This document shows, in pieces, positions 1-64,000 of a DNA stretch of 64,000 nt. Both the position numbers and the translations under genes were made by a program. The notes beneath the pieces are model-generated. The model saw nothing but the letters and a program-made list of their open reading frames with translations. It was not told where the DNA came from and made no database searches. This DNA is from Elusimicrobiales bacterium (GTDB lineage Bacteria > Elusimicrobiota > Elusimicrobia > Elusimicrobiales > UBA9959), in the NCBI GenBank assembly GCA_028688015.1, contig JAQTZB010000001.1:723663-787662 (forward strand), given 5' to 3'. Positions within the stretch are counted from its first letter, which is position 1. Every line of letters starts with the position of its first letter.

Positions 1-457
1 AGACAAGGTCGAAGGTCTTGGGGCGGAAGGGCAGCGCCAGCATGGAAGCCCTGCGAAAAACAACCCGCCCACCCACGCCGGCCGCCCTGGCCGCGGCCCG
101 CGCCGCGGCGGCCTGGTAGGCGGACAGCGTCACGCCCCGTATCGCCAGGGCCGGGTATTTTTTTGCCAGCAGCAGGCTTGAGCCGCCGCGACCGCACCCG
201 GCATCCAGCAGGCGGGCGCCCGCGCGGGGGCGGCCCAGGTATTTAAAACCGAATTTAGAGAGCGCCGTCTCCGAGGCGTGGACGGCCAGGTCCGCAGCGG
301 CGCCGCCCTTCTTTATGCGGCGCAGGTAGGCGGCCCGGTCGAAGACCAGCCCGTTATGGTGGTGGATGACCCCGTCGGCGGCGAGGCGCCAGTTGAAATC
401 CCTGCGCTTGGAGTCATAAAGCGCGGCCACGCGGCCCAGCCAGGCGGAGGTCTTCAC
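1..457 (-). CDS. SAM-dependent methyltransferase, prenyl-diphosphate C-methyltransferase-like (3' end outside window)
   Basis: Class I SAM methyltransferase whose C-terminus lies beyond the left edge; about 152 codons are visible. The SAM-binding motif I reads LLDAGCGRGGSS, followed by the acidic-strand region and a post-I segment. N-terminal to it is a histidine cluster, IHHHNGLVFD, resembling the HHH-x-G signature of geranyl diphosphate 2-C-methyltransferases and related terpenoid C-methyltransferases (family knowledge). The start is the GTG at 457, which overlaps the stop of the preceding gene in a GTGA. As the last visible gene of an isoprenoid operon, it may methylate a prenyl diphosphate or a finished prenyl chain; the substrate is inference. 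A generic small-molecule methyltransferase remains possible because the substrate-binding C-terminus is missing. Confidence 0.75.
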   Translation of the reverse strand, partial: MKTSAWLGRVAALYDSKRRDFNWRLAADGVIHHHNGLVFDRAAYLRRIKKGGAAADLAVHASETALSKFGFKYLGRPRAGARLLDAGCGRGGSSLLLAKKYPALAIRGVTLSAYQAAAARAAARAAGVGGRVVFRRASMLALPFRPKTFDLV

Positions 458-981
458 GGTGTCCCCCCGAAAGCAGCGGCAAAGGCCGCGGCCAGGCGGC
501 CGGCTGAAGCGGCTGGAGAATGCGCGGCGGCGCCCGCCGCCGAAAGGCGCCGCAGCGCCATGGCCGCTGGCAGCCGCGTCATTTCCCCGGCGAAAGCCGC
601 GTGCCGGCGCAGGGCGTGAGCCGCGGGCAGCCCCTTCCCGGAGAAAAGCATGAACCTGGAATAGTTTCCCAGCGCCATGGCGAAATTGAGAGTCATCGGC
701 AGGTCCATTCCCGGCAGCGTGGCGCCGCGCCGCGCCCAGGCGAGGGTAATTTCCTGCGAAGCCTGCCAAAGCCGCAGCGAGCAAACCAGCTTTTTGCGCA
801 GGGCGGCCGGCAGACACGCGGGCAGCGCTCTTTCCGCGGGCACGGGGCGGCGGCAAAGCGCGGCGGCCGGCCTGAAGAAAGCCGGGGAGGAGGCGGGCGC
901 GTCGCATGAGAAAGGGGCCTGGCCGAGGACGGCCCGGTGCCAGGCCTTCACGTCAGCGGGAGCGGGAAAAAGCGTCTTCAT
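454..981 (-). CDS. Hypothetical protein in isoprenoid operon
   Basis: A 175-residue protein I do not recognise. It is alanine- and arginine-rich, with no signal peptide and no clear membrane span. The middle third (around MDLPMTLNFAMALGNYSRFM) looks helical and is the least biased part; the C-terminal 45 residues are low-complexity Ala/Arg. It is held by 4-base overlaps on both sides, with the MfnB-like gene upstream and the methyltransferase downstream, so it is very likely translated as part of the operon. An all-helical accessory or degenerate terpene-synthase-like role would suit the context, but no aspartate-rich motif supports it. Confidence 0.6.
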   Translation of the reverse strand: MKTLFPAPADVKAWHRAVLGQAPFSCDAPASSPAFFRPAAALCRRPVPAERALPACLPAALRKKLVCSLRLWQASQEITLAWARRGATLPGMDLPMTLNFAMALGNYSRFMLFSGKGLPAAHALRRHAAFAGEMTRLPAAMALRRLSAAGAAAHSPAASAGRLAAAFAAAFGGTP

Positions 982-1706
982 TTCCCGCAGGCCTCGCGCA
1001 GGGCGGCCATGCGTTTGGGACAGACCGGGCGGGACCTGTCGCCGCCCAGGCAGACAGCGCCGCGCAGGCCGATGATGTCCGGCCCCAGCGCGCGCAGCCT
1101 TGCCAGGTGCTCCGGTTTTACCGAGCCGGCCAGGGCCGTGCGCAGGCCGGCCCCCCGGGCCAGCCGCATGAAGCGGGCGAGCTCCGCCTGGGTCATGTTC
1201 TCGAAAAGAGTGCGCCCGTCCTTGAGCGCCGTATCCAGCATCACCACGGCGGCGCCGGCCTTCTTAGCCGCGCGCACCAGCGGCCACGGGGCCAGCCCGC
1301 CGAAGCGGCGCCAGTCTGCGTAGCCGGAGATCACGGGCAGCGCGCGAGGCGCGGCCGCCAGCACGCCCTTAACGACGGCCGAGGCCAGGTCGAAGGCCTG
1401 CCGCTCGCCCTTGACGCCGTGCAGGCCGGCCTTGACGTAATCGGCGCCGATGGCCGCGGCGGCGTAGGCGGCCAGTGCCGCCGTGCCCGGTTTATACTCC
1501 AGGTCGCCTATGGCCGCGCTGAACTTGAGTCCGGGGCGGCGGAACCGGGCGATGATGCCGGCGAGCACCCAGGGAAAATTTGCGCCGAGCGAGCCTTCCT
1601 TCACGTTTTTAAGGTCCAGGATATCCGCCCCCGCGCGCGCGACTACCGCCGCCTCGCGGAGATTGACCGGGCTGATCAGCAGTTGAATTTTATTTCGGCC
1701 TGTCAT
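978..1706 (-). CDS. (5-formylfuran-3-yl)methyl phosphate synthase-like protein (MfnB family)
   Basis: A 242-residue TIM-barrel protein of the MfnB/DUF556 family. In methanogens MfnB condenses two glyceraldehyde-3-phosphate molecules to 4-(hydroxymethyl)-2-furancarboxaldehyde phosphate for methanofuran. Diagnostic segments are visible: LLISPVNLREA near the N-terminus, DILDLKNVKEGSLGANFPWV carrying the conserved Lys and EGSLG motif, and ADYVKAGLHG with the second conserved Lys. The start is the ATG at 1706, because family similarity begins there; the longer frame from 1802 lies inside the upstream gene. It overlaps the upstream synthase by 17 bases and the downstream gene by 4. No other methanofuran gene is visible, so its product here is unknown. 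Confidence 0.85.
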   Translation of the reverse strand: MTGRNKIQLLISPVNLREAAVVARAGADILDLKNVKEGSLGANFPWVLAGIIARFRRPGLKFSAAIGDLEYKPGTAALAAYAAAAIGADYVKAGLHGVKGERQAFDLASAVVKGVLAAAPRALPVISGYADWRRFGGLAPWPLVRAAKKAGAAVVMLDTALKDGRTLFENMTQAELARFMRLARGAGLRTALAGSVKPEHLARLRALGPDIIGLRGAVCLGGDRSRPVCPKRMAALREACGK

Positions 1707-2742
1707 ATGCCATGTAGCGGGCCAGTCCCGACAGCACCCGCTTTTGCTTCCCGGGCAGCTGCAGCCGCGAGAGCGCGGCCGCCGCCCGGCGGTAAAAAAC
1801 ACCTATCTTCCGCCTGTTCTCCTCAACCGCGCCGCTGGCGCGGACTATATCTATAACATTTTTCAGACGGGCCGGGGAAATGCGGGGATTCCCCAGCGCG
1901 GCGCCCAGCTCGCGGCGCGCGGCCGGCGCGGCGCGGCGCAGCGCGGCGAGGTAGAGGTAAGTGTAGCGGCCGGCCGTGATGTCGTCGGCCAGCGGTTTCC
2001 CCCATTCCGCGGAGCGGGGAAAGAGGTTGAGCTCGTCGCCGTGCAGGTGGTAGGCCATGCCCAGCCAGGCCCCGGCTTGCACGTAGAGCGGCAGGTCGCG
2101 GCGGAGCGCCCCGCCCAGCAGCGCCCCGATGCGGAACGGCCCGTTGAAAGAGAGGAACCTTATGCGGTCCCAGCTCATGGCCAGGTATTCCTCCGGGGTA
2201 GGGCGCCGGCGCGCCGAGGTCCAGAAAAGTTCAAAGGCCTGGCCGTAGCCGTAGGCGAAGATCTCTCGTGAAAGCGAGGCGAGGATCTCCACCCGCCGCC
2301 AGGCCTCCAGCTCCAGGGCCGGGTCCAGGAAGGCCCCGTACGCCCAGTTATAAGCGGCCTGGTAAGCAAGATAGGCCTTCTTTTCACCGTAAACTTTGTG
2401 CGTGGCCGGCCCGCCGCGCCTGGTATCCGAGGAGTCGATGATATCGTCGAAACTGACGGTCGCCGCCTCCATTAATTCTATCGCCCCCAGCGCGGCGGCG
2501 TACCTGGCCGGCTCCTTGCCCAGGCCCTGCAGGATGACATGCGTTATGATGGGGCGCAGCATTTTCCCGGGCCGCGCGAGATAAAGCCGGGCAGGCAGGT
2601 TGACGGCTCTTTCAAGTTCCCCCGCCGGCAGCGGCGGGACGGAGAAGGCCCGGCTGAAGCGCCGCGGAAAAGAGCGCAGCGTCGCGGCCTTTATGAGCCG
2701 CAGTCCCGGGGCGGAGGCCAGGTCGAAGGCCGGCGCGGTCAA
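1690..2742 (-). CDS. Polyprenyl synthetase family protein with atypical second Asp motif
   Basis: Trans-isoprenyl diphosphate synthase fold, 350 residues, expected to extend an allylic diphosphate with IPP. It has the GKMLRP motif (about residues 59-64) that binds IPP diphosphate and a first aspartate motif DDIID at 99-103 followed by RRG. The second aspartate-rich motif, normally DDxxD, reads GDELN at 235-239. This is the most divergent of the three synthases in the operon. The changed second motif could mean altered metal binding, a regulatory subunit of a heteromer, or different chemistry; this is inference. It overlaps the next synthase upstream in an ATGA, and the MfnB-like gene downstream by 17 bases. 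Confidence 0.88.
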   Translation of the reverse strand: MTAPAFDLASAPGLRLIKAATLRSFPRRFSRAFSVPPLPAGELERAVNLPARLYLARPGKMLRPIITHVILQGLGKEPARYAAALGAIELMEAATVSFDDIIDSSDTRRGGPATHKVYGEKKAYLAYQAAYNWAYGAFLDPALELEAWRRVEILASLSREIFAYGYGQAFELFWTSARRRPTPEEYLAMSWDRIRFLSFNGPFRIGALLGGALRRDLPLYVQAGAWLGMAYHLHGDELNLFPRSAEWGKPLADDITAGRYTYLYLAALRRAAPAARRELGAALGNPRISPARLKNVIDIVRASGAVEENRRKIGVFYRRAAAALSRLQLPGKQKRVLSGLARYMAYDRPK

Positions 2743-3767
2743 GCGGCGCGCTCCTTGAGCAGAGAAACGAACTCCAGGATATACTCCCTGAACGGCGCTT
2801 TCATAGCCGGGTAGAGCCCGCGCCCGAAGACCGTCAGGGCCTCGCCGGAAAGTTCTGCCGCCCGCCTGCGGCAGGCGGCGGCGGCGCCCGAGCGCAGTAT
2901 GGTCTCGCGCGCCCAGAGCGCTTCTTTGCGCGGGCGGGAGCGGCCCGGCTCGTAGAAGACTTCGAACCTGCGGCGTTCGGCGCCTTTCAGCTTTTTGAGC
3001 GCCAGGGCCGCCAGCAGTGTTTTTTTCCCCTCCAGCAGGTCGTTGCCCAGCGCCTTGCCGAAAGCTCCGCCGCCTTCGCTCTCAACGTCGAGGATGTCGT
3101 CCATCAGCTGGAAGGCCTTGCCCAGGGCCAGGCCGAAGCTGTCGACGGCCGGGAACAGGTTCCGGCGGCCGGCCAGGATGGCGCCCAGGCGCGCGGTGCC
3201 GACGGTGGTGTAAGAGGCGGTCTTGGCGGCCGCTATGGCGAAGTAGGCCCGCGGGCCGAACTCCGCCAGCGGCCTGGCGCGCCAGCTCAGCTCCAGGTGC
3301 TGGCCGCCCAGCGCCTCCAGCGTAGAGTCGTAGAACTGCTCCAGCACCGGCCCGTAGAGCCGCGGCGGCAGGCCGCAGGAGCGGTAGAGCAGGCGCGGCA
3401 TGATGGCGGTGAGCGCGGCCATGGAGTTCATGGCCGTCTCGCGGCCATAGAGCCGGTGAATGGCGGGCTTGCCGCGCCGCAGCAGGGAGTCGTCCATGAT
3501 GTCGTCGCAGGCGAGCGCCCAGTTCTCGAAGAGTTCGCAGGCGGCGCCCAGGCGCGCGCAGCGCTCCGCAGAAGCGCCCAGGCCTTCGCCGAAGAGGCGC
3601 AGCAGCAGCGGGCGCAGCGCCTTGCCGCCGCGGGCGGGGTAGTCGGCCATGCAGGTGCGCATCACCGCGGGCAGGCCCAGGGTCTCTTCCCGCAGCCAGC
3701 CCTGCATCACGGCGAAAGTCTCCGCCCTGGCCGCCGCCGCGTAGGCGTGGAAAGACGCGCTGGTCAT
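2739..3767 (-). CDS. Polyprenyl synthetase (trans-isoprenyl diphosphate synthase)
   Basis: A 342-residue trans-prenyl diphosphate synthase. GGKALRP (47-53), first motif DDIMD (88-92) with RRG, a GGQHLEL segment and second motif DDILD (223-227) are all present, so it should be catalytically competent. The start is the ATG at 3767, which overlaps the stop of the radical SAM gene in an ATGA; the longer open frame to 3896 runs inside that gene. It is similar in layout to the synthase at 5189-6226 (shared GGQHL and CALPPR-like segments), and the two flank the radical SAM gene, which suggests an ancient duplication. Product chain length cannot be read from the sequence by eye. Confidence 0.92.
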   Translation of the reverse strand: MTSASFHAYAAAARAETFAVMQGWLREETLGLPAVMRTCMADYPARGGKALRPLLLRLFGEGLGASAERCARLGAACELFENWALACDDIMDDSLLRRGKPAIHRLYGRETAMNSMAALTAIMPRLLYRSCGLPPRLYGPVLEQFYDSTLEALGGQHLELSWRARPLAEFGPRAYFAIAAAKTASYTTVGTARLGAILAGRRNLFPAVDSFGLALGKAFQLMDDILDVESEGGGAFGKALGNDLLEGKKTLLAALALKKLKGAERRRFEVFYEPGRSRPRKEALWARETILRSGAAAACRRRAAELSGEALTVFGRGLYPAMKAPFREYILEFVSLLKERAA

Positions 3768-5185
3768 TGTTCCCTCCCGGGGCCGAAGAAGCGCCATCTC
3801 AGGAAAGACAGCAGCCCCTTGTCGTGGTCCAGCGGGCTGTAGAGGTTCATGGCGTCTTTCCGCAGGCGCGAAACGAAAAACGCCCCGACGTTCCACAGCA
3901 CCTCGGCCAGCCAGCCCGGCTTGAAATGGGAAGGGATGCGGCGCAGGATGCTAGGCAGCGAATAGAACCTGCGGTAGGCCCGGATATACTCCCGGCGGAA
4001 CTCTTCTTCGCCCATGTCCGGCCCGCAGAACTTGTAGTCCGGGTACTTGCCGGGCTTGTAGAGCCACCAGTTCTCGCGCTTGAGCAGCCCCTTCCTCTTG
4101 AGGTCGAAATAAAAAGGCGTGGCCGGCAGCGGCGTGAGGTTCCACCAGGCGGCGTAAGGGACGCGCGCCTCTATCAGGAAATCGCAGGCCTTGCGGAACT
4201 GGTCCGGCGCGCCGTAGCCGGGCATGAACACCATGCTCGCCAGCACCGAGATGCCGTGGTCGGCGTAGGCCTTGAGCTGGCGGCGGTAGTCGCCGACGCG
4301 GTTGAACTCCTTGTTGTAGCCGGAAAGCCCCGCCTCGTCTATCGACTCCAGCCCGACGGTGATGGAGCGGCAGCCGCTGGCCTCGGCCAGCTCAAGCAGC
4401 TCTTTGTCGTCGGCACTGGCCAGCGTGGCGTGGCTGACCCAGGAGATCTTCAGCGGGATCAGGGCCCGCAGCAGCTCCTTGGCCCTGGCGTGGTCGCCGA
4501 AGAGGTTATTGTCCACGAACAGGCAGCACTTCGGCTGCAGGGCCTTGATCTCCTCCACCACCTCGGCCACCGGCCGCACGCGGTAAGCGGTTCCCAGGAA
4601 CGGTGAGACGGAGCAGAAGGAGCAGGCATGCGGGCAGCCGCGCGAGGTCTCCACCGGGTAGGCAGGCACGGGTATAACTTTGGACAGCGGGCCGCCGCGC
4701 TTCAGGGTATAGAACTGCTCAGGGTCCAGGAGGTCGTAGCGCGGCACCGGCCAGCCGGTCAGCGGCTGGGTGGGGTCGCCTTTATACAGGCGCTGCGGCG
4801 CCCCGCGCCGGAAATCCTCTACGAAGCGCGGCCACGTGGCCTCCGCCTCGCCCACGAAGACCGTGTCGCAGCGGCCGAGGGCTTCCTCCGGCACCATGCT
4901 CACGTGGATGCCGCCCATCGCGACGTGGGAGCCGCGCCGGCGGAATTCGGCCGCGATATCGTAGGCGCGGGCCATGGATTTGGTGTAGCCGGTTATCGCG
5001 ACGACGTCGGGCGCCCAGCCGTAGTCCGGCTCGGCCAGCAGGTCCAGGTTGATGCGCACCTCTATGTCGCGCGGCGTCAGCGCCGCCAGCCGCGGCAGCG
5101 TGATGGCGGGAATGTAGGCGCGGCCGGTCCGGCTGACGGTGCCGTCGGGGCGGTAGCGGGCCGAATCCACGAAAAGTATTTTCAC
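3764..5185 (-). CDS. B12-binding-domain radical SAM protein (BchE/HpnP-like)
   Basis: A 473-residue radical SAM enzyme. The N-terminal 150 residues have the cobalamin-binding-like Rossmann region with the GGIHVSMVPEEAL segment typical of the BchE/HpnP group. The iron-sulfur motif is C184-x3-C188-x2-C191 (CPHACSFC), followed by a TIM-barrel and a C-terminal region with FYFDLKRKG, as in B12-radical SAM methylases. Start is GTG at 5185, 3 bases after the upstream stop; its own stop overlaps the next gene by 4. Because it sits among prenyl synthases, methylation or oxidation of an unactivated carbon of an isoprenoid is plausible, as HpnP does on hopanoids; this is inference. No classical DxHxxG cobalamin-ligand motif was seen. 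Confidence 0.87.
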   Translation of the reverse strand: MKILFVDSARYRPDGTVSRTGRAYIPAITLPRLAALTPRDIEVRINLDLLAEPDYGWAPDVVAITGYTKSMARAYDIAAEFRRRGSHVAMGGIHVSMVPEEALGRCDTVFVGEAEATWPRFVEDFRRGAPQRLYKGDPTQPLTGWPVPRYDLLDPEQFYTLKRGGPLSKVIPVPAYPVETSRGCPHACSFCSVSPFLGTAYRVRPVAEVVEEIKALQPKCCLFVDNNLFGDHARAKELLRALIPLKISWVSHATLASADDKELLELAEASGCRSITVGLESIDEAGLSGYNKEFNRVGDYRRQLKAYADHGISVLASMVFMPGYGAPDQFRKACDFLIEARVPYAAWWNLTPLPATPFYFDLKRKGLLKRENWWLYKPGKYPDYKFCGPDMGEEEFRREYIRAYRRFYSLPSILRRIPSHFKPGWLAEVLWNVGAFFVSRLRKDAMNLYSPLDHDKGLLSFLRWRFFGPGREQ

Positions 5186-5188
5186 CGG

Positions 5189-6226
5189 TCAATAACTCCT
5201 GGCCAGCAGCAGCCGCATGAAGTCGGCGGCCAGCCCGCCGTAAGGCTTGCGCATGGTGGGATAAAGGTCTGCGGTAAAAGCGCGCAGGGCCGCCCCGGTC
5301 AGGCTGCGGGCCCTCGCCCGGCAGGCCTCGGGCGCTCCGCTGCCCAGCAGCAGAGCGCGCACCCTGGCCACCCGCCCGGCCGTGCGCCAGGCGGGCGGCG
5401 CGGAGTAAAAGCGGGCCAGTTCCCCGGCCTGCGCCCGGGGCAGGCGGCGGAACGCCAGCGCGGCCAGCAGCGTGCGCTTGCCCTCGCGGATATCGTTGCC
5501 CGGGGCTTTGCCGAGCCGCCCGGTGCCGTCGTTCTCGGCGTCCAGCACGTCGTCTATGATCTGGAAGGCAGTGCCGAGGGGCTCGGCGAAGCGGCGGATG
5601 GCCTGGGCGGCGGCGCTCCGGCCGGCCAGGGCCGCGCCGAGCAGGCAAGGCGCCACCGCGGTGTAGAAGGCAGTCTTGCGGCGGGCGATGCGCAGGTAGG
5701 CCGCCGGCGTAAATTCAGCCAGCGGCACGGCGCGGGCCTCTATGTCCAAGTGCTGCCCTCCGAGCGTGATCTCGGTCGCCTCGGCGAACAGGCGGTGCAG
5801 GGCCCGGTAGCGCGCCGGCGGCAGGGCGCAGTAGGAGTAGAGCATATCTCCGACGCAGTCGTGCAGCATGTCCAGCGCGTTCACGGCCGCCGGCACGCCG
5901 TAGAGCACGTGCAGCGAGGGCCGGCCGCGGCGCATCAGCCCGGCGTCCAGCAGATCGTCCCGGCCGAGGCCCCAGTCCTCCAGCAGCTGGTATGTCGCCG
6001 CCACTTTAAGGGCCTGCGCCCGCGGGCCGCCCCACGCGTCGCTGAAGAGCAGCACCAGCGCCGGCCTGAGGGCCTTGCCGCGCCGGTAAGGGTAGTCGGT
6101 CACGCAGCGGCGCATGGACGGCGGCAGCGCGGCGGTCCTGGCGGCGAGGTAACGCCGGATGTGCGCGAACACGCCGTCGCGGCAGGCCGCCAGGTAGTTT
6201 TGGATAGTAAGCCGTGGAGCGTTCAT
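5189..6226 (-). CDS. Polyprenyl synthetase (trans-isoprenyl diphosphate synthase)
   Basis: A 345-residue member of the trans-prenyl synthase family. GKALRP lies at 50-55, first motif DDLLD at 90-94 followed by RRG, and second motif DDVLD at 225-229, so both Mg-binding sites are intact. The residues before the first motif (EDWGLG) differ from the usual hydrophobic surroundings, and those positions influence chain length; no prediction is made. The gene begins 12 bases after the UbiA stop and ends 3 bases before the radical SAM start. Three synthases in one operon suggests different chain lengths or a heteromeric enzyme. Confidence 0.92.
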   Translation of the reverse strand: MNAPRLTIQNYLAACRDGVFAHIRRYLAARTAALPPSMRRCVTDYPYRRGKALRPALVLLFSDAWGGPRAQALKVAATYQLLEDWGLGRDDLLDAGLMRRGRPSLHVLYGVPAAVNALDMLHDCVGDMLYSYCALPPARYRALHRLFAEATEITLGGQHLDIEARAVPLAEFTPAAYLRIARRKTAFYTAVAPCLLGAALAGRSAAAQAIRRFAEPLGTAFQIIDDVLDAENDGTGRLGKAPGNDIREGKRTLLAALAFRRLPRAQAGELARFYSAPPAWRTAGRVARVRALLLGSGAPEACRARARSLTGAALRAFTADLYPTMRKPYGGLAADFMRLLLARSY

Positions 6227-6238
6227 GGGTCAGGGATC

Positions 6239-7042
6239 TCAGGCCCTCAAAAGCCTGGCGGCGAGGACCAGGTTGAAAGCCGCCAGCAGCCACTCGTAGA
6301 AAGCCCGACCCGGCCGCCGCATTGCGGCGAAGGCGAACAGCGCCGTCAGCCAGGTGGAAAGAGCCGCGGGTACCAGCCCCGCCCGGTAGAGGTAGGCTCC
6401 GCCGGCGGTCAGCAGGACGCCGATGCCGGCGGCCGTGGCGCGGGGGCCGAGCAGCACCGGGAGCGTCAGGATGCCGCCCTCCCTGTCGCCGTCCACATCC
6501 CTGACGTCGAGCAATACCGTCAGCAGGAAGACGAAGCCCAGCAGCAGCAGGCTGGAGCGCAGGACCGAAAACAGGAGGCCGAAAGAGAAGTCGTGTTTGA
6601 GAAGGACCGGCACCAGCACGCCTACCAGCCAGAAATTCAGCACGCTGACCAGGCTCTTGACCACGGCGATAGACTTCAGGCGCCGGCCGCTCAGGGACGG
6701 GTCGCTGTAGAAAGGGATTATCAGCAGGGCGATGACTATCATCGGCCAGAAGCCGAGGCGGGCGATATAGACGGCGGGGACCAGCGCGGCCGCGAAGACC
6801 GGCCAGGTGCGGCCCGTGCCCTCCGGCGTGCCAGGGAGGTTCACCGCGTCTTCGCGGGTCCTGAAAAGAGAATCGTAAATGTAGCTCAACTGCACCAGCG
6901 CCCAGAACGAAAGCCCGCACAGCAGGGTCCTGGAGTCCAGCCCGCCCGTCACAGAGCGGGCCGTGTTCAGGAAGAGCAGGAACACGGCCAGCGGCAGCGC
7001 GGCGCGGGCCCGCGTATAGAGCGAAACGATGTTCCCGGTCAT
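6239..7042 (-). CDS. UbiA family prenyltransferase
   Basis: A 267-residue integral membrane prenyltransferase with about eight hydrophobic helices. The first acidic motif is imperfect: YDSLF(R)TREDAVN, with Asp57 and Asp65. The second, LDVRDVDGDREGG, carries D179, D182 and D186. UbiA enzymes move a prenyl group from a diphosphate to an aromatic, haem, sugar-phosphate or glycerol-phosphate acceptor at the membrane. It is the first gene of the minus-strand operon, and a -10-like box (TATAAT on the minus strand, 7054-7059) lies 11 bases before the ATG. The acceptor is unknown; nothing else here specifies a quinone or chlorophyll pathway. Confidence 0.88.
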   Translation of the reverse strand: MTGNIVSLYTRARAALPLAVFLLFLNTARSVTGGLDSRTLLCGLSFWALVQLSYIYDSLFRTREDAVNLPGTPEGTGRTWPVFAAALVPAVYIARLGFWPMIVIALLIIPFYSDPSLSGRRLKSIAVVKSLVSVLNFWLVGVLVPVLLKHDFSFGLLFSVLRSSLLLLGFVFLLTVLLDVRDVDGDREGGILTLPVLLGPRATAAGIGVLLTAGGAYLYRAGLVPAALSTWLTALFAFAAMRRPGRAFYEWLLAAFNLVLAARLLRA

Positions 7043-7045
7043 AGA

Positions 7046-7073
7046 CGGACTTAATTATATAAAATAAAGTCCG
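7046..7073. promoter_or_regulatory. Divergent promoter region with 7-bp inverted repeat (operator candidate)
   Basis: The 53-base gap between the divergent UbiA and radical SAM genes contains an AT-rich core flanked by perfect arms CGGACTT (7046-7052) and AAGTCCG (7067-7073). The core holds TATAAT on the minus strand (7054-7059) and TATAAAAT on the plus strand. A second palindrome, GTCCGGAC, overlaps the right arm at 7069-7076. The arms surround both -10 boxes, the place expected for a repressor that controls both operons. No regulator gene is adjacent. Confidence 0.5.
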
Positions 7074-7095
7074 GACGGTATTTTGCCGCCAAACC

Positions 7096-8013
7096 ATGAC
7101 CCCGAGAACGCCAGTTATAGAGCAGTTCAGCCGCCTTTCCCCCGCCTCCCGGCTGGCCCTGGCCGTATTCAGGGTGCGCGCGGCCGAAAGGCCGGCGGGG
7201 ATCCCCGGCTCCCTTTTCCTCGGCCTTACCTCCCGCTGCAGCCTCGCCTGCCTGCACTGCAAGTACCGCGGCGGCGCCGGCGCTTCCGACCTTCCTTACG
7301 GCCTGGCGCTGGGAGCCCTGCGCGAGGCGGCGGCGCTCGGAGTTCCCAAGGCGGTCTTTTTCGGCGGCGAGCCGCTCCTCTACCCCCGCCTCGCCGAGCT
7401 GGCCGGGGCGGCCAGAGACCTGGGACTATTCACAGAGCTGGACACCAACGGCCAGGAGTTGACGGCCGGGCGCGCCCGGGCGCTGGCGCGCGCCGGCCTC
7501 TCTTCGGTAATGGTCAGCCTTCATTCCCCTTCCCCGGCGGAGCACGACCGCCTCTGCGGCCGCGGCACCTTCCGGCGGGCCGCCCGCGCGCTGGCCGCGG
7601 CGCTGAATGCGGGCCTGGTGACCTACGTTTCCTCCTGCGTTTTTGCGGCCGGTCCCGGGGCCCGCGAGCTGCGCGGCCTGCTGGCCTTCGCAAGAAGTTC
7701 CGGGGCTCACGGAGCGCGCTTTCTGCCCTATTCGCCCCGCGCCGGCGCCAGCCGCCTGCCGGCGGCCCTGGCCGCGGCCCTGCGCCGCGAGGACCCGGCG
7801 GGCTTCGCAGGCACCTGCCTGGCCCGCGGGCGCAGCGGCTGCGCCGCGCAGCGCGCCGACATCCTCTATCTCGGCTCTTCGGGCGACCTCCGGGCCTGCC
7901 CCTACGCCATGGCCAGCCTGGGCTCGTTCCCCCGCTGCACGCTGGCGGCCGCGCTGCGGCGCTCCGGCCGGCCGGCGCGCGGGCCCGTTCGCCCGTGCCA
8001 AAAGCGGGCCTGA
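7096..8013 (+). CDS. Radical SAM protein, SPASM-like (PqqE/RiPP-maturase type)
   Basis: A 305-residue radical SAM enzyme with C48-x3-C52-x2-C55 (CSLACLHC) and the SAM-binding GGEP motif in KAVFFGGEPLLYP. The C-terminal part has extra cysteines (GTCLA, SGCAAQ, RACPYA and a final PCQKRA), as in SPASM or twitch auxiliary cluster domains of peptide-modifying enzymes such as PqqE. The next gene is a PqqD-like protein, the usual partner that delivers a precursor peptide. It is the first plus-strand gene after the divergent promoter. No Shine-Dalgarno sequence is evident before the ATG. Modification of the 34-residue peptide at 8315-8419 is inferred from context. Confidence 0.87.
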   Translation: MTPRTPVIEQFSRLSPASRLALAVFRVRAAERPAGIPGSLFLGLTSRCSLACLHCKYRGGAGASDLPYGLALGALREAAALGVPKAVFFGGEPLLYPRLAELAGAARDLGLFTELDTNGQELTAGRARALARAGLSSVMVSLHSPSPAEHDRLCGRGTFRRAARALAAALNAGLVTYVSSCVFAAGPGARELRGLLAFARSSGAHGARFLPYSPRAGASRLPAALAAALRREDPAGFAGTCLARGRSGCAAQRADILYLGSSGDLRACPYAMASLGSFPRCTLAAALRRSGRPARGPVRPCQKRA

Positions 8014-8021
8014 TTTTTTGG

Positions 8022-8033
8022 TAGAATGGAACT
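8022..8033 (+). promoter_or_regulatory. -10 box directly before the PqqD-like gene (leaderless candidate)
   Basis: TAGAAT at 8022-8027 is separated from the ATG at 8034 by only 6 bases, and no Shine-Dalgarno sequence fits. It could give the PqqD-peptide-acyltransferase-kinase block its own leaderless transcript, separate from the radical SAM gene that ends 20 bases upstream. Confidence 0.45.
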
Positions 8034-8318
8034 ATGGCGGGAGCAAAACAAAACAGCGGCGTTTCGGCGGCCATCACCTGGCGCAAGACCGGCGACGAGG
8101 CCGTGATCCTCAACCTCGAGACTTCCGAATATTACTCCCTTAACGAAACCGGCACCTTCATCTGGGAGCTGCTCGCCGCGGGCAAGCCCGCCGCCCGCAT
8201 CGCCGAAGCCCTCGCCGCCGAATATGGCGTTACGGAGGACCAGGCCGCCGGGGACCTGGCCGATTTCCTCAAGGACCTGTCGAAGCACAAGATACTCAGC
8301 CGGGAGACGGCAAAATGA
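8034..8318 (+). CDS. PqqD family peptide-recognition protein
   Basis: A 94-residue protein with the PqqD fold: EAVILNLETSEYYSLNETG (the strand-turn of the winged helix), then FIWELL and a long helical tail with TEDQAAGDLADFLKDL. PqqD-type domains (RiPP recognition elements) bind the leader of a precursor peptide and present it to a modifying enzyme. It lies 20 bases after the radical SAM gene, and its stop overlaps the start of a small peptide gene in an ATGA, so the three are almost certainly translated together. No catalytic residues are expected. Confidence 0.9.
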   Translation: MAGAKQNSGVSAAITWRKTGDEAVILNLETSEYYSLNETGTFIWELLAAGKPAARIAEALAAEYGVTEDQAAGDLADFLKDLSKHKILSRETAK

Positions 8319-8419
8319 AACCCACCAAAAGCCAGCCGCGGAAAGACAAGAAATACCAGAAGCCGAAAGTGAAAGCCCACGGTAAGATAAGTGAAGTCGC
8401 GTCCGCCTTCAAACCGTAA
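8315..8419 (+). CDS. 34-residue lysine-rich peptide, putative RiPP precursor with lasso-leader-like motif
   Basis: A short open frame (ATG 8315, TAA 8417-8419) translationally coupled to the PqqD-like gene by ATGA. The 34 residues include ten lysines. A leader-like motif is visible: Y14-x2-P17-x-V19-x3-G23, within KKYQKPKVKAHGKISEV. Lasso-peptide leaders recognised by PqqD-like domains use Y-x2-P-x-L-x3-G-x5-T (family knowledge). Here Val replaces Leu and Ala29 sits at the Thr position. What follows is only SAFKP, far too short for a lasso ring. It might be a precursor with a very short core, a peptide scaffold, or an unrelated small protein. The downstream acyltransferase start overlaps it by 29 bases. 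Confidence 0.7.
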   Translation: MKPTKSQPRKDKKYQKPKVKAHGKISEVASAFKP

Positions 8420-9380
8420 GCCGAAGACGGCCTTTCTTTTCCCCGGCTCCGGCGCGCAGTACCCGGGCATGGGGCGCGGCCTCAGGGACGCCTTCCCCGC
8501 CGTAGAACAAAACCTCCGCTCTATCAATTTGGCCATAGGCCGCGACATAGCCGCCGCTATGGACGGCCCGGAGGCCCTGCTGTTTCCTCCGGTAGACTCT
8601 CCCGACCCCACGGTTTTCATGGAAGTCACCATGGCCCTGGCGCTGGCCGTGGGCCGATCGCTGGCCGCGGCCGGAGCGCGCCCCGATTTTGCGGCGGGCC
8701 GCAGCATGGGAGAATACAGCGCCGCCGCCTTCGCCGGAGTTTTCTCCGACGCCGACTGCTTCAGCATGGTCCGCTACGTAACCCTGAACGGGCAGCAGGA
8801 CTGCCTCGATTCCCCGAGCTTCCTCGTCACCGTCTACGGGCTGGACCGCCGCGAACTGGCGGCCGCCGCGCGGCAGGTGGAGCTGGGCGGAGAACTCTGC
8901 GAGGTCGTAGCTTTCTACGACAAAGCCCGCCTCGGTGTCGCCGGCCTCCGCAAAGCCGCGCTGCCGCTGCTGCGCGCCGCGCTGGCTCCCCACCGCCACC
9001 GCATCTCCCTCTCGCGCGAGGTCGGCGCGTTCCACACGACGTTGTTCAACCGCCTCTCCGCCCGCGCCGCCGTTTATTTCGACGGGGTAAAGTTCGCCCC
9101 GCCGGCTATCCCGCTCTACATGAACGTAGACGGCAAGCGCGAGCTTGCTCCGGCGGGGCTTAAACGTAAACTAGCCGCGGCGCTGGTGCGCCCCGTGCTC
9201 TGGCAGGAGACGATAGCCGCGCTGCTGCGCGCAGGAACCCGCACCTTCGTGGAGCTGGCGCCGGGCGCGATGCTGACCGAGTTCGTCTGCGAACTGCCCG
9301 CCGACGCCGAAGTGCTGCGCACCGACACGCCAGAGAATTACCGCCGCGCGCTGGCGCGGCTCAAAGCCGGATGCCGCTGA
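8391..9380 (+). CDS. Malonyl-CoA:ACP transacylase-like acyltransferase
   Basis: A 329-residue protein of the FabD/acyltransferase family. FLFPGSGAQYPGMG at 16-28 is the N-terminal signature. The nucleophile motif is GRSMG with Ser105; the usual His before the serine (GHSxG) is Arg. The catalytic His is seen in GAFHTTLF (His215), and the C-terminal VELAPGAMLTEF is also typical. Start is GTG at 8391, inside the peptide gene; no better start precedes the conserved core. It overlaps the kinase-like gene downstream by 10 bases. A free-standing copy in a RiPP-like operon rather than a fatty-acid operon suggests acyl transfer onto the peptide or a carrier; this is inference. Confidence 0.85.
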   Translation: MKSRPPSNRKPKTAFLFPGSGAQYPGMGRGLRDAFPAVEQNLRSINLAIGRDIAAAMDGPEALLFPPVDSPDPTVFMEVTMALALAVGRSLAAAGARPDFAAGRSMGEYSAAAFAGVFSDADCFSMVRYVTLNGQQDCLDSPSFLVTVYGLDRRELAAAARQVELGGELCEVVAFYDKARLGVAGLRKAALPLLRAALAPHRHRISLSREVGAFHTTLFNRLSARAAVYFDGVKFAPPAIPLYMNVDGKRELAPAGLKRKLAAALVRPVLWQETIAALLRAGTRTFVELAPGAMLTEFVCELPADAEVLRTDTPENYRRALARLKAGCR

Positions 9381-10369
9381 ACAGGTATTTCGATTTCCAC
9401 GGCTGTACCGTGGAGTTCTCCACACCGGACCAAACCCTGGCGGCGGAAATCTCCTTCGACTTTTCCGCCTTCGCCGCGCCCCCCTCCGAGCCCGACATAA
9501 GGATAGCCGCCCTGCCGGAACGCCTCCCGGCCGCGCTGCCGGGCGCCCTGCTGAGCGCCCGGCGCTGGAGCGTGCTGCGCTCGGAGCCGGGCCGCCGCCT
9601 GGCGTGGTATCCGGGCGGCGCCCTCTGCGAGTACGACTACGCCGCCCGTTCTGGCGTCCTCAGGAGCGAAAACCCGGCCCTGCTGCGCGAGCTCGCCTAC
9701 CTGCTGATCCTCTCGCGGGCCGGGGAGCACCTCGACCGCCGCGGCCTGCACAGGGTGCACGCCGGGGCGCTGGGCTGGCGCGGCCAGGCCCTGCTCTTCT
9801 GCGGCGCGCGCGGCGCGGGCAAGACTACGCTGCTGCTGGAACTGCTTAAAGATACGCAATTCTCACTGCTCTCGGACGACACACCGCTCGCCGACGGGGC
9901 GGGCGGTGTGCATCCTTTTCCCGTGCGGGTAGGTTTGGGGCTCGACAGCCCGCACCTGCAGGATTTCGGCGGGCTCAGGGATTTTACGCGCCGCGGTTAT
10001 CCACCCAAACGCCTGCTTGACCCCGCGGCGGCGGGCTGCAGGATCTCCGGGACGCTGCCGGTGGGGCGCATCTTCCTGCTGCGGCGCGCCGCCAGGCCGC
10101 GCATACTAACGCGCCGAGTCTGCGCCTGCGCGGCAGAGCTGGCCGTTTCCCTGGCGGCCGGCTATGGCACGCCCCAGCTGGCGGAGTACTTCCTCCGCCT
10201 CTCGCCGGAAGACCTGCTGGCCAAGGCCGGCATACTGGCCTCCCGGCTGCGCGCCGCCGGCGCCCTGCTCGGGCGCGCCGGCTGTAATGTTTTTGAATTG
10301 TCCCCTGACCGCGGGGCTAACGCGGCGGCGCTGAGGGCTTTCCTTCGCAGCGGCAGCGCCGGGGTTTAG
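9371..10369 (+). CDS. HPr kinase-related ATPase (HprK-like, RiPP/exopolysaccharide-associated type)
   Basis: A 332-residue protein with an N-terminal region of unknown type and a C-terminal HprK-like P-loop. The Walker A motif is GARGAGKTT (about 144-152), followed by LLSDDTPLAD and PFPVRVGL, the pattern of HprK-related proteins that accompany PqqD, nucleotidyltransferase and lasso-type genes. In paeninodin-like lasso clusters such a kinase phosphorylates the C-terminal serine of the peptide (established for that family). Whether this one phosphorylates a peptide is inference; Ser26 and Ser30 of the small peptide are the only serines near its C-terminus. The gene overlaps its upstream neighbour by 10 bases, and the convergent glycosyltransferase by 53 bases. 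Confidence 0.82.
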   Translation: MPLNRYFDFHGCTVEFSTPDQTLAAEISFDFSAFAAPPSEPDIRIAALPERLPAALPGALLSARRWSVLRSEPGRRLAWYPGGALCEYDYAARSGVLRSENPALLRELAYLLILSRAGEHLDRRGLHRVHAGALGWRGQALLFCGARGAGKTTLLLELLKDTQFSLLSDDTPLADGAGGVHPFPVRVGLGLDSPHLQDFGGLRDFTRRGYPPKRLLDPAAAGCRISGTLPVGRIFLLRRAARPRILTRRVCACAAELAVSLAAGYGTPQLAEYFLRLSPEDLLAKAGILASRLRAAGALLGRAGCNVFELSPDRGANAAALRAFLRSGSAGV

Positions 10370-11348
10370 CCCCGCTGATAACCCGGCAAAACAAACCCTC
10401 CGCCAATCCAGAGAGCCAGCCCGCGGCGTAGACCGTATGCAGCGCCGGAAAAAGCGCCAGGACGGCCAGCTTAACCTCCGGGCGCGCCCGGCTGAACAGC
10501 GCCGCGCCGGAAGAGACGGTCACGTGCAGACAGGCCGCCGCGCCGAGCAAGTCCGGGGCCAGGACCGCGGCGGCGGCCGCGCAGACCAGCGCGGCCGGCG
10601 GCAGCAGCGTGAAAAGCGAAAACCCCTTCGTGCTCAGGGCGGTGATCTGGCCGCGCCCGCGCCCCGACGTGAAAACCTGGCGGATAAAAGCCGGGGGGCC
10701 GCTGCGCCGGCGGTGTATCAGGTTAAGGTCCCCGCTCAGCAGCATGCGCGCTCCGGCCGCCGCCAGCCGGTTGAGAAGCAGGTTTTCCTCGGCGCTGCTC
10801 AAATGACCTTCGAACGCCAGCCCCCGCGCACGCAGGAACAAAGAATCCACGGTGAGGTTGCACAGTATGAATTTTTCCGGGCCCGCGGGCCGGGTGCCGG
10901 CGACCGGAGAAAATCTTTCAGTGAATGGCCCGCCGCCCCACGGCGAGGCCAGCAGGGCATAAACCGCCTCTTCGAAATACCCCGAGTCCGGGGATAAAGA
11001 CTGCCCCCCCCCGAAGACCGAAACCCCCGGGTTCAGCTTCAGAAGCCCGCGCAGGCGGGAGAAATAGCCGGCGGGCAGAGTCACATCGTCGTCCAGGAAA
11101 CAGAGCCAGCGGCCGCCGGCGGCGGCCGCCAGCGCGTTGCGCGCCTCGCCGCGGCACGAGCGCGGCAGCCGCAGGACCTTTACGGCCGGGAAAGCCTTCA
11201 GCGCCAGTTCGGTGGGCGGGTCCTCCCCGTCTATGCCTACCAGTATTTCGTCGGGCGGCTCTGCGGAGAAGCTGCCCAGGCAGGCGGCCAGGAGTTCCGG
11301 CCGGCCGCGCGTGAGCACGAGGGCGGATATCCCGCAGTCAGCGGCCAC
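10317..11348 (-). CDS. GT2 family glycosyltransferase
   Basis: A 343-residue family 2 glycosyltransferase. The N-terminus ISALVLTRGRPELLAACLGS is the GT-A start, the metal-binding motif is WLCFLDDDVTLP, and SSAEENLL resembles the acceptor-base ED region. The C-terminus has one or two hydrophobic stretches (FTLLPPAALVCAAAAAVLA), so it probably sits on the membrane. I chose the GTG at 11348, which overlaps the upstream stop by 11 bases, because the GT-A domain begins just after it; an ATG at 11396 is possible. Its 3' end overlaps the convergent HprK-like gene by 53 bases. Sugar and acceptor are unknown. Confidence 0.82.
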   Translation of the reverse strand: MAADCGISALVLTRGRPELLAACLGSFSAEPPDEILVGIDGEDPPTELALKAFPAVKVLRLPRSCRGEARNALAAAAGGRWLCFLDDDVTLPAGYFSRLRGLLKLNPGVSVFGGGQSLSPDSGYFEEAVYALLASPWGGGPFTERFSPVAGTRPAGPEKFILCNLTVDSLFLRARGLAFEGHLSSAEENLLLNRLAAAGARMLLSGDLNLIHRRRSGPPAFIRQVFTSGRGRGQITALSTKGFSLFTLLPPAALVCAAAAAVLAPDLLGAAACLHVTVSSGAALFSRARPEVKLAVLALFPALHTVYAAGWLSGLAEGLFCRVISGAKPRRCRCEGKPSAPPR

Positions 11349-14300
11349 CGGCTGCCTCCAGGGCCGCGCGCGCGTGCGCCGCCACGAATTCATAATTTGC
11401 CCGGCAGGCCCCGCCCGCCGCGAATTCGCTCCAGGCCGGCTCCCCGGAGTAAGCGGCGCGCAGGCGCTCGCCCAGCGCGGCCGGGCCGGAGAAAGGCGGG
11501 CACTCGCCGGTTTCGAGGAGCAGGCGCAAGCCGGCCGCGCGAGTGTAAAAATAATGCGGCGGCATGGCGCCCCAGAGGCTGCGCCAGGAGGCGCCGAAAT
11601 GCCGCGCCGCCAGCGCGGCTCCTTCCGCGGCCGCGGGCGCTGCAGGCGGGGCGGGCAGTTCCAGGTTCCAGGTGAAAACGCCCCCGTCCTCCGGAGAGCG
11701 GCCGCCGGGGGCGGCGGCCAGGTCAAGGCAGAAAAGCGGGTTATTCAGGTACGGCAACCGGGCAAGGAAGGCGAAGGAGGCGCGGGTAAGAACGAGCGGC
11801 GCGGCCGCGAAGTAGGAGCCTCCCCCTCGCAGGGCGGCGGCGGCGCGCAGGAAAGCGGACTTGTCCCCGGCTACGGCGTCCGGCAGCACCAGATATACCC
11901 GGTAGAGGGAGTCCAGCGCCACGCCGGCTTCGCCGCCAGCCGACCCGCGCAGGCGCTCGCAGGCGGCCTCGAAAGCGTGGCGGTTGAACCAGCCGGGAGC
12001 AGCGGACCGCGCCGCCAGCGCCGGGCCCGCGGCGGGAGAGGCCGCGTGCAGCGCAGAGAAAGCCAGGAAGGCGGCGTCCTCCGGGGAGGGCGCGCCGGCG
12101 CCGGGGGCCAGGCGGTGCGCCGCCGCATAGTCCGCCCTGGAAGCTCGCAGCGGGGAACCGCGGTCGAGATAGCGTTTGACGTCTGCCAGGCCCTTCAGGC
12201 AGTTGCGGGCCCTGAAGGCGGGCGGCAGGCCGGCGGCCAGAAAATGTGAGAGGAGCAGGGTGTAGGAATAAAAGGCCTCGGTCGCGTCGGCCGCGCGGCC
12301 TTCCCGCTCCGGGGGCGCCGGCAGCGGCGGGCCGGCCAGCAGGCGGGAAGCGGCGCGGAACTCGGCGCCCTTTAAGCCCCAGCCTGAAACGAAGCCGGAA
12401 AAGTCCTCCGCCGGGGCGGAGAGGACCTCGCCGGTGAACGGGAAGAGGGCCCTGAAAACCCGCAGCCGGCTGCGCAGGGCCGAGAAGGCGGCCCAATCGG
12501 CCGCGGGGGTCAGTCGCGGCTGCAGCAGGGCCAGGTCCATGTCGCTCAGGCCGGCCACCCAGCCAGGCGCGGCCATACCGCGGTAGAGATAGACCGAGCT
12601 GCCGCTCCCGGGTTTGAGCAGGAACCCGGCAGCCCTGACTCCGGCGAGGTAGAATTCCCGGTACAGCGCCCTGAAGAGGGGCAGGTGCGCCGTCGCGGCC
12701 GCGAAAGCGGCCAGGGCCGGCCTGAGCCTGGCCGGGGCGGGCGGCACAGGCTGAGGGCGCCAGGGGGTTCCGTCGAAAGTTACCGCCCGGCAGAGAAGGC
12801 GGGCTCCGCCGCCCGCGGCGAGGCCCGGATAAGGCGCTCCTGAGAAAGCGGAATTTTCTACGCGGGCCGAGCCGCCGGTCAACAGAAGTCCCCCGCGCGC
12901 CCCCCCTTCGGCCGCGAGGCCGGACAGGAGCAGCCTGGCCCCGGAAGAATCCACCGCGTAGGCGGAGGCGCGGATCGTCAACCCCTCGGCGCGCATCAGC
13001 CCGGGGCCGGCCGCCAGCAGGCCCCCGGTGCCCGAGGCCGTTACCGACCGGAGGCGGGCCTCCGCCCCGGCAAAATCCAGCGCCGCACCGGTCCCGCCGG
13101 AAAGCGAACATCCCGAGAGGTCCAGCGTCGAGGCGCCGCGGCAATAGACCGCGTCGCGCGCGGATTTGAACGAAGAGCCTGCGGCCCGAAGGCCGGCCGT
13201 TCCCTCCAGGCTGGCCGCGGGTCCGGAGAAACTTTCGGACGAGCAGCGGGCCAGGCTGCCCGAGCCGCCCTCCCGCAGCAGCAGCGCCGCCGGCTCTCCG
13301 GATGAAACGCAGGCCCGGGCGTCCAGCACCGCGTTCCCGCAAAGTTCGAAAGAAGGCCCGCCGTTGCCTGAGAAAGAACAGTCCGCGGCCTCAACCTCTG
13401 CGCGGCCTGCCAGGGCTACACCGGAAGAATTACCGGTGAACGCCGATTTCTCAAGGACGCTGCGAGCCCGCCCGTCCAGGAGGAGCGGGGCCCCGCGCTG
13501 CCCCTCGAAGCGGCAGGCTGCTACGCAGGCCGCTGTATCTCCGGCAAAGTGCAGTCCCAGGCCATTGCCGCTGAAGACAGAGCCCGAGACCAAAACAGCA
13601 CTGCGGCCGGAGACGACGGCGGCGGGACCCGCGTTGGCGCTGAACAGGCAGCCCTGCAAAACTAATTCCAGGCAGTCCTCGGCCCGCACCCCGGCCTTGC
13701 AGTCTTCAAAGCGGCAGGCCTCGGCGGAGAAGCGCGCCGCCCTGTCCAGTTTGAAAGCGGCGCCGGAGGAGCCGGCAAAGACGGAATGCGCCGCGCGCAG
13801 TTCCCCCCGCCCGAAAAAAGCCGCGGCCGTCTCGCCCCCGGAGACTGCGCAGCGGTCGAGGGAAAGGCGATTATACCCGTAGGCCTGCAGCGCCGGCCCT
13901 TTTCCCCCGGAGAAGGAGCAGCCAGTGAAAACAGATTCGTTGCGGCCGTAAAACTGGGCGCAGGGCCCTGCGGCCGAGGAGAAGGCGCTGGACTCGAACC
14001 GGGTGCTGGTGGCGCCCTCGGCCCTTACCCCTGCGGGGTTTGCCGTAAAAGAACTGCCGACGGCGGTCAGCGAAGACCTATCAGAGCAGGAGAGGGCGCG
14101 GCCTCCGGCCCCGGAGACCGAACATCTTTCGAGGCGGACGGCGGCGCGGCCCGACACGGAAAAACCTGCGCCGCACCCGGCTGCGGTGAAGCCGTAAAAC
14201 CCGGCGGCCGCGCTGCCCGAGATCTCGGCGGCGGCCCCGCGGCACCCGGCCGAGCCGCCGTGCGCCAGCAGCGTGGCGTGGCCGGAAACCAGGAAGGCGG

Positions 14301-15348
14301 AGCCGCCGCAGGCGGCGACGGAGCAGCCGGTGAAAGCCGCGTTCGCGCCGCCGTAGAGTTCGACGCCGCGCGCGCAGGCGTCGAGCGAGCAGGCGGCGGC
14401 CAGTCCTTCGGCCGAATCGCGGACGGAAAGGGCGCAGGAAGCTGAGCCCGACAGGCGGCAATGGCGCAGGTCTACGCGCCCGTCCCCGAGCGCGTGGACC
14501 CCGGAGAAGGCCGGCCCGCCGAAGAGTATAGGTTCCGCAGGCGTTCCCGCGGCGAGCAGGCGGCCGTAGACCAGCAGCTTGGCCCCGGCGCTCTCCAGCT
14601 CCAGTTTTTCCCCGCCGCCGCCGGCGCGCAGGACCGGGAAGAACCAGGGTTCACGGCGTTCAAAAACCAGTTGTGTGCCTGGCAGCACCGTCACGGTGAC
14701 ACCGGCCTCTATGGTCAGGTAGTCCGCCACGGCCATCCTGCCGCCCCAGGTCTCGTCGGAGGTTACGCGCCCGCTCCTGACCGCCGCAGCCGCCGGGGCC
14801 GGCGCGCCCCCGCGGGGCAGCGCGGGGGCGGCCAGCAGCCGCAGCAGGGCCGGGTAAAGGCGGGTCTCCCAGGCCAGGTAGAGTGAGTTAAGCTGCGGGG
14901 CGGCGAAGGCGGGCCGCAAGCGGCAGGCCAGCGAGAACAGCCCGGCGGCCGCCGCGGCCGCGGCGAAAAGGAGTTTATTGGCCGCCAGGGAATAGAGCGG
15001 CAGCAGCAGCGAGGGCCAGAGCCCCCTCGCCAGCTCATAGCGCCGGCCGCCGCGCAGCAGGGCCGCGGCCGCGCCCGCCGGCTGGTAGGAGGAAGGCGGC
15101 CAGTCGGGCAGCAGGTTGGCGTCCCCCCTGGTCAGCACGGGGCCGCCGGCGAACGACAGGTTCAGGACCACCCGGTGGAGCACATAGCCCGACGGCAGGC
15201 CTCCGGACCAGCGCACCAGCAGCGCTATGTCCCCCGCCCGCAGCGCGGCGGGCGCGCAGGGACGGGCGGCCACGGCGTCTCCCGGCTCCAGCAGGAAGCG
15301 CATAGAGTGACCGAGCACGGGATAGAGCTTTTCCAGAAAAGGCCTCAA
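11338..15348 (-). CDS. Fusion: archaeal-type signal peptidase / right-handed beta-helix / nucleotidyltransferase
   Basis: A 1336-residue three-part protein. Residues 1-90 match S26B (SipW/archaeal-type) signal peptidase: GHSM with Ser15, YVLHRVV with His58 in place of lysine, and TRGDAN...D with Asp82. A hydrophobic stretch follows at about 105-135. From about 199 to 850 there are many short repeats of the kind A-x-x-C-x-F-x-x-N/G-x-G-x-A, typical of parallel beta-helix proteins and introduced by a TWGG...VLPGTQLVF cap. From about 860 to the end there is a nucleotidyltransferase-like domain with GLSDMDLALL near 935, as in the NTP_transf_5 family. S26-like proteins, HprK-like kinases and these nucleotidyltransferases recur separately in PqqD/lasso-type clusters; here two are fused. 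Its start overlaps the upstream glycosyltransferase stop in an ATGA. Confidence 0.78.
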   Translation of the reverse strand: MRPFLEKLYPVLGHSMRFLLEPGDAVAARPCAPAALRAGDIALLVRWSGGLPSGYVLHRVVLNLSFAGGPVLTRGDANLLPDWPPSSYQPAGAAAALLRGGRRYELARGLWPSLLLPLYSLAANKLLFAAAAAAAGLFSLACRLRPAFAAPQLNSLYLAWETRLYPALLRLLAAPALPRGGAPAPAAAAVRSGRVTSDETWGGRMAVADYLTIEAGVTVTVLPGTQLVFERREPWFFPVLRAGGGGEKLELESAGAKLLVYGRLLAAGTPAEPILFGGPAFSGVHALGDGRVDLRHCRLSGSASCALSVRDSAEGLAAACSLDACARGVELYGGANAAFTGCSVAACGGSAFLVSGHATLLAHGGSAGCRGAAAEISGSAAAGFYGFTAAGCGAGFSVSGRAAVRLERCSVSGAGGRALSCSDRSSLTAVGSSFTANPAGVRAEGATSTRFESSAFSSAAGPCAQFYGRNESVFTGCSFSGGKGPALQAYGYNRLSLDRCAVSGGETAAAFFGRGELRAAHSVFAGSSGAAFKLDRAARFSAEACRFEDCKAGVRAEDCLELVLQGCLFSANAGPAAVVSGRSAVLVSGSVFSGNGLGLHFAGDTAACVAACRFEGQRGAPLLLDGRARSVLEKSAFTGNSSGVALAGRAEVEAADCSFSGNGGPSFELCGNAVLDARACVSSGEPAALLLREGGSGSLARCSSESFSGPAASLEGTAGLRAAGSSFKSARDAVYCRGASTLDLSGCSLSGGTGAALDFAGAEARLRSVTASGTGGLLAAGPGLMRAEGLTIRASAYAVDSSGARLLLSGLAAEGGARGGLLLTGGSARVENSAFSGAPYPGLAAGGGARLLCRAVTFDGTPWRPQPVPPAPARLRPALAAFAAATAHLPLFRALYREFYLAGVRAAGFLLKPGSGSSVYLYRGMAAPGWVAGLSDMDLALLQPRLTPAADWAAFSALRSRLRVFRALFPFTGEVLSAPAEDFSGFVSGWGLKGAEFRAASRLLAGPPLPAPPEREGRAADATEAFYSYTLLLSHFLAAGLPPAFRARNCLKGLADVKRYLDRGSPLRASRADYAAAHRLAPGAGAPSPEDAAFLAFSALHAASPAAGPALAARSAAPGWFNRHAFEAACERLRGSAGGEAGVALDSLYRVYLVLPDAVAGDKSAFLRAAAALRGGGSYFAAAPLVLTRASFAFLARLPYLNNPLFCLDLAAAPGGRSPEDGGVFTWNLELPAPPAAPAAAEGAALAARHFGASWRSLWGAMPPHYFYTRAAGLRLLLETGECPPFSGPAALGERLRAAYSGEPAWSEFAAGGACRANYEFVAAHARAALEAAGGR

Positions 15349-16154
15349 TTCTTCGCTTTAAGGCGCGCGGGACTCGTCTCAAGGTAAGGGTCCAGCTCGT
15401 CGAGGAACTCCAGAGATTTGCGGCACCACTTGTCCACGAACACCTCGCGGTTCTTCACGGCGCAGGACATGAAATGGTCGTGGCCGGAGAAGCTGGCGTG
15501 GTGGCGGTGCCAGACGAAGACGTCCTTGGCGGCCTTCAGCCGCCACCCGGCCTGGCGCAGCCGCAGACAATAGTCGAAATCCTCGAAGCACCCGGTGCCG
15601 AAGCGCTCGTCCAGCCCTCCCACGCTTTCATAGGCGGCGCGGCGCAGCATGAAGCAGAAGCCGACCAGCCGGTGCACCTCGAACGCCTCTCCGGAGAAGC
15701 GCAGCGCCATGGCGCGGGCGAAGGCCTCGAGCGAGCGCTTGTCTTTCTCGACCTTAGGGGCCAGGACCACGCGCTGCACCCCGACGGTGCGGTTGGTCAG
15801 CGGGCCGCATGCGCCCGCGGCCGGGTCGGCGTCCAGGCAGGCCGCCAGGCCCTGCAGGCCGCCGTCGTGAAAGGCCACGTCGCTGTTGACCACCGCGAGA
15901 TATTCGCCCGAAGCCGCGCGCAGCCCCTGGTTGACGGCCTTGGCGAAACCGAGGTTGGAGGCGTTGCGGATCTTTACGGCGCCCTTGAGCCCGGCCAGGA
16001 ACCGGCGCGTCTCCGGCCCGGAGCCGTTGTCCACCAGCACCAGTTCGTAAAGGCCGCGCGCGGTGCGCGAAAGACTTTCAAGGCAGGCCCGCAGGTCGGG
16101 CAGGGCGTTGAAGACCGGTATGACCACGCTGATCCTGTTCGTTTTAGCGCGCAT
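15345..16154 (-). CDS. GT2 family glycosyltransferase (rhamnosyltransferase-like)
   Basis: A 269-residue family 2 glycosyltransferase. It begins ISVVIPVFNALPDLRACL, has LVLVDNGSGPET and LAVVNSDVAF (the DxD equivalent), NLGFAKAVNQG and the ED motif CFEDFDYCLRLRQAGW, all typical of WbbL-like rhamnosyltransferases. There is no membrane segment. It overlaps the isopentenyl phosphate kinase by 11 bases upstream, and the fusion gene by 4 downstream, so kinase, glycosyltransferase, fusion protein and second glycosyltransferase form one minus-strand operon. Confidence 0.88.
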   Translation of the reverse strand: MRAKTNRISVVIPVFNALPDLRACLESLSRTARGLYELVLVDNGSGPETRRFLAGLKGAVKIRNASNLGFAKAVNQGLRAASGEYLAVVNSDVAFHDGGLQGLAACLDADPAAGACGPLTNRTVGVQRVVLAPKVEKDKRSLEAFARAMALRFSGEAFEVHRLVGFCFMLRRAAYESVGGLDERFGTGCFEDFDYCLRLRQAGWRLKAAKDVFVWHRHHASFSGHDHFMSCAVKNREVFVDKWCRKSLEFLDELDPYLETSPARLKAKN

Positions 16155-16899
16155 GTATGTAGGTTCCCCCGGCGCGCCGCCCGGCGCGCAGTTTCAGCAG
16201 TTCTTCAGGCCGCCGCCCGTCGAGCACCGCGGCGTCCACCCCCGCGGCAAGGATGCGGGCTATCTCCCCGGCTTTGCCGGCCATGCCGCCGCTGACGTCG
16301 GCGCGCGGGGCCCGGAGACTGCGGGCCAGGCCCAGGAATTCGGCGCGGGAAAGGGCCGGCAGAACCGCGCCGCCAGCGCCCAGCAAGCCCGGCACGTCCG
16401 TTAAGAAAACCGCCAGTTCCGGGCGCAGGGCCGCGGCCAGCGCGGCGGCCAGCGCGTCGCTGGACACCACGCGGAAGCCGGCGCCCGACATGAAGATATC
16501 GCTGTTGATCACAGGCGTGAACCCGCGGCGCAGCCAGTCCTTCAGCGCCCGTGCGGCGGCCAGCCGCGGGCGGCCCCCGGCAAGGGCGAAAGCGGAGCAG
16601 CCGGGACAGCTGACCGGCTTCAGCCCCGCGACGGCAAGTTCCGAAATAAAAAGGGAATGCAGTTCCAGCAGCGCGGCCTTGATGCGCGCCACCGGGGCGG
16701 AGCCCGGGGCGATGCTGCCCGAGAGATAGCCGTAGCGGACGGCCGGGGGCTTGCCGTAGGACCCGGTACCGTGCACCAGCACCAGGGGCGCGCGCAGGCG
16801 GACGAGGGCCCGCGCCAGCCGGGCGGCCGCCGGCCGGTCGAAGGCGGGCCGGCCCCCTTTCCTGGTGATGACGCTGCCGCCGGCTTTAATGACTAGCAT
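16144..16899 (-). CDS. Isopentenyl phosphate kinase-like protein (amino acid kinase family)
   Basis: A 251-residue amino-acid-kinase-fold protein most like isopentenyl phosphate kinase, the archaeal enzyme that makes IPP from isopentenyl phosphate. Visible are VIKAGGSVITRKG (2-15), LVHGTGSYGKPPAVRYGYLSG (41-61), FLTDVPGLLG and ADVSGGMAGKAGEIA. In characterised IPKs a catalytic His stands in GxGSFGH; here that position is Lys50 (GTGSYGK), while the earlier His43 is kept. The protein may use a different substrate or be impaired. It heads the minus-strand operon, with TATAAT 7 bases before the ATG. The nearby prenyl synthase operon supports an isoprenoid role. Confidence 0.78.
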   Translation of the reverse strand: MLVIKAGGSVITRKGGRPAFDRPAAARLARALVRLRAPLVLVHGTGSYGKPPAVRYGYLSGSIAPGSAPVARIKAALLELHSLFISELAVAGLKPVSCPGCSAFALAGGRPRLAAARALKDWLRRGFTPVINSDIFMSGAGFRVVSSDALAAALAAALRPELAVFLTDVPGLLGAGGAVLPALSRAEFLGLARSLRAPRADVSGGMAGKAGEIARILAAGVDAAVLDGRRPEELLKLRAGRRAGGTYIHAR

Positions 16900-16906
16900 G
16901 TCAAAT

Positions 16907-16916
16907 ATTATAGAAT
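16907..16916. promoter_or_regulatory. Overlapping divergent -10 boxes in a 26-base intergenic gap
   Basis: The core TATTATAGAAT begins at 16906. Its minus-strand reading gives TATAAT (16907-16912), 7 bases before the kinase ATG. Its plus-strand reading gives TAGAAT (16911-16916), 9 bases before the ATG at 16926. The two boxes share 2 bases. Both genes would have almost no 5' leader, and the two polymerases could not bind at once. Confidence 0.5.
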
Positions 16917-16925
16917 TTTAACTAT

Positions 16926-18656
16926 ATGAAGGCGGCTGAAAAACCCCGGCTGTACCTGCTGCTTGCGGCCCTGGCCTTCGCGGCGGGGTTGGCCGCTCAT
17001 CTGCCCTACCTTTCGGACAGCCTGCTGTGGGATGATCAGGAGTTCATAGGGCGCAACGCCTTTGCCGCCCAGTGCGCCAACCTGGGCGCCGCGCTGAACC
17101 CCGCGCAGCTGGTGAAAGTCCTGCCGGTAAGGATGAGCGCGCGGCCGGCGGTCACCGCCACCCTGATAGCCGACGCGTGCGCCGGCAGCGGCCCGCGCGG
17201 CATGAAGCTGACCAACGCGCTGCTGCACGCCTGCAATAGCGCCCTGCTCTTTTTCCTGCTGCTGCTCCTCGCCGGCTCCGCCCCCGGGGCGCTGTTCGGC
17301 GCGCTGGCTTTCGCGCTGCACCCCGCCGCGGCGGAGACCATCCACGTAATAGTTTTCCGCTCCCACCTGCTCGGCTTCTTCTTTTTTATTTCTGGACTGC
17401 TCGCGGCGCTGTTCTACGCGCGCCGCCCCTCCCTGCCCGCCGGCGCGGCCGCGGCGGCCTGCTATTTCCTCGCCGTGCTGAGCGTGGAAACGCCTATAGT
17501 ACTGCCGCTGGCGGCGCTGGCCGCCATATTTTTCGATACTGGCAAGCCGGGGGTGAAGCGCGCGGCCCCGCTGCTGCTGGGGCTGCTGTTCGTGGCGGGC
17601 TTTTACCTCTGGTTCAGGGCGCCGCGCTCAGGGTACGACCTGCCGGGCTCGTCGCCGGGCGTCTCCGCCCCTTCCGCCCTGTACCCCGCCGCCCTTTTCC
17701 CCGGCGCCGCCGCGCCCCGCGGGGTCTGGAAGAACCTGGCGCCCTGGCGCGAGGTGTACGCCAGCCACGCCGTGAACCTCTACACCATGGCCGGCGTGGC
17801 CCTGAGCTACCTGCGTGAGCTGCCGCTACCCTACGCCCTGGCCTCCGACTACAGCCCGCGGGTCAGGCGCACCTTCCTCGAGGGAGCGCCCCCCCTGGCG
17901 CTCTGCCTGGCCGCGCTGGCCGGTGCGGCGGCGCTCTACGCGCGCGGCCGGGCGCCGGGGCTGGCCCTGTTGCTGATCTTTACCGCGCTGCTGCCGGCGC
18001 TGAATATCTGGCCGCTGTTCAATATAAAGGCCGACCGCTACCTCTACCTGCCGCTGGCGGGCTTTGCGCTGCTGGCGGCCTGGGCCTTCAGGAGCGTGCT
18101 GCCGCCGAGGCGCGCTTCCTTGCCGGCCGCGGCGGCCTGCCTCTGGCTGGCCTGGCTCGGCGCGGAGACCCTGCGGCGGGGGCCGGAGTTCCATGACGAT
18201 CTTTCCCTCTTCACTGCCGCGGCCGCGCGCTCGCCCTCTTCCCCCCGGGCCCGGGCCAACCTTGCCTCGGCGCTGCTGAGACAAGGCGCCTGCCCCGGCT
18301 CCGTGGAGAATTACCGGCTGGCCGCCGCGCTGGACCCCGGCGACGCCAACCTGCGCCTGCGCCTCGCCTACGCGCTGGCCTGGTGCGGGAACGCGGCCGA
18401 GGTCCCCGCGCTGCTGAAGGATTACCCGCCCGACGCCGATTCCCTTTACCTCTCCGGGCTGCTGGCCCTGAAGCGGGACCCGGCACGGGCCGCCCGGCTC
18501 CTAGGGGACGCGTTGGAGGCGGCGCCCGGCCGCAGGGATTTTTTCCTCACCCTGCTGCTGACACAAAAAAAAGAACCCGCGGGGCTGAGCCCGCGGGATA
18601 AGGCCGACCTGGCCCGGCTCCGCGCTATTTTCAGAGGCGCCGGCCTACTTCTTTGA
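16926..18656 (+). CDS. TMTC-like multi-spanning membrane protein with C-terminal TPR region
   Basis: A 576-residue protein with about ten to twelve hydrophobic helices up to about residue 425, then a soluble TPR-like tail (SPRARANLASALLRQG, DPGDANLRLRLAYALAW). The first loop carries LWDDQEFI, the acidic DD motif of GT-C transferases, and NIKADRYLYLPLAG resembles the conserved segment of TMTC/DUF1736 O-mannosyltransferase-like proteins. It probably transfers a lipid-linked sugar outside the cytoplasmic membrane; donor and target are unknown. Its 3' end overlaps the convergent peptidase gene by 12 bases and contains that operon's terminator. Confidence 0.75.
   Translation: MKAAEKPRLYLLLAALAFAAGLAAHLPYLSDSLLWDDQEFIGRNAFAAQCANLGAALNPAQLVKVLPVRMSARPAVTATLIADACAGSGPRGMKLTNALLHACNSALLFFLLLLLAGSAPGALFGALAFALHPAAAETIHVIVFRSHLLGFFFFISGLLAALFYARRPSLPAGAAAAACYFLAVLSVETPIVLPLAALAAIFFDTGKPGVKRAAPLLLGLLFVAGFYLWFRAPRSGYDLPGSSPGVSAPSALYPAALFPGAAAPRGVWKNLAPWREVYASHAVNLYTMAGVALSYLRELPLPYALASDYSPRVRRTFLEGAPPLALCLAALAGAAALYARGRAPGLALLLIFTALLPALNIWPLFNIKADRYLYLPLAGFALLAAWAFRSVLPPRRASLPAAAACLWLAWLGAETLRRGPEFHDDLSLFTAAAARSPSSPRARANLASALLRQGACPGSVENYRLAAALDPGDANLRLRLAYALAWCGNAAEVPALLKDYPPDADSLYLSGLLALKRDPARAARLLGDALEAAPGRRDFFLTLLLTQKKEPAGLSPRDKADLARLRAIFRGAGLLL
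18565..18597 (-). terminator. Rho-independent terminator embedded in a convergent coding region
   Basis: Read on the minus strand, an 8-bp GC stem (cccgcggg at 18576-18583 and 18590-18597, 6-base loop) is followed by a long U run (A run at 18565-18572 on the plus strand). It lies about 50 bases after the peptidase stop and should end the pilus/peptidase transcript, although the DNA also codes for residues TQKKEPAGLSPRD of the opposite gene. Confidence 0.8.
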
Positions 18657-19529
18657 GCCGAAATTAGTGAAGCTGAACGACGAGATCTGCACCGGCTTGA
18701 AATTGAAGCTGGCGGACGGGTTGCCCATGGGCAGGCCGTCCGCCCCGGGCTTAGAGTAAGCCTGCAGCCAGGCCTCCCACTTAACGCTGAAATCCCTGCC
18801 CTCCCTGACGCGGTAGCTGTCCCAGAGCGCGGCTTCCACCGGCTTGCCGCCGCGCACCGCCTCGCAGAAGGCCTTGAACTGCACCCGCGTGTGCGGCCGG
18901 TAGAGGTAGAGCACCGTGCCGTAGGCCTGCAGGTACCAGTCCGCTATCCTGGACTCCGCCGACAGCTGGTCTATCTTCAGGTCGAAGAAGGCCGGAAAAG
19001 GGAAGCGCCGCTCGTCGGGGAAGTAGGCCAGGGCCCGGCTCCAGGGCCCCGCGCCGCCCGGGAAGGCAGACTCCTCCAGGTAGACCGCGAGGCCCTCGTT
19101 GAGCCACTGCGGCGGGTATTTGAGCTTCTCTGCGAAATAGCTTTCGAAGTAGAGGTGCGTCAGCTCGTGCGCGATGACGGCCTTGAGCTTGACTATGTCG
19201 CCGGTGTCGTAGACCACCACGGTCTTCTTGGCGACGAAGGCCAGGCCCTTGGACCAGCGCGGCGGCCGGAACTCGCCGGCCAGGTAGGAGTCCTGCGCCG
19301 AGTAGATGTAGATCTTGGTCTTCTCCTTCACCATCCACGGGGCGAACATGGCCATGTTCAGCCGCATGGAGGAATACATGCGCTCCAGTTCCAGCGAGAT
19401 GGAGGCCGGGGACCAGACCGATTCGTGCAGGATCTCGAAATGCGGGGACGTCTTGGTGTGCCAGTCAACGGGCGGGGCCGCCTGGGCGGCGGCGGGCAGA
19501 AAAAACGCTAACAGGAGGGCCGGAAGCAT
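18645..19529 (-). CDS. Secreted gluzincin-type zinc metallopeptidase (peptidase MA-like)
   Basis: A 294-residue protein with an N-terminal signal peptide (hydrophobic 3-15, AQA cleavage site). The zinc motif HELTH gives H121, E122 and H125, and the third ligand Glu145 lies in WLNEGLAVYLEE, the gluzincin arrangement seen in the peptidase MA family. It should be an extracytoplasmic peptidase; the target is unknown. It is the last gene of the minor-pilin run, 11 bases after the previous stop, so it could act on cell-surface or exported proteins of the same system. It ends convergently with the TMTC-like gene. Confidence 0.85.
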   Translation of the reverse strand: MLPALLLAFFLPAAAQAAPPVDWHTKTSPHFEILHESVWSPASISLELERMYSSMRLNMAMFAPWMVKEKTKIYIYSAQDSYLAGEFRPPRWSKGLAFVAKKTVVVYDTGDIVKLKAVIAHELTHLYFESYFAEKLKYPPQWLNEGLAVYLEESAFPGGAGPWSRALAYFPDERRFPFPAFFDLKIDQLSAESRIADWYLQAYGTVLYLYRPHTRVQFKAFCEAVRGGKPVEAALWDSYRVREGRDFSVKWEAWLQAYSKPGADGLPMGNPSASFNFKPVQISSFSFTNFGSKK

Positions 19530-19540
19530 AAGGCCTCCGC

Positions 19541-19876
19541 TCAGGGGGTTGGGTCCTCGTCGATGGTCACGGTGAAGACCATCGGGGTGGCCCCGCCGGT
19601 GCGGTCGTAGCGGACGCTGGTCCCGTCGAAGGTGGTCATGGTAACGCCCGAGGGAATGGAGGCCTGGTTAGGAAAATCCTGGAAATTCCACTGGGAGAAC
19701 TGCTGGCCGGTGACTATCTGCGCGCGCGCCTTGGCCTCGGTGGCCCGGTAGTTGCGGGCGGCCAGCAGGTAGCGGGCCAGCACCCACTTCATCAGCATGA
19801 CGGCTATCATGGACAGCATGATGGCCATGACCAGCGTCTGCAGCAGTACTGCGCCTCTCTTCCAGCGGGCTTTCAT
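19541..19876 (-). CDS. PilX-like minor pilus assembly protein
   Basis: A 111-residue protein with an N-terminal basic segment followed by a hydrophobic helix, RGAVLLQTLVMAIMLSMIAVM, of the PilX/GspK N-terminal kind rather than the classical FTLIE. The rest is a short soluble domain. It lies downstream of three prepilins and likely belongs to the minor-pilin tip complex. TATAAT on the minus strand (19884-19889) lies 7 bases before the ATG, so it may be transcribed separately as well as by read-through. Confidence 0.65.
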   Translation of the reverse strand: MKARWKRGAVLLQTLVMAIMLSMIAVMLMKWVLARYLLAARNYRATEAKARAQIVTGQQFSQWNFQDFPNQASIPSGVTMTTFDGTSVRYDRTGGATPMVFTVTIDEDPTP

Positions 19877-19883
19877 AATATTG

Positions 19884-19908
19884 ATTATAGTCTAGCAGAC
19901 AAAACCGC
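19884..19908 (-). promoter_or_regulatory. Pilus-type promoter before the PilX-like gene
   Basis: On the minus strand this reads GCGG-n5-TCTGCTAGACTATAAT, ending 7 bases before the ATG at 19876. The same arrangement occurs before pilC (20 of 24 positions identical). There is no TTGACA-like -35 at normal spacing, which suggests an extended -10 promoter or an alternative sigma factor. Confidence 0.5.
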
Positions 19909-19932
19909 CGGCGGCAAGGGCGCCGCGGGGCG

Positions 19933-20604
19933 TCAGTTGGAGCGGTTGACGGTCACGACGCTGTCGAGCGAGAAGTCCACGTCGCGCTGTGAGGCGCCGA
20001 AGCCGCGGCCGGCCGCCGACCAGAACGAGCGCAGGGTGACCCGCACCGCGCCGACAGCGTCCACGCCGTCCACGGCGCGGCGGCTGAACATGAAGCCGGA
20101 GGGCGGGCTTACATGCCGCATCATCAGCGTTACCGTCTGTCCGCCTATGTTGGCGCCGCAGTTGGGCACCGGGTAAACCCCGTTCCAGACCGAGGCCGCA
20201 GGGTTGCCGCAGGGCGTGCCCGCCGGAAGGTCCGCGGTGTGGTGGTACAGGTTCCAGGAGCCGGCTATCAGCGGGTCGGCCCCACGGCAGTAATAATGCC
20301 AGGAGGCGGTGAGCGCGCCGTTGACGGGGTAGCAGCTGGAATTCTGGTCTACGTTAAAGGCGAAGGCCAGCACGTTGTTCTGCGTGCCGGGGGCGGGCAG
20401 GTCCAGGCGGGTCGCCTGGGTGAGGCCGGCCTGGATGGCGCGCATTGAAACCAGCACGTCGGTCTTGATGACGTTGCGCCGGTAGTTCTGGAACATGTGG
20501 CGGTTCGTGGTGGAGTAGATCGTGGCCAGCGAGGCGGCGATGTAGCTGAAGATGAAGACGGAGATGATCAGCTCTACCAGGGTGAAGGCGTTGCGTTGCT
20601 TCAT
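19933..20604 (-). CDS. PilW-like type IV prepilin
   Basis: A 223-residue protein with a classical class III leader and helix: MKQRNAFTLVELIISVFIF, with predicted prepilin-peptidase cleavage before Phe and the conserved Glu at +5. The remainder is a pilin head with cysteines in CRGAD, CGNPA and NCGAN. I took the ATG at 20604 as the start; the longer frame begins at TTG 20610. It is 2 bases from the PilV-like stop. It is the largest of the minor pilins, as PilW usually is. Confidence 0.85.
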   Translation of the reverse strand: MKQRNAFTLVELIISVFIFSYIAASLATIYSTTNRHMFQNYRRNVIKTDVLVSMRAIQAGLTQATRLDLPAPGTQNNVLAFAFNVDQNSSCYPVNGALTASWHYYCRGADPLIAGSWNLYHHTADLPAGTPCGNPAASVWNGVYPVPNCGANIGGQTVTLMMRHVSPPSGFMFSRRAVDGVDAVGAVRVTLRSFWSAAGRGFGASQRDVDFSLDSVVTVNRSN

Positions 20605-20606
20605 AA

Positions 20607-21077
20607 TCAATCCGTATAGTCCAGCCGGAAGGTGACCCGCTTGCAGGCCATCGGGAAATCGGGCCCGGACCCGGTGCCGAACCAGGCGCAGGAATAGCTC
20701 TGCACATCGTAATACATCGTAGCTGGCGGCACGCCGGCCGGTGAGAGCGGCGAGCCCGGCTGCTGCACCAGGGAGTTGATCCAGTGGCGGCCGTCGCGCA
20801 GCGCCCAGGCGCCGGAAGTGTCGGCCTGCCAGCGGCCGGTGCCGAGGGCCGAGGCTGGCGCGTAGAGCGGGTTGTAGGGGTCCACGCTGACGAAACTCTT
20901 GAGGACTTCCTGGGCGTGGCGCACCGCCATCGCGGCCGCGTCGCGCTTGTCGGCCCTCGCGTCGGACACGAAGCTGGACAGCACCACCGAGAACACCGCG
21001 GTGGTGGTCACCGCGGCTATCATGGTGGCCATCGTGACTTCTATCAGGCTCTGGCCCGGCCTCTTGCGCGCTTTCAT
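20607..21077 (-). CDS. PilV-like type IV prepilin
   Basis: A 156-residue minor pilin: MKARKRPGQSLIEVTMATMIAAVTTTAV, i.e. a basic leader, G/QSLIE cleavage site with Glu at +5 and the hydrophobic helix. The small head domain has cysteines near the C-terminus (SYSCAWF, MACKRV). It sits between the main pilin and the PilW-like gene, 4 bases after the pilin stop, matching the usual pilin gene order. Confidence 0.82.
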   Translation of the reverse strand: MKARKRPGQSLIEVTMATMIAAVTTTAVFSVVLSSFVSDARADKRDAAAMAVRHAQEVLKSFVSVDPYNPLYAPASALGTGRWQADTSGAWALRDGRHWINSLVQQPGSPLSPAGVPPATMYYDVQSYSCAWFGTGSGPDFPMACKRVTFRLDYTD

Positions 21078-21081
21078 AAAG

Positions 21082-21585
21082 TTAGAACTTGGGGCAGCTC
21101 GGCGCGCCGCCCAACTCTTCGCAGCGGCCGCTGTTGTAGAAGCGGTAGCCCCAGTTGGCGTAGGCGCCGCTGGCCCCTGCCTTGCGCTTGGTGCAGGAGA
21201 CGCCTATCTCCGTGCCCGCGCTGCCGCAGCACGGCCCGCCGTTGCCGCCGTTGCAGACGTAGAAGTCGTAAGAGGACTGGTTCCAGTCCTGCTGGGCCAC
21301 GTAGCCGCACGCTATCAGGCGGCAGCCGCTGTTGGCCGGGACGTTGGCGCAGGTGTAAGTGTTGCAGTTGTTGGTGACGGAGCCGCTCATGGAGGCCGCG
21401 GGCTGGTCCAGCCGGAACATCCGGTTGGCGTTGCCCAGCAGGTGCCCGAGCGCCACCGAGTCGGTGGCCTTGGAGGTTTCCACCGTCTTGTAGTAGTACG
21501 GCACGCTGACCGAGGCCAGGATGCCCATGATCAGCACGACGACCACGAGCTCTATAAGGGTGAAGCCTTCTTTCCGGGTTTTCAT
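21082..21585 (-). CDS. Major-type type IV pilin / pseudopilin
   Basis: A 167-residue prepilin: KTRKEGFTLIELVVVVLIMGILASVSVPYY, with cleavage at G/F and Glu at +5. The head domain is cysteine-rich (about eight, including NNCNTYTC, GCRLIACG, CNGG, GPCCG and a C-terminal CEELGG...CPKF). That implies several disulfides and a final disulfide loop as in PilE. A good Shine-Dalgarno (GGAGGGG) precedes the ATG. This copy may be the main fibre subunit or the pseudopilin of a type II secretion system. Confidence 0.9.
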   Translation of the reverse strand: MKTRKEGFTLIELVVVVLIMGILASVSVPYYYKTVETSKATDSVALGHLLGNANRMFRLDQPAASMSGSVTNNCNTYTCANVPANSGCRLIACGYVAQQDWNQSSYDFYVCNGGNGGPCCGSAGTEIGVSCTKRKAGASGAYANWGYRFYNSGRCEELGGAPSCPKF

Positions 21586-21601
21586 TTTCCCCTCCGTAAG
21601 T

Positions 21602-22825
21602 TTAACCGGCGCCTATCTGCGACAGCTGGAAGATGGGCATGAAGATGCTCATCACGATCACGGCCACCAGGCCGCCTACGCCCACGACCAGGATCGGGTC
21701 GATCATCGAGCTGAAGCGGCGCAGCCACTGGTCGATCTGCTCCTGGTAATACTTCGAAAGCACCACGATGATGTCAGGCAGCTTGCCCGACTCTTCGCCC
21801 ATCCACATCATCTCGGTCACCATCGGCGGGAAGATGTTGGTCTTCTTGAAGGACTCCGAGATGGACCGGCCGCTGGCGATGTCGTTCTTGGCCTGCTTCA
21901 GCGCGGCCTGGAAGATCAGGTTCTTCTTGAACGCGCCCTCGAGCACCGAGACGGCGTTGAGGATGCTGACGCCCGAGCGGATCAGCGTGGCCATGGTGGT
22001 GAGCATGCGCTCGATGGCCATGGACTTGATCAGCGAGCCGACGAGCGGCATGTTGAACTGGATATGGTTCCAGGTCAGGCGGCCGGGCGGCGTGGCGATG
22101 TAGGCCTTGAAGCCGAACGCGCTGCCGATGCCGACCACGAGGATGAGCACCAGGTACTTGGTCACGACGTAGGAAATATTGACGATCACCTGCGTGATGA
22201 AAGGCAGCTGCAGGTTGAAGTCCTTGAAGATGCCGGCGAAGACCGGGACGATGTAGACGATGAAGTAGATCAGCACGCCGACCGACATGGTCATCAGCAC
22301 GGCCGGGTAGGAGATGGCCGTGATGATCTTGGACTTCACGTTCTCCTGCGACTCGCTGTAGGCCGTGATCTGGCGCAGCACGGCGGGCAGCTGACCTGAC
22401 ACCTCGCCGGCCTGCACCAGGGAGATCCAGATCTCGTCGAAAACCTTGGGATGCTTCTCCAGCGCCTTGTGGAAAGCGCCGCCGGCGGATACTTCCTTGG
22501 TGACGGTGGAGAGCACGGCGCCGAGGTTCTTGTTCTCGGCGTGCTCGGAGAGCAGCGACAGCGCGCGCACCAGCGGGATGCCGCCGCCTATCAGCGTGGC
22601 CATCTGCTCGCCGAAGAACACCATCTCGCGGCCGGAGATGCTGCCCCCGCTGAGCTTCTTGATGCTCATGATGCCCTTGGACTTGGTGTCCTCGGACTGG
22701 ATGGAAAGGATGAAGAGGCCCTTGGTCTGCAGCGCCTGTACCGCGCCGTCCTCGTCGTCGGCGTCCAGGGCCCCGGTGGTCACCGTGCCCTGCGCGTCCT
22801 GGACCGTATAAATAAATCTTCCCAT
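21602..22825 (-). CDS. pilC: Type IV pilus / type II secretion inner-membrane platform protein
   Basis: A 407-residue PilC/GspF protein. The N-terminal domain begins GRFIYTVQDAQGTVTTG, followed by two homologous F-domains with GIPLVRALSLLSE and GVSILNAVSVLEG, each with its transmembrane helices (for example AISYPAVLMTMSVGVLIYFIVYIVPVF and the C-terminal ILVVGVGGLVAVIVMSIFMPIF). It anchors the assembly ATPase to the pilus base. It lies directly upstream of the prepilins, with its own promoter-like element 6 bases before the ATG. Confidence 0.93.
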   Translation of the reverse strand: MGRFIYTVQDAQGTVTTGALDADDEDGAVQALQTKGLFILSIQSEDTKSKGIMSIKKLSGGSISGREMVFFGEQMATLIGGGIPLVRALSLLSEHAENKNLGAVLSTVTKEVSAGGAFHKALEKHPKVFDEIWISLVQAGEVSGQLPAVLRQITAYSESQENVKSKIITAISYPAVLMTMSVGVLIYFIVYIVPVFAGIFKDFNLQLPFITQVIVNISYVVTKYLVLILVVGIGSAFGFKAYIATPPGRLTWNHIQFNMPLVGSLIKSMAIERMLTTMATLIRSGVSILNAVSVLEGAFKKNLIFQAALKQAKNDIASGRSISESFKKTNIFPPMVTEMMWMGEESGKLPDIIVVLSKYYQEQIDQWLRRFSSMIDPILVVGVGGLVAVIVMSIFMPIFQLSQIGAG

Positions 22826-22831
22826 ATATAT

Positions 22832-22856
22832 CTTATAGTCTAACAGATGAACCCGC
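22832..22856 (-). promoter_or_regulatory. Pilus-type promoter before pilC
   Basis: The minus strand reads GCGG-n5-TCTGTTAGACTATAAG, with the -10-like TATAAG at 22832-22837, 6 bases before the ATG at 22825. No Shine-Dalgarno sequence is present, so the transcript may be leaderless. The element is nearly the same as the one before the PilX-like gene. Confidence 0.5.
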
Positions 22857-22869
22857 TAACTTCAAGGTC

Positions 22870-24615
22870 TTAATGCTCCGTCATCGTTATCGACATCATG
22901 TCCTCCGCGGACGTGACGCCGGCCAGCACCTTGCGCCAGCCGCTGGCGCGCAGGTCCCACGCGCCGCTTTTGGCCACGGCCTCGCGCATCAGGTGGTTCT
23001 CGGCGCCCTTGACGATAATGCGCTTTATCTCCTCGGTTATGAAGAACACCTCGTAGATGGCCTTGCGGCCCTTGTAGCCCATGTTGACGCACTTGGGGCA
23101 GCCGCGCGGCTTGTAGAAGGTCAGCTTGGTCAGGTCCGGCAGCGGGTTCAGGTAGGACTGCCTGGCGAACAGGTCCAGCTCCTCCTGCGAGGGCCTGTAG
23201 GGCACCTTGCATTCCGGGCACAGCACGCGCACCAGGCGCTGCGCGGCCACCAGCAGCAGGGTGCTCGCGAGCAGGTACGCCTCGATGTCCATGTCGATGA
23301 GGCGCGGGATGGCCTCCAGCGCGGTGTTGGTGTGCAGCGTCGACAGCACGAGGTGGCCGGTCATGGCGGCCTTCAGACAGGCCTCGGCGGTCTCGTTGTC
23401 GCGGGTTTCGCCGACCAGAATGACGTCGGGGTCCTGGCGGAGGAAGGAGCGCAGGCCCGCGGCGAAAGTGAGGCCGATCTGCGGCCGGATCTGCACCTGG
23501 CTGATGCCCTCCATCTTGACTTCGACGGGGTCCTCCAGCGTCATGATATTGATCTCGGGCGACTTGATGGTGTTGAGCACGGCGTTGAGCGTGGTCGTTT
23601 TGCCGGAGCCGGTGGGGCCCGTCAGCAGGATCAGGCCGTGCGGCGCGGTGGCGGCCTTGAGGAAGTCCTCCTTCTGGCGCACTTCGAAGCCGATCTTGTC
23701 GACGTTGAATTCCACCGCGCCCTTGTCGAGCAGACGCATGACCAGCTTTTCGCCGAAGACGGTGGGGCAGATCGAGACGCGGGTCTCGATATTGCGGTTC
23801 TGGAACTTGATGGTGAAACTGCCGTCCTGCGGCAGGCGGCGCTCGGAGATGTCGAGCTTGGCCAGGATCTTGACGCGGGAGATGATGGCGTCGAACAACT
23901 CGCTCTGCGGAGCGCTGCGCTCGTAGAGGGAGCCGTCGATGCGGAAGCGCAAGGCCACCTTCTCGTCGTATTTTTCCAGGTGGATGTCGCTGCAGCGCTC
24001 GGAGATCGCCTGCTTGATGACGGCGTTGACCAGCTTGATGCTCTGCGCGCCCTTGCTCTCGCCGATGATGACCTTGTCCAGGTCCAGCTTGCCGTCGGAG
24101 GTGACCACGTCGGTCTCGGAGGCCTCGCCCCCCTCTCCGGCCTTGTCCAGCACTTTGTCGATAAGGCTGCCGCCCTGCGCGGAATAGAAGCCGTCTATGA
24201 CCTTCAGGATCTGCGCCTTGGTAGAGATGAACGGCGTGATCTCCATGCCCGACACCAGCTTGATGTTGTCGATCATGATGATGTTCGTCGGGTCGGTCAG
24301 CGCGGTGGCCAGCGTGTTGTTCTCGATGAACAGCGGCACCACGGCGTTGTCGCGCGCGAACTTCTCGGGGATGAGCTTCTCCAGGCCCTGGCCCTTCTCG
24401 GGGTTCAGGATCTGGTTCTCCTTGGAGGCGTAGATGATGCCCAGCTGCTTGGCCAGGGCCTGGGCCACCTGCTCCTCGGTGGCGTAGCGCAGCTTGACCA
24501 GGGCCTCGCCGATCAGGCCGCCCTGCTGCTGCTGGAATTTCAGTCCCTTCTGCAGCTGCTCTTCCGTGATCCATTTCGCCTGGACCATGATCTCGCCGAG
24601 GAGTTTATGTGCCAT
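22870..24615 (-). CDS. pilB: Type IV pilus assembly / type II secretion ATPase
   Basis: A 581-residue GspE/PilB ATPase that drives pilin polymerisation. The N-terminal MshEN-type domain spans 1-150 (ITEEQLQKGLKFQQQQGGLIGEALV). Then come Walker A GPTGSGKTTTL near 334, the Asp box NIMTLEDPVE, Walker B DPDVILVGETRD and the His box TGHLVLSTLHTN. The zinc-binding tetracysteine is CPECKVPY...CPKC. The second GspE-like gene at 47.8 kb is separate and has a receiver domain, so this is the core ATPase of the operon. Confidence 0.94.
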   Translation of the reverse strand: MAHKLLGEIMVQAKWITEEQLQKGLKFQQQQGGLIGEALVKLRYATEEQVAQALAKQLGIIYASKENQILNPEKGQGLEKLIPEKFARDNAVVPLFIENNTLATALTDPTNIIMIDNIKLVSGMEITPFISTKAQILKVIDGFYSAQGGSLIDKVLDKAGEGGEASETDVVTSDGKLDLDKVIIGESKGAQSIKLVNAVIKQAISERCSDIHLEKYDEKVALRFRIDGSLYERSAPQSELFDAIISRVKILAKLDISERRLPQDGSFTIKFQNRNIETRVSICPTVFGEKLVMRLLDKGAVEFNVDKIGFEVRQKEDFLKAATAPHGLILLTGPTGSGKTTTLNAVLNTIKSPEINIMTLEDPVEVKMEGISQVQIRPQIGLTFAAGLRSFLRQDPDVILVGETRDNETAEACLKAAMTGHLVLSTLHTNTALEAIPRLIDMDIEAYLLASTLLLVAAQRLVRVLCPECKVPYRPSQEELDLFARQSYLNPLPDLTKLTFYKPRGCPKCVNMGYKGRKAIYEVFFITEEIKRIIVKGAENHLMREAVAKSGAWDLRASGWRKVLAGVTSAEDMMSITMTEH

Positions 24616-24641
24616 AGATATTACGTGCCGCCTTTCCTTCT

Positions 24642-24696
24642 GCCCTTCAAGGGCGAAGGATAAAGGGCTTTGGACCCCGCGGTCCGCCCTTTATCC
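24642..24696 (-). other. Strong tandem hairpins between the secretin and ATPase genes
   Basis: The 24616-24723 gap contains a near-perfect inverted repeat: GGATAAAGGGC (24658-24668) pairs with GCCCTTTATCC (24686-24696), and inside it GGACC pairs with GGTCC around a 4-base loop, 16 bp in all with a 3-base bulge. A second palindrome, GCCCTTCAAGGGC, lies at 24642-24654. No U run follows on the minus strand, so it is more likely an RNA processing or stability element than a terminator. Confidence 0.6.
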
Positions 24697-24723
24697 CGTA
24701 GCCCGCCTGACCGCGCCAAGCGG

Positions 24724-26421
24724 TTAGTCCACCAGTATCGTCGGCGTGAGGAAGATGACCAGGTCGGTGTTGGTGCGCCTGGAGCTCACGCTGGTAAAAA
24801 GCCAGCCGATTATCGGTATGTAGCCCAGCAGCGGGACCTTGCGGATGGTCTTGGTCTCGGTAGAGGCCAGCATGCCGCCGATGACCACGGTCTGGCCGTT
24901 CTTGACGCGCACCATCGTGGAGGCGCCGCGGCTGACCGGGTCGTAGACCGTCTGCCCCTGCACCGTGATGGCCGAGGCCACCGCGTCGGAGTAGGCGGGC
25001 TGCACTATCATAGTGATGTAGCCTTCCTTGTTCACCTGCGGGGTGACCTTCAGGATCAGGCCGATGCGGCGGCGCTCCACGCCGCTGGAGGAAGAGCCGG
25101 CCGACCCGCCCGCCGAGGAGACGGTGCTGGTCGTGCCCATGGCCGCGTCCTTGGAGATGGTGATCAGCGCCGTCTTGTTGTTCATCGCCACGATCTTGGG
25201 CTTGCCCAGGTAGCGGCCTTCGCCCTTGGAGATCAGCGCGCGGAAGATGGCCTGCAGCTGCGCCAGGCTGAAGACGCCGTAGTAGACGCCCTTGGAGCTC
25301 TGCTGGCCCGTGGAGAAGATTGGGTCCACCGAGCCGGCGCTGCCGCCGCTGCCGGATTCGCCGGCGATGTCGCTGGTCTTCGGGAAGAATTTTTTCCATT
25401 CGTCGCCGGAGAAGAAGCCGGGGCGCAGGCCGTAGTCGGTCAGGCGCGAGGGGCCGGCGAAATAGGCCATCTCGCCGCGCGAGCCGCCCCATTCGATGCC
25501 GAGCTCGTTCATGCGGTCGGTGTTGATCTCGACGATCTGCGCCTCGATGAGGATCTGCGGCGCCTTCTTGTCCAGCTCGGCGATGATCTGCTCGACCTGC
25601 GGGAAGACTTCCGGCACGTCGGTGATGATCAGCGTGTTGGTGCGGGGGTCGGTGGCCAACTTGCCGTTCTTCTTGGAGAGCACGCTGCGCACGATATTGA
25701 TGATGGAGATCGCGCTCTCCTTCTCGCCGCCCTTCTCTTCGCCGCCGCCCTGCTGCTGGCCGCCCTGCTGGTTGGAGGAGACGTCCTGGGAGGTGATGGA
25801 AGCGATCTCCTCGCCCACGGAGGTGATCGGGATCAGCGGGATGTAGTTGAGCGTGTAGATCTTGGTGATCAGGTTGGGCATGTCCGCGGAACGGCGCTGC
25901 ACCACGTAGGTATTGCTCTTGCCGATGCGCTGGTAGGTGAGGCCCTTGACGCGCAGCAGCAGTTCCAGCGCTTCGCGCACGGTGGTCTTGCGCAGGAACA
26001 CGGTGATGGTCTTGGTCTCGAGGCCTTCCGTGATGATGAAGTTGACCTTGGACTGCGCGGATACCACGTCCAGGAAGGTGGAGAGCGGGGCGCCCTTGAG
26101 ACGGATGGGGCCGATCTTGCGGTCGAGGGGCGAGACGGATTCCACCTCCTCGTACATCGGGGCGTCCTTGGGGGCGCCGCCGATCTGGACCGAGTCGATG
26201 GGAGAGCCGGGGACCTGGCCCTGCGGCATCACCGAAGGCGGCGCGGAATCCGCCGGGCCGCTGTCGAGGATGGGGCCGCCCTCGTCGCCGCCCGGGCCCT
26301 GCAGGTCCTGGGCGAAGTCTTTATCCCCCGCGGGAGCGTCCTGGGCGTAGAGCCCGGCGACCGGGAAGAGGACCGGCTCCAGAGCCAGAGCCAGCGCGAG
26401 TAAAACTTTAAGAGTCTTCAT
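24724..26421 (-). CDS. pilQ: Secretin (type IV pilus / type II secretion outer-membrane channel)
   Basis: A 565-residue secretin with signal peptide (LKVLLALALALEPVLFPVAGLYA). After a Pro/Gly-rich linker there is an STN/N0-like domain (RLKGAPLSTFLDVVSAQSK), a NolW/N1-like domain (IYTLNYIPLIPITSVG) with a Gln/Gly-rich insertion, and the secretin core (ILIEAQIVEINTDRMNELGIEWG, VPLLGYIPIIGWLFTS, TDLVIFLTPTIL). It forms the outer-membrane pore, confirming a diderm envelope. A -10 box (26450-26455) and GGAGG ribosome-binding site (26427-26431) precede it. Confidence 0.94.
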   Translation of the reverse strand: MKTLKVLLALALALEPVLFPVAGLYAQDAPAGDKDFAQDLQGPGGDEGGPILDSGPADSAPPSVMPQGQVPGSPIDSVQIGGAPKDAPMYEEVESVSPLDRKIGPIRLKGAPLSTFLDVVSAQSKVNFIITEGLETKTITVFLRKTTVREALELLLRVKGLTYQRIGKSNTYVVQRRSADMPNLITKIYTLNYIPLIPITSVGEEIASITSQDVSSNQQGGQQQGGGEEKGGEKESAISIINIVRSVLSKKNGKLATDPRTNTLIITDVPEVFPQVEQIIAELDKKAPQILIEAQIVEINTDRMNELGIEWGGSRGEMAYFAGPSRLTDYGLRPGFFSGDEWKKFFPKTSDIAGESGSGGSAGSVDPIFSTGQQSSKGVYYGVFSLAQLQAIFRALISKGEGRYLGKPKIVAMNNKTALITISKDAAMGTTSTVSSAGGSAGSSSSGVERRRIGLILKVTPQVNKEGYITMIVQPAYSDAVASAITVQGQTVYDPVSRGASTMVRVKNGQTVVIGGMLASTETKTIRKVPLLGYIPIIGWLFTSVSSRRTNTDLVIFLTPTILVD

Positions 26422-26426
26422 AATAC

Positions 26427-26478
26427 GCCTCCGTCCTTCTTGCTTACCTATTATATGTTAACCTGAGGTCCCTGTAAC
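26427..26478 (-). promoter_or_regulatory. Leadered promoter and Shine-Dalgarno of the secretin gene
   Basis: On the minus strand: GTTACA-like -35 (26473-26478), 17-base spacer, TATAAT (26450-26455), then about 28 bases to the ATG with GGAGG at 26427-26431. This contrasts with the leaderless-looking promoters elsewhere in the same locus. Confidence 0.5.
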
Positions 26479-26483
26479 AGCGG

Positions 26484-27227
26484 CTATCTCATAACTTTCT
26501 TGAATTTTTTGCCTTTGCACGAACCGGTTACGCATTCGGCTATCACATAGTCCACCCCGACCTTGAGGATCTTCACTCCGCGCACCGTCTGGCCGGCGTA
26601 ATACATGTCGTTGTTGATCAGCGCGGCGTTGCCGACGATGCCTTGCAGGGTTATCCTGGTCTCGGGGCCGGGCTCTTTGGGTTTGTTCCGCTCGGCGTAG
26701 CGCTGCAGGCGCTCGGCCTCCTCGCGCTGCATCTGCTCATCCTTGATCCTGCGGTAATCGGCCGGGGAGAAAGTCGGGTCCCGCTCGCTTTTGGGGGTGT
26801 ACCAGGAGCGCGGCTTGGGGATGGTAGAGACCTCCACGCCCTGCTCGGCGCCGGTGGAAACCTCCGGCTGCTGGACGGCGGGCTCGGGCGCGTTGGCGGA
26901 AGCGGAAGGGGCCTGTTCGGCCGGGGCGGCGGCCTGCGGCGCAGCGGGAGGCTGCGCGGCGGGGGCCTGCTGTACCGGGGCGGCGGCGGGCTGGGCCGGC
27001 GCCGCAGCCTGGGCCGGCGCCGCCTGCGGCTGCGCGGCCGGCGCGGCGGCGGGGCGCTGTGCGGCGTCCTGAGACGTCGGGAAAACGTTCGCCACCGGCC
27101 CGGTGGAGGTGGTTTCCGCGGCGGCCTTCTCCTTGCCCTGCATCACCCAGTTGTAGAACAGGAAGGACGGGACCGCGACCAGGGCGATCAGGAGCAGCCA
27201 GAGCAGGATGGAGGAAAAGCTTTTCAT
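26484..27227 (-). CDS. PilP-like inner-membrane-anchored protein with Ala/Pro-rich linker
   Basis: A 247-residue protein: one N-terminal transmembrane helix (ILLWLLLIALVAVPSFLFYNWV), about 100 residues of Ala/Pro/Gln-rich low-complexity linker, and a C-terminal domain of about 80 residues (ITLQGIVGNAALINNDMYYAGQTVRGVKILKVGVDYVIAECVTGSCKGKKF). That domain resembles the HR/beta-sandwich of PilP or GspC that binds the secretin. Position between PilO and PilQ supports this. A disulfide between the two C-terminal cysteines is possible. Confidence 0.7.
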   Translation of the reverse strand: MKSFSSILLWLLLIALVAVPSFLFYNWVMQGKEKAAAETTSTGPVANVFPTSQDAAQRPAAAPAAQPQAAPAQAAAPAQPAAAPVQQAPAAQPPAAPQAAAPAEQAPSASANAPEPAVQQPEVSTGAEQGVEVSTIPKPRSWYTPKSERDPTFSPADYRRIKDEQMQREEAERLQRYAERNKPKEPGPETRITLQGIVGNAALINNDMYYAGQTVRGVKILKVGVDYVIAECVTGSCKGKKFKKVMR

Positions 27228-27228
27228 A

Positions 27229-27825
27229 TCAGCCCCCCCCGCCCTGCTTCGGGAAAACGGTGGACAGGATGAAGCTGACCTTCACGTTGCCGGGGCTGTT
27301 CTCGTCGCGGGTGACCGACATCTCGGTGATGCGCAGGAAGATCGGGGAGTTCTCTATCTCGGCCAGCCAGCGGCCGAAGACATGGTAGGTGGTGGTGGTG
27401 GAAATTTCGCGGGACACGACCAGGTAGCCGCCCACTTCGCTCTCGCGCTGGGCGCTCTGCGAGTCCACCGAGACGCCCGCTTTCTTGGCGGTGCTGCTGA
27501 TCACGTAGCTCAGCCACTCGTCCTTGTCCTTCACCAGCGGCAGCTTGCGCTGCAGCAGGGCCATGCGCTGCTTGGCCGTCTCGTACTGCTCCGCGTACTG
27601 AGAGACCACCGTCATGTTGACCACTTCGCCGCGGGCGCGGCTGAGGCGCCCGCCGGCCGGGCCGTAAAAGCCGAAATAGAGGACCAGCAGCACCGGGGCG
27701 GCGAAGATAACGGGCTTCTTGAAAGGCGCGAAGCCTTTTTCCCCGTAGATGATGAGGATATCGTCCCACATGCTCCTGAAGTAGGAGAGGGCTTTGTCGG
27801 GGATTGATCCTAGCTGGGGCGCCAT
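27229..27825 (-). CDS. PilO-like pilus alignment-complex protein
   Basis: A 198-residue protein with a cytoplasmic N-terminus of about 30 residues, one transmembrane helix (FAAPVLLVLYFGFYGPA), a coiled-coil region (VVSQYAEQYETAKQRMALLQRKLPLV) and a ferredoxin-like C-terminal fold. That is PilO/GspM architecture. It lies 3 bases after the PilM-N fusion and 1 base before the PilP-like gene, matching the M-N-O-P-Q order. Confidence 0.78.
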   Translation of the reverse strand: MAPQLGSIPDKALSYFRSMWDDILIIYGEKGFAPFKKPVIFAAPVLLVLYFGFYGPAGGRLSRARGEVVNMTVVSQYAEQYETAKQRMALLQRKLPLVKDKDEWLSYVISSTAKKAGVSVDSQSAQRESEVGGYLVVSREISTTTTYHVFGRWLAEIENSPIFLRITEMSVTRDENSPGNVKVSFILSTVFPKQGGGG

Positions 27826-27828
27826 AGC

Positions 27829-29385
27829 TTATTTCCTCTTGAACCTGCACATCACCGCGAAGCCGCTGGTCTTCTGCGCGCCGGGGCCGGCGGCCACTCC
27901 GGAGCGGCCCCCTTCCTCGGTAGTGCTGTCTATCCCGCCGAAGGGCGCGCTGTACACTTTAAATTCCTCCGCCGCCTTGAGCGACTTGGTAAAGGCGTCT
28001 ACCAGGCGGCCTTTCAGGTCGCCGCGCAGGAAAGTCTCGCCGCCGATGCGCATGGTTTTTTCCCCGGTCTGCATCTCGGACAGCGCGAACGGGTTGGAAT
28101 AAGTCAGGTTGGTGACCCACAGGTCCGGGGGTATGCGGTCCGCGACGGCGGCCAGCTTGGGGGCCACCGGGTCGAGGTCGCTGACAAGGCCCTCCAGCAC
28201 CATCGAGTTGGTGCCCATGGTCTCTATGCGGGTGCGTATGGTGTCGGCCTCCAGGCCCTCCAGCTCCGGCACGTTGACCACTTTGGCCTTGAGCGAGGAG
28301 ATCTTGGAGGAGAGCATCATCGTGCGGCCCTCGGCCAGCAGCCAGAGGGCGAGGATGAGCCCGCCCAGCAGGAAAGAGATGTTCCAGACGTAGCTCTGCA
28401 CCTTCTTCTCCAGATCGGCGGCGGTGCTGACCCCGGAGATGTCGGGCAGGGAAGGGCCGGAGGTGCGGCCGCGCAGGGCCGCGGCGGTGGCCAGCAGCGA
28501 GGCGGCGTCGTTGTCCTTGAGCCCGCAGGCCTTGGAGGCTTCCCAGGCCTGCACGGCTACCGGGGCGGCCTCTTTCTCGGCTACCGGCTTCCAGCCGTCG
28601 ACGCCGTCGCCGCTGATCATGATGGCTTTGTAATCCTTGCCGCCCACGTAGCGGTCCACGAACTGCACGCCGCCCTTGATATCCAGGCGCTTGCGCTCGC
28701 CCATCGACCCGCCCGAGTCGGTCTCGGTCTCGCGGTAGAGCACCGGGTAGCCGTTGTGCGAGAAGATCATGAAGGTCGAGTTCTCGCTGAAATGGATATA
28801 GCCCTTGGAGTCGTGGTCCTTGGGGTCCAGGAAGCCGAGCACGCGCTCGAAGGAGATGGGCGTGACCTCCAGTGCCGCCAGCGTAAGGCCGCAGCTCTTG
28901 AGGGTTTCGGTCAGGAACTCCACGCTCTTGCGCTGGGTAATGCCGAAGAGGACGCCGAGCTTCTTGCCGCCGTCCGCCGGCACCGCGCTGAAATCATAGA
29001 CCACTTCGTCAAAGGAGACCGGGATATATTTCTTGGACTCGAGCGGGATGGACTTGCTCCAGAAGCGCCGGTCCACCGCGGGCATGACGAAATAGCGGAT
29101 GATAGAGAACTGCTGGGACAGCGTCACCACGACGGTGGAGGAATCCCAGCTGACCTTCTTGACCGCCTGCCGGAAAGGGGCGAGCCAGGAGGCCTTCTCG
29201 TTGAAGAAGTCGTTGTTCAGGGACAGGGGCCTGAGCATCCCCTCCTTCACCGGGAACTCGGTGGGGAATTTGACCAGGTGCTCGGTCTCCGGCCTGGAGT
29301 CCTTGCCCAGTTTGACCTGGGAGATGCAGATCTCCTTAGGGGAGATATAGATGCCCAGGTGTTTAGGTCCCGCTGCTTTTGCCAT
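27829..29385 (-). CDS. PilM-PilN fusion (GspL-like)
   Basis: A 518-residue protein. The first 330 residues have the actin-like PilM fold (KHLGIYISPKEICISQVKLG at the start, then FVDRYVGGKDYKAIMISGDG), cytoplasmic. A transmembrane helix (ISFLLGGLILALWLLAEG) and a PilN-like coiled coil and periplasmic domain (LEADTIRTRIETMGTNSMVL...IPPDLWVTNLTYS) follow. Usually PilM and PilN are separate genes; the type II counterpart GspL has the same joined layout. It scaffolds the ATPase to the periplasmic complex. Confidence 0.82.
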   Translation of the reverse strand: MAKAAGPKHLGIYISPKEICISQVKLGKDSRPETEHLVKFPTEFPVKEGMLRPLSLNNDFFNEKASWLAPFRQAVKKVSWDSSTVVVTLSQQFSIIRYFVMPAVDRRFWSKSIPLESKKYIPVSFDEVVYDFSAVPADGGKKLGVLFGITQRKSVEFLTETLKSCGLTLAALEVTPISFERVLGFLDPKDHDSKGYIHFSENSTFMIFSHNGYPVLYRETETDSGGSMGERKRLDIKGGVQFVDRYVGGKDYKAIMISGDGVDGWKPVAEKEAAPVAVQAWEASKACGLKDNDAASLLATAAALRGRTSGPSLPDISGVSTAADLEKKVQSYVWNISFLLGGLILALWLLAEGRTMMLSSKISSLKAKVVNVPELEGLEADTIRTRIETMGTNSMVLEGLVSDLDPVAPKLAAVADRIPPDLWVTNLTYSNPFALSEMQTGEKTMRIGGETFLRGDLKGRLVDAFTKSLKAAEEFKVYSAPFGGIDSTTEEGGRSGVAAGPGAQKTSGFAVMCRFKRK

Positions 29386-29402
29386 AAATTTAATCGCCGG
29401 CC

Positions 29403-31250
29403 CTATTCTTTGCCGGTCAGTTTGATCTCTACCATCGCCTTGGTGGCCTCGCTGACCTTGGAACTCATGTCCATGCGCGCCTTGTCTATCTTGTATTTCT
29501 CGGACAGCCGCGCCGCCACCATGTTCACGCGGTTCTCGGCCAGGGTGTCCGCGTTCGGCTCGCCCGAATAGGCGTAGCCGGTAAGCTGTATGTTGGCCAT
29601 GGGGTAGTAGCCCATGGTTTCCGCCACCTGCGCCAGGCGCTTCTCGCTGCTGCTGGTGAGCGCGTTGGCCTCCGTGAAAAAGACTTTGTAGCTGAACTGG
29701 CCGGACAACTCACCTGGCGGGGCAGATTCGCCCGCCGCGGGAGCGGCGTCGCCGGCGGAGGAGGTCTCGCCGCCTTCGGCTGGCGGGGCTTCCTCTTCGG
29801 GCGCCGGCTTCTTGACGGGGCGGGCCTTCTTCTTAGAGGGCGCCTTCTTCAGGGTCTTGCCCTTTTTCCCGGCGCCCTTCAGCAGCTTGCCGGATACGCC
29901 GCCCTTCACGCCCTTGGCGTTCAGCGAGCGGGTCTTAACTCCGGATTTCGTCACCTTCTCGGCCGCAGGCTTCTGGGTTTTCTTGGCCAGCAGCGCCTTC
30001 TCTTCTTCCGGAGTGGGGCGGATGGCCAGCAGGCGGCTCAGGGAGGTTTCCCGCCCCTCCACGTCCGTGGCGGTAACGGTGAACATATACTTGCCGGACG
30101 GATAAGGGGCGCCGAAAAATTTCTTGCGGCCGTTCCAGAAGCTCTGGTTGAACTGCGGGCCGGAGCCGGACATCTCCTGGAGCAGCAGGCGGCTGCCGTC
30201 CTTCTGCACCTCGAAGATCTGGAACTTCCAGCTAGGCTGGCCGATAGGCGACTCGAAAGCGGAGAACTCGACTATGGCCCCCTCATTGTTGTGCACCGCT
30301 ATCGCCGTCGGGTAGATGCCCAGCGAGACCTTGGGGCCCTTGGTCTGCAGGTCCTCCAGGTCTTTCAGGCGCGGCTGCTTATCATAGTCAAAGAGAATTA
30401 TAATACCGCTTATATTAGTAAGTTCCTTAGGAAAGCGGATGTCGGTGCCGGTCAGGTTGACCTCCAGGCGGGACTTGGAGACGCCGCGGGATTCGAAATA
30501 GGAGTTGAGGGCGATGGCCCTGCGGATGCTCTTTATCTTCACGTCGCCTTCCGCGGAGCCCTCCGGCAGCAGCAGCGCGTTGCCCTTGCCCAGCGTGAAC
30601 AGCAGGCCCGAGAGCAGGCCCAGCATCTTATCGGTGCCGGGGCGGAAGGTGGTCTCCGCTGCGAAGAAATAGTTGGCGTCCAGCGTCAGGGCCTTCGGCA
30701 GGCCTTCGGCGCCCATGTAAACCTTAACGGCGTCGGAGCGGCCCAGTTCCAGCAGGATGTCGCGCCGCATCTGGGCTATCTTGGAGGTGATCTTGTCGTT
30801 GACGCGTTCGCGCTGCGCCTCGGCGTCGTCGCGGGCGGCCAGGTCGGCCTCCTCCTCCTCCTGGGTCTCCTTCAGCCTGACGCCCAACGGCACGGCCTGG
30901 CGGCCAGAAGGGGTCGTCTTGGGCTGGGACACCTCGGTAAGGGTGGTGGGCTCCGCGCCGCGGTCCTTCACCGTGTTCACGCCGGTGTTCATGCGCAGCG
31001 TGATCTTGGTAATATACTCGTTGGCCAGCGCCTTCTCGGACGGGCTGCCTTTCACCAGGATGTCCATGAAGCGGTCCATGGCCTCGGTGTCTTCCCCCTC
31101 GTGGTAAAGCCGTATAGCCTGCTCCATGGAGCGGCTGACGCCGGATTTCGCGGCCTGCGCGGAAAGGGAGGGCGCTAAAGGGCCGGCCGCGGCGGCGAAC
31201 AGCGTCAGCGCCGCTGGCAGCAAAAATTTAAAATAGTTCTTCGTTTTCAT
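29403..31250 (-). CDS. OmpA-family outer-membrane/peptidoglycan-associated protein
   Basis: A 615-residue exported protein (signal peptide YFKFLLPAALTLFAAAAGPLA). The N-terminal 250 residues have an unrecognised helical region, then a region of Ig/FlgD-like strands (GKYMFTVTATDVEGRETSLSRL). A lysine-rich linker (about 430-490) follows, with many KK and KP pairs, then an acidic Ala/Pro segment. The C-terminal OmpA domain (LTGYAYSGEPNADTLAENRVNMVAARL) would bind peptidoglycan. First gene of the pilus operon; likely anchors the machine to the wall. Confidence 0.8.
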   Translation of the reverse strand: MKTKNYFKFLLPAALTLFAAAAGPLAPSLSAQAAKSGVSRSMEQAIRLYHEGEDTEAMDRFMDILVKGSPSEKALANEYITKITLRMNTGVNTVKDRGAEPTTLTEVSQPKTTPSGRQAVPLGVRLKETQEEEEADLAARDDAEAQRERVNDKITSKIAQMRRDILLELGRSDAVKVYMGAEGLPKALTLDANYFFAAETTFRPGTDKMLGLLSGLLFTLGKGNALLLPEGSAEGDVKIKSIRRAIALNSYFESRGVSKSRLEVNLTGTDIRFPKELTNISGIIILFDYDKQPRLKDLEDLQTKGPKVSLGIYPTAIAVHNNEGAIVEFSAFESPIGQPSWKFQIFEVQKDGSRLLLQEMSGSGPQFNQSFWNGRKKFFGAPYPSGKYMFTVTATDVEGRETSLSRLLAIRPTPEEEKALLAKKTQKPAAEKVTKSGVKTRSLNAKGVKGGVSGKLLKGAGKKGKTLKKAPSKKKARPVKKPAPEEEAPPAEGGETSSAGDAAPAAGESAPPGELSGQFSYKVFFTEANALTSSSEKRLAQVAETMGYYPMANIQLTGYAYSGEPNADTLAENRVNMVAARLSEKYKIDKARMDMSSKVSEATKAMVEIKLTGKE

Positions 31251-31327
31251 GATACGGCTCTCTGCGCTTTAAAGCTGTCCGGTATATTTAACCTTTTCCT
31301 GTTTACCTAATTATTACAGGATTGTTA

Positions 31328-31410
31328 CAAAACTATGTTTGTGCCGCTTCAAGCGCTATGCGCATCAGGCGGCCAAAACTATGTTTGTGCCGCTTCAAGC
31401 GCTATGCGCA
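31328..31410. repeat. Two direct copies of a 37-bp repeat
   Basis: The 37 bases at 31328-31364 recur exactly at 31374-31410, a period of 46 bases. Each copy ends in GCTATGCGCA and is followed by a nearly identical AGGCGGC stretch. Inside each is CGCTTCAAGCG, an 11-base near-palindrome. The repeats fill the gap between the 3' end of the O-antigen-ligase gene and the OmpA-family promoter region. The rest of the 31251-31419 gap is AT-rich and may hold the promoter of the pilus operon. Confidence 0.85.
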
Positions 31411-31419
31411 AGGCGGCCG

Positions 31420-34023
31420 CTACTTCAGGGCCTGCAGGCGCTGCGCTACGGCGGCGTTGCCCGGCTCCACATCTAGAAAACGGCGCCACTCTTCGCGCGC
31501 CAGCGCGGTCTCCCCCTCTTTCTCGTAAATGACCGCCAGGCCGTAGCGGGCCTGGTTATCTGCGTAATTCTGCCGGACCAAGGCCGCCAGTTCGGCCTTC
31601 GCCTCCGGCAGGCGGCCGGCCTTGAAATAGAGTTTGGCGCGCAGCAGGCGCGCCTTGGGGGAGGCCGGCGCCAGCGCCAGCAGCGCGTCCGCGGCCTTCA
31701 GGTCGGCAGGCGCCGCGGCGGGCCCGGCCATGACCCGCTCGAGGCGCAGGTACTCCGACAGCCAGCGCAGCTGCGGGTCGTCCCGCAGGCCCAGCTGCCG
31801 CGAGACGCCGGCCAGGTTCTGCTGCAGCATCGCGTTACCGGGGTCGGCGCGCACGCCGCCGCCGTAGGCGCGGTGCGCCTCCTCCGGCTTCTTCAGCAGC
31901 GTATAAAAATAACCAAGGGTGTTCCACATGTTAGGGTCGTCGGGGAAGATCCTGACGGCCTCCTCGAAGTCGGCGGCCGCCCGGCCCGCCACCGCGGCCC
32001 GGTCCGGCGCGGAGAAATAGATCTCGGCCAGCGCCTGCCAGGTGGTAGGGTTCAACGGGTTGATCACCGAAGAAACCCGCAATAGCCGCAGCGCCTCTTC
32101 CGTCCGCCCGAGCCGCTTGAGCACTATCGCGAGGTTGAAATAGATCTCGTCGTAGCCGGCGTTGGAACGCAGCGCCTCTCCGTAAGCCCACGCGCCCTTC
32201 TCCAGGTCGCCGGAGCGCACATAGGCGTTGCCGTACTCGTAGTTGCTGTTCACCTCCCGCGGATGGGCCTCCCAGGCGGCGCGCAACTCGCGCACGGCCG
32301 CGGGCAGAGCGCCCGCGCGCATGGCCCGGAAGCCGGTGAAATAGTGGTATTCGCGCATGAACTGGCGCTGCCAGGACCAGATCCCGGCGGCGCAGCCGAA
32401 GACGAGCAGCCAGGCCAGGGCGGCGGAGACGCGAGGCCGGCGCCACGGTACCGGCGTCGACGGCCCCGCCGCTTTTAGCGCCAGCGAACCGGCGACCCAC
32501 CAGAACGCGAGGCCGGGCACGGCGAAATGAAGCGAGACGTTCAGCAGGTTGTCGGCCAGCGCGCCGGCCAGGCCCGCGGCCAGCGGCACGGCCCCGTAGC
32601 CGGCCTCGGGGCCGGCCGCGCGGTAGAAGCGCCAGAAGCCGTAGAACAGCGCGGCCAGGAACCAGAGGTAGACGCCCAGCCCGACGAGCCCGGCCTGGGA
32701 CCACTGCTCCAGCACCTCGTTATGCGCGTTGTTGGCGTGGGTGCGCATGGGCCGCATAACCGGGAAATTGGCTATCAGCCTGCCCTGGTAAAACGGGTAG
32801 AACAGTTCAAACTGGCCCCAGCCCTTGCCCAGCAGCGGATTTTCCAGCCCCATCTGCCAGGCGCTGGTCCAGATCAGCAGGCGCTGGTGGAAGGATTGGT
32901 AGACGCGGCCTTCGTCGCCGGCCAGGCTGACAGAGGCGCCCGAGCCGATGCCGCTGGCGGCCTCGGCAACGCGGTCCGCCAGGCCGGAGCTGAACGGCTT
33001 CAGGGAATCCGACGGCCACAAGGCCAGCACCAGCAGCGCCGCGGCGAAGAACGGGTAGAGGAATTTTTTATTCGCCTTGAGCTGGGCGCGGTGAGAGGTG
33101 AAGGCGAACAGGAAGGCGAAGCCGACGGCCAGGCCTATCCACGACGAGCGCGTCAGGCTGCACATCAGCATGCCGAGGTAGGACAGCAGCACCAGCCCGT
33201 AAAAAGCGCGCTGCGTGCCCGACCTGGCCTTCATCAGCAGCGAGGCGGCCAGCGGCGCGAGTATTACCAGGTAGGTGGAAACGAAGTTCGGGTTGCCGAA
33301 GGTGGAGACCGAGCGGTTGCCGTAGGCGCCCAGCAGCTTGGCCCAAACCAATTCGACGTGGAAATACTGCAGGATGCCGTAGAGCGCCGCCACCGCGCCG
33401 GAGGCCAGCGCGAGGTGCAGGATATCCTCCTGGCGGACCCGGCGGATGAGCAGGTAGACGGCCGTGAAGCCGGTGACCCAGACCAGGAAGCCGTACGGGT
33501 CGAAGAGCCGGTCGAACAGCCCGTCGCCGGCCGGGGACATCCGAAGCGCGGGGAACAGGAACCAGAGCGAGCCCCAGCCCAGGATGAAAAGCAGCCATTT
33601 GCCGGCGGGCACTTCGTCGTCGGCCCCGCCATAGGGCACGCTCATAGCCAGGTAAAAAGCGCCCAGGCAGTTGATCAGGAAAAAGAGCAGCGCCTTAAGC
33701 CCCTCTGAGGCCATGGCCGGCCGGAAGAACGGCGCGTGGCCGAACCAGGCCCAGGCGAAGGAGAGCAGGTAGACCAGCCCCAGCGCGGCCAGCGGGCGGG
33801 TCAGCGGGGTGGCGGGCAGCAGCCAGGCCCCGCGCCTGGCGGACTGCCACAGGAACAGGCCGGCCGCGGCCAGCAGGCCGGAGTTCAGCAGCGAGATCTG
33901 CAGGTAATACGGGTTGCGGGTGAGCCCCGTAAAGAACAGCAGCGGCGACACGAAAAAAACCGCCGCCAGCAGCAAGGCCAGCGGGGCGCGCGGCACCGGG
34001 AGGTTGTTTTCCGTGTCAGCCAT
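31420..34023 (-). CDS. O-antigen ligase-like membrane protein with C-terminal TPR repeats
   Basis: An 867-residue protein. The first ~530 residues have about a dozen transmembrane helices, with the Wzy_C/O-antigen ligase centre (GNPNFVSTYLVILAPLAASL, LTRSSWIGLAVGF, and the periplasmic loop NNAHNEVLEQWSQAGLVGLGVYLW). The C-terminal ~270 residues are TPRs (NSNYEYGNAYVRSGDLEKGAWAYGEALRSNAGYDEIYFNLAIVLKRLG, split across helices). Such proteins ligate lipid-linked glycans to lipid A core or to pilins. Adjacent to the pilus operon and 1 base from a paralogue. TPR fusion is common in uncultured diderms. Confidence 0.85.
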   Translation of the reverse strand: MADTENNLPVPRAPLALLLAAVFFVSPLLFFTGLTRNPYYLQISLLNSGLLAAAGLFLWQSARRGAWLLPATPLTRPLAALGLVYLLSFAWAWFGHAPFFRPAMASEGLKALLFFLINCLGAFYLAMSVPYGGADDEVPAGKWLLFILGWGSLWFLFPALRMSPAGDGLFDRLFDPYGFLVWVTGFTAVYLLIRRVRQEDILHLALASGAVAALYGILQYFHVELVWAKLLGAYGNRSVSTFGNPNFVSTYLVILAPLAASLLMKARSGTQRAFYGLVLLSYLGMLMCSLTRSSWIGLAVGFAFLFAFTSHRAQLKANKKFLYPFFAAALLVLALWPSDSLKPFSSGLADRVAEAASGIGSGASVSLAGDEGRVYQSFHQRLLIWTSAWQMGLENPLLGKGWGQFELFYPFYQGRLIANFPVMRPMRTHANNAHNEVLEQWSQAGLVGLGVYLWFLAALFYGFWRFYRAAGPEAGYGAVPLAAGLAGALADNLLNVSLHFAVPGLAFWWVAGSLALKAAGPSTPVPWRRPRVSAALAWLLVFGCAAGIWSWQRQFMREYHYFTGFRAMRAGALPAAVRELRAAWEAHPREVNSNYEYGNAYVRSGDLEKGAWAYGEALRSNAGYDEIYFNLAIVLKRLGRTEEALRLLRVSSVINPLNPTTWQALAEIYFSAPDRAAVAGRAAADFEEAVRIFPDDPNMWNTLGYFYTLLKKPEEAHRAYGGGVRADPGNAMLQQNLAGVSRQLGLRDDPQLRWLSEYLRLERVMAGPAAAPADLKAADALLALAPASPKARLLRAKLYFKAGRLPEAKAELAALVRQNYADNQARYGLAVIYEKEGETALAREEWRRFLDVEPGNAAVAQRLQALK

Positions 34024-36468
34024 TTAGCGCGTTTCTATCCCCGTCACCGTCACCAGGGAGGCTTTTTCCTTTTCGGCCGCCTTCGCCAGCTCCGGGAACC
34101 TGGAGTATACCACCTGCAGGTTGCGGCGCGCCTGCTCGTAATTCGGGTCTTTCTCCAGGGCCAGCCGGTAATTCCTGGCGGCCTCGGGGAACTTGTTCAG
34201 TGCGTACTGTACGTTGGCCAGCAGCGTATAGCCTTCGGGGCTGCCGTGGTTGTGGTCCTTCTTGTAGCACTTCCACGCCTCGACGTTGTTCTTGTACTCC
34301 CGCTCGGCGGATTTCAGGTCGTTGCGCATGATATAGACCTGCGCCTTGCGGTAATAGTTCGGCTGGTAGACCGGGTCCAGGTTCTCGTAGAGATTGTAGC
34401 GGGCCAGCGCCATGTCGAGGTACTCCTGCGCCTCTTTCTGCTTGCCCTGCCGCGCCAGGTGGTCGTGCATTTTCATGTAGAGCGTGCCCACCTGGTGGTG
34501 CATCTGCACGTAGTTGGGCGCTATCGAGCGCACGTACTCGTAGGCCTCCATGGCCCGCTCGAAGTCGTCCCGGGGCTGGTTATTGGTATCCCCCCACTCC
34601 GGCCGGTACGCCCGCTCCATGTTGAAGCGGTCGTTGAAGACGTTGCCGGTGAAGTAGTACGGCATGATGAAGAACTGGTTGAGCTTGTTGACCCGCTTGT
34701 AATAGCCGATCGCGTCCTCCCACTTGCCCTGCTTGGAGAAGAAGATGGCCATGTTGTGGTAGACGTCGCCCTTGAACCAGCCCCAAAAGTAATAAATAGG
34801 GAACAGTGTCAGCAGGACCACCACCGGCACCGCGGCCGAGACGCCCTTCAGCATCACGCCGCAGAAGGAATAGACGGCGTAGCCGACGCACAGCAGCATC
34901 AGCGCCCAGGAGATGTGCCACTGCAGGATCTCGCCCCCGGCGATGTAGTTGCGCAGCGGGCCCTGCAGGCCGGCGAACTCGCTGAGCACCAGCCAGGCGG
35001 CGTAGAGCACGCCCGCCACGCCGGCCGCGCGGGCCACCCAGACCAGCATGGGGTAGAAGCCGTCCTTGCCGGCCGGGTTGGCGGCCTCGTCCTTGGCTTC
35101 CTGGGACTCCTCTTTATAGTGCAGTTCCCAGAGCGCGTGGCCGCGCGCCAGGACGATTATGACGCCCGGCAGCAGGCCCAGGTAGACGCCGGAAGAAACG
35201 AAGCGCATGCTGACGTCGGTGAAGTTATGCGCCAGCATGCCCAGCAGCGCGGTCAGGTAGCCCAACAGGTCGTAGGCCACCGGCGGCGGCCGCGCCCCTT
35301 TCAGGTTGGCCGTCAGCGAGCCCAGCGCGCGCAGGCCCACCGTGGTCACGAAGAAGATTATCCACAGGTACAGCCCGAAGCCTATCAGGCCGTTGTCCAT
35401 CCACTGCTCCAGGTGCTCGTCCTCGGCGTGATCGGTCTCGGTGTTGTGCTTGCCCTCTATGTGGAAGATCTCCGGGCGGCGGAAAGCGGGGTAGATGACC
35501 TTGAAGCTGCCTACCCCGACGCCTACCAGGGGGTGGGTCTCGATCATCTCCCAGGTGGACAGCCACGTGTTTATGCGGAAACTATAGGAGAGCGGGTTGC
35601 CCAGGAGATAGATGATGAGGAAGGCCGCGGCCGGGATGATGGACGCCAGGGCCACGAACGCGCTTTTGCTGATCCTCAACTTCTCCCGCAGAAAGAAGTA
35701 GCCATAGAACACCGAGAACAGGAAGGCCGAGATGCCGAAACCGAGGAAGGCGCCTTTGGTCTCGGTGGCGTAGAGGCAGAGCAGGTTCATGCCGATGAGC
35801 GGCAGCAGGAACACTGACTTGCGCTTCATCCACTGGGTGACTATGATCGGCAGGATCAGCACCAGGAAGTTGCCGAAGAAGTTGGGATTGCCGTAGGTGG
35901 AGAACACGCGCGGCCCGAAGGCCCAGCGCCAGACGAACGGGTCCAGCCCGGGACCGGCGTCCTTGGGCGGGAAGAAGCGGGTATCGAGGAACTGCACCAC
36001 GCCGTAGCCGATGGCTATGTAGGCGGTGATCAGCAGCACCTTGGTCAGGCGGTCGACGGCGCTGGCGGTGAACTCGCGGATGATTATCAGCGTGACCGAC
36101 ATGTACAGCAGGTAGCGCACGAAGTCGTCCACGCTGGGCCCCCTGTAGGGCGCGCTGAGGAACGAAACTATCACGTAGACCAGGTAGGCGAAGAAAGGCG
36201 CCAGGAAGACGAAGTCCTCGCGGCGGAAGGCGCGGCGGCCCTCCAGGACCAGCAGCGAGGCCCACAGGCCCAGCAGGCCGAAGCCGCCCATCTGCAGCAG
36301 GGTGATCTTGACCTGGGCGGAATCGTAGGTGCGCAGGTAGAAGGTGTCGGAGATCAGGAGGTAGAGCACCGGCAGCCACCACCAGATGGCCTTGCGGGCG
36401 AAACTTACCCCCGGGGCGAAACTAATATCGTCGAACTCTGAAGCCGGCAGGTTGGTTTTTTTGGACAT
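34024..36468 (-). CDS. O-antigen ligase-like membrane protein with TPR repeats (paralogue)
   Basis: An 814-residue protein with the same layout as its downstream neighbour: multi-spanning ligase part (FGPRVFSTYGNPNFFGNFLVLILP, ETHPLVGVGVGSFKVIYPAFR, HAEDEHLEQWMDNGLIGFGLYLW) and then a TPR region with the distal repeats FPEAARNYRLALEKDPNYEQARRNL. The conserved His of the ligase loop sits in DHAEDEHLE. The two genes abut (stop 34024, start 34023) and probably form a pair of differing specificity. The 5' side has no clear Shine-Dalgarno; a tRNA-Thr gene lies 72 bases upstream on the same strand. Confidence 0.85.
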   Translation of the reverse strand: MSKKTNLPASEFDDISFAPGVSFARKAIWWWLPVLYLLISDTFYLRTYDSAQVKITLLQMGGFGLLGLWASLLVLEGRRAFRREDFVFLAPFFAYLVYVIVSFLSAPYRGPSVDDFVRYLLYMSVTLIIIREFTASAVDRLTKVLLITAYIAIGYGVVQFLDTRFFPPKDAGPGLDPFVWRWAFGPRVFSTYGNPNFFGNFLVLILPIIVTQWMKRKSVFLLPLIGMNLLCLYATETKGAFLGFGISAFLFSVFYGYFFLREKLRISKSAFVALASIIPAAAFLIIYLLGNPLSYSFRINTWLSTWEMIETHPLVGVGVGSFKVIYPAFRRPEIFHIEGKHNTETDHAEDEHLEQWMDNGLIGFGLYLWIIFFVTTVGLRALGSLTANLKGARPPPVAYDLLGYLTALLGMLAHNFTDVSMRFVSSGVYLGLLPGVIIVLARGHALWELHYKEESQEAKDEAANPAGKDGFYPMLVWVARAAGVAGVLYAAWLVLSEFAGLQGPLRNYIAGGEILQWHISWALMLLCVGYAVYSFCGVMLKGVSAAVPVVVLLTLFPIYYFWGWFKGDVYHNMAIFFSKQGKWEDAIGYYKRVNKLNQFFIMPYYFTGNVFNDRFNMERAYRPEWGDTNNQPRDDFERAMEAYEYVRSIAPNYVQMHHQVGTLYMKMHDHLARQGKQKEAQEYLDMALARYNLYENLDPVYQPNYYRKAQVYIMRNDLKSAEREYKNNVEAWKCYKKDHNHGSPEGYTLLANVQYALNKFPEAARNYRLALEKDPNYEQARRNLQVVYSRFPELAKAAEKEKASLVTVTGIETR

Positions 36469-36539
36469 GATTTACTAAAGAACGTCGGAAGGTAAGAAGA
36501 ACTGCGGAAAGACCGCGCCCACCCCTGTAGAAAAATTTA

Positions 36540-36612
36540 AGCCGAGGATGGGACTTGAACCCACAACCTATCGCTTACGAAGCGAGCGCTCTACCAATTG
36601 AGCTACCTCGGC
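36540..36612 (-). tRNA. tRNA-Thr (anticodon CGU)
   Basis: Cloverleaf on the minus strand: acceptor GCCGAGG/CCTCGGC, D-arm GCTC-AATTGGTA-GAGC, anticodon loop TTCGTAA (anticodon CGT, reading ACG) and T-loop TTCAAGT with GTGGG/CCCAT stem. No CCA is encoded. The lowest anticodon-stem pair is C-U. Next to the low-GC insert, so the tRNA could be an integration landmark, but no copy of its 3' end was seen at the far side. Confidence 0.93.
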
Positions 36613-36676
36613 AACCGGATAATAATTATATATAAATCTTAAGGCAAGTCAAAACTTTCCCCTCAAAAAGGGTCCC

Positions 36677-36742
36677 GGGGGACGCTGATGATTTGGTGAC
36701 TATTTGCCGAAACAACGGCAATTTAGGAATACGGTCTTCAGC
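36677..36742 (+). repeat. REP/MITE-like element, copy 1 (right end truncated)
   Basis: Starts GGGGGACGCTGATGATTT, then GTGACTATTTGCCG, a short loop and CGGCAATTTAGGAATA...GTCTTCAGC. It aligns along its whole length in the same orientation with copy 2 at 37880-37950, but its right terminal GTCCCC is missing. The inner GCCG/CGGC arms form a small hairpin. Such GGGGAC...GTCCCC palindromes resemble REP elements mobilised by RAYT/IS200-like transposases; no transposase is in the window. Confidence 0.7.
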
Positions 36743-36765
36743 ACGAAGACGCACAATTGGCTACT

Positions 36766-37395
36766 TTAACTCGGATACGCTCCAGTCGACTCCAACAAGT
36801 ATTGCACTTCATCGTATAAACCTTGAAATTGGTAAACATTCTTTTCCTTCGCCCAAGATATCCCGAAAACAGAAGAGGCCGTACGCTTAATACGCGCCCA
36901 CGTTCTTCCATAACCCGATCGTGGATCTTTATGCGGGACAAGGACCTCTGCGCTTAAAATGATCCGTATCGCTTTCTCATTCGCATCCTTGTCCTGCCCG
37001 ATACTTCCAAAATGCAAAAAGCCTATGCCCGCCCCGTAAGGTATTGCCAGGAGATCCTCTTCATTGTATTTCCCATTTTCATCTTTCCACCGCACGCTGC
37101 GTGCATGGATTTTATTGATCTCGCATTTTTGTATTTGTTGTGCACCAACTGATACGGCATATTTGGAAGGGAACCCAGGAGCCATTCCCACATACGCACT
37201 CAAAATTATTTTCTTAGAGGACTTAAAGGTATATACGCAAAAAACAGATGTATCAGATTTTTCCACCGCAACGCCCCTCGGCAAAAGAACCACAGTGTCC
37301 GTATTATCGAACTTATACTGCACCCCGTCGTTAGCGGATACCTTCAATATCCCTATAAAGAGGAAGATGACAAGAACTAATTTCACTTGCGCCAT
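36766..37395 (-). CDS. Hypothetical secreted protein in low-GC insert
   Basis: A 209-residue protein with an N-terminal signal peptide or anchor (AQVKLVLVIFLFIGILKVSA). The body is a mixed alpha/beta protein with FPSKYAVSV, VRWKDENGKYNEEDLLAIPYGAG and a C-terminal YDEVQYLLEST; no recognised family. I chose the ATG at 37395 because the signal peptide starts there, although the frame is open to 37470. Base composition is far less GC-rich than the neighbours, and rare codons (ATA, AAA, TTA) are frequent, which indicates foreign origin. Confidence 0.65.
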   Translation of the reverse strand: MAQVKLVLVIFLFIGILKVSANDGVQYKFDNTDTVVLLPRGVAVEKSDTSVFCVYTFKSSKKIILSAYVGMAPGFPSKYAVSVGAQQIQKCEINKIHARSVRWKDENGKYNEEDLLAIPYGAGIGFLHFGSIGQDKDANEKAIRIILSAEVLVPHKDPRSGYGRTWARIKRTASSVFGISWAKEKNVYQFQGLYDEVQYLLESTGAYPS

Positions 37396-37423
37396 ATAGC
37401 CGTTAAATTCGTCCCCTACGCCA

Positions 37424-37870
37424 TTAATCGCACCACAGTTGCTCCCTTGATTCGCAGCCGGCAAAGTCACATTTCGGGTAGGTTATACTGAGAAGTTTCC
37501 GCCTGTTCAGTTGATATACGACGATAATGTTCCTATCCGCATCAGACTTTACAGCCTTCACCAACACATATTTAAAAACAAGAAGGTTCTCTGGGATCAC
37601 CCACCCGGACTGATGGTGGTCCTTAATATCAGGACTGCCCAGGGTTACTAATACCTGATCGATTTTGGTTGAACAATCCATCGCTTTTGCGGCCTTGTAT
37701 ATTTCAGCTATGGCACGCCTATCTCTCCCCCGCGGCCCGCTACTCCCTTGCCGCGATTGCTCTGAAATGGCTATCGTCGCGGCAAAATTTACAGCGGACC
37801 GATTGCGATAAAACACGGAAGCGTGGTAAAACAGAATTGCAACCAGTATCAAGGCTATGTATTTGCGCAT
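37424..37870 (-). CDS. Hypothetical membrane-anchored protein in low-GC insert
   Basis: A 148-residue protein starting with a hydrophobic helix (YIALILVAILFYHASVFY), then a soluble domain with IAEIYKAAKAMDCSTKIDQVLVTLGSPDI, VVYQLNRRKLLSI and a cysteine-rich end (CDFAGCESREQLWCD). The helix-strand order around KIDQVLVTLGSPDI resembles small SmpA/BamE-like lipoprotein folds, but there is no lipobox, so I make no assignment. Same low GC content as the next gene, 28 bases away, so they are probably a two-gene unit. Confidence 0.6.
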   Translation of the reverse strand: MRKYIALILVAILFYHASVFYRNRSAVNFAATIAISEQSRQGSSGPRGRDRRAIAEIYKAAKAMDCSTKIDQVLVTLGSPDIKDHHQSGWVIPENLLVFKYVLVKAVKSDADRNIIVVYQLNRRKLLSITYPKCDFAGCESREQLWCD

Positions 37871-37879
37871 ATAGGACCA

Positions 37880-37950
37880 GGGGACGCTGATGATTTAATG
37901 ACTATTTGCCGCCACCAGCGACAATCAGGAATATAGTCATCAGCGTCCCC
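37880..37950. repeat. REP/MITE-like element, copy 2 (complete)
   Basis: Full palindromic element: terminal 14-bp perfect inverted repeat GGGGACGCTGATGA (left) / TCATCAGCGTCCCC (right), with partly complementary inner arms TGACTATTTGCCG and CGACAATCAGGAATATAG. It lies 10 bases before the start of the 37424-37870 gene and 9 bases after the AOR stop, so it may also act as a transcript end for AOR. Confidence 0.75.
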
Positions 37951-37958
37951 CCGGTGTA

Positions 37959-39848
37959 TCAGGCCAGGATGGTCAGGGTTTCGGAGATGCCTTTGCGGAT
38001 CTCGAACCAGAAGTCCAGGGCGGCGCCGCGCTTGTCGGCGTCGAAGGCCTTTATCCACTTGTCCAGCGCCGGGTTCTTGTCCCCCTCCGTGTCGCGCTTG
38101 CGCTTGAGGAAACCCAGCAGGTAATCCATATTGCGCTCGGATTCCCAGAACACGGCCACGTTGCGGCTGTTTATGCGGCCTGCCGTGGCCTTGATCACGT
38201 CCAGGAACCGGGCGGAATCGCCCCACAGCTTCTCTATTATCTCCGGGGCCATCTCCTCGGCCCAGCCCCGGTGGAAGCGGCAGATGCCCAGGTCGTCTAT
38301 CACCAGCTCCTGTATCATGCGGTTGGCGTTCAGGCGGCCCAGCTCGCGCGGCTCCACGAAGTCGAAGCCGTAGTACATATAATACTTGCCCATGATGGCC
38401 ATCGGGCTCAGCGCCCCGGCGTTCCAGTATTGGTTGGGCACCATCCAGCCGTTGCGGGCGTTGGCCAGGCAGACAAAGCGCTTGCCTATCTCGGGGCTCT
38501 TCTCGCGCGACAGCCGGCGGGCCAGCTTGCGCGCGCCCAGCCCCAGGTCCAGCACGCCGCGGCGCTCCAGGATGGACTTTATAAGCTCCAGGCCCAGGTC
38601 CGCGTTGTGCGCGGAATCGGCCACCACGTCGAACTTGTCCGCGTCCCAGCGCGGCAGCGTGCTGACGCCGAGGTCTTCGGGCTTGAGCAGCCCGTCGTGC
38701 AGGCATTCCATCAGCCAGGCCAGCACGCCGCCCACAGAGATGGCGTCGAAGCCGGCGGCGTCGGCGGCGCGGTTTAGGCGCTCGGCCGCGCGCTGGTCGA
38801 AGAGGCCGCACAGCGGCCCCAGGGTCTGGTAGGGCTCGTAATCTTTCTTGAACTCGTTGTTGAGCTTCTTGCAGACCGCCGCGCAGGGCTCGCCGCAGTT
38901 GCGGTGCTGCTTGCCGGCGATGGTCTCGGTGTTGAACTGCTTGAGGTAATGGTCGGTGACGAAGCGCTTGTTGAGGGAGGTCCGCTGCTCCTCGGTCCAG
39001 CCTACGCTGCGGTAGTTGAAGGCCATCAGCCGGCCGCCCAGCGTGGAGTAGTTCACGCCGAAGGTGCCGCCGGTGTTGAACTTGGGGTCGAAGCGGTACT
39101 TGGTGGTGGCCTCGAAGTCCTTGGCCGCCAGCTGCTTCTCGTAGCGCGCCTTGAACCACTCGTCGGCCACGGTGCGGTCGCGGAAATCCTCGTCGAGGCA
39201 GGTGCCGCCGTAGATGACCGCGCAGATATTGTGCTCGCGGTAGAGCTTGCTGCCGAACCCGCCGCGCCCGGCCCAGCAGTCGGCGTGGGTGGTCTTACCG
39301 TCCTGGTAAGGCGCCGATCCGATGGCCGCGAAGTCGGTAACGGCGGCGGCGGGGCCCACGGCCAGCACGCGCGGGGTCTGCTTGTATTCCTTGGCCCAGC
39401 GGCCGAAGACGTAGTCCATCATGGCGTAAACCCCGCCGGGCGCGTCGGCCCAGATGCGCGCGGGGTCCACCGGCACCACCTGCACCTGCACTTCCTCGCC
39501 GTGCTCGCGGTTGAGCACCAGCACCGAGGGCGACTGCGCCTTGCCGCGCAGCGACACCATGCTGACGCCCAGGTCGTCGAAGATGAGGCCCGCGCCGCCC
39601 ATGGCGGACACGTAGAAGCCGCCCCAGCAGGGCGAGTGGCCGCTGAAGATGAGCCGGTTGGAGCCGGGGAAGATGGAGCCGGCCAGCAGGCCCGTGCCGA
39701 AGTTCAGCACGCCCTGGCGCCCGGCGTCGCGGCCGCTCAGGTGCAGGCCCAGGTCCACCGGCCCCCAGAACGGCCCGACGGGAAAACGCTCCACCCTGTA
39801 AAAAGAAGTGGCGGCGTCGATGTGAAGAACCTTCAAATGCTTGTCCAT
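37959..39848 (-). CDS. Aldehyde:ferredoxin oxidoreductase family protein
   Basis: A 629-residue tungsten/molybdopterin enzyme of the AOR family, which oxidises aldehydes to acids with ferredoxin, or the reverse. The N-terminal domain has GVLNFGTGLLAGSIFPGSNR and GHSPCWGGFYVSAMGG. The pterin-binding segment is DCWAGRGGFGSKLYR, and the cluster ligands appear in NCGEPCAAVC (C-x3-C-x3-C). AGFDAISVGGVLAWLMEC matches the conserved domain 2 segment. It follows directly after a ThiS/MoaD-like gene. It is longer than MOSC-type or formate enzymes, so AOR is the best call; the exact aldehyde is unknown. Cytoplasmic; no signal peptide. Confidence 0.92.
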   Translation of the reverse strand: MDKHLKVLHIDAATSFYRVERFPVGPFWGPVDLGLHLSGRDAGRQGVLNFGTGLLAGSIFPGSNRLIFSGHSPCWGGFYVSAMGGAGLIFDDLGVSMVSLRGKAQSPSVLVLNREHGEEVQVQVVPVDPARIWADAPGGVYAMMDYVFGRWAKEYKQTPRVLAVGPAAAVTDFAAIGSAPYQDGKTTHADCWAGRGGFGSKLYREHNICAVIYGGTCLDEDFRDRTVADEWFKARYEKQLAAKDFEATTKYRFDPKFNTGGTFGVNYSTLGGRLMAFNYRSVGWTEEQRTSLNKRFVTDHYLKQFNTETIAGKQHRNCGEPCAAVCKKLNNEFKKDYEPYQTLGPLCGLFDQRAAERLNRAADAAGFDAISVGGVLAWLMECLHDGLLKPEDLGVSTLPRWDADKFDVVADSAHNADLGLELIKSILERRGVLDLGLGARKLARRLSREKSPEIGKRFVCLANARNGWMVPNQYWNAGALSPMAIMGKYYMYYGFDFVEPRELGRLNANRMIQELVIDDLGICRFHRGWAEEMAPEIIEKLWGDSARFLDVIKATAGRINSRNVAVFWESERNMDYLLGFLKRKRDTEGDKNPALDKWIKAFDADKRGAALDFWFEIRKGISETLTILA

Positions 39849-40046
39849 TTATCCTCCGTCGTGCAGCTCGCGGGCCCGCACGCGCGCCCCTTCGGGCAGC
39901 TTCAGGTCTTTGTACTCGTAGCGCGGCACGAATCTGCCGTTCACGGTGACGGCGGTCAGCGCCGGGTCGAGCCCGGCCAGCTTGAGCAGCGCCAGCAGGG
40001 TGACCCCGGCCGGCGCGCGCAGCGGTTTGTCGTCAAGGTAGACCAC
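39849..40046 (-). CDS. ThiS/MoaD-like sulfur-carrier protein
   Basis: A 65-residue beta-grasp protein ending in HDGG, the C-terminal Gly-Gly needed for adenylation and thiocarboxylation. VTLLALLKLAGLDPALTAVTVNGRFVPRYEYKDLKLPEG is typical of this family. It abuts the AOR gene (stop adjacent to start), so it probably supplies sulfur for the dithiolene of the tungstopterin cofactor. Start is GTG at 40046; TAGAAT (minus strand, 40053-40058) lies exactly 6 bases upstream, so the mRNA may be leaderless. Confidence 0.82.
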   Translation of the reverse strand: MVYLDDKPLRAPAGVTLLALLKLAGLDPALTAVTVNGRFVPRYEYKDLKLPEGARVRARELHDGG

Positions 40047-40087
40047 CCTAGGATTCTATGATTTTAAGGAGGCAGGAGAAAACGGCG

Positions 40088-40411
40088 TCAGGGCTGTTTG
40101 GGCGGCGGCGGCGCGGCGGGGCCGTTGATCAGCTTGGCGCCGAGGTTGCCCACCTTGCCGCCCACCACGGCCAAAAAGAACATGACCATGAAGGCGAGCG
40201 ACAGGTTGGCGAAGCGGTTCACCTGCGGCGGCAGGGGCACGTTGACGGCCATCCCGGAGGCCATGGTCAGCGTGACCGTGCTCTCCAGGGCGAAGGTCTG
40301 CGGCGGCTCCATGCCGCCGTAGAAGGTGCGCCACAGCATCACGGAGCTGGCGGCCATGAGCCCCAGGCCGCAGGCCAGCAGCAGGTAACCGGTGATTTTC
40401 CTGTCGTTCAT
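40088..40411 (-). CDS. Hypothetical membrane protein, two helices
   Basis: A 107-residue protein with two hydrophobic helices (ITGYLLLACGLGLMAASSVML and LSLAFMVMFFLAVVGGKVG), separated by about 40 extracytoplasmic residues. The C-terminus is proline-rich (APPPPKQP). No family recognised. It follows the small transporter subunit by 14 bases, and precedes the ThiS-like gene by 41, so it may belong to the transporter operon. Confidence 0.6.
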   Translation of the reverse strand: MNDRKITGYLLLACGLGLMAASSVMLWRTFYGGMEPPQTFALESTVTLTMASGMAVNVPLPPQVNRFANLSLAFMVMFFLAVVGGKVGNLGAKLINGPAAPPPPKQP

Positions 40412-40425
40412 GGTTTCCGCCGGCC

Positions 40426-40569
40426 TCAGCGGGGCTCGTCGTCGTTGGCCGCGTAGGAATCCGGCTCCGCCCGCGGGGGCGTCTTCACTACTTTCCAGAA
40501 GAAGTACAGGGTGAAGGCCGTTACCGTGATCCAGGCCGTCAGCATCATCGTCAAGGCGGTCGGGCTCAT
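40426..40569 (-). CDS. MetS-like small subunit of an NSS transporter
   Basis: A 47-residue single-helix protein: MSPTALTMMLTAWITVTAF, then FTLYFFWKVVKTPPR and an acidic tail (NDDEPR). Its ATG overlaps the transporter stop in an ATGA. Small one-helix partners of this kind (MetS with MetP in Corynebacterium) are needed for function of some bacterial sodium/neurotransmitter-symporter family carriers. The helix plus a K-T-P-P-R end and the coupling make this a strong match. Confidence 0.8.
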   Translation of the reverse strand: MSPTALTMMLTAWITVTAFTLYFFWKVVKTPPRAEPDSYAANDDEPR

Positions 40570-42071
40570 AAAGTCGCCCTCCTTTTATTGGCCAGGTAGA
40601 CCAGCCAGGTGATCCCCCCGAACAGCGAGACCATCAGCAGCCTGGCCACCGCCACGTGCGTGGTGATCTTCTTCGTCAGCGTGGCCCAGATCTCCGGCAT
40701 GCTGCCGACGAAAACCACCAGGAGGAAGACCGGGGTCACGTACTTGATGATGTATTTAAAGGCGACCGGGACTTTCATGTCCGAGCCGTCGGTGATCTCC
40801 TTCCAGCCTTTCTCCATGCCGAAGACCCAGGCGAAGAGGATGATCTCGGCCAGGGAGAACACCACCAGAGCTATCGTCCCCGCCCAGTAGTCGAACTCGT
40901 TGAAGGCCTCCTGGGACAGCACCGAGGGAACGCCGAGCGCCAGCACGGCCAGGCCGAAGGCCAGCGCGCCGCTGCGGCGCTTCCACCCGAAGTGGTCCTC
41001 GAGGAAAGCCATCACGGGCGTGCCCATGGCCAGCGAGGACGTGATGCCCGCGAAGAACAGCAGGCCGAACCACATGATCCCGGAAAGCGCGGAAAGCAGG
41101 GGCCCCCACTGGGTGAACAGGTAGGGCAGCGTCATGAAACCGATGCCGAAGCCGCTGCCGCCCTTGGTCATCTCCACCACCTTGTCCACCCCGAGGTAGC
41201 CCACGGCGATGGGGATGATGATGGCCGAGCCGAGCACCACCTCCACGAACTCGTTCATCCAGCCGGCGCTCATGGCGTTGAGGGCGATGTCGTCCTTGGA
41301 TTTAACGTAGGAGGCGTAGCAGTGGATGCTGCCCATCCCGAGCGACAGCGTGAAGAAGATCTGCCCGGCGGCGTTGCGCCAGACCACGGGGTCCCAGATG
41401 GACGTGAAGTTGGGCGTCCACAGGTAATTCAGGCCCAGCACGCCGCTGTAGAGCGCGCCGTGATGGCCGGCCGACATGGTAGCGCCCCGCACGGCCAGCA
41501 CGATGCCGAAGAGCAGCAGCAGCGGCATGCCGATCTTGGCCGCCACTTCCACGCCGCCCTGCAGGCCGCGCGAAAGTATCCAGGTATTGAGGGCGACGCA
41601 GGCTATCCAGATCAGCACCGGCTCCGGCGTACCGAGACCGATGAAAGTTGAAAAAAAGGCCGCCACCTGCTCCTGAGACATGCCCATGAAGTGGCCCATC
41701 GCGCTGTGGTAGGCCCAGGAGATGGTCCAGGCTTCTATATAGGTATAGTAGGAGCAGATGCCGACGCTGATGAACAGGCCCATCACCCCGACATATTTCC
41801 ACAGGAAACTCCTGCCCATGGAGCCGAACATGAAAGGCGTGCTGTGGCTGCCGTTCTTGCCGCCGAAGCGCCCCATGGCCCACTCCACGTAGAGCAGCGG
41901 CAGGCCCATCAGCACGAAGCAGACCAGGTAGGGGATGATGAAAGCCCCCCCGCCGTTCTGCATGGCCTGCGCCGGGAAGCGCAGGAAGTTGCCCAGCCCC
42001 ACGGCATTGCCCGCCATGGCCAGCACCAGGCCTATCCTCGATCCCCACGCTTCTTTGTTCTCTGTGTCCAT
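40566..42071 (-). CDS. Sodium-dependent transporter, NSS family
   Basis: A 501-residue membrane carrier with about twelve helices. The NSS signature is clear in helix 1: GLVLAMAGNAVGLGNFLRFP, then QNGGGAFIIPYLVCFVLMGLPLLYVEWAMGRFGG across helix 2. It imports an amino acid or amine with sodium. The unusually long family size (over 480) and the coupled small subunit match MetP-type methionine/alanine importers. Substrate cannot be fixed by eye. A strong terminator lies 55-95 bases before its start. Confidence 0.9.
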   Translation of the reverse strand: MDTENKEAWGSRIGLVLAMAGNAVGLGNFLRFPAQAMQNGGGAFIIPYLVCFVLMGLPLLYVEWAMGRFGGKNGSHSTPFMFGSMGRSFLWKYVGVMGLFISVGICSYYTYIEAWTISWAYHSAMGHFMGMSQEQVAAFFSTFIGLGTPEPVLIWIACVALNTWILSRGLQGGVEVAAKIGMPLLLLFGIVLAVRGATMSAGHHGALYSGVLGLNYLWTPNFTSIWDPVVWRNAAGQIFFTLSLGMGSIHCYASYVKSKDDIALNAMSAGWMNEFVEVVLGSAIIIPIAVGYLGVDKVVEMTKGGSGFGIGFMTLPYLFTQWGPLLSALSGIMWFGLLFFAGITSSLAMGTPVMAFLEDHFGWKRRSGALAFGLAVLALGVPSVLSQEAFNEFDYWAGTIALVVFSLAEIILFAWVFGMEKGWKEITDGSDMKVPVAFKYIIKYVTPVFLLVVFVGSMPEIWATLTKKITTHVAVARLLMVSLFGGITWLVYLANKRRATL

Positions 42072-42125
42072 ATGTCGCCGCCCCTTTATCGTGACCGCCG
42101 TAACGGCGGGAAAACGATATGATAC

Positions 42126-42163
42126 AAAAAAAAGCCGCCGGTTTTACCCGGCGGCCTTTTTTT
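42126..42163. terminator. Bidirectional rho-independent terminator
   Basis: Stem GCCGCCGG (42134-42141) / CCGGCGGC (42148-42155) with loop TTTTAC, an A run at 42126-42133 and a T run from 42157. On the minus strand it ends the transcript of the P-loop gene that stops at 42175. Confidence 0.88.
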
Positions 42164-42174
42164 AATCGCCCGCT

Positions 42175-43158
42175 CTAGCGCTTCGCGGCGGCGGACATCG
42201 AGTACAGCTTGTCCGTGGCGCCCTTGATGCCGTTGGTGACGTCGGCCACCATCTTGGGGTCCCAGTCCTTCTTCTCCACGCGCAGGAACGAGGTCTTGTC
42301 CACGCGGTTGTCGAAGCGGCCTATCGGCAGGTGGTACTTCTGGCCGTCCCTGGCGATGGTGATGGTGCCGGGGACCTCGGAGTTCTTCTCCAGGTAGTCC
42401 ATGTCGTCGCAGCCGTAGTCGTTGAGCATCACTTCCATCGGCACGCCGTGGTGCAGGATGGAGCCCGGGTCGTTGGGGTTGGTGCGGGCGGTGTTCTTGC
42501 GGCGGCTCTCCTCGGGGGTCACCCAGACGTAGAGGATGACGGCCTTCCTGAGGATCTCCGGGTCCAGTTCGCGCAGCGAGTACTGGTAGCCCAGCGGGTC
42601 CTGCAGCGGGAACGCGGACTTGTCGGGACCGCCGCGGGCGGCCTCGATGACGATGGTCTTGCCCTCGAAGGAAGCGGGGTAGGCGGCGTGCTTTTCGTCG
42701 AGCATGGCGCGGGCTTCAGGCTCCAAAGCGGCGGCTACGGTCTTCCAGGTGCCGGCGTCGAGCTTGGCCAGGCGCGGGGCCAGCTTGGCCTTTTCGCCGG
42801 CCTTGTCTATGCGCTTCATCAGCAGGTCGGCGGCGCTCTCGGTCTTCACGACGTTCTTCTTCATCAGGTCGTGGTAGTCCTCGTTTAGCAGGTGGATCAG
42901 CGTGCCCCAGTCCTTGGGGTCAATGAACGGGCGGTCGCCGGACTTGAAGAACAGGCGGTTCTTGCCGAGCTTGGCCAGCTCGTCGTCGGCGCGGCGCATC
43001 ATGTGCACGTACGGGAAGTCGTCGAGCTGCAGGTTGGCGCCGATGTGGAAGTCCTTCTTCAGCCTCTCGGGCTCCACGTTGGCCAGGAAACGCCTGACCT
43101 CGGACTTGCCGGAAGCCGGCAGGGCCAGCAGCAGCACTATATCGAAAGTTTCGCTCAT
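42175..43158 (-). CDS. P-loop NTPase of unknown function
   Basis: A 327-residue cytoplasmic protein beginning with IVLLLALPASGKSEVRRFL, a Walker A of the nucleotide-kinase type (ALPASGKS). Later segments include FFKSGDRPFIDPKDWG, KTIVIEAARGGPDKSAFPL and VWVTPEESRRKNTARTNPNDPGSI, which has an arginine-rich lid-like loop. I do not recognise the family, but it looks like a small-molecule kinase or sulfurtransferase-like P-loop enzyme. ATG at 43158 chosen because AGGAGGA precedes it; the frame is open to 43197. Single-gene unit ended by the terminator at 42126-42163. Confidence 0.7.
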   Translation of the reverse strand: MSETFDIVLLLALPASGKSEVRRFLANVEPERLKKDFHIGANLQLDDFPYVHMMRRADDELAKLGKNRLFFKSGDRPFIDPKDWGTLIHLLNEDYHDLMKKNVVKTESAADLLMKRIDKAGEKAKLAPRLAKLDAGTWKTVAAALEPEARAMLDEKHAAYPASFEGKTIVIEAARGGPDKSAFPLQDPLGYQYSLRELDPEILRKAVILYVWVTPEESRRKNTARTNPNDPGSILHHGVPMEVMLNDYGCDDMDYLEKNSEVPGTITIARDGQKYHLPIGRFDNRVDKTSFLRVEKKDWDPKMVADVTNGIKGATDKLYSMSAAAKR

Positions 43159-43230
43159 TTTTTCCTCCTGACTGTCTTTGCTATAAATTCTAAACAATCT
43201 GCCGCCAAAAGTAAACCCGCCGTATTTTTA

Positions 43231-43236
43231 TATAAT
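43231..43236 (+). promoter_or_regulatory. -10 box of the TerC-like gene
   Basis: TATAAT, 9 bases before the ATG at 43246, within AT-rich TATTTTTATATAATC. CTCCTTAAT lies between, so no Shine-Dalgarno is available and the mRNA is probably leaderless. Confidence 0.55.
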
Positions 43237-43245
43237 CTCCTTAAT

Positions 43246-44172
43246 ATGGACAAGCTCGTTATCATGTGGGCCGTTTTCGCCGTTACCGCCACCGCACTGT
43301 TCCTGGCCGACATCAAGCTTTCCGCCGGCCGCGCCCACGAGATAGGCCGCAAAGAGGCCCTGCTGCTCTGCTCCTTCTGGGTGCTGGTCGCCACAGCCTT
43401 CGGCGCGCTGACCGGCTACATGCTGGGCTTCGACCGGATGGTGGAATTCTTCACAGCCTACGTCATAGAGTATTCCCTCTCGATGGACAACATGTTCGTG
43501 TTCATCATGATCTTCTCCTACTTCTCCGTGCCCAAGAAGTACCAGCCGAAGATCCTGACCTGGGGCATCCTGGGCGCCGTCTTCATGCGCCTGGTGCTGA
43601 TCTTCGCGGGCGTGGGGCTCATCAACGCCTTCCATTGGCTGATCTACGTCTTCGGCGGCATCCTGATCCTCACCGCGGTCAAGATGCTGCTGCACAAGGA
43701 CGGCGACGTGGATCCCGGCAAGAACCCGCTGCTGAAACTGCTGGGCAGGCTGATGCCGATAGACAAAGAGGCCTCCGGCGGGGAATTCTTCGTCAAGAAG
43801 GAGGTCTGGCACGCCACGCCCCTGTTCGCCACCCTGCTGGTCATCGAGACCACCGACCTGGTCTTCGCGGTGGACTCCATCCCGGCGGTGCTCGCCATCT
43901 CCAGGGAGCCCTTCATCGTCTACACCTCCAACGTCTTCGCCGTGGTGGGCCTGCGCTCGCTGTACTTCCTGCTCGCCTCGGTCATGGACCTGTTCCGCTA
44001 CCTGAAGTTCGGCATCGCCGTCATCCTTTTTTACGTCGGCGTTAAGATGACGATCTCCGGCTACTACAAGATAGACCCGCTCATCTCGCTGGGCGTGGTG
44101 CTGGGCATCCTGGCGGTCGCCATCCTGCTGTCGGTGTTCATCAAACCCGCGCCGGAGCCGGCCAAACACTGA
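43246..44172 (+). CDS. TerC family membrane protein (Alx-like)
   Basis: A 308-residue protein with about nine transmembrane helices. The family motifs are EYSLSMDNMFVFIMIFSYFSVP and ETTDLVFAVDSIPAVLAISREPFIVYTSNVFAV, with conserved acidic residues for metal handling. TerC/Alx proteins export manganese or act in metal homeostasis and metalation of exported proteins. No yybP-ykoY riboswitch can fit in the 87-base upstream gap, which is AT-rich. A terminator follows 20 bases after the stop. Confidence 0.92.
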   Translation: MDKLVIMWAVFAVTATALFLADIKLSAGRAHEIGRKEALLLCSFWVLVATAFGALTGYMLGFDRMVEFFTAYVIEYSLSMDNMFVFIMIFSYFSVPKKYQPKILTWGILGAVFMRLVLIFAGVGLINAFHWLIYVFGGILILTAVKMLLHKDGDVDPGKNPLLKLLGRLMPIDKEASGGEFFVKKEVWHATPLFATLLVIETTDLVFAVDSIPAVLAISREPFIVYTSNVFAVVGLRSLYFLLASVMDLFRYLKFGIAVILFYVGVKMTISGYYKIDPLISLGVVLGILAVAILLSVFIKPAPEPAKH

Positions 44173-44190
44173 CGCGCCGCCGCGCCGCAA

Positions 44191-44217
44191 AAGCCCCGGA
44201 AAGCCGGGGCTTTTTTT
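44191..44217 (+). terminator. Rho-independent terminator after the TerC-like gene
   Basis: Stem AGCCCCGG / CCGGGGCT (44192-44199, 44204-44211), loop AAAG, followed by seven T (44211-44217). Confidence 0.9.
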
Positions 44218-44402
44218 GTTATATTATCCGTGGGGGTTTTACGGGTCCTATCGTCACGGAGTGGTATAAGAAAGATACGGCCGGGCTTGGCCAAGAGCTC
44301 GGCACGTCCCTTGCCGGCCTGTCGTCCGCTGAGGCCGCGGCACGCCTGCAGAAATACGGCCCCAACGCGCTTAAGGAAAAAGAGAAGCGCTCCCCCCTGG
44401 CG

Positions 44403-46883
44403 ATGTTCCTCGCCCAGTTCAAAGACTTCATGATACTGGTACTGATAGCGGCCGCCGTGGTCTCCGGCGCAGTCGGCGAAGTCCTCGACACCATAATCAT
44501 ACTAGCGATAGTCTTCCTCAACGCCGTGATGGGTTTCAGCCAGGAATACCGCGCGCAGAAGGCCATGGAGGCGCTGAAGAAGATGGCCGCCCCTTCGGCC
44601 TCGGTGATCCGGGACGGCCTGCCGGCCAGCGTGAAGGCCGCCGAACTGGTGCCCGGCGACCTGGTGCTGCTGGAGGCCGGCAGCGTGGTTCCGGCGGACC
44701 TGCGGCTGGTGGAATGCGCCTCGCTAAAGACCGAAGAGGCGGCTCTCACCGGGGAATCCCTCTCCGTGGAAAAGCACGCGCTCCCCATCCCGGAAGACGG
44801 CCTGCCGCTGGGCGACAGGCGCAACATGGCTTTCAGCGGCACGGCGGTCTCCTACGGGCGCGGGAAGGGCCTGGTGACGGCCACCGGGATGGCCACCGAG
44901 CTGGGAAAGATAGCGGGCATGCTGCAGGAAGAGGAGGAGGTGCAGACTCCGCTGCAGAAGCGGCTGACCGCCTTCGGCAAAAAACTGGCCTGGGCCATAC
45001 TGGGGATCTGCGCCGTAGTTTTCCTTTCGGGCCTGGCTCGCGGCGAGGCTGCCGCGCTGATGTTCCTCACTTCTGTCTCGCTGGCCGTTGCGGCCATCCC
45101 GGAGGCGCTGCCTGCCGTGATGAGCATAGCCCTGGCGCTGGGCGCGGCGAAGATGGTGAAGCAGAACGCGCTGATCCGCAAACTGCTGGCCGTGGAAACC
45201 CTGGGCTCGGTCACGCATATCTGCTCGGACAAGACGGGCACTCTGACGCAGAACAAGATGACGGCACAGGAAGTGTACATTGCCGGCACGGCGCTGAAGG
45301 CCGGGGCGGCCGCCCCCCCGGGGCTGGCCCCGCTCCACGCCGCGCTGCTCAAGGCGGGCGCGCTCAACAACGATTCCCGCAGGGGACCGGACGCCTGGCT
45401 GGGCGACCCGACGGAGACCGCGCTGTGCGCCCTGGCCGAGGCCGCCGGCTTTGAAAAGGCCGCGCTGGAGGCGGCCCACCCGCGCCTGGCCGAACTGCCC
45501 TTCGACTCCGAGCGCAAGATGATGACCACCTTCCACTCCGGCGCGCTGGACGGTGGCGCAGGGGCGTATTTCTCCGTCACCAAGGGCGCCGCCGAGAACC
45601 TCCTGGAAAACGCCTCCGCTTTCTGGACGCAGGCCGGCGTCTCAGCCGGGGACAAGGCGGCGGTGCACGCCGCGGCGGAGGAGATGGCGGCGCGCGGCCT
45701 GCGCGTGCTGGGCCTGGCCTTCAAGACCTGGGCTGCGCTGCCGGGCAAGGGCCATCCGGCGAAGGAGAAAGAGCTGATCTTCCTGGGCCTCGTGGGCATT
45801 GAGGACCCGCCCCGCCCCGAGGCGGCCGCTGCCGTGGCCGAATGCGGAGGGGCGGGCATCATACCGGTGATGATCACCGGTGACCACCCCGTTACCGCCC
45901 GTAATATCGCCGAGCGGCTGGGCATCATCAAGCCCGGCGACGCCGCGGCCATGCTGACCGGACGCGAGCTGGAGGCGCTCAGCCAGGAGGAGTTCCTGGG
46001 CCGGGTGGAACAGGTGCGGGTTTACGCGCGCGTAGCGCCGGAGCAGAAGCTGCGCATTGTAAAGACCCTGCAGGAAAATGGGCATTTCGCGGCGATGACC
46101 GGCGACGGCGTCAACGACGCGCCGGCTCTCAAGCGGGCGGACATCGGCGTGGCGATGGGGATCACGGGCACGGACGTCTCCAAAGAAGCGGCCCACATGA
46201 TACTGCTCGACGACAACTTCGCCACCATCGTCAAGGCGGTGCGCGAAGGACGGCGCATCTACGACAATCTCCGCCGCTTCGTGCGCTACATCCTGGCCTG
46301 CAACTCGGGCGAGATCTGGACCATTTTCCTGGCGCCTTTTCTGGGCCTGCCCATACCGCTGCTGCCCATCCAGATCCTGTGGATAAACCTGGTCACCGAC
46401 GGCCTGCCCGGCCTGGCCCTGGCCTCAGAGTCCGCAGAGCCGGACATTATGCGCCGCCCCCCCCGGCCGCCGGGAGAGAGCTTGTTTGCGGGCGGGCTCG
46501 GCGCGCACGTGCTGTGGGTGGGGCTGCTGATGGGCGGGGTCTGCCTGGCGGCGCAATATTGGGGCATAGCCACGGGCCGCGGACACTGGCAGACCATAGT
46601 CTTCACTGTGCTGTGTCTGAGCCAGCTGGGCCAGGCCCTGGCGATACGCTCCGAGACCAGGTCGCTTTGGGCTTTGGGCCTCTTCACCAACAAGGCGCTG
46701 CTCTGCGCGGTGGGCCTCACCGTGGGGCTGCAGCTGCTGGTAATCTACCTGCCCTGGCTCAACAGGCTGTTCCGCACCGCACCGCTGAGCGCGGTCGAAC
46801 TGGCCCTGGCGCTGGGTCTCTCCTGCGTGGTCTTCTTAGCCGTGGAAGCCGAAAAGCTGGCCCGCCGGCGGGGCTGGCTGTAA
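44403..46883 (+). CDS. P-type cation-transporting ATPase (P2, calcium-type), N-terminus unresolved
   Basis: An 826-residue ATPase from the first ATG. Visible motifs: LTGES in the actuator domain, PEALP in helix 4, phosphorylation site CSDKTGTLTQNKM, and GDGVNDAPALKRADIGVAMG in the hinge. Helix 6 NLVTDGLPGLALA also fits calcium/magnesium P2-type pumps. The reading frame continues upstream to at least 44262 and codes for a recognisable N-terminal cation-ATPase segment (WYKKDTAGLGQELG...LQKYGPNALKEKEKRSPLAMF), but no ATG, GTG or TTG occurs in that frame. A frameshift at the G or T run near 44232-44240, or an unusual start, would explain this. Substrate could also be protons or Mg. Confidence 0.88.
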   Translation: MFLAQFKDFMILVLIAAAVVSGAVGEVLDTIIILAIVFLNAVMGFSQEYRAQKAMEALKKMAAPSASVIRDGLPASVKAAELVPGDLVLLEAGSVVPADLRLVECASLKTEEAALTGESLSVEKHALPIPEDGLPLGDRRNMAFSGTAVSYGRGKGLVTATGMATELGKIAGMLQEEEEVQTPLQKRLTAFGKKLAWAILGICAVVFLSGLARGEAAALMFLTSVSLAVAAIPEALPAVMSIALALGAAKMVKQNALIRKLLAVETLGSVTHICSDKTGTLTQNKMTAQEVYIAGTALKAGAAAPPGLAPLHAALLKAGALNNDSRRGPDAWLGDPTETALCALAEAAGFEKAALEAAHPRLAELPFDSERKMMTTFHSGALDGGAGAYFSVTKGAAENLLENASAFWTQAGVSAGDKAAVHAAAEEMAARGLRVLGLAFKTWAALPGKGHPAKEKELIFLGLVGIEDPPRPEAAAAVAECGGAGIIPVMITGDHPVTARNIAERLGIIKPGDAAAMLTGRELEALSQEEFLGRVEQVRVYARVAPEQKLRIVKTLQENGHFAAMTGDGVNDAPALKRADIGVAMGITGTDVSKEAAHMILLDDNFATIVKAVREGRRIYDNLRRFVRYILACNSGEIWTIFLAPFLGLPIPLLPIQILWINLVTDGLPGLALASESAEPDIMRRPPRPPGESLFAGGLGAHVLWVGLLMGGVCLAAQYWGIATGRGHWQTIVFTVLCLSQLGQALAIRSETRSLWALGLFTNKALLCAVGLTVGLQLLVIYLPWLNRLFRTAPLSAVELALALGLSCVVFLAVEAEKLARRRGWL

Positions 46884-46895
46884 GTCCCCCCTCCA

Positions 46896-46923
46896 AAATA
46901 AAAAGCCCCGGCGGACCGGGGCT
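46896..46923. terminator. Terminator between convergent ATPase and FKBP genes
   Basis: Stem AGCCCCGG (46904-46911) / CCGGGGCT (46916-46923). An A-rich tract before it serves as a U run on the minus strand (FKBP gene, stop at 46945); on the plus strand only CTTTAATTT follows. It probably serves both. Confidence 0.8.
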
Positions 46924-46944
46924 CTTTAATTTACGGCTTAAACT

Positions 46945-47742
46945 TTACTTGCTGGGCTCGGTTTTCTTGGGCTCGGCTTTCTTGGGCTCGGCCTTCTTGG
47001 CGGGCTGAGCGGCCTTCTTGGGCTCTTTCTTCTCACCCTTGCCGCCCATCATCGCGGCCATCGGGTTGTCCTTGAGGATCTCGAGCAGTTCCACTTCGAA
47101 GACCAGCGTGGCGCCGCCGGGGATGGTGCCGCCCGCGCCCTGGTCGCCGTAGGCGGTGTCGGAAGGGCAGACCAGCTTGGCCGTGCCGCCGACCTTCATT
47201 TTCTGCACGCCTTCGGTCCAGCAGGGGATCACGCCGCCCAGCGGGAACTCGGCCGGGGTGCCGCGCTCCCTGGAGGAGTCGAACACCTTGCCGTCGGGGA
47301 AGGTGCCGTGGTAATGCACCTTGACCATGTCGGCGGCCGTGGGGCTGGCGCCGGTGCCGACCTTGACCGGGATATAGATCACGCCGGAGGGCGTCAGTTT
47401 CTGCGCGCCGTCGGCCTTCTCCATCTTCTCCAGGAACGGCTTGGCCGCTTCCTTCTGCTTGGCCACTATGGCTTCCTGCTTCTTGGCCAGGTAGGCGTTG
47501 AGCTTCAGTCCGTAGGATTCGTCGGCCTTGCTCTTCTCGCCTGCCAGGGCTTCGGTGAAGCCCTGGACTATGAACTTGGCTTCATCGGCGGTAAAGTCGA
47601 ACTGCTTGATCTTGGAACTGACGGCCTGGCCGAGGAAATAAAGGGTCTTCTGGTCCTCGGTCATTCCGTCGGCGGCCTTATCCTGCGCCACGGCGGAGCC
47701 GGCCATGAATACCGCGAAAACAGCTAGCGTCATTTTCTTCAT
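46945..47742 (-). CDS. FKBP-type peptidyl-prolyl cis-trans isomerase, exported
   Basis: A 265-residue FkpA-like protein with signal peptide (MTLAVFAVFMAGSAVA). An alpha-helical dimerisation domain spans 25-110 (ALAGEKSKADESYGLKLNAYL), then the FKBP domain (about 115-220: DMVKVHYHGTFPDGKVFDSSRERG, PLGGVIPCWTEGVQKMKVGG, AYGDQGAGGTIPGGATLVFEVELL). The last 40 residues are KK/EPKK repeats, a lysine-rich tail not usual for FkpA. It helps fold periplasmic proteins. Clear Shine-Dalgarno AGGAGG. Confidence 0.93.
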   Translation of the reverse strand: MKKMTLAVFAVFMAGSAVAQDKAADGMTEDQKTLYFLGQAVSSKIKQFDFTADEAKFIVQGFTEALAGEKSKADESYGLKLNAYLAKKQEAIVAKQKEAAKPFLEKMEKADGAQKLTPSGVIYIPVKVGTGASPTAADMVKVHYHGTFPDGKVFDSSRERGTPAEFPLGGVIPCWTEGVQKMKVGGTAKLVCPSDTAYGDQGAGGTIPGGATLVFEVELLEILKDNPMAAMMGGKGEKKEPKKAAQPAKKAEPKKAEPKKTEPSK

Positions 47743-47827
47743 CGTAGTCCTCCTGAGTATCGCTACATCTTACAAAATTGTCGCCCGTCAAAGGGAGCCC
47801 GGGTATCCGGCCCGGATGGTGCGCCCC

Positions 47828-50029
47828 CTAAGTTATCCGTCCGGCGCGGCGCAGGGCGGCCGTAACGCGGGCCATCACCAGCGGGCCCTTGAACGGCTTT
47901 ATCACGTAGTCGTCGGCGCCCAACTGGAAGGCCAGCTCCTGGCTCTTGTCCGAGCCTTCGGTGGTCAGCATTATGACCGGCATATCCAGCAGCCCCAGCG
48001 TGCCGCGCAGGCCCTTCACCAGGTCGAAGCCGTTCATTTTCGGCATGTTAATATCGGAAATAAGCAGGTCCGGGGCCGGCCCTTCGGCTATCTTGGTGAG
48101 CGCCTCTTCGCCATCGGCGGCCTCCAGGGCCTCGTAACCGGCGTTCTCGATGAACTTCTTCAGCAGCATGCGCATTATCTGGTCGTCGTCGGCCACCATC
48201 ACGCGCGGCTTTCCGGGCGGAAGCGCGGCGGGGGCTGCCGGCGTCTCCGGCGCAGAATTAGCCGGCGCCGGGACGGAGGCGGAAGCTTGGACGGGCTGCG
48301 GGGACGCGGCAGGCGAGGCAGCGGTTTTTTTCAAAGCCAGGTAGGACTCAACTTCCTTAAGGTCCGTCTGGGCCGTAGCCAGGTGCCAAAGGGCGTCCCG
48401 CGTCATGGTGCGCAGCGAGCCGGCAGCCAGGGCGGCCTTGGTAATTTCCTCTACGACAGCGCCCGAGTTGATGACTTCCTTGACCTTCGGGTCCATCAGC
48501 AGCAGTTCCACTATGGAGGTGCGGCCGGCGTAGCCGCTCATTTCGCAGTTCTTGCAGCCCACCGCGCGGTAATAGGTTTTCTCTAAGCCGTGCTCCGCCA
48601 GGGCGCGCAGGATCTCCGGGTCGGCTTCGGCCGCCGCTACGGGCTGCCGGCAGAGCGGGCAGAGCTTGCGCACCAGCCGTTGGGCCGTGATGGCCAGCAG
48701 GCCGGGCGAGATCTTGAACCGGTCCACGCCCATGTCCACCAGGCGCGAGATGGTGGAGACCGTGTCGTTGGTGTGCAGGGTGGAGAGCACCAGGTGGCCG
48801 GTCATGGCCGCCTGGAAGGCTATGTCGGCCGTTTCCTTGTCGCGGATCTCACCCACCATGATGATGTCCGGGTCCTGGCGCAGCACCGAGCGCAGCACGG
48901 CGGCGAAACACAGCCCCTGCTTCTCGTTGACCTGCACCTGGTTAATGCCCGGCAGCTTGTATTCTATGGGATCCTCGGCGGTAACCACGTTGCTGGTCTC
49001 GTTCTTTACCTTGTTGAGCACCGAATAAAGCGTTGTAGTCTTGCCCGAGCCGGTAGGCCCGGTCACCAGCACTATGCCCTGCGTGAGGGACATGCACTTG
49101 TCCAGGCCGGCCACCACCTCCGGCGCAAAACCCAGTTTTTCGAACGGCACCTCCGCCGCGCGCTGGTCCAGGATGCGCATCACCACTTTCTCACCGTAGG
49201 AGGTGGGCAGCGTGGAGACGCGCAGGCCTACTTCGGAGCTGCCGATGCGGATCTTGGTGCGCCCGTCCTGCGGGCGCATGTGCACCGACACGTCCAGGTC
49301 CGACATGATCTTGATACGCGAGACCACCGGGCCCATGGCTATGTGGCGCGGGATCTTCATGACGGTCTTAAGTTCGCCGTCCACGCGGATGCGCACGTGG
49401 CTGGACTTCTCTTCGTGCTCGATATGGATGTCGGATGAGTGCTTGCGGTAGGCCTGGGAAATTATAGAGTTGACCAGGGTGATGACGGGAGAGGTCACGC
49501 CGCCGTCCTTGGCATCCTCCCCCTTGGCTTCGCCCATCACCATGATATCGTCCGGGGCGTCGAGCTTGCTGAGCAGGTCAAAGATGACGGTGTCGGCGCT
49601 GAAGAGCTGCTCCAGGCAGGCCTCCATCTCGCGCGGGGTGGTGAAGAGCGGGAGCACCCGCCGGCCGGTCAGCGCCTCCACGTCGGACAGGGCGTTGAAG
49701 TCCGAGGGGTTGCTCATGGCCACTTTTATCTCGGTCTCCACCAGTTTGACGGGCACCAGGTCGTACTTGCGGCAGATCTTTTCCGGCACCAGGGAAAGCG
49801 CGAATTTATCCACCTTCTCCGGGAACAGCGGGAAGTATTTGGTCTTGGAGAGCGCCTCGGCCGCCTTGACGAACTGGTCCACGGTCAATTTGCCGGCGTC
49901 GATCAAGGCGTGCGAAATGTATTTCTTTTTTTCGGTGCGGAACTGGTCCACCACCTGCGGCGGCACCCCGGGCAGGCCAGGCAGCGCGCGCAGGAACCAC
50001 TCGTCACGAAACCGCCATAATTCCGTCAT
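47828..50029 (-). CDS. GspE/PilB-family ATPase fused to a C-terminal response-regulator receiver
   Basis: A 733-residue protein. Residues 1-150 form the MshEN-like N-domain; the ATPase core has GPTGSGKTTTLYSVL (Walker A), AEDPIEYKLPG, DPDIIMVGEIRD (Walker B), TGHLVLSTLHTND and zinc cysteines CPLCRQPV...CKNCEMSG. After an Ala/Pro linker, about residues 610-733 are a receiver domain: VMVADDDQIMRM, LLISDINMPKMNG with the phospho-acceptor Asp, MLTTEGS and VIKPF. This suggests a motor controlled by phosphorylation, perhaps for a second pilus or for regulating the first. No partner platform gene is adjacent. A -10-like TATAAT lies 8 bases upstream. Confidence 0.9.
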   Translation of the reverse strand: MTELWRFRDEWFLRALPGLPGVPPQVVDQFRTEKKKYISHALIDAGKLTVDQFVKAAEALSKTKYFPLFPEKVDKFALSLVPEKICRKYDLVPVKLVETEIKVAMSNPSDFNALSDVEALTGRRVLPLFTTPREMEACLEQLFSADTVIFDLLSKLDAPDDIMVMGEAKGEDAKDGGVTSPVITLVNSIISQAYRKHSSDIHIEHEEKSSHVRIRVDGELKTVMKIPRHIAMGPVVSRIKIMSDLDVSVHMRPQDGRTKIRIGSSEVGLRVSTLPTSYGEKVVMRILDQRAAEVPFEKLGFAPEVVAGLDKCMSLTQGIVLVTGPTGSGKTTTLYSVLNKVKNETSNVVTAEDPIEYKLPGINQVQVNEKQGLCFAAVLRSVLRQDPDIIMVGEIRDKETADIAFQAAMTGHLVLSTLHTNDTVSTISRLVDMGVDRFKISPGLLAITAQRLVRKLCPLCRQPVAAAEADPEILRALAEHGLEKTYYRAVGCKNCEMSGYAGRTSIVELLLMDPKVKEVINSGAVVEEITKAALAAGSLRTMTRDALWHLATAQTDLKEVESYLALKKTAASPAASPQPVQASASVPAPANSAPETPAAPAALPPGKPRVMVADDDQIMRMLLKKFIENAGYEALEAADGEEALTKIAEGPAPDLLISDINMPKMNGFDLVKGLRGTLGLLDMPVIMLTTEGSDKSQELAFQLGADDYVIKPFKGPLVMARVTAALRRAGRIT

Positions 50030-50037
50030 ATTGTTAT

Positions 50038-50043
50038 ATTATA
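50038..50043 (-). promoter_or_regulatory. -10 box of the GspE-receiver gene
   Basis: TATAAT on the minus strand, 8 bases before the ATG at 50029, in an AT-rich 46-base gap between two divergent genes. No Shine-Dalgarno is seen. Confidence 0.45.
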
Positions 50044-50075
50044 TTATTTAGGCGGCGGCTGGAACCGCGCCTGTT

Positions 50076-51158
50076 ATGCTAAGGGCACGCACACTATTTT
50101 CACTGGGGGCACGCCTTGCGGCGGGGGCGGCGCTGCTCTGCGCCTGCGCGGAGCCGGCGCTGGCCCGGCACTACTACAGTTGGGAGCGCAAGCCGCAGAA
50201 GACCTACAACATAAAGGCGCGTGTGCGGCGCTGGCAGACGGCCACATCGGCGCAGGTGCGCTCCTGGATGTTCACCCCCTCCTCCTGGTGGACCCCTCCC
50301 TCGTCCAACATCAGCATCGGCAGCACCTACGATTTCAAGGTAATGGACGCGCCGCTCTACCTGTTCTCGCTGGAAGCCCAGCCGGTGCGCGGGCTCTCTT
50401 TCAGCTTCGAGACCGGCGACAACAAGTTCTCCGGCGGCAAGTATTTCGAGCACGACTGGCTGCATGCCAACGACCAGACCCTCTACCTGCTCAACGGCGT
50501 TACGTGGGACAGCCCCCAGCACCGCGACTACGCCAAGAAGAGCATGGAGACCAGCGGCTCGGCCCGGCAGTATTCCGCGGCCGCCTACGTCAACATCTAT
50601 AAGACCGACGGCCTGGCGCAGGACGGGTTCATGGAACTGGCCCACTCGCTGGACATCTTCCTCGGCTACACCTACTACGAGACCAGGGTAAGGCTCTTCA
50701 ACGGCAACAAGATCATGTCCACCGATTTCTTTCTTCCGACCGCCCCGGCGGGTCCGATGACAGGGCTGGACTCGCGCGCCCGCATGGCCTGGTACGGCTG
50801 GACCGGCGGCTTCCGCGAGCAGGCCGATCTGGGCAAGAATTTTTACGCCGAAGCCCGCTTCGCCTTCGGCCCTACCATGAAATACCGCGGCGAGAATTTC
50901 TGGAACCTCGACACCGCGCTGGCCAACCCCGGCATACGCAGCGCGGCCACCGGCCACCTGGCAGAATTCGACATTTCAGTCTCCTACAAATGCTGGAAGA
51001 ACCTGGAGCTGGACGCCGGCTGGATGGCCTCGACCTACAGATCCAACTCCGGCAGCGAAACCCGCTACTACACGGACGGCACTACCTGGGAAGGCAAACT
51101 CAACCGGGTCAACGCCACCCGCAAGGGCCTCTTCTTCGGCCTGTCCTGGAAGTACTGA
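50076..51158 (+). CDS. Putative outer-membrane beta-barrel protein
   Basis: A 360-residue exported protein with signal peptide (LGARLAAGAALLCACAEPALA). The rest has alternating aromatic/polar strands (YYTYYETRVRLF-like segments, FYAEARFAFGP, MAWYGWTGGFRE), and ends in FFGLSWKY, a C-terminal aromatic signal for barrel insertion. About ten to twelve strands fit. The family is not recognised; omptin- or porin-like function cannot be read. It is divergent from the GspE-receiver gene and followed by a hairpin. Confidence 0.7.
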   Translation: MLRARTLFSLGARLAAGAALLCACAEPALARHYYSWERKPQKTYNIKARVRRWQTATSAQVRSWMFTPSSWWTPPSSNISIGSTYDFKVMDAPLYLFSLEAQPVRGLSFSFETGDNKFSGGKYFEHDWLHANDQTLYLLNGVTWDSPQHRDYAKKSMETSGSARQYSAAAYVNIYKTDGLAQDGFMELAHSLDIFLGYTYYETRVRLFNGNKIMSTDFFLPTAPAGPMTGLDSRARMAWYGWTGGFREQADLGKNFYAEARFAFGPTMKYRGENFWNLDTALANPGIRSAATGHLAEFDISVSYKCWKNLELDAGWMASTYRSNSGSETRYYTDGTTWEGKLNRVNATRKGLFFGLSWKY

Positions 51159-51185
51159 ACCTTCTTTTTTCCCTACAAACACAAA

Positions 51186-51207
51186 CCCCGGACGATTAAG
51201 TCCGGGG
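51186..51207. terminator. Hairpin between barrel gene and tRNA-Met (terminator candidate)
   Basis: Stem CCCCGGAC (51186-51193) / GTCCGGGG (51200-51207), loop GATTAA. On the minus strand TTTGTGTTTG follows, so it can end the tRNA transcript; on the plus strand no T run follows. Confidence 0.6.
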
Positions 51208-51248
51208 CCGGTCCTGATATTTCTTGTTCCAGGTTCGAATCTGTCAAA

Positions 51249-51325
<77 letters not shown>

Positions 51326-51603
51326 CATGTATTATAGCACAGGTGTAGAGGAAATAGCAACATTCTACGACGACAAAATAGGGCTTTACAGGCTTTCGGT
51401 TTCCCCCTCCCGGTTCAAAGTAGTCTTCAGCTTAAAGGGGCTAATCGGATTTAGGATCGGTCCGGCGGGAAATCCAAAAGAGCGATCTTTACCGATCTCT
51501 GCTGAGCACAACCCTTAAGGACGGCAACCGCTGTTCCTGTTGAGGAAATGAAGTTTCCACTTCTTGGTGGCCGGCATTTACACCGACTGGCCACACCTGA
51601 TTT

Positions 51604-53400
51604 TCACACAACTGGCAGGCTCACGGTAAAAGTGGCCCCTTTGCCGGCCGTGCTTACGACCTCGATGGTTCCGCAGTGCTTAGTGATTATCTCGTGCGCC
51701 AGGGCAAGCCCCAGGCCGGTCCCTTTCCCCGGTTCTTTGGTCGTGAAGAACGGTTCGAAGAGCCTGTTTCGCGCGGAGTCCTTAATGCCGGTGCCGGTAT
51801 CCTGGACCTCCAGCACTATCCGCGGCTCACCGGGCTTCTCCTCCCGCCGCGTACGCACCGTAAGCCGCCCGCCTTCGGGCATGGCGTCGATGGCGTTGTT
51901 GCAAAGGGTGAGAACGACCTGCTGGACCTGCGTCTTGTCTCCCTGTATCCGCCCCCCCGAACCGAGTTCCTGGACCAGTTCCACGGATTTGAATTTAGAC
52001 TGCGTCCGGACCAGCAGCAGAGCTTCCCCGATAACGGCGTCAACGTCCAGCAGTTCTGTGCGCGGGGCGGTCTGCCGCGAAAACAGCAGCAGGTTCCGCA
52101 CCAGGTTCTTGCAGCGCGTCGCTTCCCGTTCGATGGACCTCAGCGGCAGGGCATAAGGGTCGTCTTCCTTCAGGCGGCTTACCGCCCCCTGGGCGAAGCC
52201 CAGTATAACCCCTATAGGATTGTTGATCTCGTGCGCCACTCCTGCGGCGAGCTGGCCCACCGCCGACAGTTTTTCCGACTGCGCAAGCCGCTCCTGCAGC
52301 CGCAGGATCTCCCGCATGTCGTGGCCGATACAGACTATGCCCTCCAGTCCTCCGTCTCTGTCCCGCAGGACCGAGGCGGAAAAACTTACGGGGATCTTGC
52401 CCCCGTCCTTCGTCCGGTACGCGCTGTCATAATCTCTGAAAGAGCCTTCCTTAAGCAACTGCTCGAACCATACCCCCTTGAACAGTTCATTTTCCTCAGC
52501 AAATATGATCTTTGCCGGTTTCCCGGCCAGTTCCCCCTCTTTGCAGCCAAGCAGATCTTCGGCCGCGGCGTTCACCATTTTAATGGTACCATCGGGATTC
52601 GCCACGATAATGCTGTCCGCCATTGAATTCACCACGTTGGCCGCGTAATCCCTTGCCGAGATCAATTTATCCGCAGACAACCTCAAACTGTCTGTCATTT
52701 TATTGAACGCGTCCGCCAGTTCCCCTATCTCGTCCTTGGTACTGATATTTACGCGCCTGCGAAGAGTTCCTTCCAGCAGGACAAGCCTGACAGCCTCCGT
52801 AAGCGTCTTTACGGGGGCGACTATAGCCCTGGCCAAAAGCACAGCCCCGAAAAAACTGACAAAAACGGCCGCAAAAGCGATCCCAAGTATCTGTTTTTTT
52901 ATCTTGGAAACGGAACCTTCTATCGCTTTTTTTGAATAACCAAGCCTGATCGTACCCAGCCGTTCGGCCCCGGAGCGGATCGGCGCGGTTATATCGAATA
53001 CGCTTTGCTTCGGGGAAAGCGCGTACTCTTTTACGTATGGACTTTCCGCCCTGATCGAGTCCAGGGTCAGAGGGTCCTTATATACCTTGCCGACTTCTTC
53101 CAGGTCGGCGTGCATCATCACGCGGCCCTCTTTATCCAGCACCACCGCGTAAACGACATAGTCCTCGCGCATCAGCGAATCCACCGTATGTTTGACAGAA
53201 TCCACGTCGTCGGTAATAATACCTTCGGCCACGGAGCCCGCGAGAGTTTCGGCCATGGAAAACCCTCTTTTCTGTATCTCCTCTATCAGCGCGGTTTTCT
53301 GGCGCGAGATCGCCAATGCGCTTATGCCACCTATAACCAGCGCCAGCAGCGCCCCGGTCCAAAGGGTCAGTTTCCACTGTATGTTCAGTCGTATTTTCAT
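51604..53400 (-). CDS. Membrane sensor histidine kinase (HAMP-PAS-HisKA)
   Basis: A 598-residue kinase. Transmembrane helices near 11-31 and 172-192 bracket an extracytoplasmic sensor domain; then a HAMP linker, a PAS domain (about 255-365, NPDGTIKMVNAAAEDLLGC), the HisKA phosphorylation site GVAHEINNPIG, and the HATPase (LCNNAIDAMP, DTGTGI, GKGTGLGLALAHEI). It is the last gene of the signalling operon, 23 bases after a PhnD-like binding protein that could be its input sensor. There is no receiver of its own; the receiver gene at 55117-55506 is a possible partner. Confidence 0.92.
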   Translation of the reverse strand: MKIRLNIQWKLTLWTGALLALVIGGISALAISRQKTALIEEIQKRGFSMAETLAGSVAEGIITDDVDSVKHTVDSLMREDYVVYAVVLDKEGRVMMHADLEEVGKVYKDPLTLDSIRAESPYVKEYALSPKQSVFDITAPIRSGAERLGTIRLGYSKKAIEGSVSKIKKQILGIAFAAVFVSFFGAVLLARAIVAPVKTLTEAVRLVLLEGTLRRRVNISTKDEIGELADAFNKMTDSLRLSADKLISARDYAANVVNSMADSIIVANPDGTIKMVNAAAEDLLGCKEGELAGKPAKIIFAEENELFKGVWFEQLLKEGSFRDYDSAYRTKDGGKIPVSFSASVLRDRDGGLEGIVCIGHDMREILRLQERLAQSEKLSAVGQLAAGVAHEINNPIGVILGFAQGAVSRLKEDDPYALPLRSIEREATRCKNLVRNLLLFSRQTAPRTELLDVDAVIGEALLLVRTQSKFKSVELVQELGSGGRIQGDKTQVQQVVLTLCNNAIDAMPEGGRLTVRTRREEKPGEPRIVLEVQDTGTGIKDSARNRLFEPFFTTKEPGKGTGLGLALAHEIITKHCGTIEVVSTAGKGATFTVSLPVV

Positions 53401-53423
53401 TTCTTCGCGCGACCGCCGGCCAC

Positions 53424-54287
53424 TTACTTCAGGCTCTTAAGCATAGCGTAATCCGCTTCACTGGTTTTTACGAACCCGCCTATCTCTATGCTCTTAAGTA
53501 TCTCCCGGTGCTCCGGCTCATTAATGTTCAGTTTAAGAAGGGCCCGCTCTATCCCGGCCGCCAGACTTTTATCCGTTTTATTATGCGCCGCGAATACCCA
53601 GTAAGGAACCGCCGGGCCTTCCGCAACCACCGAAAGTTTGTCCGCGTTCACTTCCTGCTCGCCTGGCTCATGCAGTTCTTTCCAGCTCCAGTTGTCTATG
53701 ACGCCGGCGTCGTACTTCTTAAGATAAACCCGCAGGATGATGCCTTCGCAATCCCTGCCGAAAGAATGCCCGCCCAGGTCGTTGTTGAGATCCAGGCCGT
53801 GCTCCGCCAGCAGTCTCTTTATCGTTATGTATTTTGTCAGCGAATGCTCGTCGCCGAAAATGATCTTTTTACCCTTCAGCCCGCCGATATCTTTTAGCCC
53901 GCTGTCTTTGCGGACTATGATCACGCCTTTTTCCACCGCTTCCCCTCCGGAAGTCAGCGCCTGCAGCAGGTGCCCGGGGTCATAATTCCCGGCCAGCTGG
54001 GAATAGACGTTGGCGTCCTGCAGGGCGAAATCCACGTCGTTATTCTCCACCCGCCTGAAAAAAGCCTCTGAGTCTTTCGGGATCACCAGCTTGACCTTTA
54101 AGCCGGTTTCTTTTGACAGGAACCCCGCCAGCCCCTGGTACTGCCTGTAAACCTTCATGGGACTTGTGCAGGGCCAGATGCCCAGCCGGATCTCCTTCTG
54201 TCCGCCGGCCGCAAGGGCGGAGGCAAGCCCCGCCGCGCAGAACAAAGCCAGCCCTGCGGCCAACACTTTAATGTGGCGCGTAGTCAT
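53424..54287 (-). CDS. PhnD/phosphonate-type periplasmic substrate-binding protein
   Basis: A 287-residue exported protein (signal VLAAGLALFCAAGLASALA) of the PhnD-like type 2 periplasmic-binding family: IRLGIWPCTSPMKVYRQYQGL, VDFALQDANVYSQLA, KKIIFGDEHSLTKYITIKRLL and GGHSFGRDCEGIILRVYLKKYDAGVID. No ABC permease or ATPase is adjacent; it is flanked by a histidine kinase and a beta-barrel, so a sensing role for an oxyanion or other ligand is more likely than transport. Ligand unknown. The gene lies 12 bases after the barrel stop. Confidence 0.86.
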   Translation of the reverse strand: MTTRHIKVLAAGLALFCAAGLASALAAGGQKEIRLGIWPCTSPMKVYRQYQGLAGFLSKETGLKVKLVIPKDSEAFFRRVENNDVDFALQDANVYSQLAGNYDPGHLLQALTSGGEAVEKGVIIVRKDSGLKDIGGLKGKKIIFGDEHSLTKYITIKRLLAEHGLDLNNDLGGHSFGRDCEGIILRVYLKKYDAGVIDNWSWKELHEPGEQEVNADKLSVVAEGPAVPYWVFAAHNKTDKSLAAGIERALLKLNINEPEHREILKSIEIGGFVKTSEADYAMLKSLK

Positions 54288-54299
54288 ATGTTTAGCCCT

Positions 54300-55046
54300 T
54301 TAAAATTCGAACATCGCCTTCAATACCACGGCCCGGTCAAAAGACCCGCTGGTGAGGCCGAAAGGCGTCCCCAGGCCCAGCCCCAGGCCTTCTTTTATCT
54401 CGTACTTTATGCCCGGCGTGGCGTACAGCTCCGTCTCCTTCGCCTCAAAATCCCTGGCCCCGTTCAGTTCCGCCATAAGGAGCACGGACTTGCCCGCCGG
54501 GAACGCCAGGGCCAGCCCGTATTCCAGCCCCGTCCCTTTATGCCAGTCGTAGGAATAACCTAGATTCCCCTGGACGATAGTCCAGAGGAGGTCTTTGTAA
54601 AAAGCCACGTACGGCTCGTACTCCATTTTTCCCTCGCCGAGCTCTTTATCTTCGCTGCCCGTGGGGAACCCGAGTTCCAGCCCCAGCACCAAAGCCGGGG
54701 CGGAAACCGTCTCCTCCCTGGCAAGCCATTTGAAGCCCAGCCCCGTATCCCCGGCGCCGGAACTTCTTTCGCCTCTCTCCGTACGGACCACTAACGGCGC
54801 GGTTACCTCGCCCGAGAACCTGTCCGTTATCCCGTAGAAAAGGCTGGCCGTCGGCACCTCCCACAGGCTCACGTCCGCCTTGTCTTCCCGCCAGTACTGG
54901 AACTTCAGGTTAAGTTCCCATTGCCCCAGCGCGGTGGGCATTGTCTCTTCCGTTATTACAGGCTCAGCGCAAATTTCACTTTCCTCCGCGGCCGCGCGCA
55001 GAGCCGGCGCCAGCCCCAGGATAGCGAGTATTATTATGGTTTTCAT
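54300..55046 (-). CDS. Outer-membrane beta-barrel protein (transporter-like)
   Basis: A 248-residue exported protein with signal peptide (IIILAILGLAPALRAAA). It has strand-like repeats (ALGQWELNLKFQYWRED, LVLGLELGFPTGSEDKELGEG, LEYGLALAFPAG) and ends LKAMFEF, a C-terminal Phe as in barrels, of the MetA-pathway-phenol-degradation/porin-like class. I chose the ATG at 55046 because the signal starts there. It may pass the ligand of the PhnD-like protein through the outer membrane; this is inference. Confidence 0.75.
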   Translation of the reverse strand: MKTIIILAILGLAPALRAAAEESEICAEPVITEETMPTALGQWELNLKFQYWREDKADVSLWEVPTASLFYGITDRFSGEVTAPLVVRTERGERSSGAGDTGLGFKWLAREETVSAPALVLGLELGFPTGSEDKELGEGKMEYEPYVAFYKDLLWTIVQGNLGYSYDWHKGTGLEYGLALAFPAGKSVLLMAELNGARDFEAKETELYATPGIKYEIKEGLGLGLGTPFGLTSGSFDRAVVLKAMFEF

Positions 55047-55116
55047 TTTTTCCACTGGTTCCCGCAAATATCCCCGCCCTTTCCCGCGCGGCCCCGCTGG
55101 TATCTTCACGCAGTCC

Positions 55117-55506
55117 CTACTGCGGGTCCGCGGCCGGTAGCCGCTTTTTAACCGCGTCCTCGAACCCGGATGCTGTAAAAGGTTTGCACAGGATGTCCCC
55201 GTCCGAAACCCCCAGCGCCCTGAATTCCTCTACATGCGTTTCCAGGCTGAGAAAGGCCGTAATGACCAGCACGCGCGCCGCCGGGAACTTAGCGCGGCAG
55301 CAGCGCACTATTTCGATGCCGTGCCCGTCCTTCAGCCGGAGGTCCGTGATCAGCAGGTCCAGACGTTCCATGGCGCCTATCTTTTCGAGCGCTTCCGTCA
55401 CCGACGCCGCTATAAACGGTTCATATCCTATCCCGCGCAACATGCGCACGCAGAGTCTGCGCATGAAATCCTCGTCGTCCGCCAGAAGAATATTATATTG
55501 TTCCAT
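55117..55506 (-). CDS. Single-domain response-regulator receiver
   Basis: A 129-residue CheY-like receiver. Acidic pair D10-D11, phospho-acceptor Asp55 (LLITDLRLKDG), switch Thr83 (LVITAF) and Lys108 (CKPF). No output domain is present. Its start overlaps the hybrid kinase gene by 14 bases upstream, and the barrel gene follows after a 70-base gap. It could relay phosphate between the two kinases of the operon. Confidence 0.9.
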   Translation of the reverse strand: MEQYNILLADDEDFMRRLCVRMLRGIGYEPFIAASVTEALEKIGAMERLDLLITDLRLKDGHGIEIVRCCRAKFPAARVLVITAFLSLETHVEEFRALGVSDGDILCKPFTASGFEDAVKKRLPAADPQ

Positions 55507-57127
55507 CGCCTTTTTCCTTGAACGCCGGCAGAGTAACTATAAAAGCGGCGCCCTCACCCGGGCGGCTTTCCGCGCTTATTGTCCCTTCGCACTGCTGTAT
55601 TATACCGCTGGAGATCGATAGGCCCAGCCCCGTACCCTTCCCCTCCGTACTGGTGGTAAAGAACGGGTCGAACACCTTGCCTATACTCTCGGGTGATATC
55701 CCGCGGCCGTTATCCTCAAAGCGCAGTACGATGTCGCCACCACAACTTGAGGCCAGGAGTTTAAGTTCCGCGCCCGTTTTCCCGTCCATGGCCTGGCGCG
55801 CGTTCATTATCAGGTTAAGGAACACCTGCTCCAGCTGGGCCGGGTCGCACATAACGGCGGGCAGGTTTTCCTGGAACGCTTTACTAACCTTTATCCCCGC
55901 CCCTTCCAGTTCAAAAGCCGATAACTGCAGGGCAGCGTCCAGAACCGGCAGGACATTGACCGCCGTTTCTTTCCCGTTCTTCCTGCGGCTGAACAGGAGG
56001 AGGTTGCGGACGATATTCCCGCAGCGCATGCTCTGCTGATAAATGGTCTCGACGTCCTCCCGCTGCTGCGCCGCCAGACCGCCGTCCTTAAGCAGCATTT
56101 CAGCGAAGCCCATTATGCCCGCCAGCGGGTTATTGATCTCGTGGGCTATGCCGGCGGCAAGTTGGCCGATGGCGGCCATTTTCTCCGAGTGAATGAGCCG
56201 CGACTGCATCCGCTGTATCTCCTCCAGGCGCTTTTCCAGCTCCCTGAAGAGTGCGGCGTTGTTGATGGCCAGCGAGAGATGCGAGCAAAAAACAGCGGCA
56301 TAGCGCAGGTCGGACGCGGTAAAAAGGTCCCCCCGCCCGGCCCGGTCCACGGTCAGCACCCCCAGCACCTTTCCCCCCATGGCCAGCGGGTAAACCATGC
56401 TGGAGGAAACATCACGCAGGCCCGTGATGCCGGCGAATTCAGCGACGTCTTCAAGCGGGCCGTTGATGAGGACGGGCTCCGCGCCCGGGGACGCCTTGCC
56501 CGCCGCCCGCTCACCGAGCGCCAGGGCGTACGCCCGGTATTCCTCTCCGTCGCGCCCGTGGACGGCCGCCACGCCGAGCTTGCCCTCCGGGCTCAGCAGC
56601 ATTATACAGGCGCCGTCGGCTTTAAGCACCCGGGCGGAAAGTTTAGCCAGGAGCGGCAGCAGTTCATGCAGTTTAATGGACGACATCACCGCCTTGCTGG
56701 CCTCGTACACCCCCAGCATACTCCGCAACTCGTTCTTTTCCAGGGCTTTTTCTATAAGGGCCAGCAGCTCTTCCAGGTCGAAGGGTTTCTGGATAAAATC
56801 GTAGGCGCCCTTTTTCATCGCGCTCACGGCCATCTCTATGGTGCCGTAGCCGGTGGACATGATGACCTCTACGTCGGGGGCCGACTTCTTTACGGCCTCC
56901 AGCAATTGCAGGCCGTCCATGCCGGCCATCTTCACGTCGCTGATGACAAGGCGGAACTTGTCTTTTTTTATTTCTTCCAGCGCGTCCGCCCCGTTGTCGG
57001 CTGTTGCCACCTGGTAGCCGCGCAGACCCAGTTCATACGAGAGCATGTCGCGTATCCCCTGCTCATCGTCCACCACCAGCAACTTTGCGGGCGCTCCGTT
57101 ACGGTTTCCCATCCCCTCTTCGCTCAT
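55493..57127 (-). CDS. Receiver-GAF-histidine kinase
   Basis: A 544-residue soluble hybrid kinase with an N-terminal receiver (LLVVDDEQGIRDML, LVISDVKMAGMDG phospho-Asp, IQKPF), a GAF domain (about 140-290), HisKA (GIAHEINNPLAG) and HATPase (NLIMNARQAMDG, DNGRGI, GKGTGLGLSISSGI). No membrane helices, so it senses inside the cell. The start could be ATG 57127 or ATG 57112. A -35 TTGACC (57152-57157) and -10 ATAGAT (57129-57134) with a 17-base spacer lie directly before it, and the -10 nearly touches the first ATG, which favours the second. First gene of the signalling operon. Confidence 0.92.
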   Translation of the reverse strand: MSEEGMGNRNGAPAKLLVVDDEQGIRDMLSYELGLRGYQVATADNGADALEEIKKDKFRLVISDVKMAGMDGLQLLEAVKKSAPDVEVIMSTGYGTIEMAVSAMKKGAYDFIQKPFDLEELLALIEKALEKNELRSMLGVYEASKAVMSSIKLHELLPLLAKLSARVLKADGACIMLLSPEGKLGVAAVHGRDGEEYRAYALALGERAAGKASPGAEPVLINGPLEDVAEFAGITGLRDVSSSMVYPLAMGGKVLGVLTVDRAGRGDLFTASDLRYAAVFCSHLSLAINNAALFRELEKRLEEIQRMQSRLIHSEKMAAIGQLAAGIAHEINNPLAGIMGFAEMLLKDGGLAAQQREDVETIYQQSMRCGNIVRNLLLFSRRKNGKETAVNVLPVLDAALQLSAFELEGAGIKVSKAFQENLPAVMCDPAQLEQVFLNLIMNARQAMDGKTGAELKLLASSCGGDIVLRFEDNGRGISPESIGKVFDPFFTTSTEGKGTGLGLSISSGIIQQCEGTISAESRPGEGAAFIVTLPAFKEKGDGTI

Positions 57128-57128
57128 G

Positions 57129-57157
57129 ATCTATTCCCCGCCTCTTTCCACGGTCAA
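57129..57157 (-). promoter_or_regulatory. Promoter of the signalling operon (-35 TTGACC, -10 ATAGAT)
   Basis: Minus strand: -35 at 57152-57157, spacer of exactly 17 bases, -10 at 57129-57134, then the first ATG one base later. It is the most classical-looking promoter seen in the window. Confidence 0.55.
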
Positions 57158-57493
57158 CTGCCGAACAACCCGGCCGCGCACGGATGCGCGGGACATTTTG
57201 GCGTAAATTTAGGGGAACAAGCGATGGCTCGTGCCGCTGGTAGCCGGACAAGGCCTTGAATCCCCCCCCATACCGAATCCACTGACAAGCCTATAGAAAA
57301 AACAGCACCGAGTCAACCAGCACAGCGTTCTATTAGGCGACCATGGACACAAGGAGACTCCGCACTAAAAACATGCGCAAAGCCTAGTGTTTTTATGTTT
57401 TCCTTCCATGAACTACGGCAGGGGCTCGGACTGGTGATCGGATTGGTGATCGCTTCCAGGCACGTCTTGCGACTTCTCCTGATCCCTCAGAAC

Positions 57494-57518
57494 AAAAAAA
57501 GCACGACTCCCGTCGTGC
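57494..57518 (-). terminator. Rho-independent terminator downstream of mscL
   Basis: Stem GCACGAC / GTCGTGC (57501-57507, 57512-57518), loop TCCC; seven A at 57494-57500 give a U run on the minus strand. It lies about 215 bases after the mscL stop. Confidence 0.8.
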
Positions 57519-57732
57519 CGATGCCTTGTGATAAGTCCTGATCCCGATACTCGCCTCGCTTGCGAGCGACTAAGCACCCAGTTGGCGGCGGGAATCTACC
57601 TGGTGCCCTGCGGGCAGCCTTTCTCGTTTACCGCGGTGCCAGCGGCGGTGCCGGCCTGCCGCAAGGCCGCCAGCAGGGTCAGCGCGGGGGCTATAGTTTT
57701 TACATTAATAGTCAAGTTCTTGGTTTCTTTTT

Positions 57733-58176
57733 TTATTTCAGGTCGGACGCGCAGTGCGCGCATCTCACGGCCTTGAGCGGTATCACCGAAAGGCAGAGCG
57801 GGCATTCCTTGGTGCTGGGCGCGGCCGCGGGGGCCGGCTTGTCGAATTTAGCCTTCAGCCTGTTCATCTGGCTGATCATCAGGAAGATGGCCCCGGCCAC
57901 TATCAGGAAGTTGATGACGGTATTGAGGAACACGCCGTAATTGATGGTGGCGGCCCCGGCCTTCTGCGCCTCGGCGAGGCTCGCGTAGGCGACCCCGGAG
58001 AGGTTGATGTAGAGGCTGGAGAAGTCCACTCCCCCCGTCAGGCGGCCGATGGGCGGCATGATGATGTCGGTGACGAGCGAGGTCACGATCTTGCCGAAGG
58101 CGCCGCCGATGATGACGCCGACCGCCATATCCACCACGTTGCCCCGCATGATGAACTCTTTGAAGTCCTTAAGCAT
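57733..58176 (-). CDS. mscL: Large-conductance mechanosensitive channel with C-terminal zinc ribbon
   Basis: A 147-residue Msc[32 protein letters not shown] gives the N-terminal helix and pore helix; the second helix is [20 protein letters not shown]. It opens under membrane tension to release solutes. After the usual helical tail there is an added CPLC...CAHC module (Cys125, 128, 139, 142), a zinc ribbon not found in the common MscL. A Shine-Dalgarno GGGGGG lies 2-3 bases from the ATG. Single-gene unit. Confidence 0.94.
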
Positions 58177-58209
58177 ATCCCCCCTCGATAACCTGACTCA
58201 AAGAATAAA

Positions 58210-59385
58210 CTACTTCTGCAGCTCCAGCGTGTCCACGACTTCCCCGGCCTTGTCATAGACCGTCATCTTCAGCGCCTTGTCTTTCACGTCAAAGATCGCG
58301 AAGTGGTAGACCGGCAGGAACTTGGCAGACCACTCCTCGTTGCGGCGCTGGATGTAGAGCGGCGAACCGCCGCCGCCCAGCGTCACGTAGGTAATGCCCC
58401 CTTCCGGGTCGGCCAGGCCGTCCTTTATGGGCAGCGTACGCTCGTAGTTGTGGTCGTGGCCCTGCAGCACCAGGTCCACTTTGTGCTTTAGGAACAGCGG
58501 CTCCAGCGCGGCCGTCAGGGCCTCTATCGGTCCGTGCGAGCCGGTGGAGTAAAGAGGCTCGTGGACCACCGCGAACTTCCAGGTTTTTTCGCCCGACTTA
58601 GTCAGAAAATGCTGCAGCCACTTGTACTGCTTTGACTCCGGGTCCAGCGCAGGCGCGAATTTGGCGCCGTAAAAGGCGTTGGCGTCCAGCACGAAGAAAC
58701 GCGCGTCCGCCACGTCGAAGAAATAGTAATGCGGGGGCAGGCCGGTCAGCGGGGTGCTGTGATACGGGGTAAAGTTGGCCCTCAGGAAGCCCTTGCCGGC
58801 GGCGGTCTTCAGGTCGCGCCCGTAGTCGTGGTTGCCGAGCGCCAGGAAGAACGGCGTCCGCGCCAGCAGGGGCGCGTAGGGAGCGAAGTACTCCTCGTCG
58901 GCCAGTTCGTCCAGGCCGTCGGACAGCATGTCGCCGGTATGCACCACGAAGTCCGGCCGGAACTTCTGCATCTGCGCGGCCAGTTCCAGTTGTTCCTCGG
59001 TGCCGGAGCCGGAATCGCCGAAAGCGAGGAAAGAGAAATAAGGCTTCTCCTCCTCCCGGAAGGTGGTGAAAGCGCCCTCAAAAGCCTTGTAGACGGCGGT
59101 GCTCTCGTAGGCGGTGAGGTAGAGCTGGTAGCAATGCGTGGTGTCGGGCAGCAGGCCGAACAGCGGCACGCGGTTCTCCTTCATTACGGTCAGCGGGGTC
59201 AGGAAGCGGCCGCAGTCCGGAGGCGCGCCGTAGGCCAGCCAGGCCGGCGAGGCGACGTCCACCCGGAAGCGGACCGTCACCATCTCCTTGGACATATTCT
59301 CCAGGTAGGGGCCGCGCTCCAGCCGCGCCGCCCGCGCGGGGGCGCAGGCGAGCACGGCAAGGGCGGCCGCCAGGACGAGCTTCAT
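58210..59385 (-). CDS. Purple acid phosphatase-like metallophosphoesterase, exported
   Basis: A 391-residue exported protein (signal LVLAAALAVLACAPARA). An N-terminal Fn3-like domain (about 25-110) is followed by the metallophosphatase core: FGDSGSG, VHTGDMLSDG, LGNHDYG, VVHEPLYS and QGHDHNYER, all five metal-binding blocks. It would cleave phosphate esters outside the cytoplasm. Its ATG overlaps the adenine deaminase stop by 4 bases, which ties the two into one transcript although the link is not obvious; nucleotide salvage is one idea. Confidence 0.92.
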   Translation of the reverse strand: MKLVLAAALAVLACAPARAARLERGPYLENMSKEMVTVRFRVDVASPAWLAYGAPPDCGRFLTPLTVMKENRVPLFGLLPDTTHCYQLYLTAYESTAVYKAFEGAFTTFREEEKPYFSFLAFGDSGSGTEEQLELAAQMQKFRPDFVVHTGDMLSDGLDELADEEYFAPYAPLLARTPFFLALGNHDYGRDLKTAAGKGFLRANFTPYHSTPLTGLPPHYYFFDVADARFFVLDANAFYGAKFAPALDPESKQYKWLQHFLTKSGEKTWKFAVVHEPLYSTGSHGPIEALTAALEPLFLKHKVDLVLQGHDHNYERTLPIKDGLADPEGGITYVTLGGGGSPLYIQRRNEEWSAKFLPVYHFAIFDVKDKALKMTVYDKAGEVVDTLELQK

Positions 59386-61124
59386 TTTCCCCCGGGGCCG
59401 CAGAACAGCGGGACCACCTTGAACTTTACCGCGTCTATGACGCCGCGGTCGGTAATGCGCAGTTCGGGGATGGGCGGCAGCGTCAGGAAAGCCATCGCCA
59501 TGAAAGGGTCCGAAAGTTTGGAGCCCAGCATCCGGGCCGCCTCGGTCAGGCGCCGGAGCTTCTCGCGCACGAACTCAGAGCTGCGGTCCGACATCAGGCC
59601 GGCCACCGGCAGGGGCAGCGCTTCCAGCACCTGGCCGTTGAGCGCGGCCACTATGCCGCCCTGCATCTTGACCACCTGTACTGCCGCGGTATACATATCG
59701 CCGTCGTGCGTACCGATCACCACGATATTGTGAGAATCGTGGGAGACAGAAGAGGCGATGGCGCCTTTTTTGAGGTTGAAGCCTTTCACCAGGCCGCGCG
59801 CTATGCGCCCGCTGGCCATGTGGCGCTCTATCACGGCTATCTTGAGGATGTCGCGGCCGGTGTCGGAGGAAACATAGCCGCCGTCCTGCTTGACCTTCTC
59901 GATGCTCATCTTGGTGACGATCTGGTCCGGAATGACGTTTATCACCCTGGCGTGGGAGCCCTCCGCCTTGAGGGCGAAGTCCTCGTGCTCTATCCACTTA
60001 ACGTTGACGGTGCCGCGGACCTTGCTGTCGTATTCCTTTATCACGCCGGGCATGATCTTGCGGTCGGAGGCCACTAGGCGGCCCTGCTTGACGACCTTGG
60101 TCACTTTCATGCTCTTGAGGTCGCTGAGCACCACCAGGTCGGCCTGGTAGCCGGGGGCTATGGCGCCGAGGTTCTTGAGGCCGAAGTACTCGGCGGTGTT
60201 GATGGTGGCCATCTGGATGGCGCGGATCGGGTCCACGCCCAGCTTGATGGCGGTGCGCACCAGATAGTCGATGTGGCCCTGCTTCTCGATGTCCTCCAGG
60301 TGCCGGTCGTCGGTGACGAAGATGAACTTGCGGGAGTTCTCGGAATTGACGAGGGGCAGCAGGTTTTTGAGGTTCTTGGCGGCCGTGCCCTCGCGGATCA
60401 TGATGTACATGCCGGCGCGCAGCTTCTCGGCGGCCTCGGCCACGTCGGTGCACTCGTGGTCGCTCTTTATGCCGGCGGAGACGTAGGCGTAGAGCTGCTT
60501 GCCCTTTAGCATCGGAGCGTGGCCGTCTATCACCTTGTTCTTGGCTATCAGGATCTTTTCCAGCGTGCCCCTGTCGCGGTAGATCACGCCGGGGTAGTTC
60601 ATCATCTCGCCTATGCCCAACACGCGCTCGTCGTTAAGCAGCAGCGACAGGTCGTGCGCGTCCAGCTCGGCGCCGGCGGTCTCGAGACCCGTGGCCGGCA
60701 CGCAGGACGGCAGCATGACGTAGACGCCCAGCACGGAGTTAAGACTGGAGGAAAGCATGTACTTGATGCCGTCGAGGCCCAGCACGTTGGCGATCTCGTG
60801 CGGGTCGATCACCACGGAGGTGGTGCCGCAGGGCAGCACGGTGCGGGCGAACTCGGGGATCTTCACCATCGAGCTCTCGATGTGCACGTGCCCGTCGATG
60901 AAGCCCGGCGCCAGGTAGGCGCCTTTGAGGTCTATGGTTTGCTTTGCCTTGTAGTCGCCGAAGCCGACTACCTTGCCGCCGTGGATAGCGACGTGCGTGC
61001 GGTGAATGTCGCCGGAAAAGGTGTTAATGACGCGGGCGTTCCTGAGCAGCAGGTCCACGCGCTTGGCGCCGCCTGAAATTTCTATGGTGTTCCTGAGTTT
61101 TTCGAGGTTTGAATCCCTGTCCAT
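59382..61124 (-). CDS. ade: Adenine deaminase
   Basis: A 580-residue amidohydrolase of the Ade type, converting adenine to hypoxanthine. Metal motif GFIDGHVHIESSMV, then VIDPHEIANVLGLDG, DGHAPML and SDHECTDV, matching this family closely. The C-terminal half with HDSHNIVVIGTHDGDMYTA is also typical. I chose ATG 61124 (MDRDSNLEKLRNTI); the open frame to 61262 runs into non-family sequence. Cytoplasmic. The 70-base gap upstream is AT-rich; a ribosome-binding AAGGCGG lies near the start. Confidence 0.93.
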   Translation of the reverse strand: MDRDSNLEKLRNTIEISGGAKRVDLLLRNARVINTFSGDIHRTHVAIHGGKVVGFGDYKAKQTIDLKGAYLAPGFIDGHVHIESSMVKIPEFARTVLPCGTTSVVIDPHEIANVLGLDGIKYMLSSSLNSVLGVYVMLPSCVPATGLETAGAELDAHDLSLLLNDERVLGIGEMMNYPGVIYRDRGTLEKILIAKNKVIDGHAPMLKGKQLYAYVSAGIKSDHECTDVAEAAEKLRAGMYIMIREGTAAKNLKNLLPLVNSENSRKFIFVTDDRHLEDIEKQGHIDYLVRTAIKLGVDPIRAIQMATINTAEYFGLKNLGAIAPGYQADLVVLSDLKSMKVTKVVKQGRLVASDRKIMPGVIKEYDSKVRGTVNVKWIEHEDFALKAEGSHARVINVIPDQIVTKMSIEKVKQDGGYVSSDTGRDILKIAVIERHMASGRIARGLVKGFNLKKGAIASSVSHDSHNIVVIGTHDGDMYTAAVQVVKMQGGIVAALNGQVLEALPLPVAGLMSDRSSEFVREKLRRLTEAARMLGSKLSDPFMAMAFLTLPPIPELRITDRGVIDAVKFKVVPLFCGPGGK

Positions 61125-61194
61125 ATAGCACCGCCTTGAATATAATTTATTAATTTTACATATTAGCGGGCCGGACCGCAAAACAAAAAGCCCG

Positions 61195-61875
61195 TCAGAC
61201 CTCTTCAGGCCCCTCCGCTTTAGGCGCGCCGCGGCCGGCGGCGTACACCCCGGAGCAGGCAAGGACCAGGCCCGCGGCTATTATCCCGGCCTCGCTGAAA
61301 TACCGCCGCAGCAACAGGGCCGGCGCCACGGAATACAGGATCACCTTCACGGCCGGATAGCGGCGCCAGGGCAGCAGGCAGGCCGAGCCTCCGAGCATAG
61401 CCAGGTCCAGAGCCCAGCGCGGCAGGCCGAGGCCGTACAGCAACAGGAAAACCGACCAGAAGCCGCAACCCAGGGCCGCCGCGCCGGCGCGCTCCCGCCA
61501 CCACCAGGCGGCGTCGCCCAGCCGCGCCTGCAGAAAGAAACCCGCGGCCGCCAGCGCCGCCGCGGCTCCGAGTTTGAACGAACACCGGCCGAAGCAGGCG
61601 AGGATGGTCTGGTAGCGCACGATCCCCATCAGCATCAAAAAACCCAGCAGGAACAGCGCTGCCCCGCGGGCCGCGGCCGGGTCAGCCTTTTTTTCAAGCC
61701 AGGCCGGGCGCAGCAGCCCGCCCGCCAGCGCCCATTGCGCGGAAAAGATCGCGGCCAGCACGGGAAAGATCCAGTGGTGATGCAGTTCGCGGAAAGCCGG
61801 AAGCGAGGTTACCGCGCTGAAAAGCAGCAGGTTCAGCGCTACCACGGCAAAAATTGTCCACGCTCTTTTTGTCAC
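61195..61875 (-). CDS. Hypothetical multi-spanning membrane protein
   Basis: A 226-residue protein with about seven hydrophobic helices (TIFAVVALNLLLFSAVTSLPA at the start, AALFLLGFLMLMGIV and later). There is no signature motif; cysteines in ACFGRCSF form a CxxxC pair. It ends with an acidic tail (GAPKAEGPEEV). No neighbour gives a clue, and it may be its own transcription unit. Confidence 0.65.
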   Translation of the reverse strand: MTKRAWTIFAVVALNLLLFSAVTSLPAFRELHHHWIFPVLAAIFSAQWALAGGLLRPAWLEKKADPAAARGAALFLLGFLMLMGIVRYQTILACFGRCSFKLGAAAALAAAGFFLQARLGDAAWWWRERAGAAALGCGFWSVFLLLYGLGLPRWALDLAMLGGSACLLPWRRYPAVKVILYSVAPALLLRRYFSEAGIIAAGLVLACSGVYAAGRGAPKAEGPEEV

Positions 61876-62011
61876 CTATCGTCCGCCTTTGCCGGGCCCG
61901 GCCGGGAGCTTTTTCCCAATAATACAATATCGGGCTGAAAGTTTTATTTACCGCGACGGCATTTTGTATCATAGGCAGTTAGACGGCCGGAGCGACGGCG
62001 TCTCACAGATC

Positions 62012-64000
<1,989 letters not shown>

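Follow-up and report, generated by a model that had tools for sequence, protein, structure and literature searches.

Linear polyphosphorylated peptides (LPPs) were described by Popov et al. in 2026 and are defined by a signal peptidase, a discrete RiPP recognition element (RRE), an HprK-like kinase, an NTP transferase and an MsbA-like exporter (PMC13381572). Their precursors are 35-200 amino acids (aa) in length and carry a leader motif (YxxPxVLxHQxIxFETxxS, or Px9Fx[T/A]) that is cut after the T located 12 positions beyond the Pro (P+12); in the characterised LPP, Ser 3 of a 45-residue core is phosphorylated (PMC13381572). The same paper states that LPPs are restricted to Bacillota and gives their final product and role as unknown (PMC13381572). 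An HprK-like kinase and an NTP transferase also act as tailoring enzymes in paeninodin-like lasso peptides (PMC13381572).

The locus analysed here lies in a 64,000-nucleotide stretch of DNA from an Elusimicrobiales bacterium, hereafter called the window, and our search of the open-access literature found no published account of such systems in Elusimicrobiota. The assembly totals 3.34 Mb over 58 contigs, with a completeness of 97% and a contamination of 6.9%. It is a MAG, as are the genomes compared with it. The genes of the putative operon are tightly packed in the order radical SAM (rSAM)-PqqD-peptide-acyltransferase-kinase, with 20 bases between the first two (Table 1), and a family 2 glycosyltransferase (GT2) and a large fusion protein follow on the convergent side.

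Table 1. Features of the locus, with their positions and strand in the window.
Feature	Position	Strand	Remarks
Divergent isoprenoid/furan block	978..7042	-	MfnB-like 4-HFC-P synthase, three polyprenyl synthases, B12-rSAM, UbiA
Radical SAM protein	7096..8013	+	CX3CX2C; C181, C241, C249, C268 in 13/13 aligned, C301 in 12/13
PqqD-type RRE	8034..8318	+	N37, D74 invariant 17/17, equivalent to LppB N33, D70
34-aa precursor peptide (putative)	8315..8419	+	Leader ~residues 1-29 (MKPT..GKISEVA); predicted core SAFKP (LPP register) or FKP (AxA-type cut); predicted cut sites
FabD/MdcH-like acyltransferase	8391..9380	+	Ser nucleophile and His kept in 15/15 aligned
HprK-like kinase	9371..10369	+	P-loop; H130, K151, D170 invariant 20/20; named by weak matches
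Family 2 glycosyltransferase	10317..11348	-	Next to kinase in most loci examined
1336-aa fusion protein	11338..15348	-	N-terminal archaeal-type signal-peptidase (S26B) domain, beta-helix, C-terminal nucleotidyltransferase-like domain (GLSDMD)
Nucleotidyltransferase-like domain	11341..12798	-	S85, D86, D88, E124 invariant 16/16; GxSDxD-type motif
Second family 2 glycosyltransferase	15345..16154	-	Convergent side

A preliminary description of this DNA had pointed to an ATGA-coupled ORF of 34 residues behind PqqD, with ten lysines and the motif Y-x2-P-x-V-x3-G, and to rSAM, acyltransferase and HprK-like neighbours. The ORF reads as described at 8315-8419 (+), its translation being MKPTKSQPRKDKKYQKPKVKAHGKISEVASAFKP, and the neighbours are found at the coordinates given, the HprK-like name coming from weak matches. 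The start codon of the peptide lies on the stop codon of PqqD, the motif is Y14-x2-P17-x-V19-x3-G23, an Ala stands at the position of the lasso-leader Thr, and the C-terminal end is SAFKP. In a search with this single peptide, 17 of 150 genomes (own genome included) proved to be carriers at E<1e-5, with PqqD adjoining each time, and a lenient pattern of our own making picked out an SD-like sequence upstream of 16 of 18 peptide copies. The distribution, the constant company of PqqD and the SD-like sequence together indicate that the peptide is more than a chance ORF. Ten places gave weaker matches (E 0.03 to 1); inspection by eye counts two of them, in G093 and G026, among the true relatives and suggests noise for the remaining eight. 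The contiguous gene order was seen in 15 of the 17 carriers. In G030 the rSAM gene reaches the contig end; in G031 the locus is split over contigs, with genes other than rSAM upstream of PqqD; and in G049 a different rSAM lies between the peptides and the acyltransferase. On the convergent side, the GT2 and the beta-helix/nucleotidyltransferase protein are joined, contig permitting, by the S26B part of the latter and by the second GT2. The earlier suggestion that the ORF encodes a leader of the kind bound by PqqD-type domains, with about five residues left over, is supported: a lack of conservation of the frame or the Y..P.V...G residues in relatives was to refute it, and both are conserved.

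The tail SEVASAFKP was found in 16 of the 17 carriers (once as SDVASAFKP), G049 being the exception. Over 16 genomes, pN/pS was 0.013 for SEVASAFKP vs. 0.154 for the stretch Y..HGKI, a near-invariance that argues against a decayed leader. The peptide ORF overlaps that of the acyltransferase by 29 bases. In the 15 genomes with this overlap, seven of nine codon positions vary (the stop counting as one of the nine in the peptide frame); at these seven, residues change 7/7 times in the acyltransferase frame and 7/7 times in the unused third frame, but only 1/7 times in the peptide frame, and synonymous changes in the acyltransferase frame of the overlap number zero. Moreover, in G053 the two genes do not overlap (they are ~200 bases apart) and the tail is identical. 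The frame comparison and the G053 tail thus show that the overlap is not the cause of tail conservation and, together with the tail pN/pS, led us to reject a chance ORF or overlap artefact. These data confirm, at the level of sequence, that the ORF is a real, strongly conserved peptide resembling a precursor. A decayed lasso precursor or chance ORF could be argued from the lasso-like leader and the lack of lasso enzymes, but strong purifying selection on the tail and the occurrence of the peptide in 17 genomes leave this idea with next to no probability.

The overlap also invites a reading in which the peptide controls translation of the acyltransferase, by arrest or coupling, with its Pro-stop placed over the acyltransferase start codon. 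The GTG start is kept in 13 of the 15 overlapping genomes and the final Pro in 16 of the 17 carriers, as such a role would predict. The G053 tail is, however, kept ~200 bases away from the acyltransferase, the tails of G049 differ, and the RRE motif is left unexplained. Furthermore, in 21 loci around further peptides of the phylum (many on contigs that end early), the stretch read contained PqqD in 10 and the kinase in 7, but an acyltransferase was matched in none. We consider a role in translation control very improbable.

The exceptional genome, G049, has two tandem peptide copies in which the first 30 residues are nearly alike and the tails read IIVRE and ADDDPVR, respectively. One leader followed by different tails marks a boundary between leader and core. 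Both cores are without Ser or Thr; phosphorylation of the core therefore cannot be universal. To see how far such peptides extend, we ran two profiles over 340 genomes of the phylum. The first, built from 17 peptides that all belong to the window's family, matched 35 genomes (E up to 0.01), including similar short ORFs outside the family. The second, of 26 rows, many of which are its own matches, found peptides in 39 (E up to 0.003), with nine newly found places at E 2.5e-9 to 5.6e-5. The match in G338 is weak (E 0.0018) and contains a stop, and weak matches of the first profile in G035, G052, G070 and G328 are absent from the result of the second. One of the profiles used (A5) has several rows that stop one residue short of the peptide end.

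The 27 peptides that we read against the DNA are 34-42 residues long, with 8-14 Lys plus Arg, and share the leader pattern [Y/W]x2Px[L/I/V/M]x2HG, with 8-17 residues after HG. Different short tails stand behind a common Lys-rich leader, with ends such as SIVEGD, ALAHSY, ASFRTFY and AFSALY. The stretch after HG reads VLSIVEGD at seven places, [AEV]L[SA][QK]TALA[HR]SY at five, ASFRTFY or ASFSYTY forms at four and PL...AAFS[AL]LY at three; SLEPEIRAFQLLY and single ones are among the others. Read by eye, many tails have a small residue at -1 and a small or aliphatic one at -3 ahead of a 3-5 residue end, which would fit a signal-peptidase-type cut in many of them. VLSIVEGD does not follow this pattern, and the LPP register would give it hardly any core.

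The PqqD-type protein matches Pfam PF05402 above its cut-off (76 bits); in NCBIfam it comes closest to models of lasso PqqD chaperones, without reaching their cut-offs (54.9 vs. 70). Among solved structures, its closest relative is TbiB1, a lasso RRE (E 2.6e-12, 50.3 bits), followed by PbaB1 (9x90) and LppB (9x8z, 27.9 bits). Mapping through 9x8z shifts the LppB numbering by +4 in the window's PqqD, and all 17 residues named in the LPP paper agree at this one constant offset. In that paper, N33 and D70 of LppB hold the Pro kink and the Tyr of the leader (PMC13381572). At E up to 1, the 17 peptides themselves matched four models, three for lasso precursors (best E 0.017) and the fourth yajC, which lends the leader weak support.

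Among 20 members of the kinase family, all NCBIfam matches were weak: TIGR04352 (HprK_rel_A) matched 19 at E up to 0.1, TIGR04355 (HprK_rel_B) 18 and hpr-ser nine, with the window's kinase scoring below cut-offs (20.3 vs. 200 for TIGR04352). Pfam Hpr_kinase_C was found in three of the 20 and general AAA models in more, and the solved structures matching the kinase included P-loop proteins only and no HprK. With NCBIfam matches that are weak but consistent, and Pfam and structures unsupportive, HprK-like is the best name for this putative kinase, though not a proven one. A scan of named genomes placed the closest kinase, at 90% identity, in Elusimicrobia bacterium GWC2_64_44; of 24 further loci, one is labelled Altiarchaeota and the rest belong to Elusimicrobia or unassigned bacterial MAGs.

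The peptide is linked to this kinase family across the phylum. The kinase profile (340 genomes, E up to 1e-10) matched 56 genomes, two of them (G310, G315) by partial and weak matches. Peptide and kinase occur together in 37 genomes, the peptide alone in two (G181, G338), the kinase alone in 19 and neither in 282 (Fisher p 6e-33, to be read in the light of the fact that the genomes are related, such that the co-occurrences are not independent events, and that family members went into both profiles). Inside the genus, 15 genomes have both, 17 have neither and none is discordant; outside the family, the corresponding figures are 18 with both, two with the peptide only, 19 with the kinase only and 242 with neither. 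In 14 of the 19 kinase-only genomes, a search near the kinase turned up only one chance-level, nine-residue fragment (L168). Of the 14 kinase-only loci examined (L163-L176), 10 have a GT2 adjoining the HprK-like kinase, as do several of L089-L096; kinase and GT2 are perhaps an older pair acting on other substrates.

A short, Lys-rich peptide with so tight a kinase co-occurrence might also be a small adaptor that is never cleaved and serves purely as a tether between PqqD and the kinase or another partner, and the VLSIVEGD tail, with almost no core, would suit such a role. Against this, the tandem copies combine one leader with different tails, and the leader register is that of a known cleaved precursor. 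We regard the adaptor as quite unlikely.

Turning to the other enzymes, the extra conserved Cys of the rSAM protein probably hold an auxiliary cluster, judging by their alignment. The acyltransferase is assigned to the FabD family by sequence. The position of the malonyl-binding Arg of FabD is variable in it, weakening a malonyl-CoA reading of the enzyme. The S26B domain of the fusion protein is a weak match to archaeal signal peptidase (TIGR02228, E 3.8e-4, 20.4 bits, cut-off 51.85), with a Ser/His/Asp pattern (GHSM..HR..GD-type) in 14 of the 14 fusion proteins reached by contigs. For the nucleotidyltransferase-like domain, 16 members gave no informative Pfam match and two chance-like ones. 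The fusion frames of relatives run from 1023 to 1865 residues, an unusual domain combination.

The isoprenoid/furan block is tied to the operon by position, and its role in a pathway is conjectural. In 13 of the 17 carriers, UbiA has a homologue no more than ~10 kb away, the remaining four having a contig end or, in G031, other genes. An MfnB-like gene was found in 11 of 150 genomes (own genome included); 10 of these are among the 17 carriers and one is not. We group with this block an isopentenyl-phosphate-kinase-like gene at 16144-16899 (-); the block as a whole is partly conserved beside the operon. A TPR-repeat membrane protein is encoded at 16926-18656 (+); one similar by eye (L068:6004-7716, -) is found near the kinase in G014. 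No acyl-carrier match was seen in the window. Elsewhere in the genome (contig C40:294773-295795), one 2282-residue frame has four tandem acyl-carrier domains, an arrangement that recalls PUFA-type synthases.

These neighbours bring up the possibility of a carrier or scaffold peptide, for which pearlin and LysW offer analogies: with the peptide held by PqqD, its C-terminal Ser, Lys or Pro would be the site of assembly of a small molecule (acyl, phospho, prenyl or sugar), whose release would either regenerate or use up the peptide. Consistent with this, the tail hardly varies across 16 genomes and is shorter than peptide products usually are, the acyltransferase has a variable malonyl-Arg site, the window lacks an acyl-carrier match, and the divergent UbiA/polyprenyl/MfnB block adjoins. 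The tails nonetheless vary among genomes and between the two tandem copies, and a leader-peptidase-type domain accompanies the peptide; a carrier function is for us an unlikely explanation, though less so than an adaptor.

LPPs are the closest described kind of system, and the peptidase and nucleotidyltransferase-like domains found here are likely counterparts of theirs. With the LPPs as described (PMC13381572), the locus shares a discrete PqqD-type RRE, a leader of the form YxxPx[V/I] that has His at P+5 and Ile/Leu at P+8, an HprK-like kinase, an archaeal-type signal peptidase, a putative nucleotidyltransferase(-like) domain, nearby glycosyltransferases and the lack of a lasso cyclase. Counted in the LPP register, the leader of the window family agrees with the LPP motif in its Y (-3), P (0), V/I/L (+2), H (+5), I/L (+8) and A (+12), and the Ala at P+12 gives a predicted core S-A-F-K-P. 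The Phe of the LPP leader (Phe -3) is, however, missing at P+10, and F(-3)E(-2)T(-1) is absent. In contrast to the LPPs of that paper, the host phylum is Elusimicrobiota rather than Bacillota; peptidase and nucleotidyltransferase-like domain are fused around a beta-helix, with the protease in a convergent gene outside the operon; an rSAM and an acyltransferase belong to the operon and an exporter is missing from the cluster; and the precursors are 34-42 aa, with a predicted core of 3-5 residues in the window's peptide, vs. 35-200 aa and, in the characterised LPP, a 45-residue core. No match to PF00664, the family searched for an MsbA-like exporter, was found in the window, and the nearest on the contig is ~177 kb from the peptide. 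The RRE also scores better against TbiB1 (50 bits) than against LppB (28 bits), which speaks against the LPP clade. With exporter and leader Phe lacking and the RRE nearer TbiB1, we do not claim strict LPP membership. As far as sequence can tell, the enzyme types agree with LPPs except for the exporter, the kinase and nucleotidyltransferase on weak evidence, and would suit an LPP-like working.

Paeninodin-like lasso peptides, as portrayed in the LPP paper, likewise share with the locus an RRE, the leader motif, an HprK-like kinase and an NTP transferase. The preliminary description had noted no lasso protease or cyclase nearby, and this holds more widely: a genome-wide search for the lasso B2 family PF13471 gave 0 matches at E 0.001, and the seven genome matches to an Asn-synthase-like cyclase all lie outside the peptide's contig (C51). 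A lasso precursor was rejected on these grounds. In addition, an Ala replaces Thr(-2), and at most five residues follow the predicted cut, too short for a lasso macrolactam ring of 7-9 residues. The HPr-rel-A system (TIGR04352/TIGR04353) resembles the locus in pairing an HprK-related kinase with a PqqD-family chaperone; membership was rejected on scores below cut-offs (kinase 20.3 vs. 200, PqqD 24.6 vs. 35). Mycofactocin and PQQ precursors have a very small C-terminal core, and their systems are similar in the PqqD-like protein, the rSAM and family 2 glycosyltransferases resembling MftF. The window's tail differs, however, and its rSAM, PqqD and glycosyltransferases fall below the equivalog cut-offs; to our knowledge, a kinase and an acyltransferase are no part of these pathways. 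Membership of mycofactocin, GeoRSP or SynChlorMet systems was rejected, the window proteins scoring below cut-offs.

The same genome has a second cassette (L125:8358-10938, on contig C48), with like loci at L126, L127, L128, L129 and L135. All six combine PqqD, a peptide and an rSAM, with the leader YxKPxxK[TS]EK[VI]FET and a Cys-rich tail (AALACGKCxTGPxxQxACKxLK); an S26-like peptidase was weakly matched in five of the six and an HprK-like gene in four. The FET of this leader is the LPP cut motif. The cassette may be a separate RiPP class.

We favour, with a probability of about 0.65, the reading of the window's peptide as the precursor of an LPP-like, RRE-guided modified peptide with a core of 3-5 residues, for which the following binding, chemistry, cleavage and product can be proposed. 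Homology and the conserved pocket residues suggest that Y-x2-P-x-[V/I/L] lets the leader join the PqqD-type protein as an extra beta strand; this protein would then present the C-terminal residues to the rSAM, HprK-like kinase and FabD-like acyltransferase. By analogy with LppK, the kinase would phosphorylate Ser. The signal-peptidase-type domain of the convergent fusion would cut off the leader at ..SEVA|SAFKP in the LPP register, or at ..ASA|FKP with small residues at -1 and -3, and the fused nucleotidyltransferase-like domain and the glycosyltransferases would finish the product. Of three options offered in the preliminary description, a RiPP with a tiny core fits best; a truncated precursor is not supported, the tail being the most conserved part of the peptide. 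A broader possibility, which we put forward tentatively, is a widespread minimal RiPP class in Elusimicrobiota, in which a Lys-rich [Y/W]xKPx[L/I/V]x2HG leader and a PqqD-type RRE would bring swappable cores of 3-6 residues to an HprK-like kinase and a fused protease/nucleotidyltransferase. In the window's lineage, the rSAM and acyltransferase might act further on the core, and the UbiA/MfnB block might supply a prenyl or furan unit to be attached to it; the outcome would be a lipid or cofactor of peptide origin.

If true, the favoured reading would place enzyme types of the LPP kind in a phylum distant from Bacillota, to which LPPs are described as restricted (PMC13381572), along with a fused protease/nucleotidyltransferase-like protein. 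With cores this short, mass spectrometry could follow the chemistry much more readily, and the system would show to what size an RRE-guided product can shrink. The natural swap of tails behind one leader offers a ready test of leader/core modularity.
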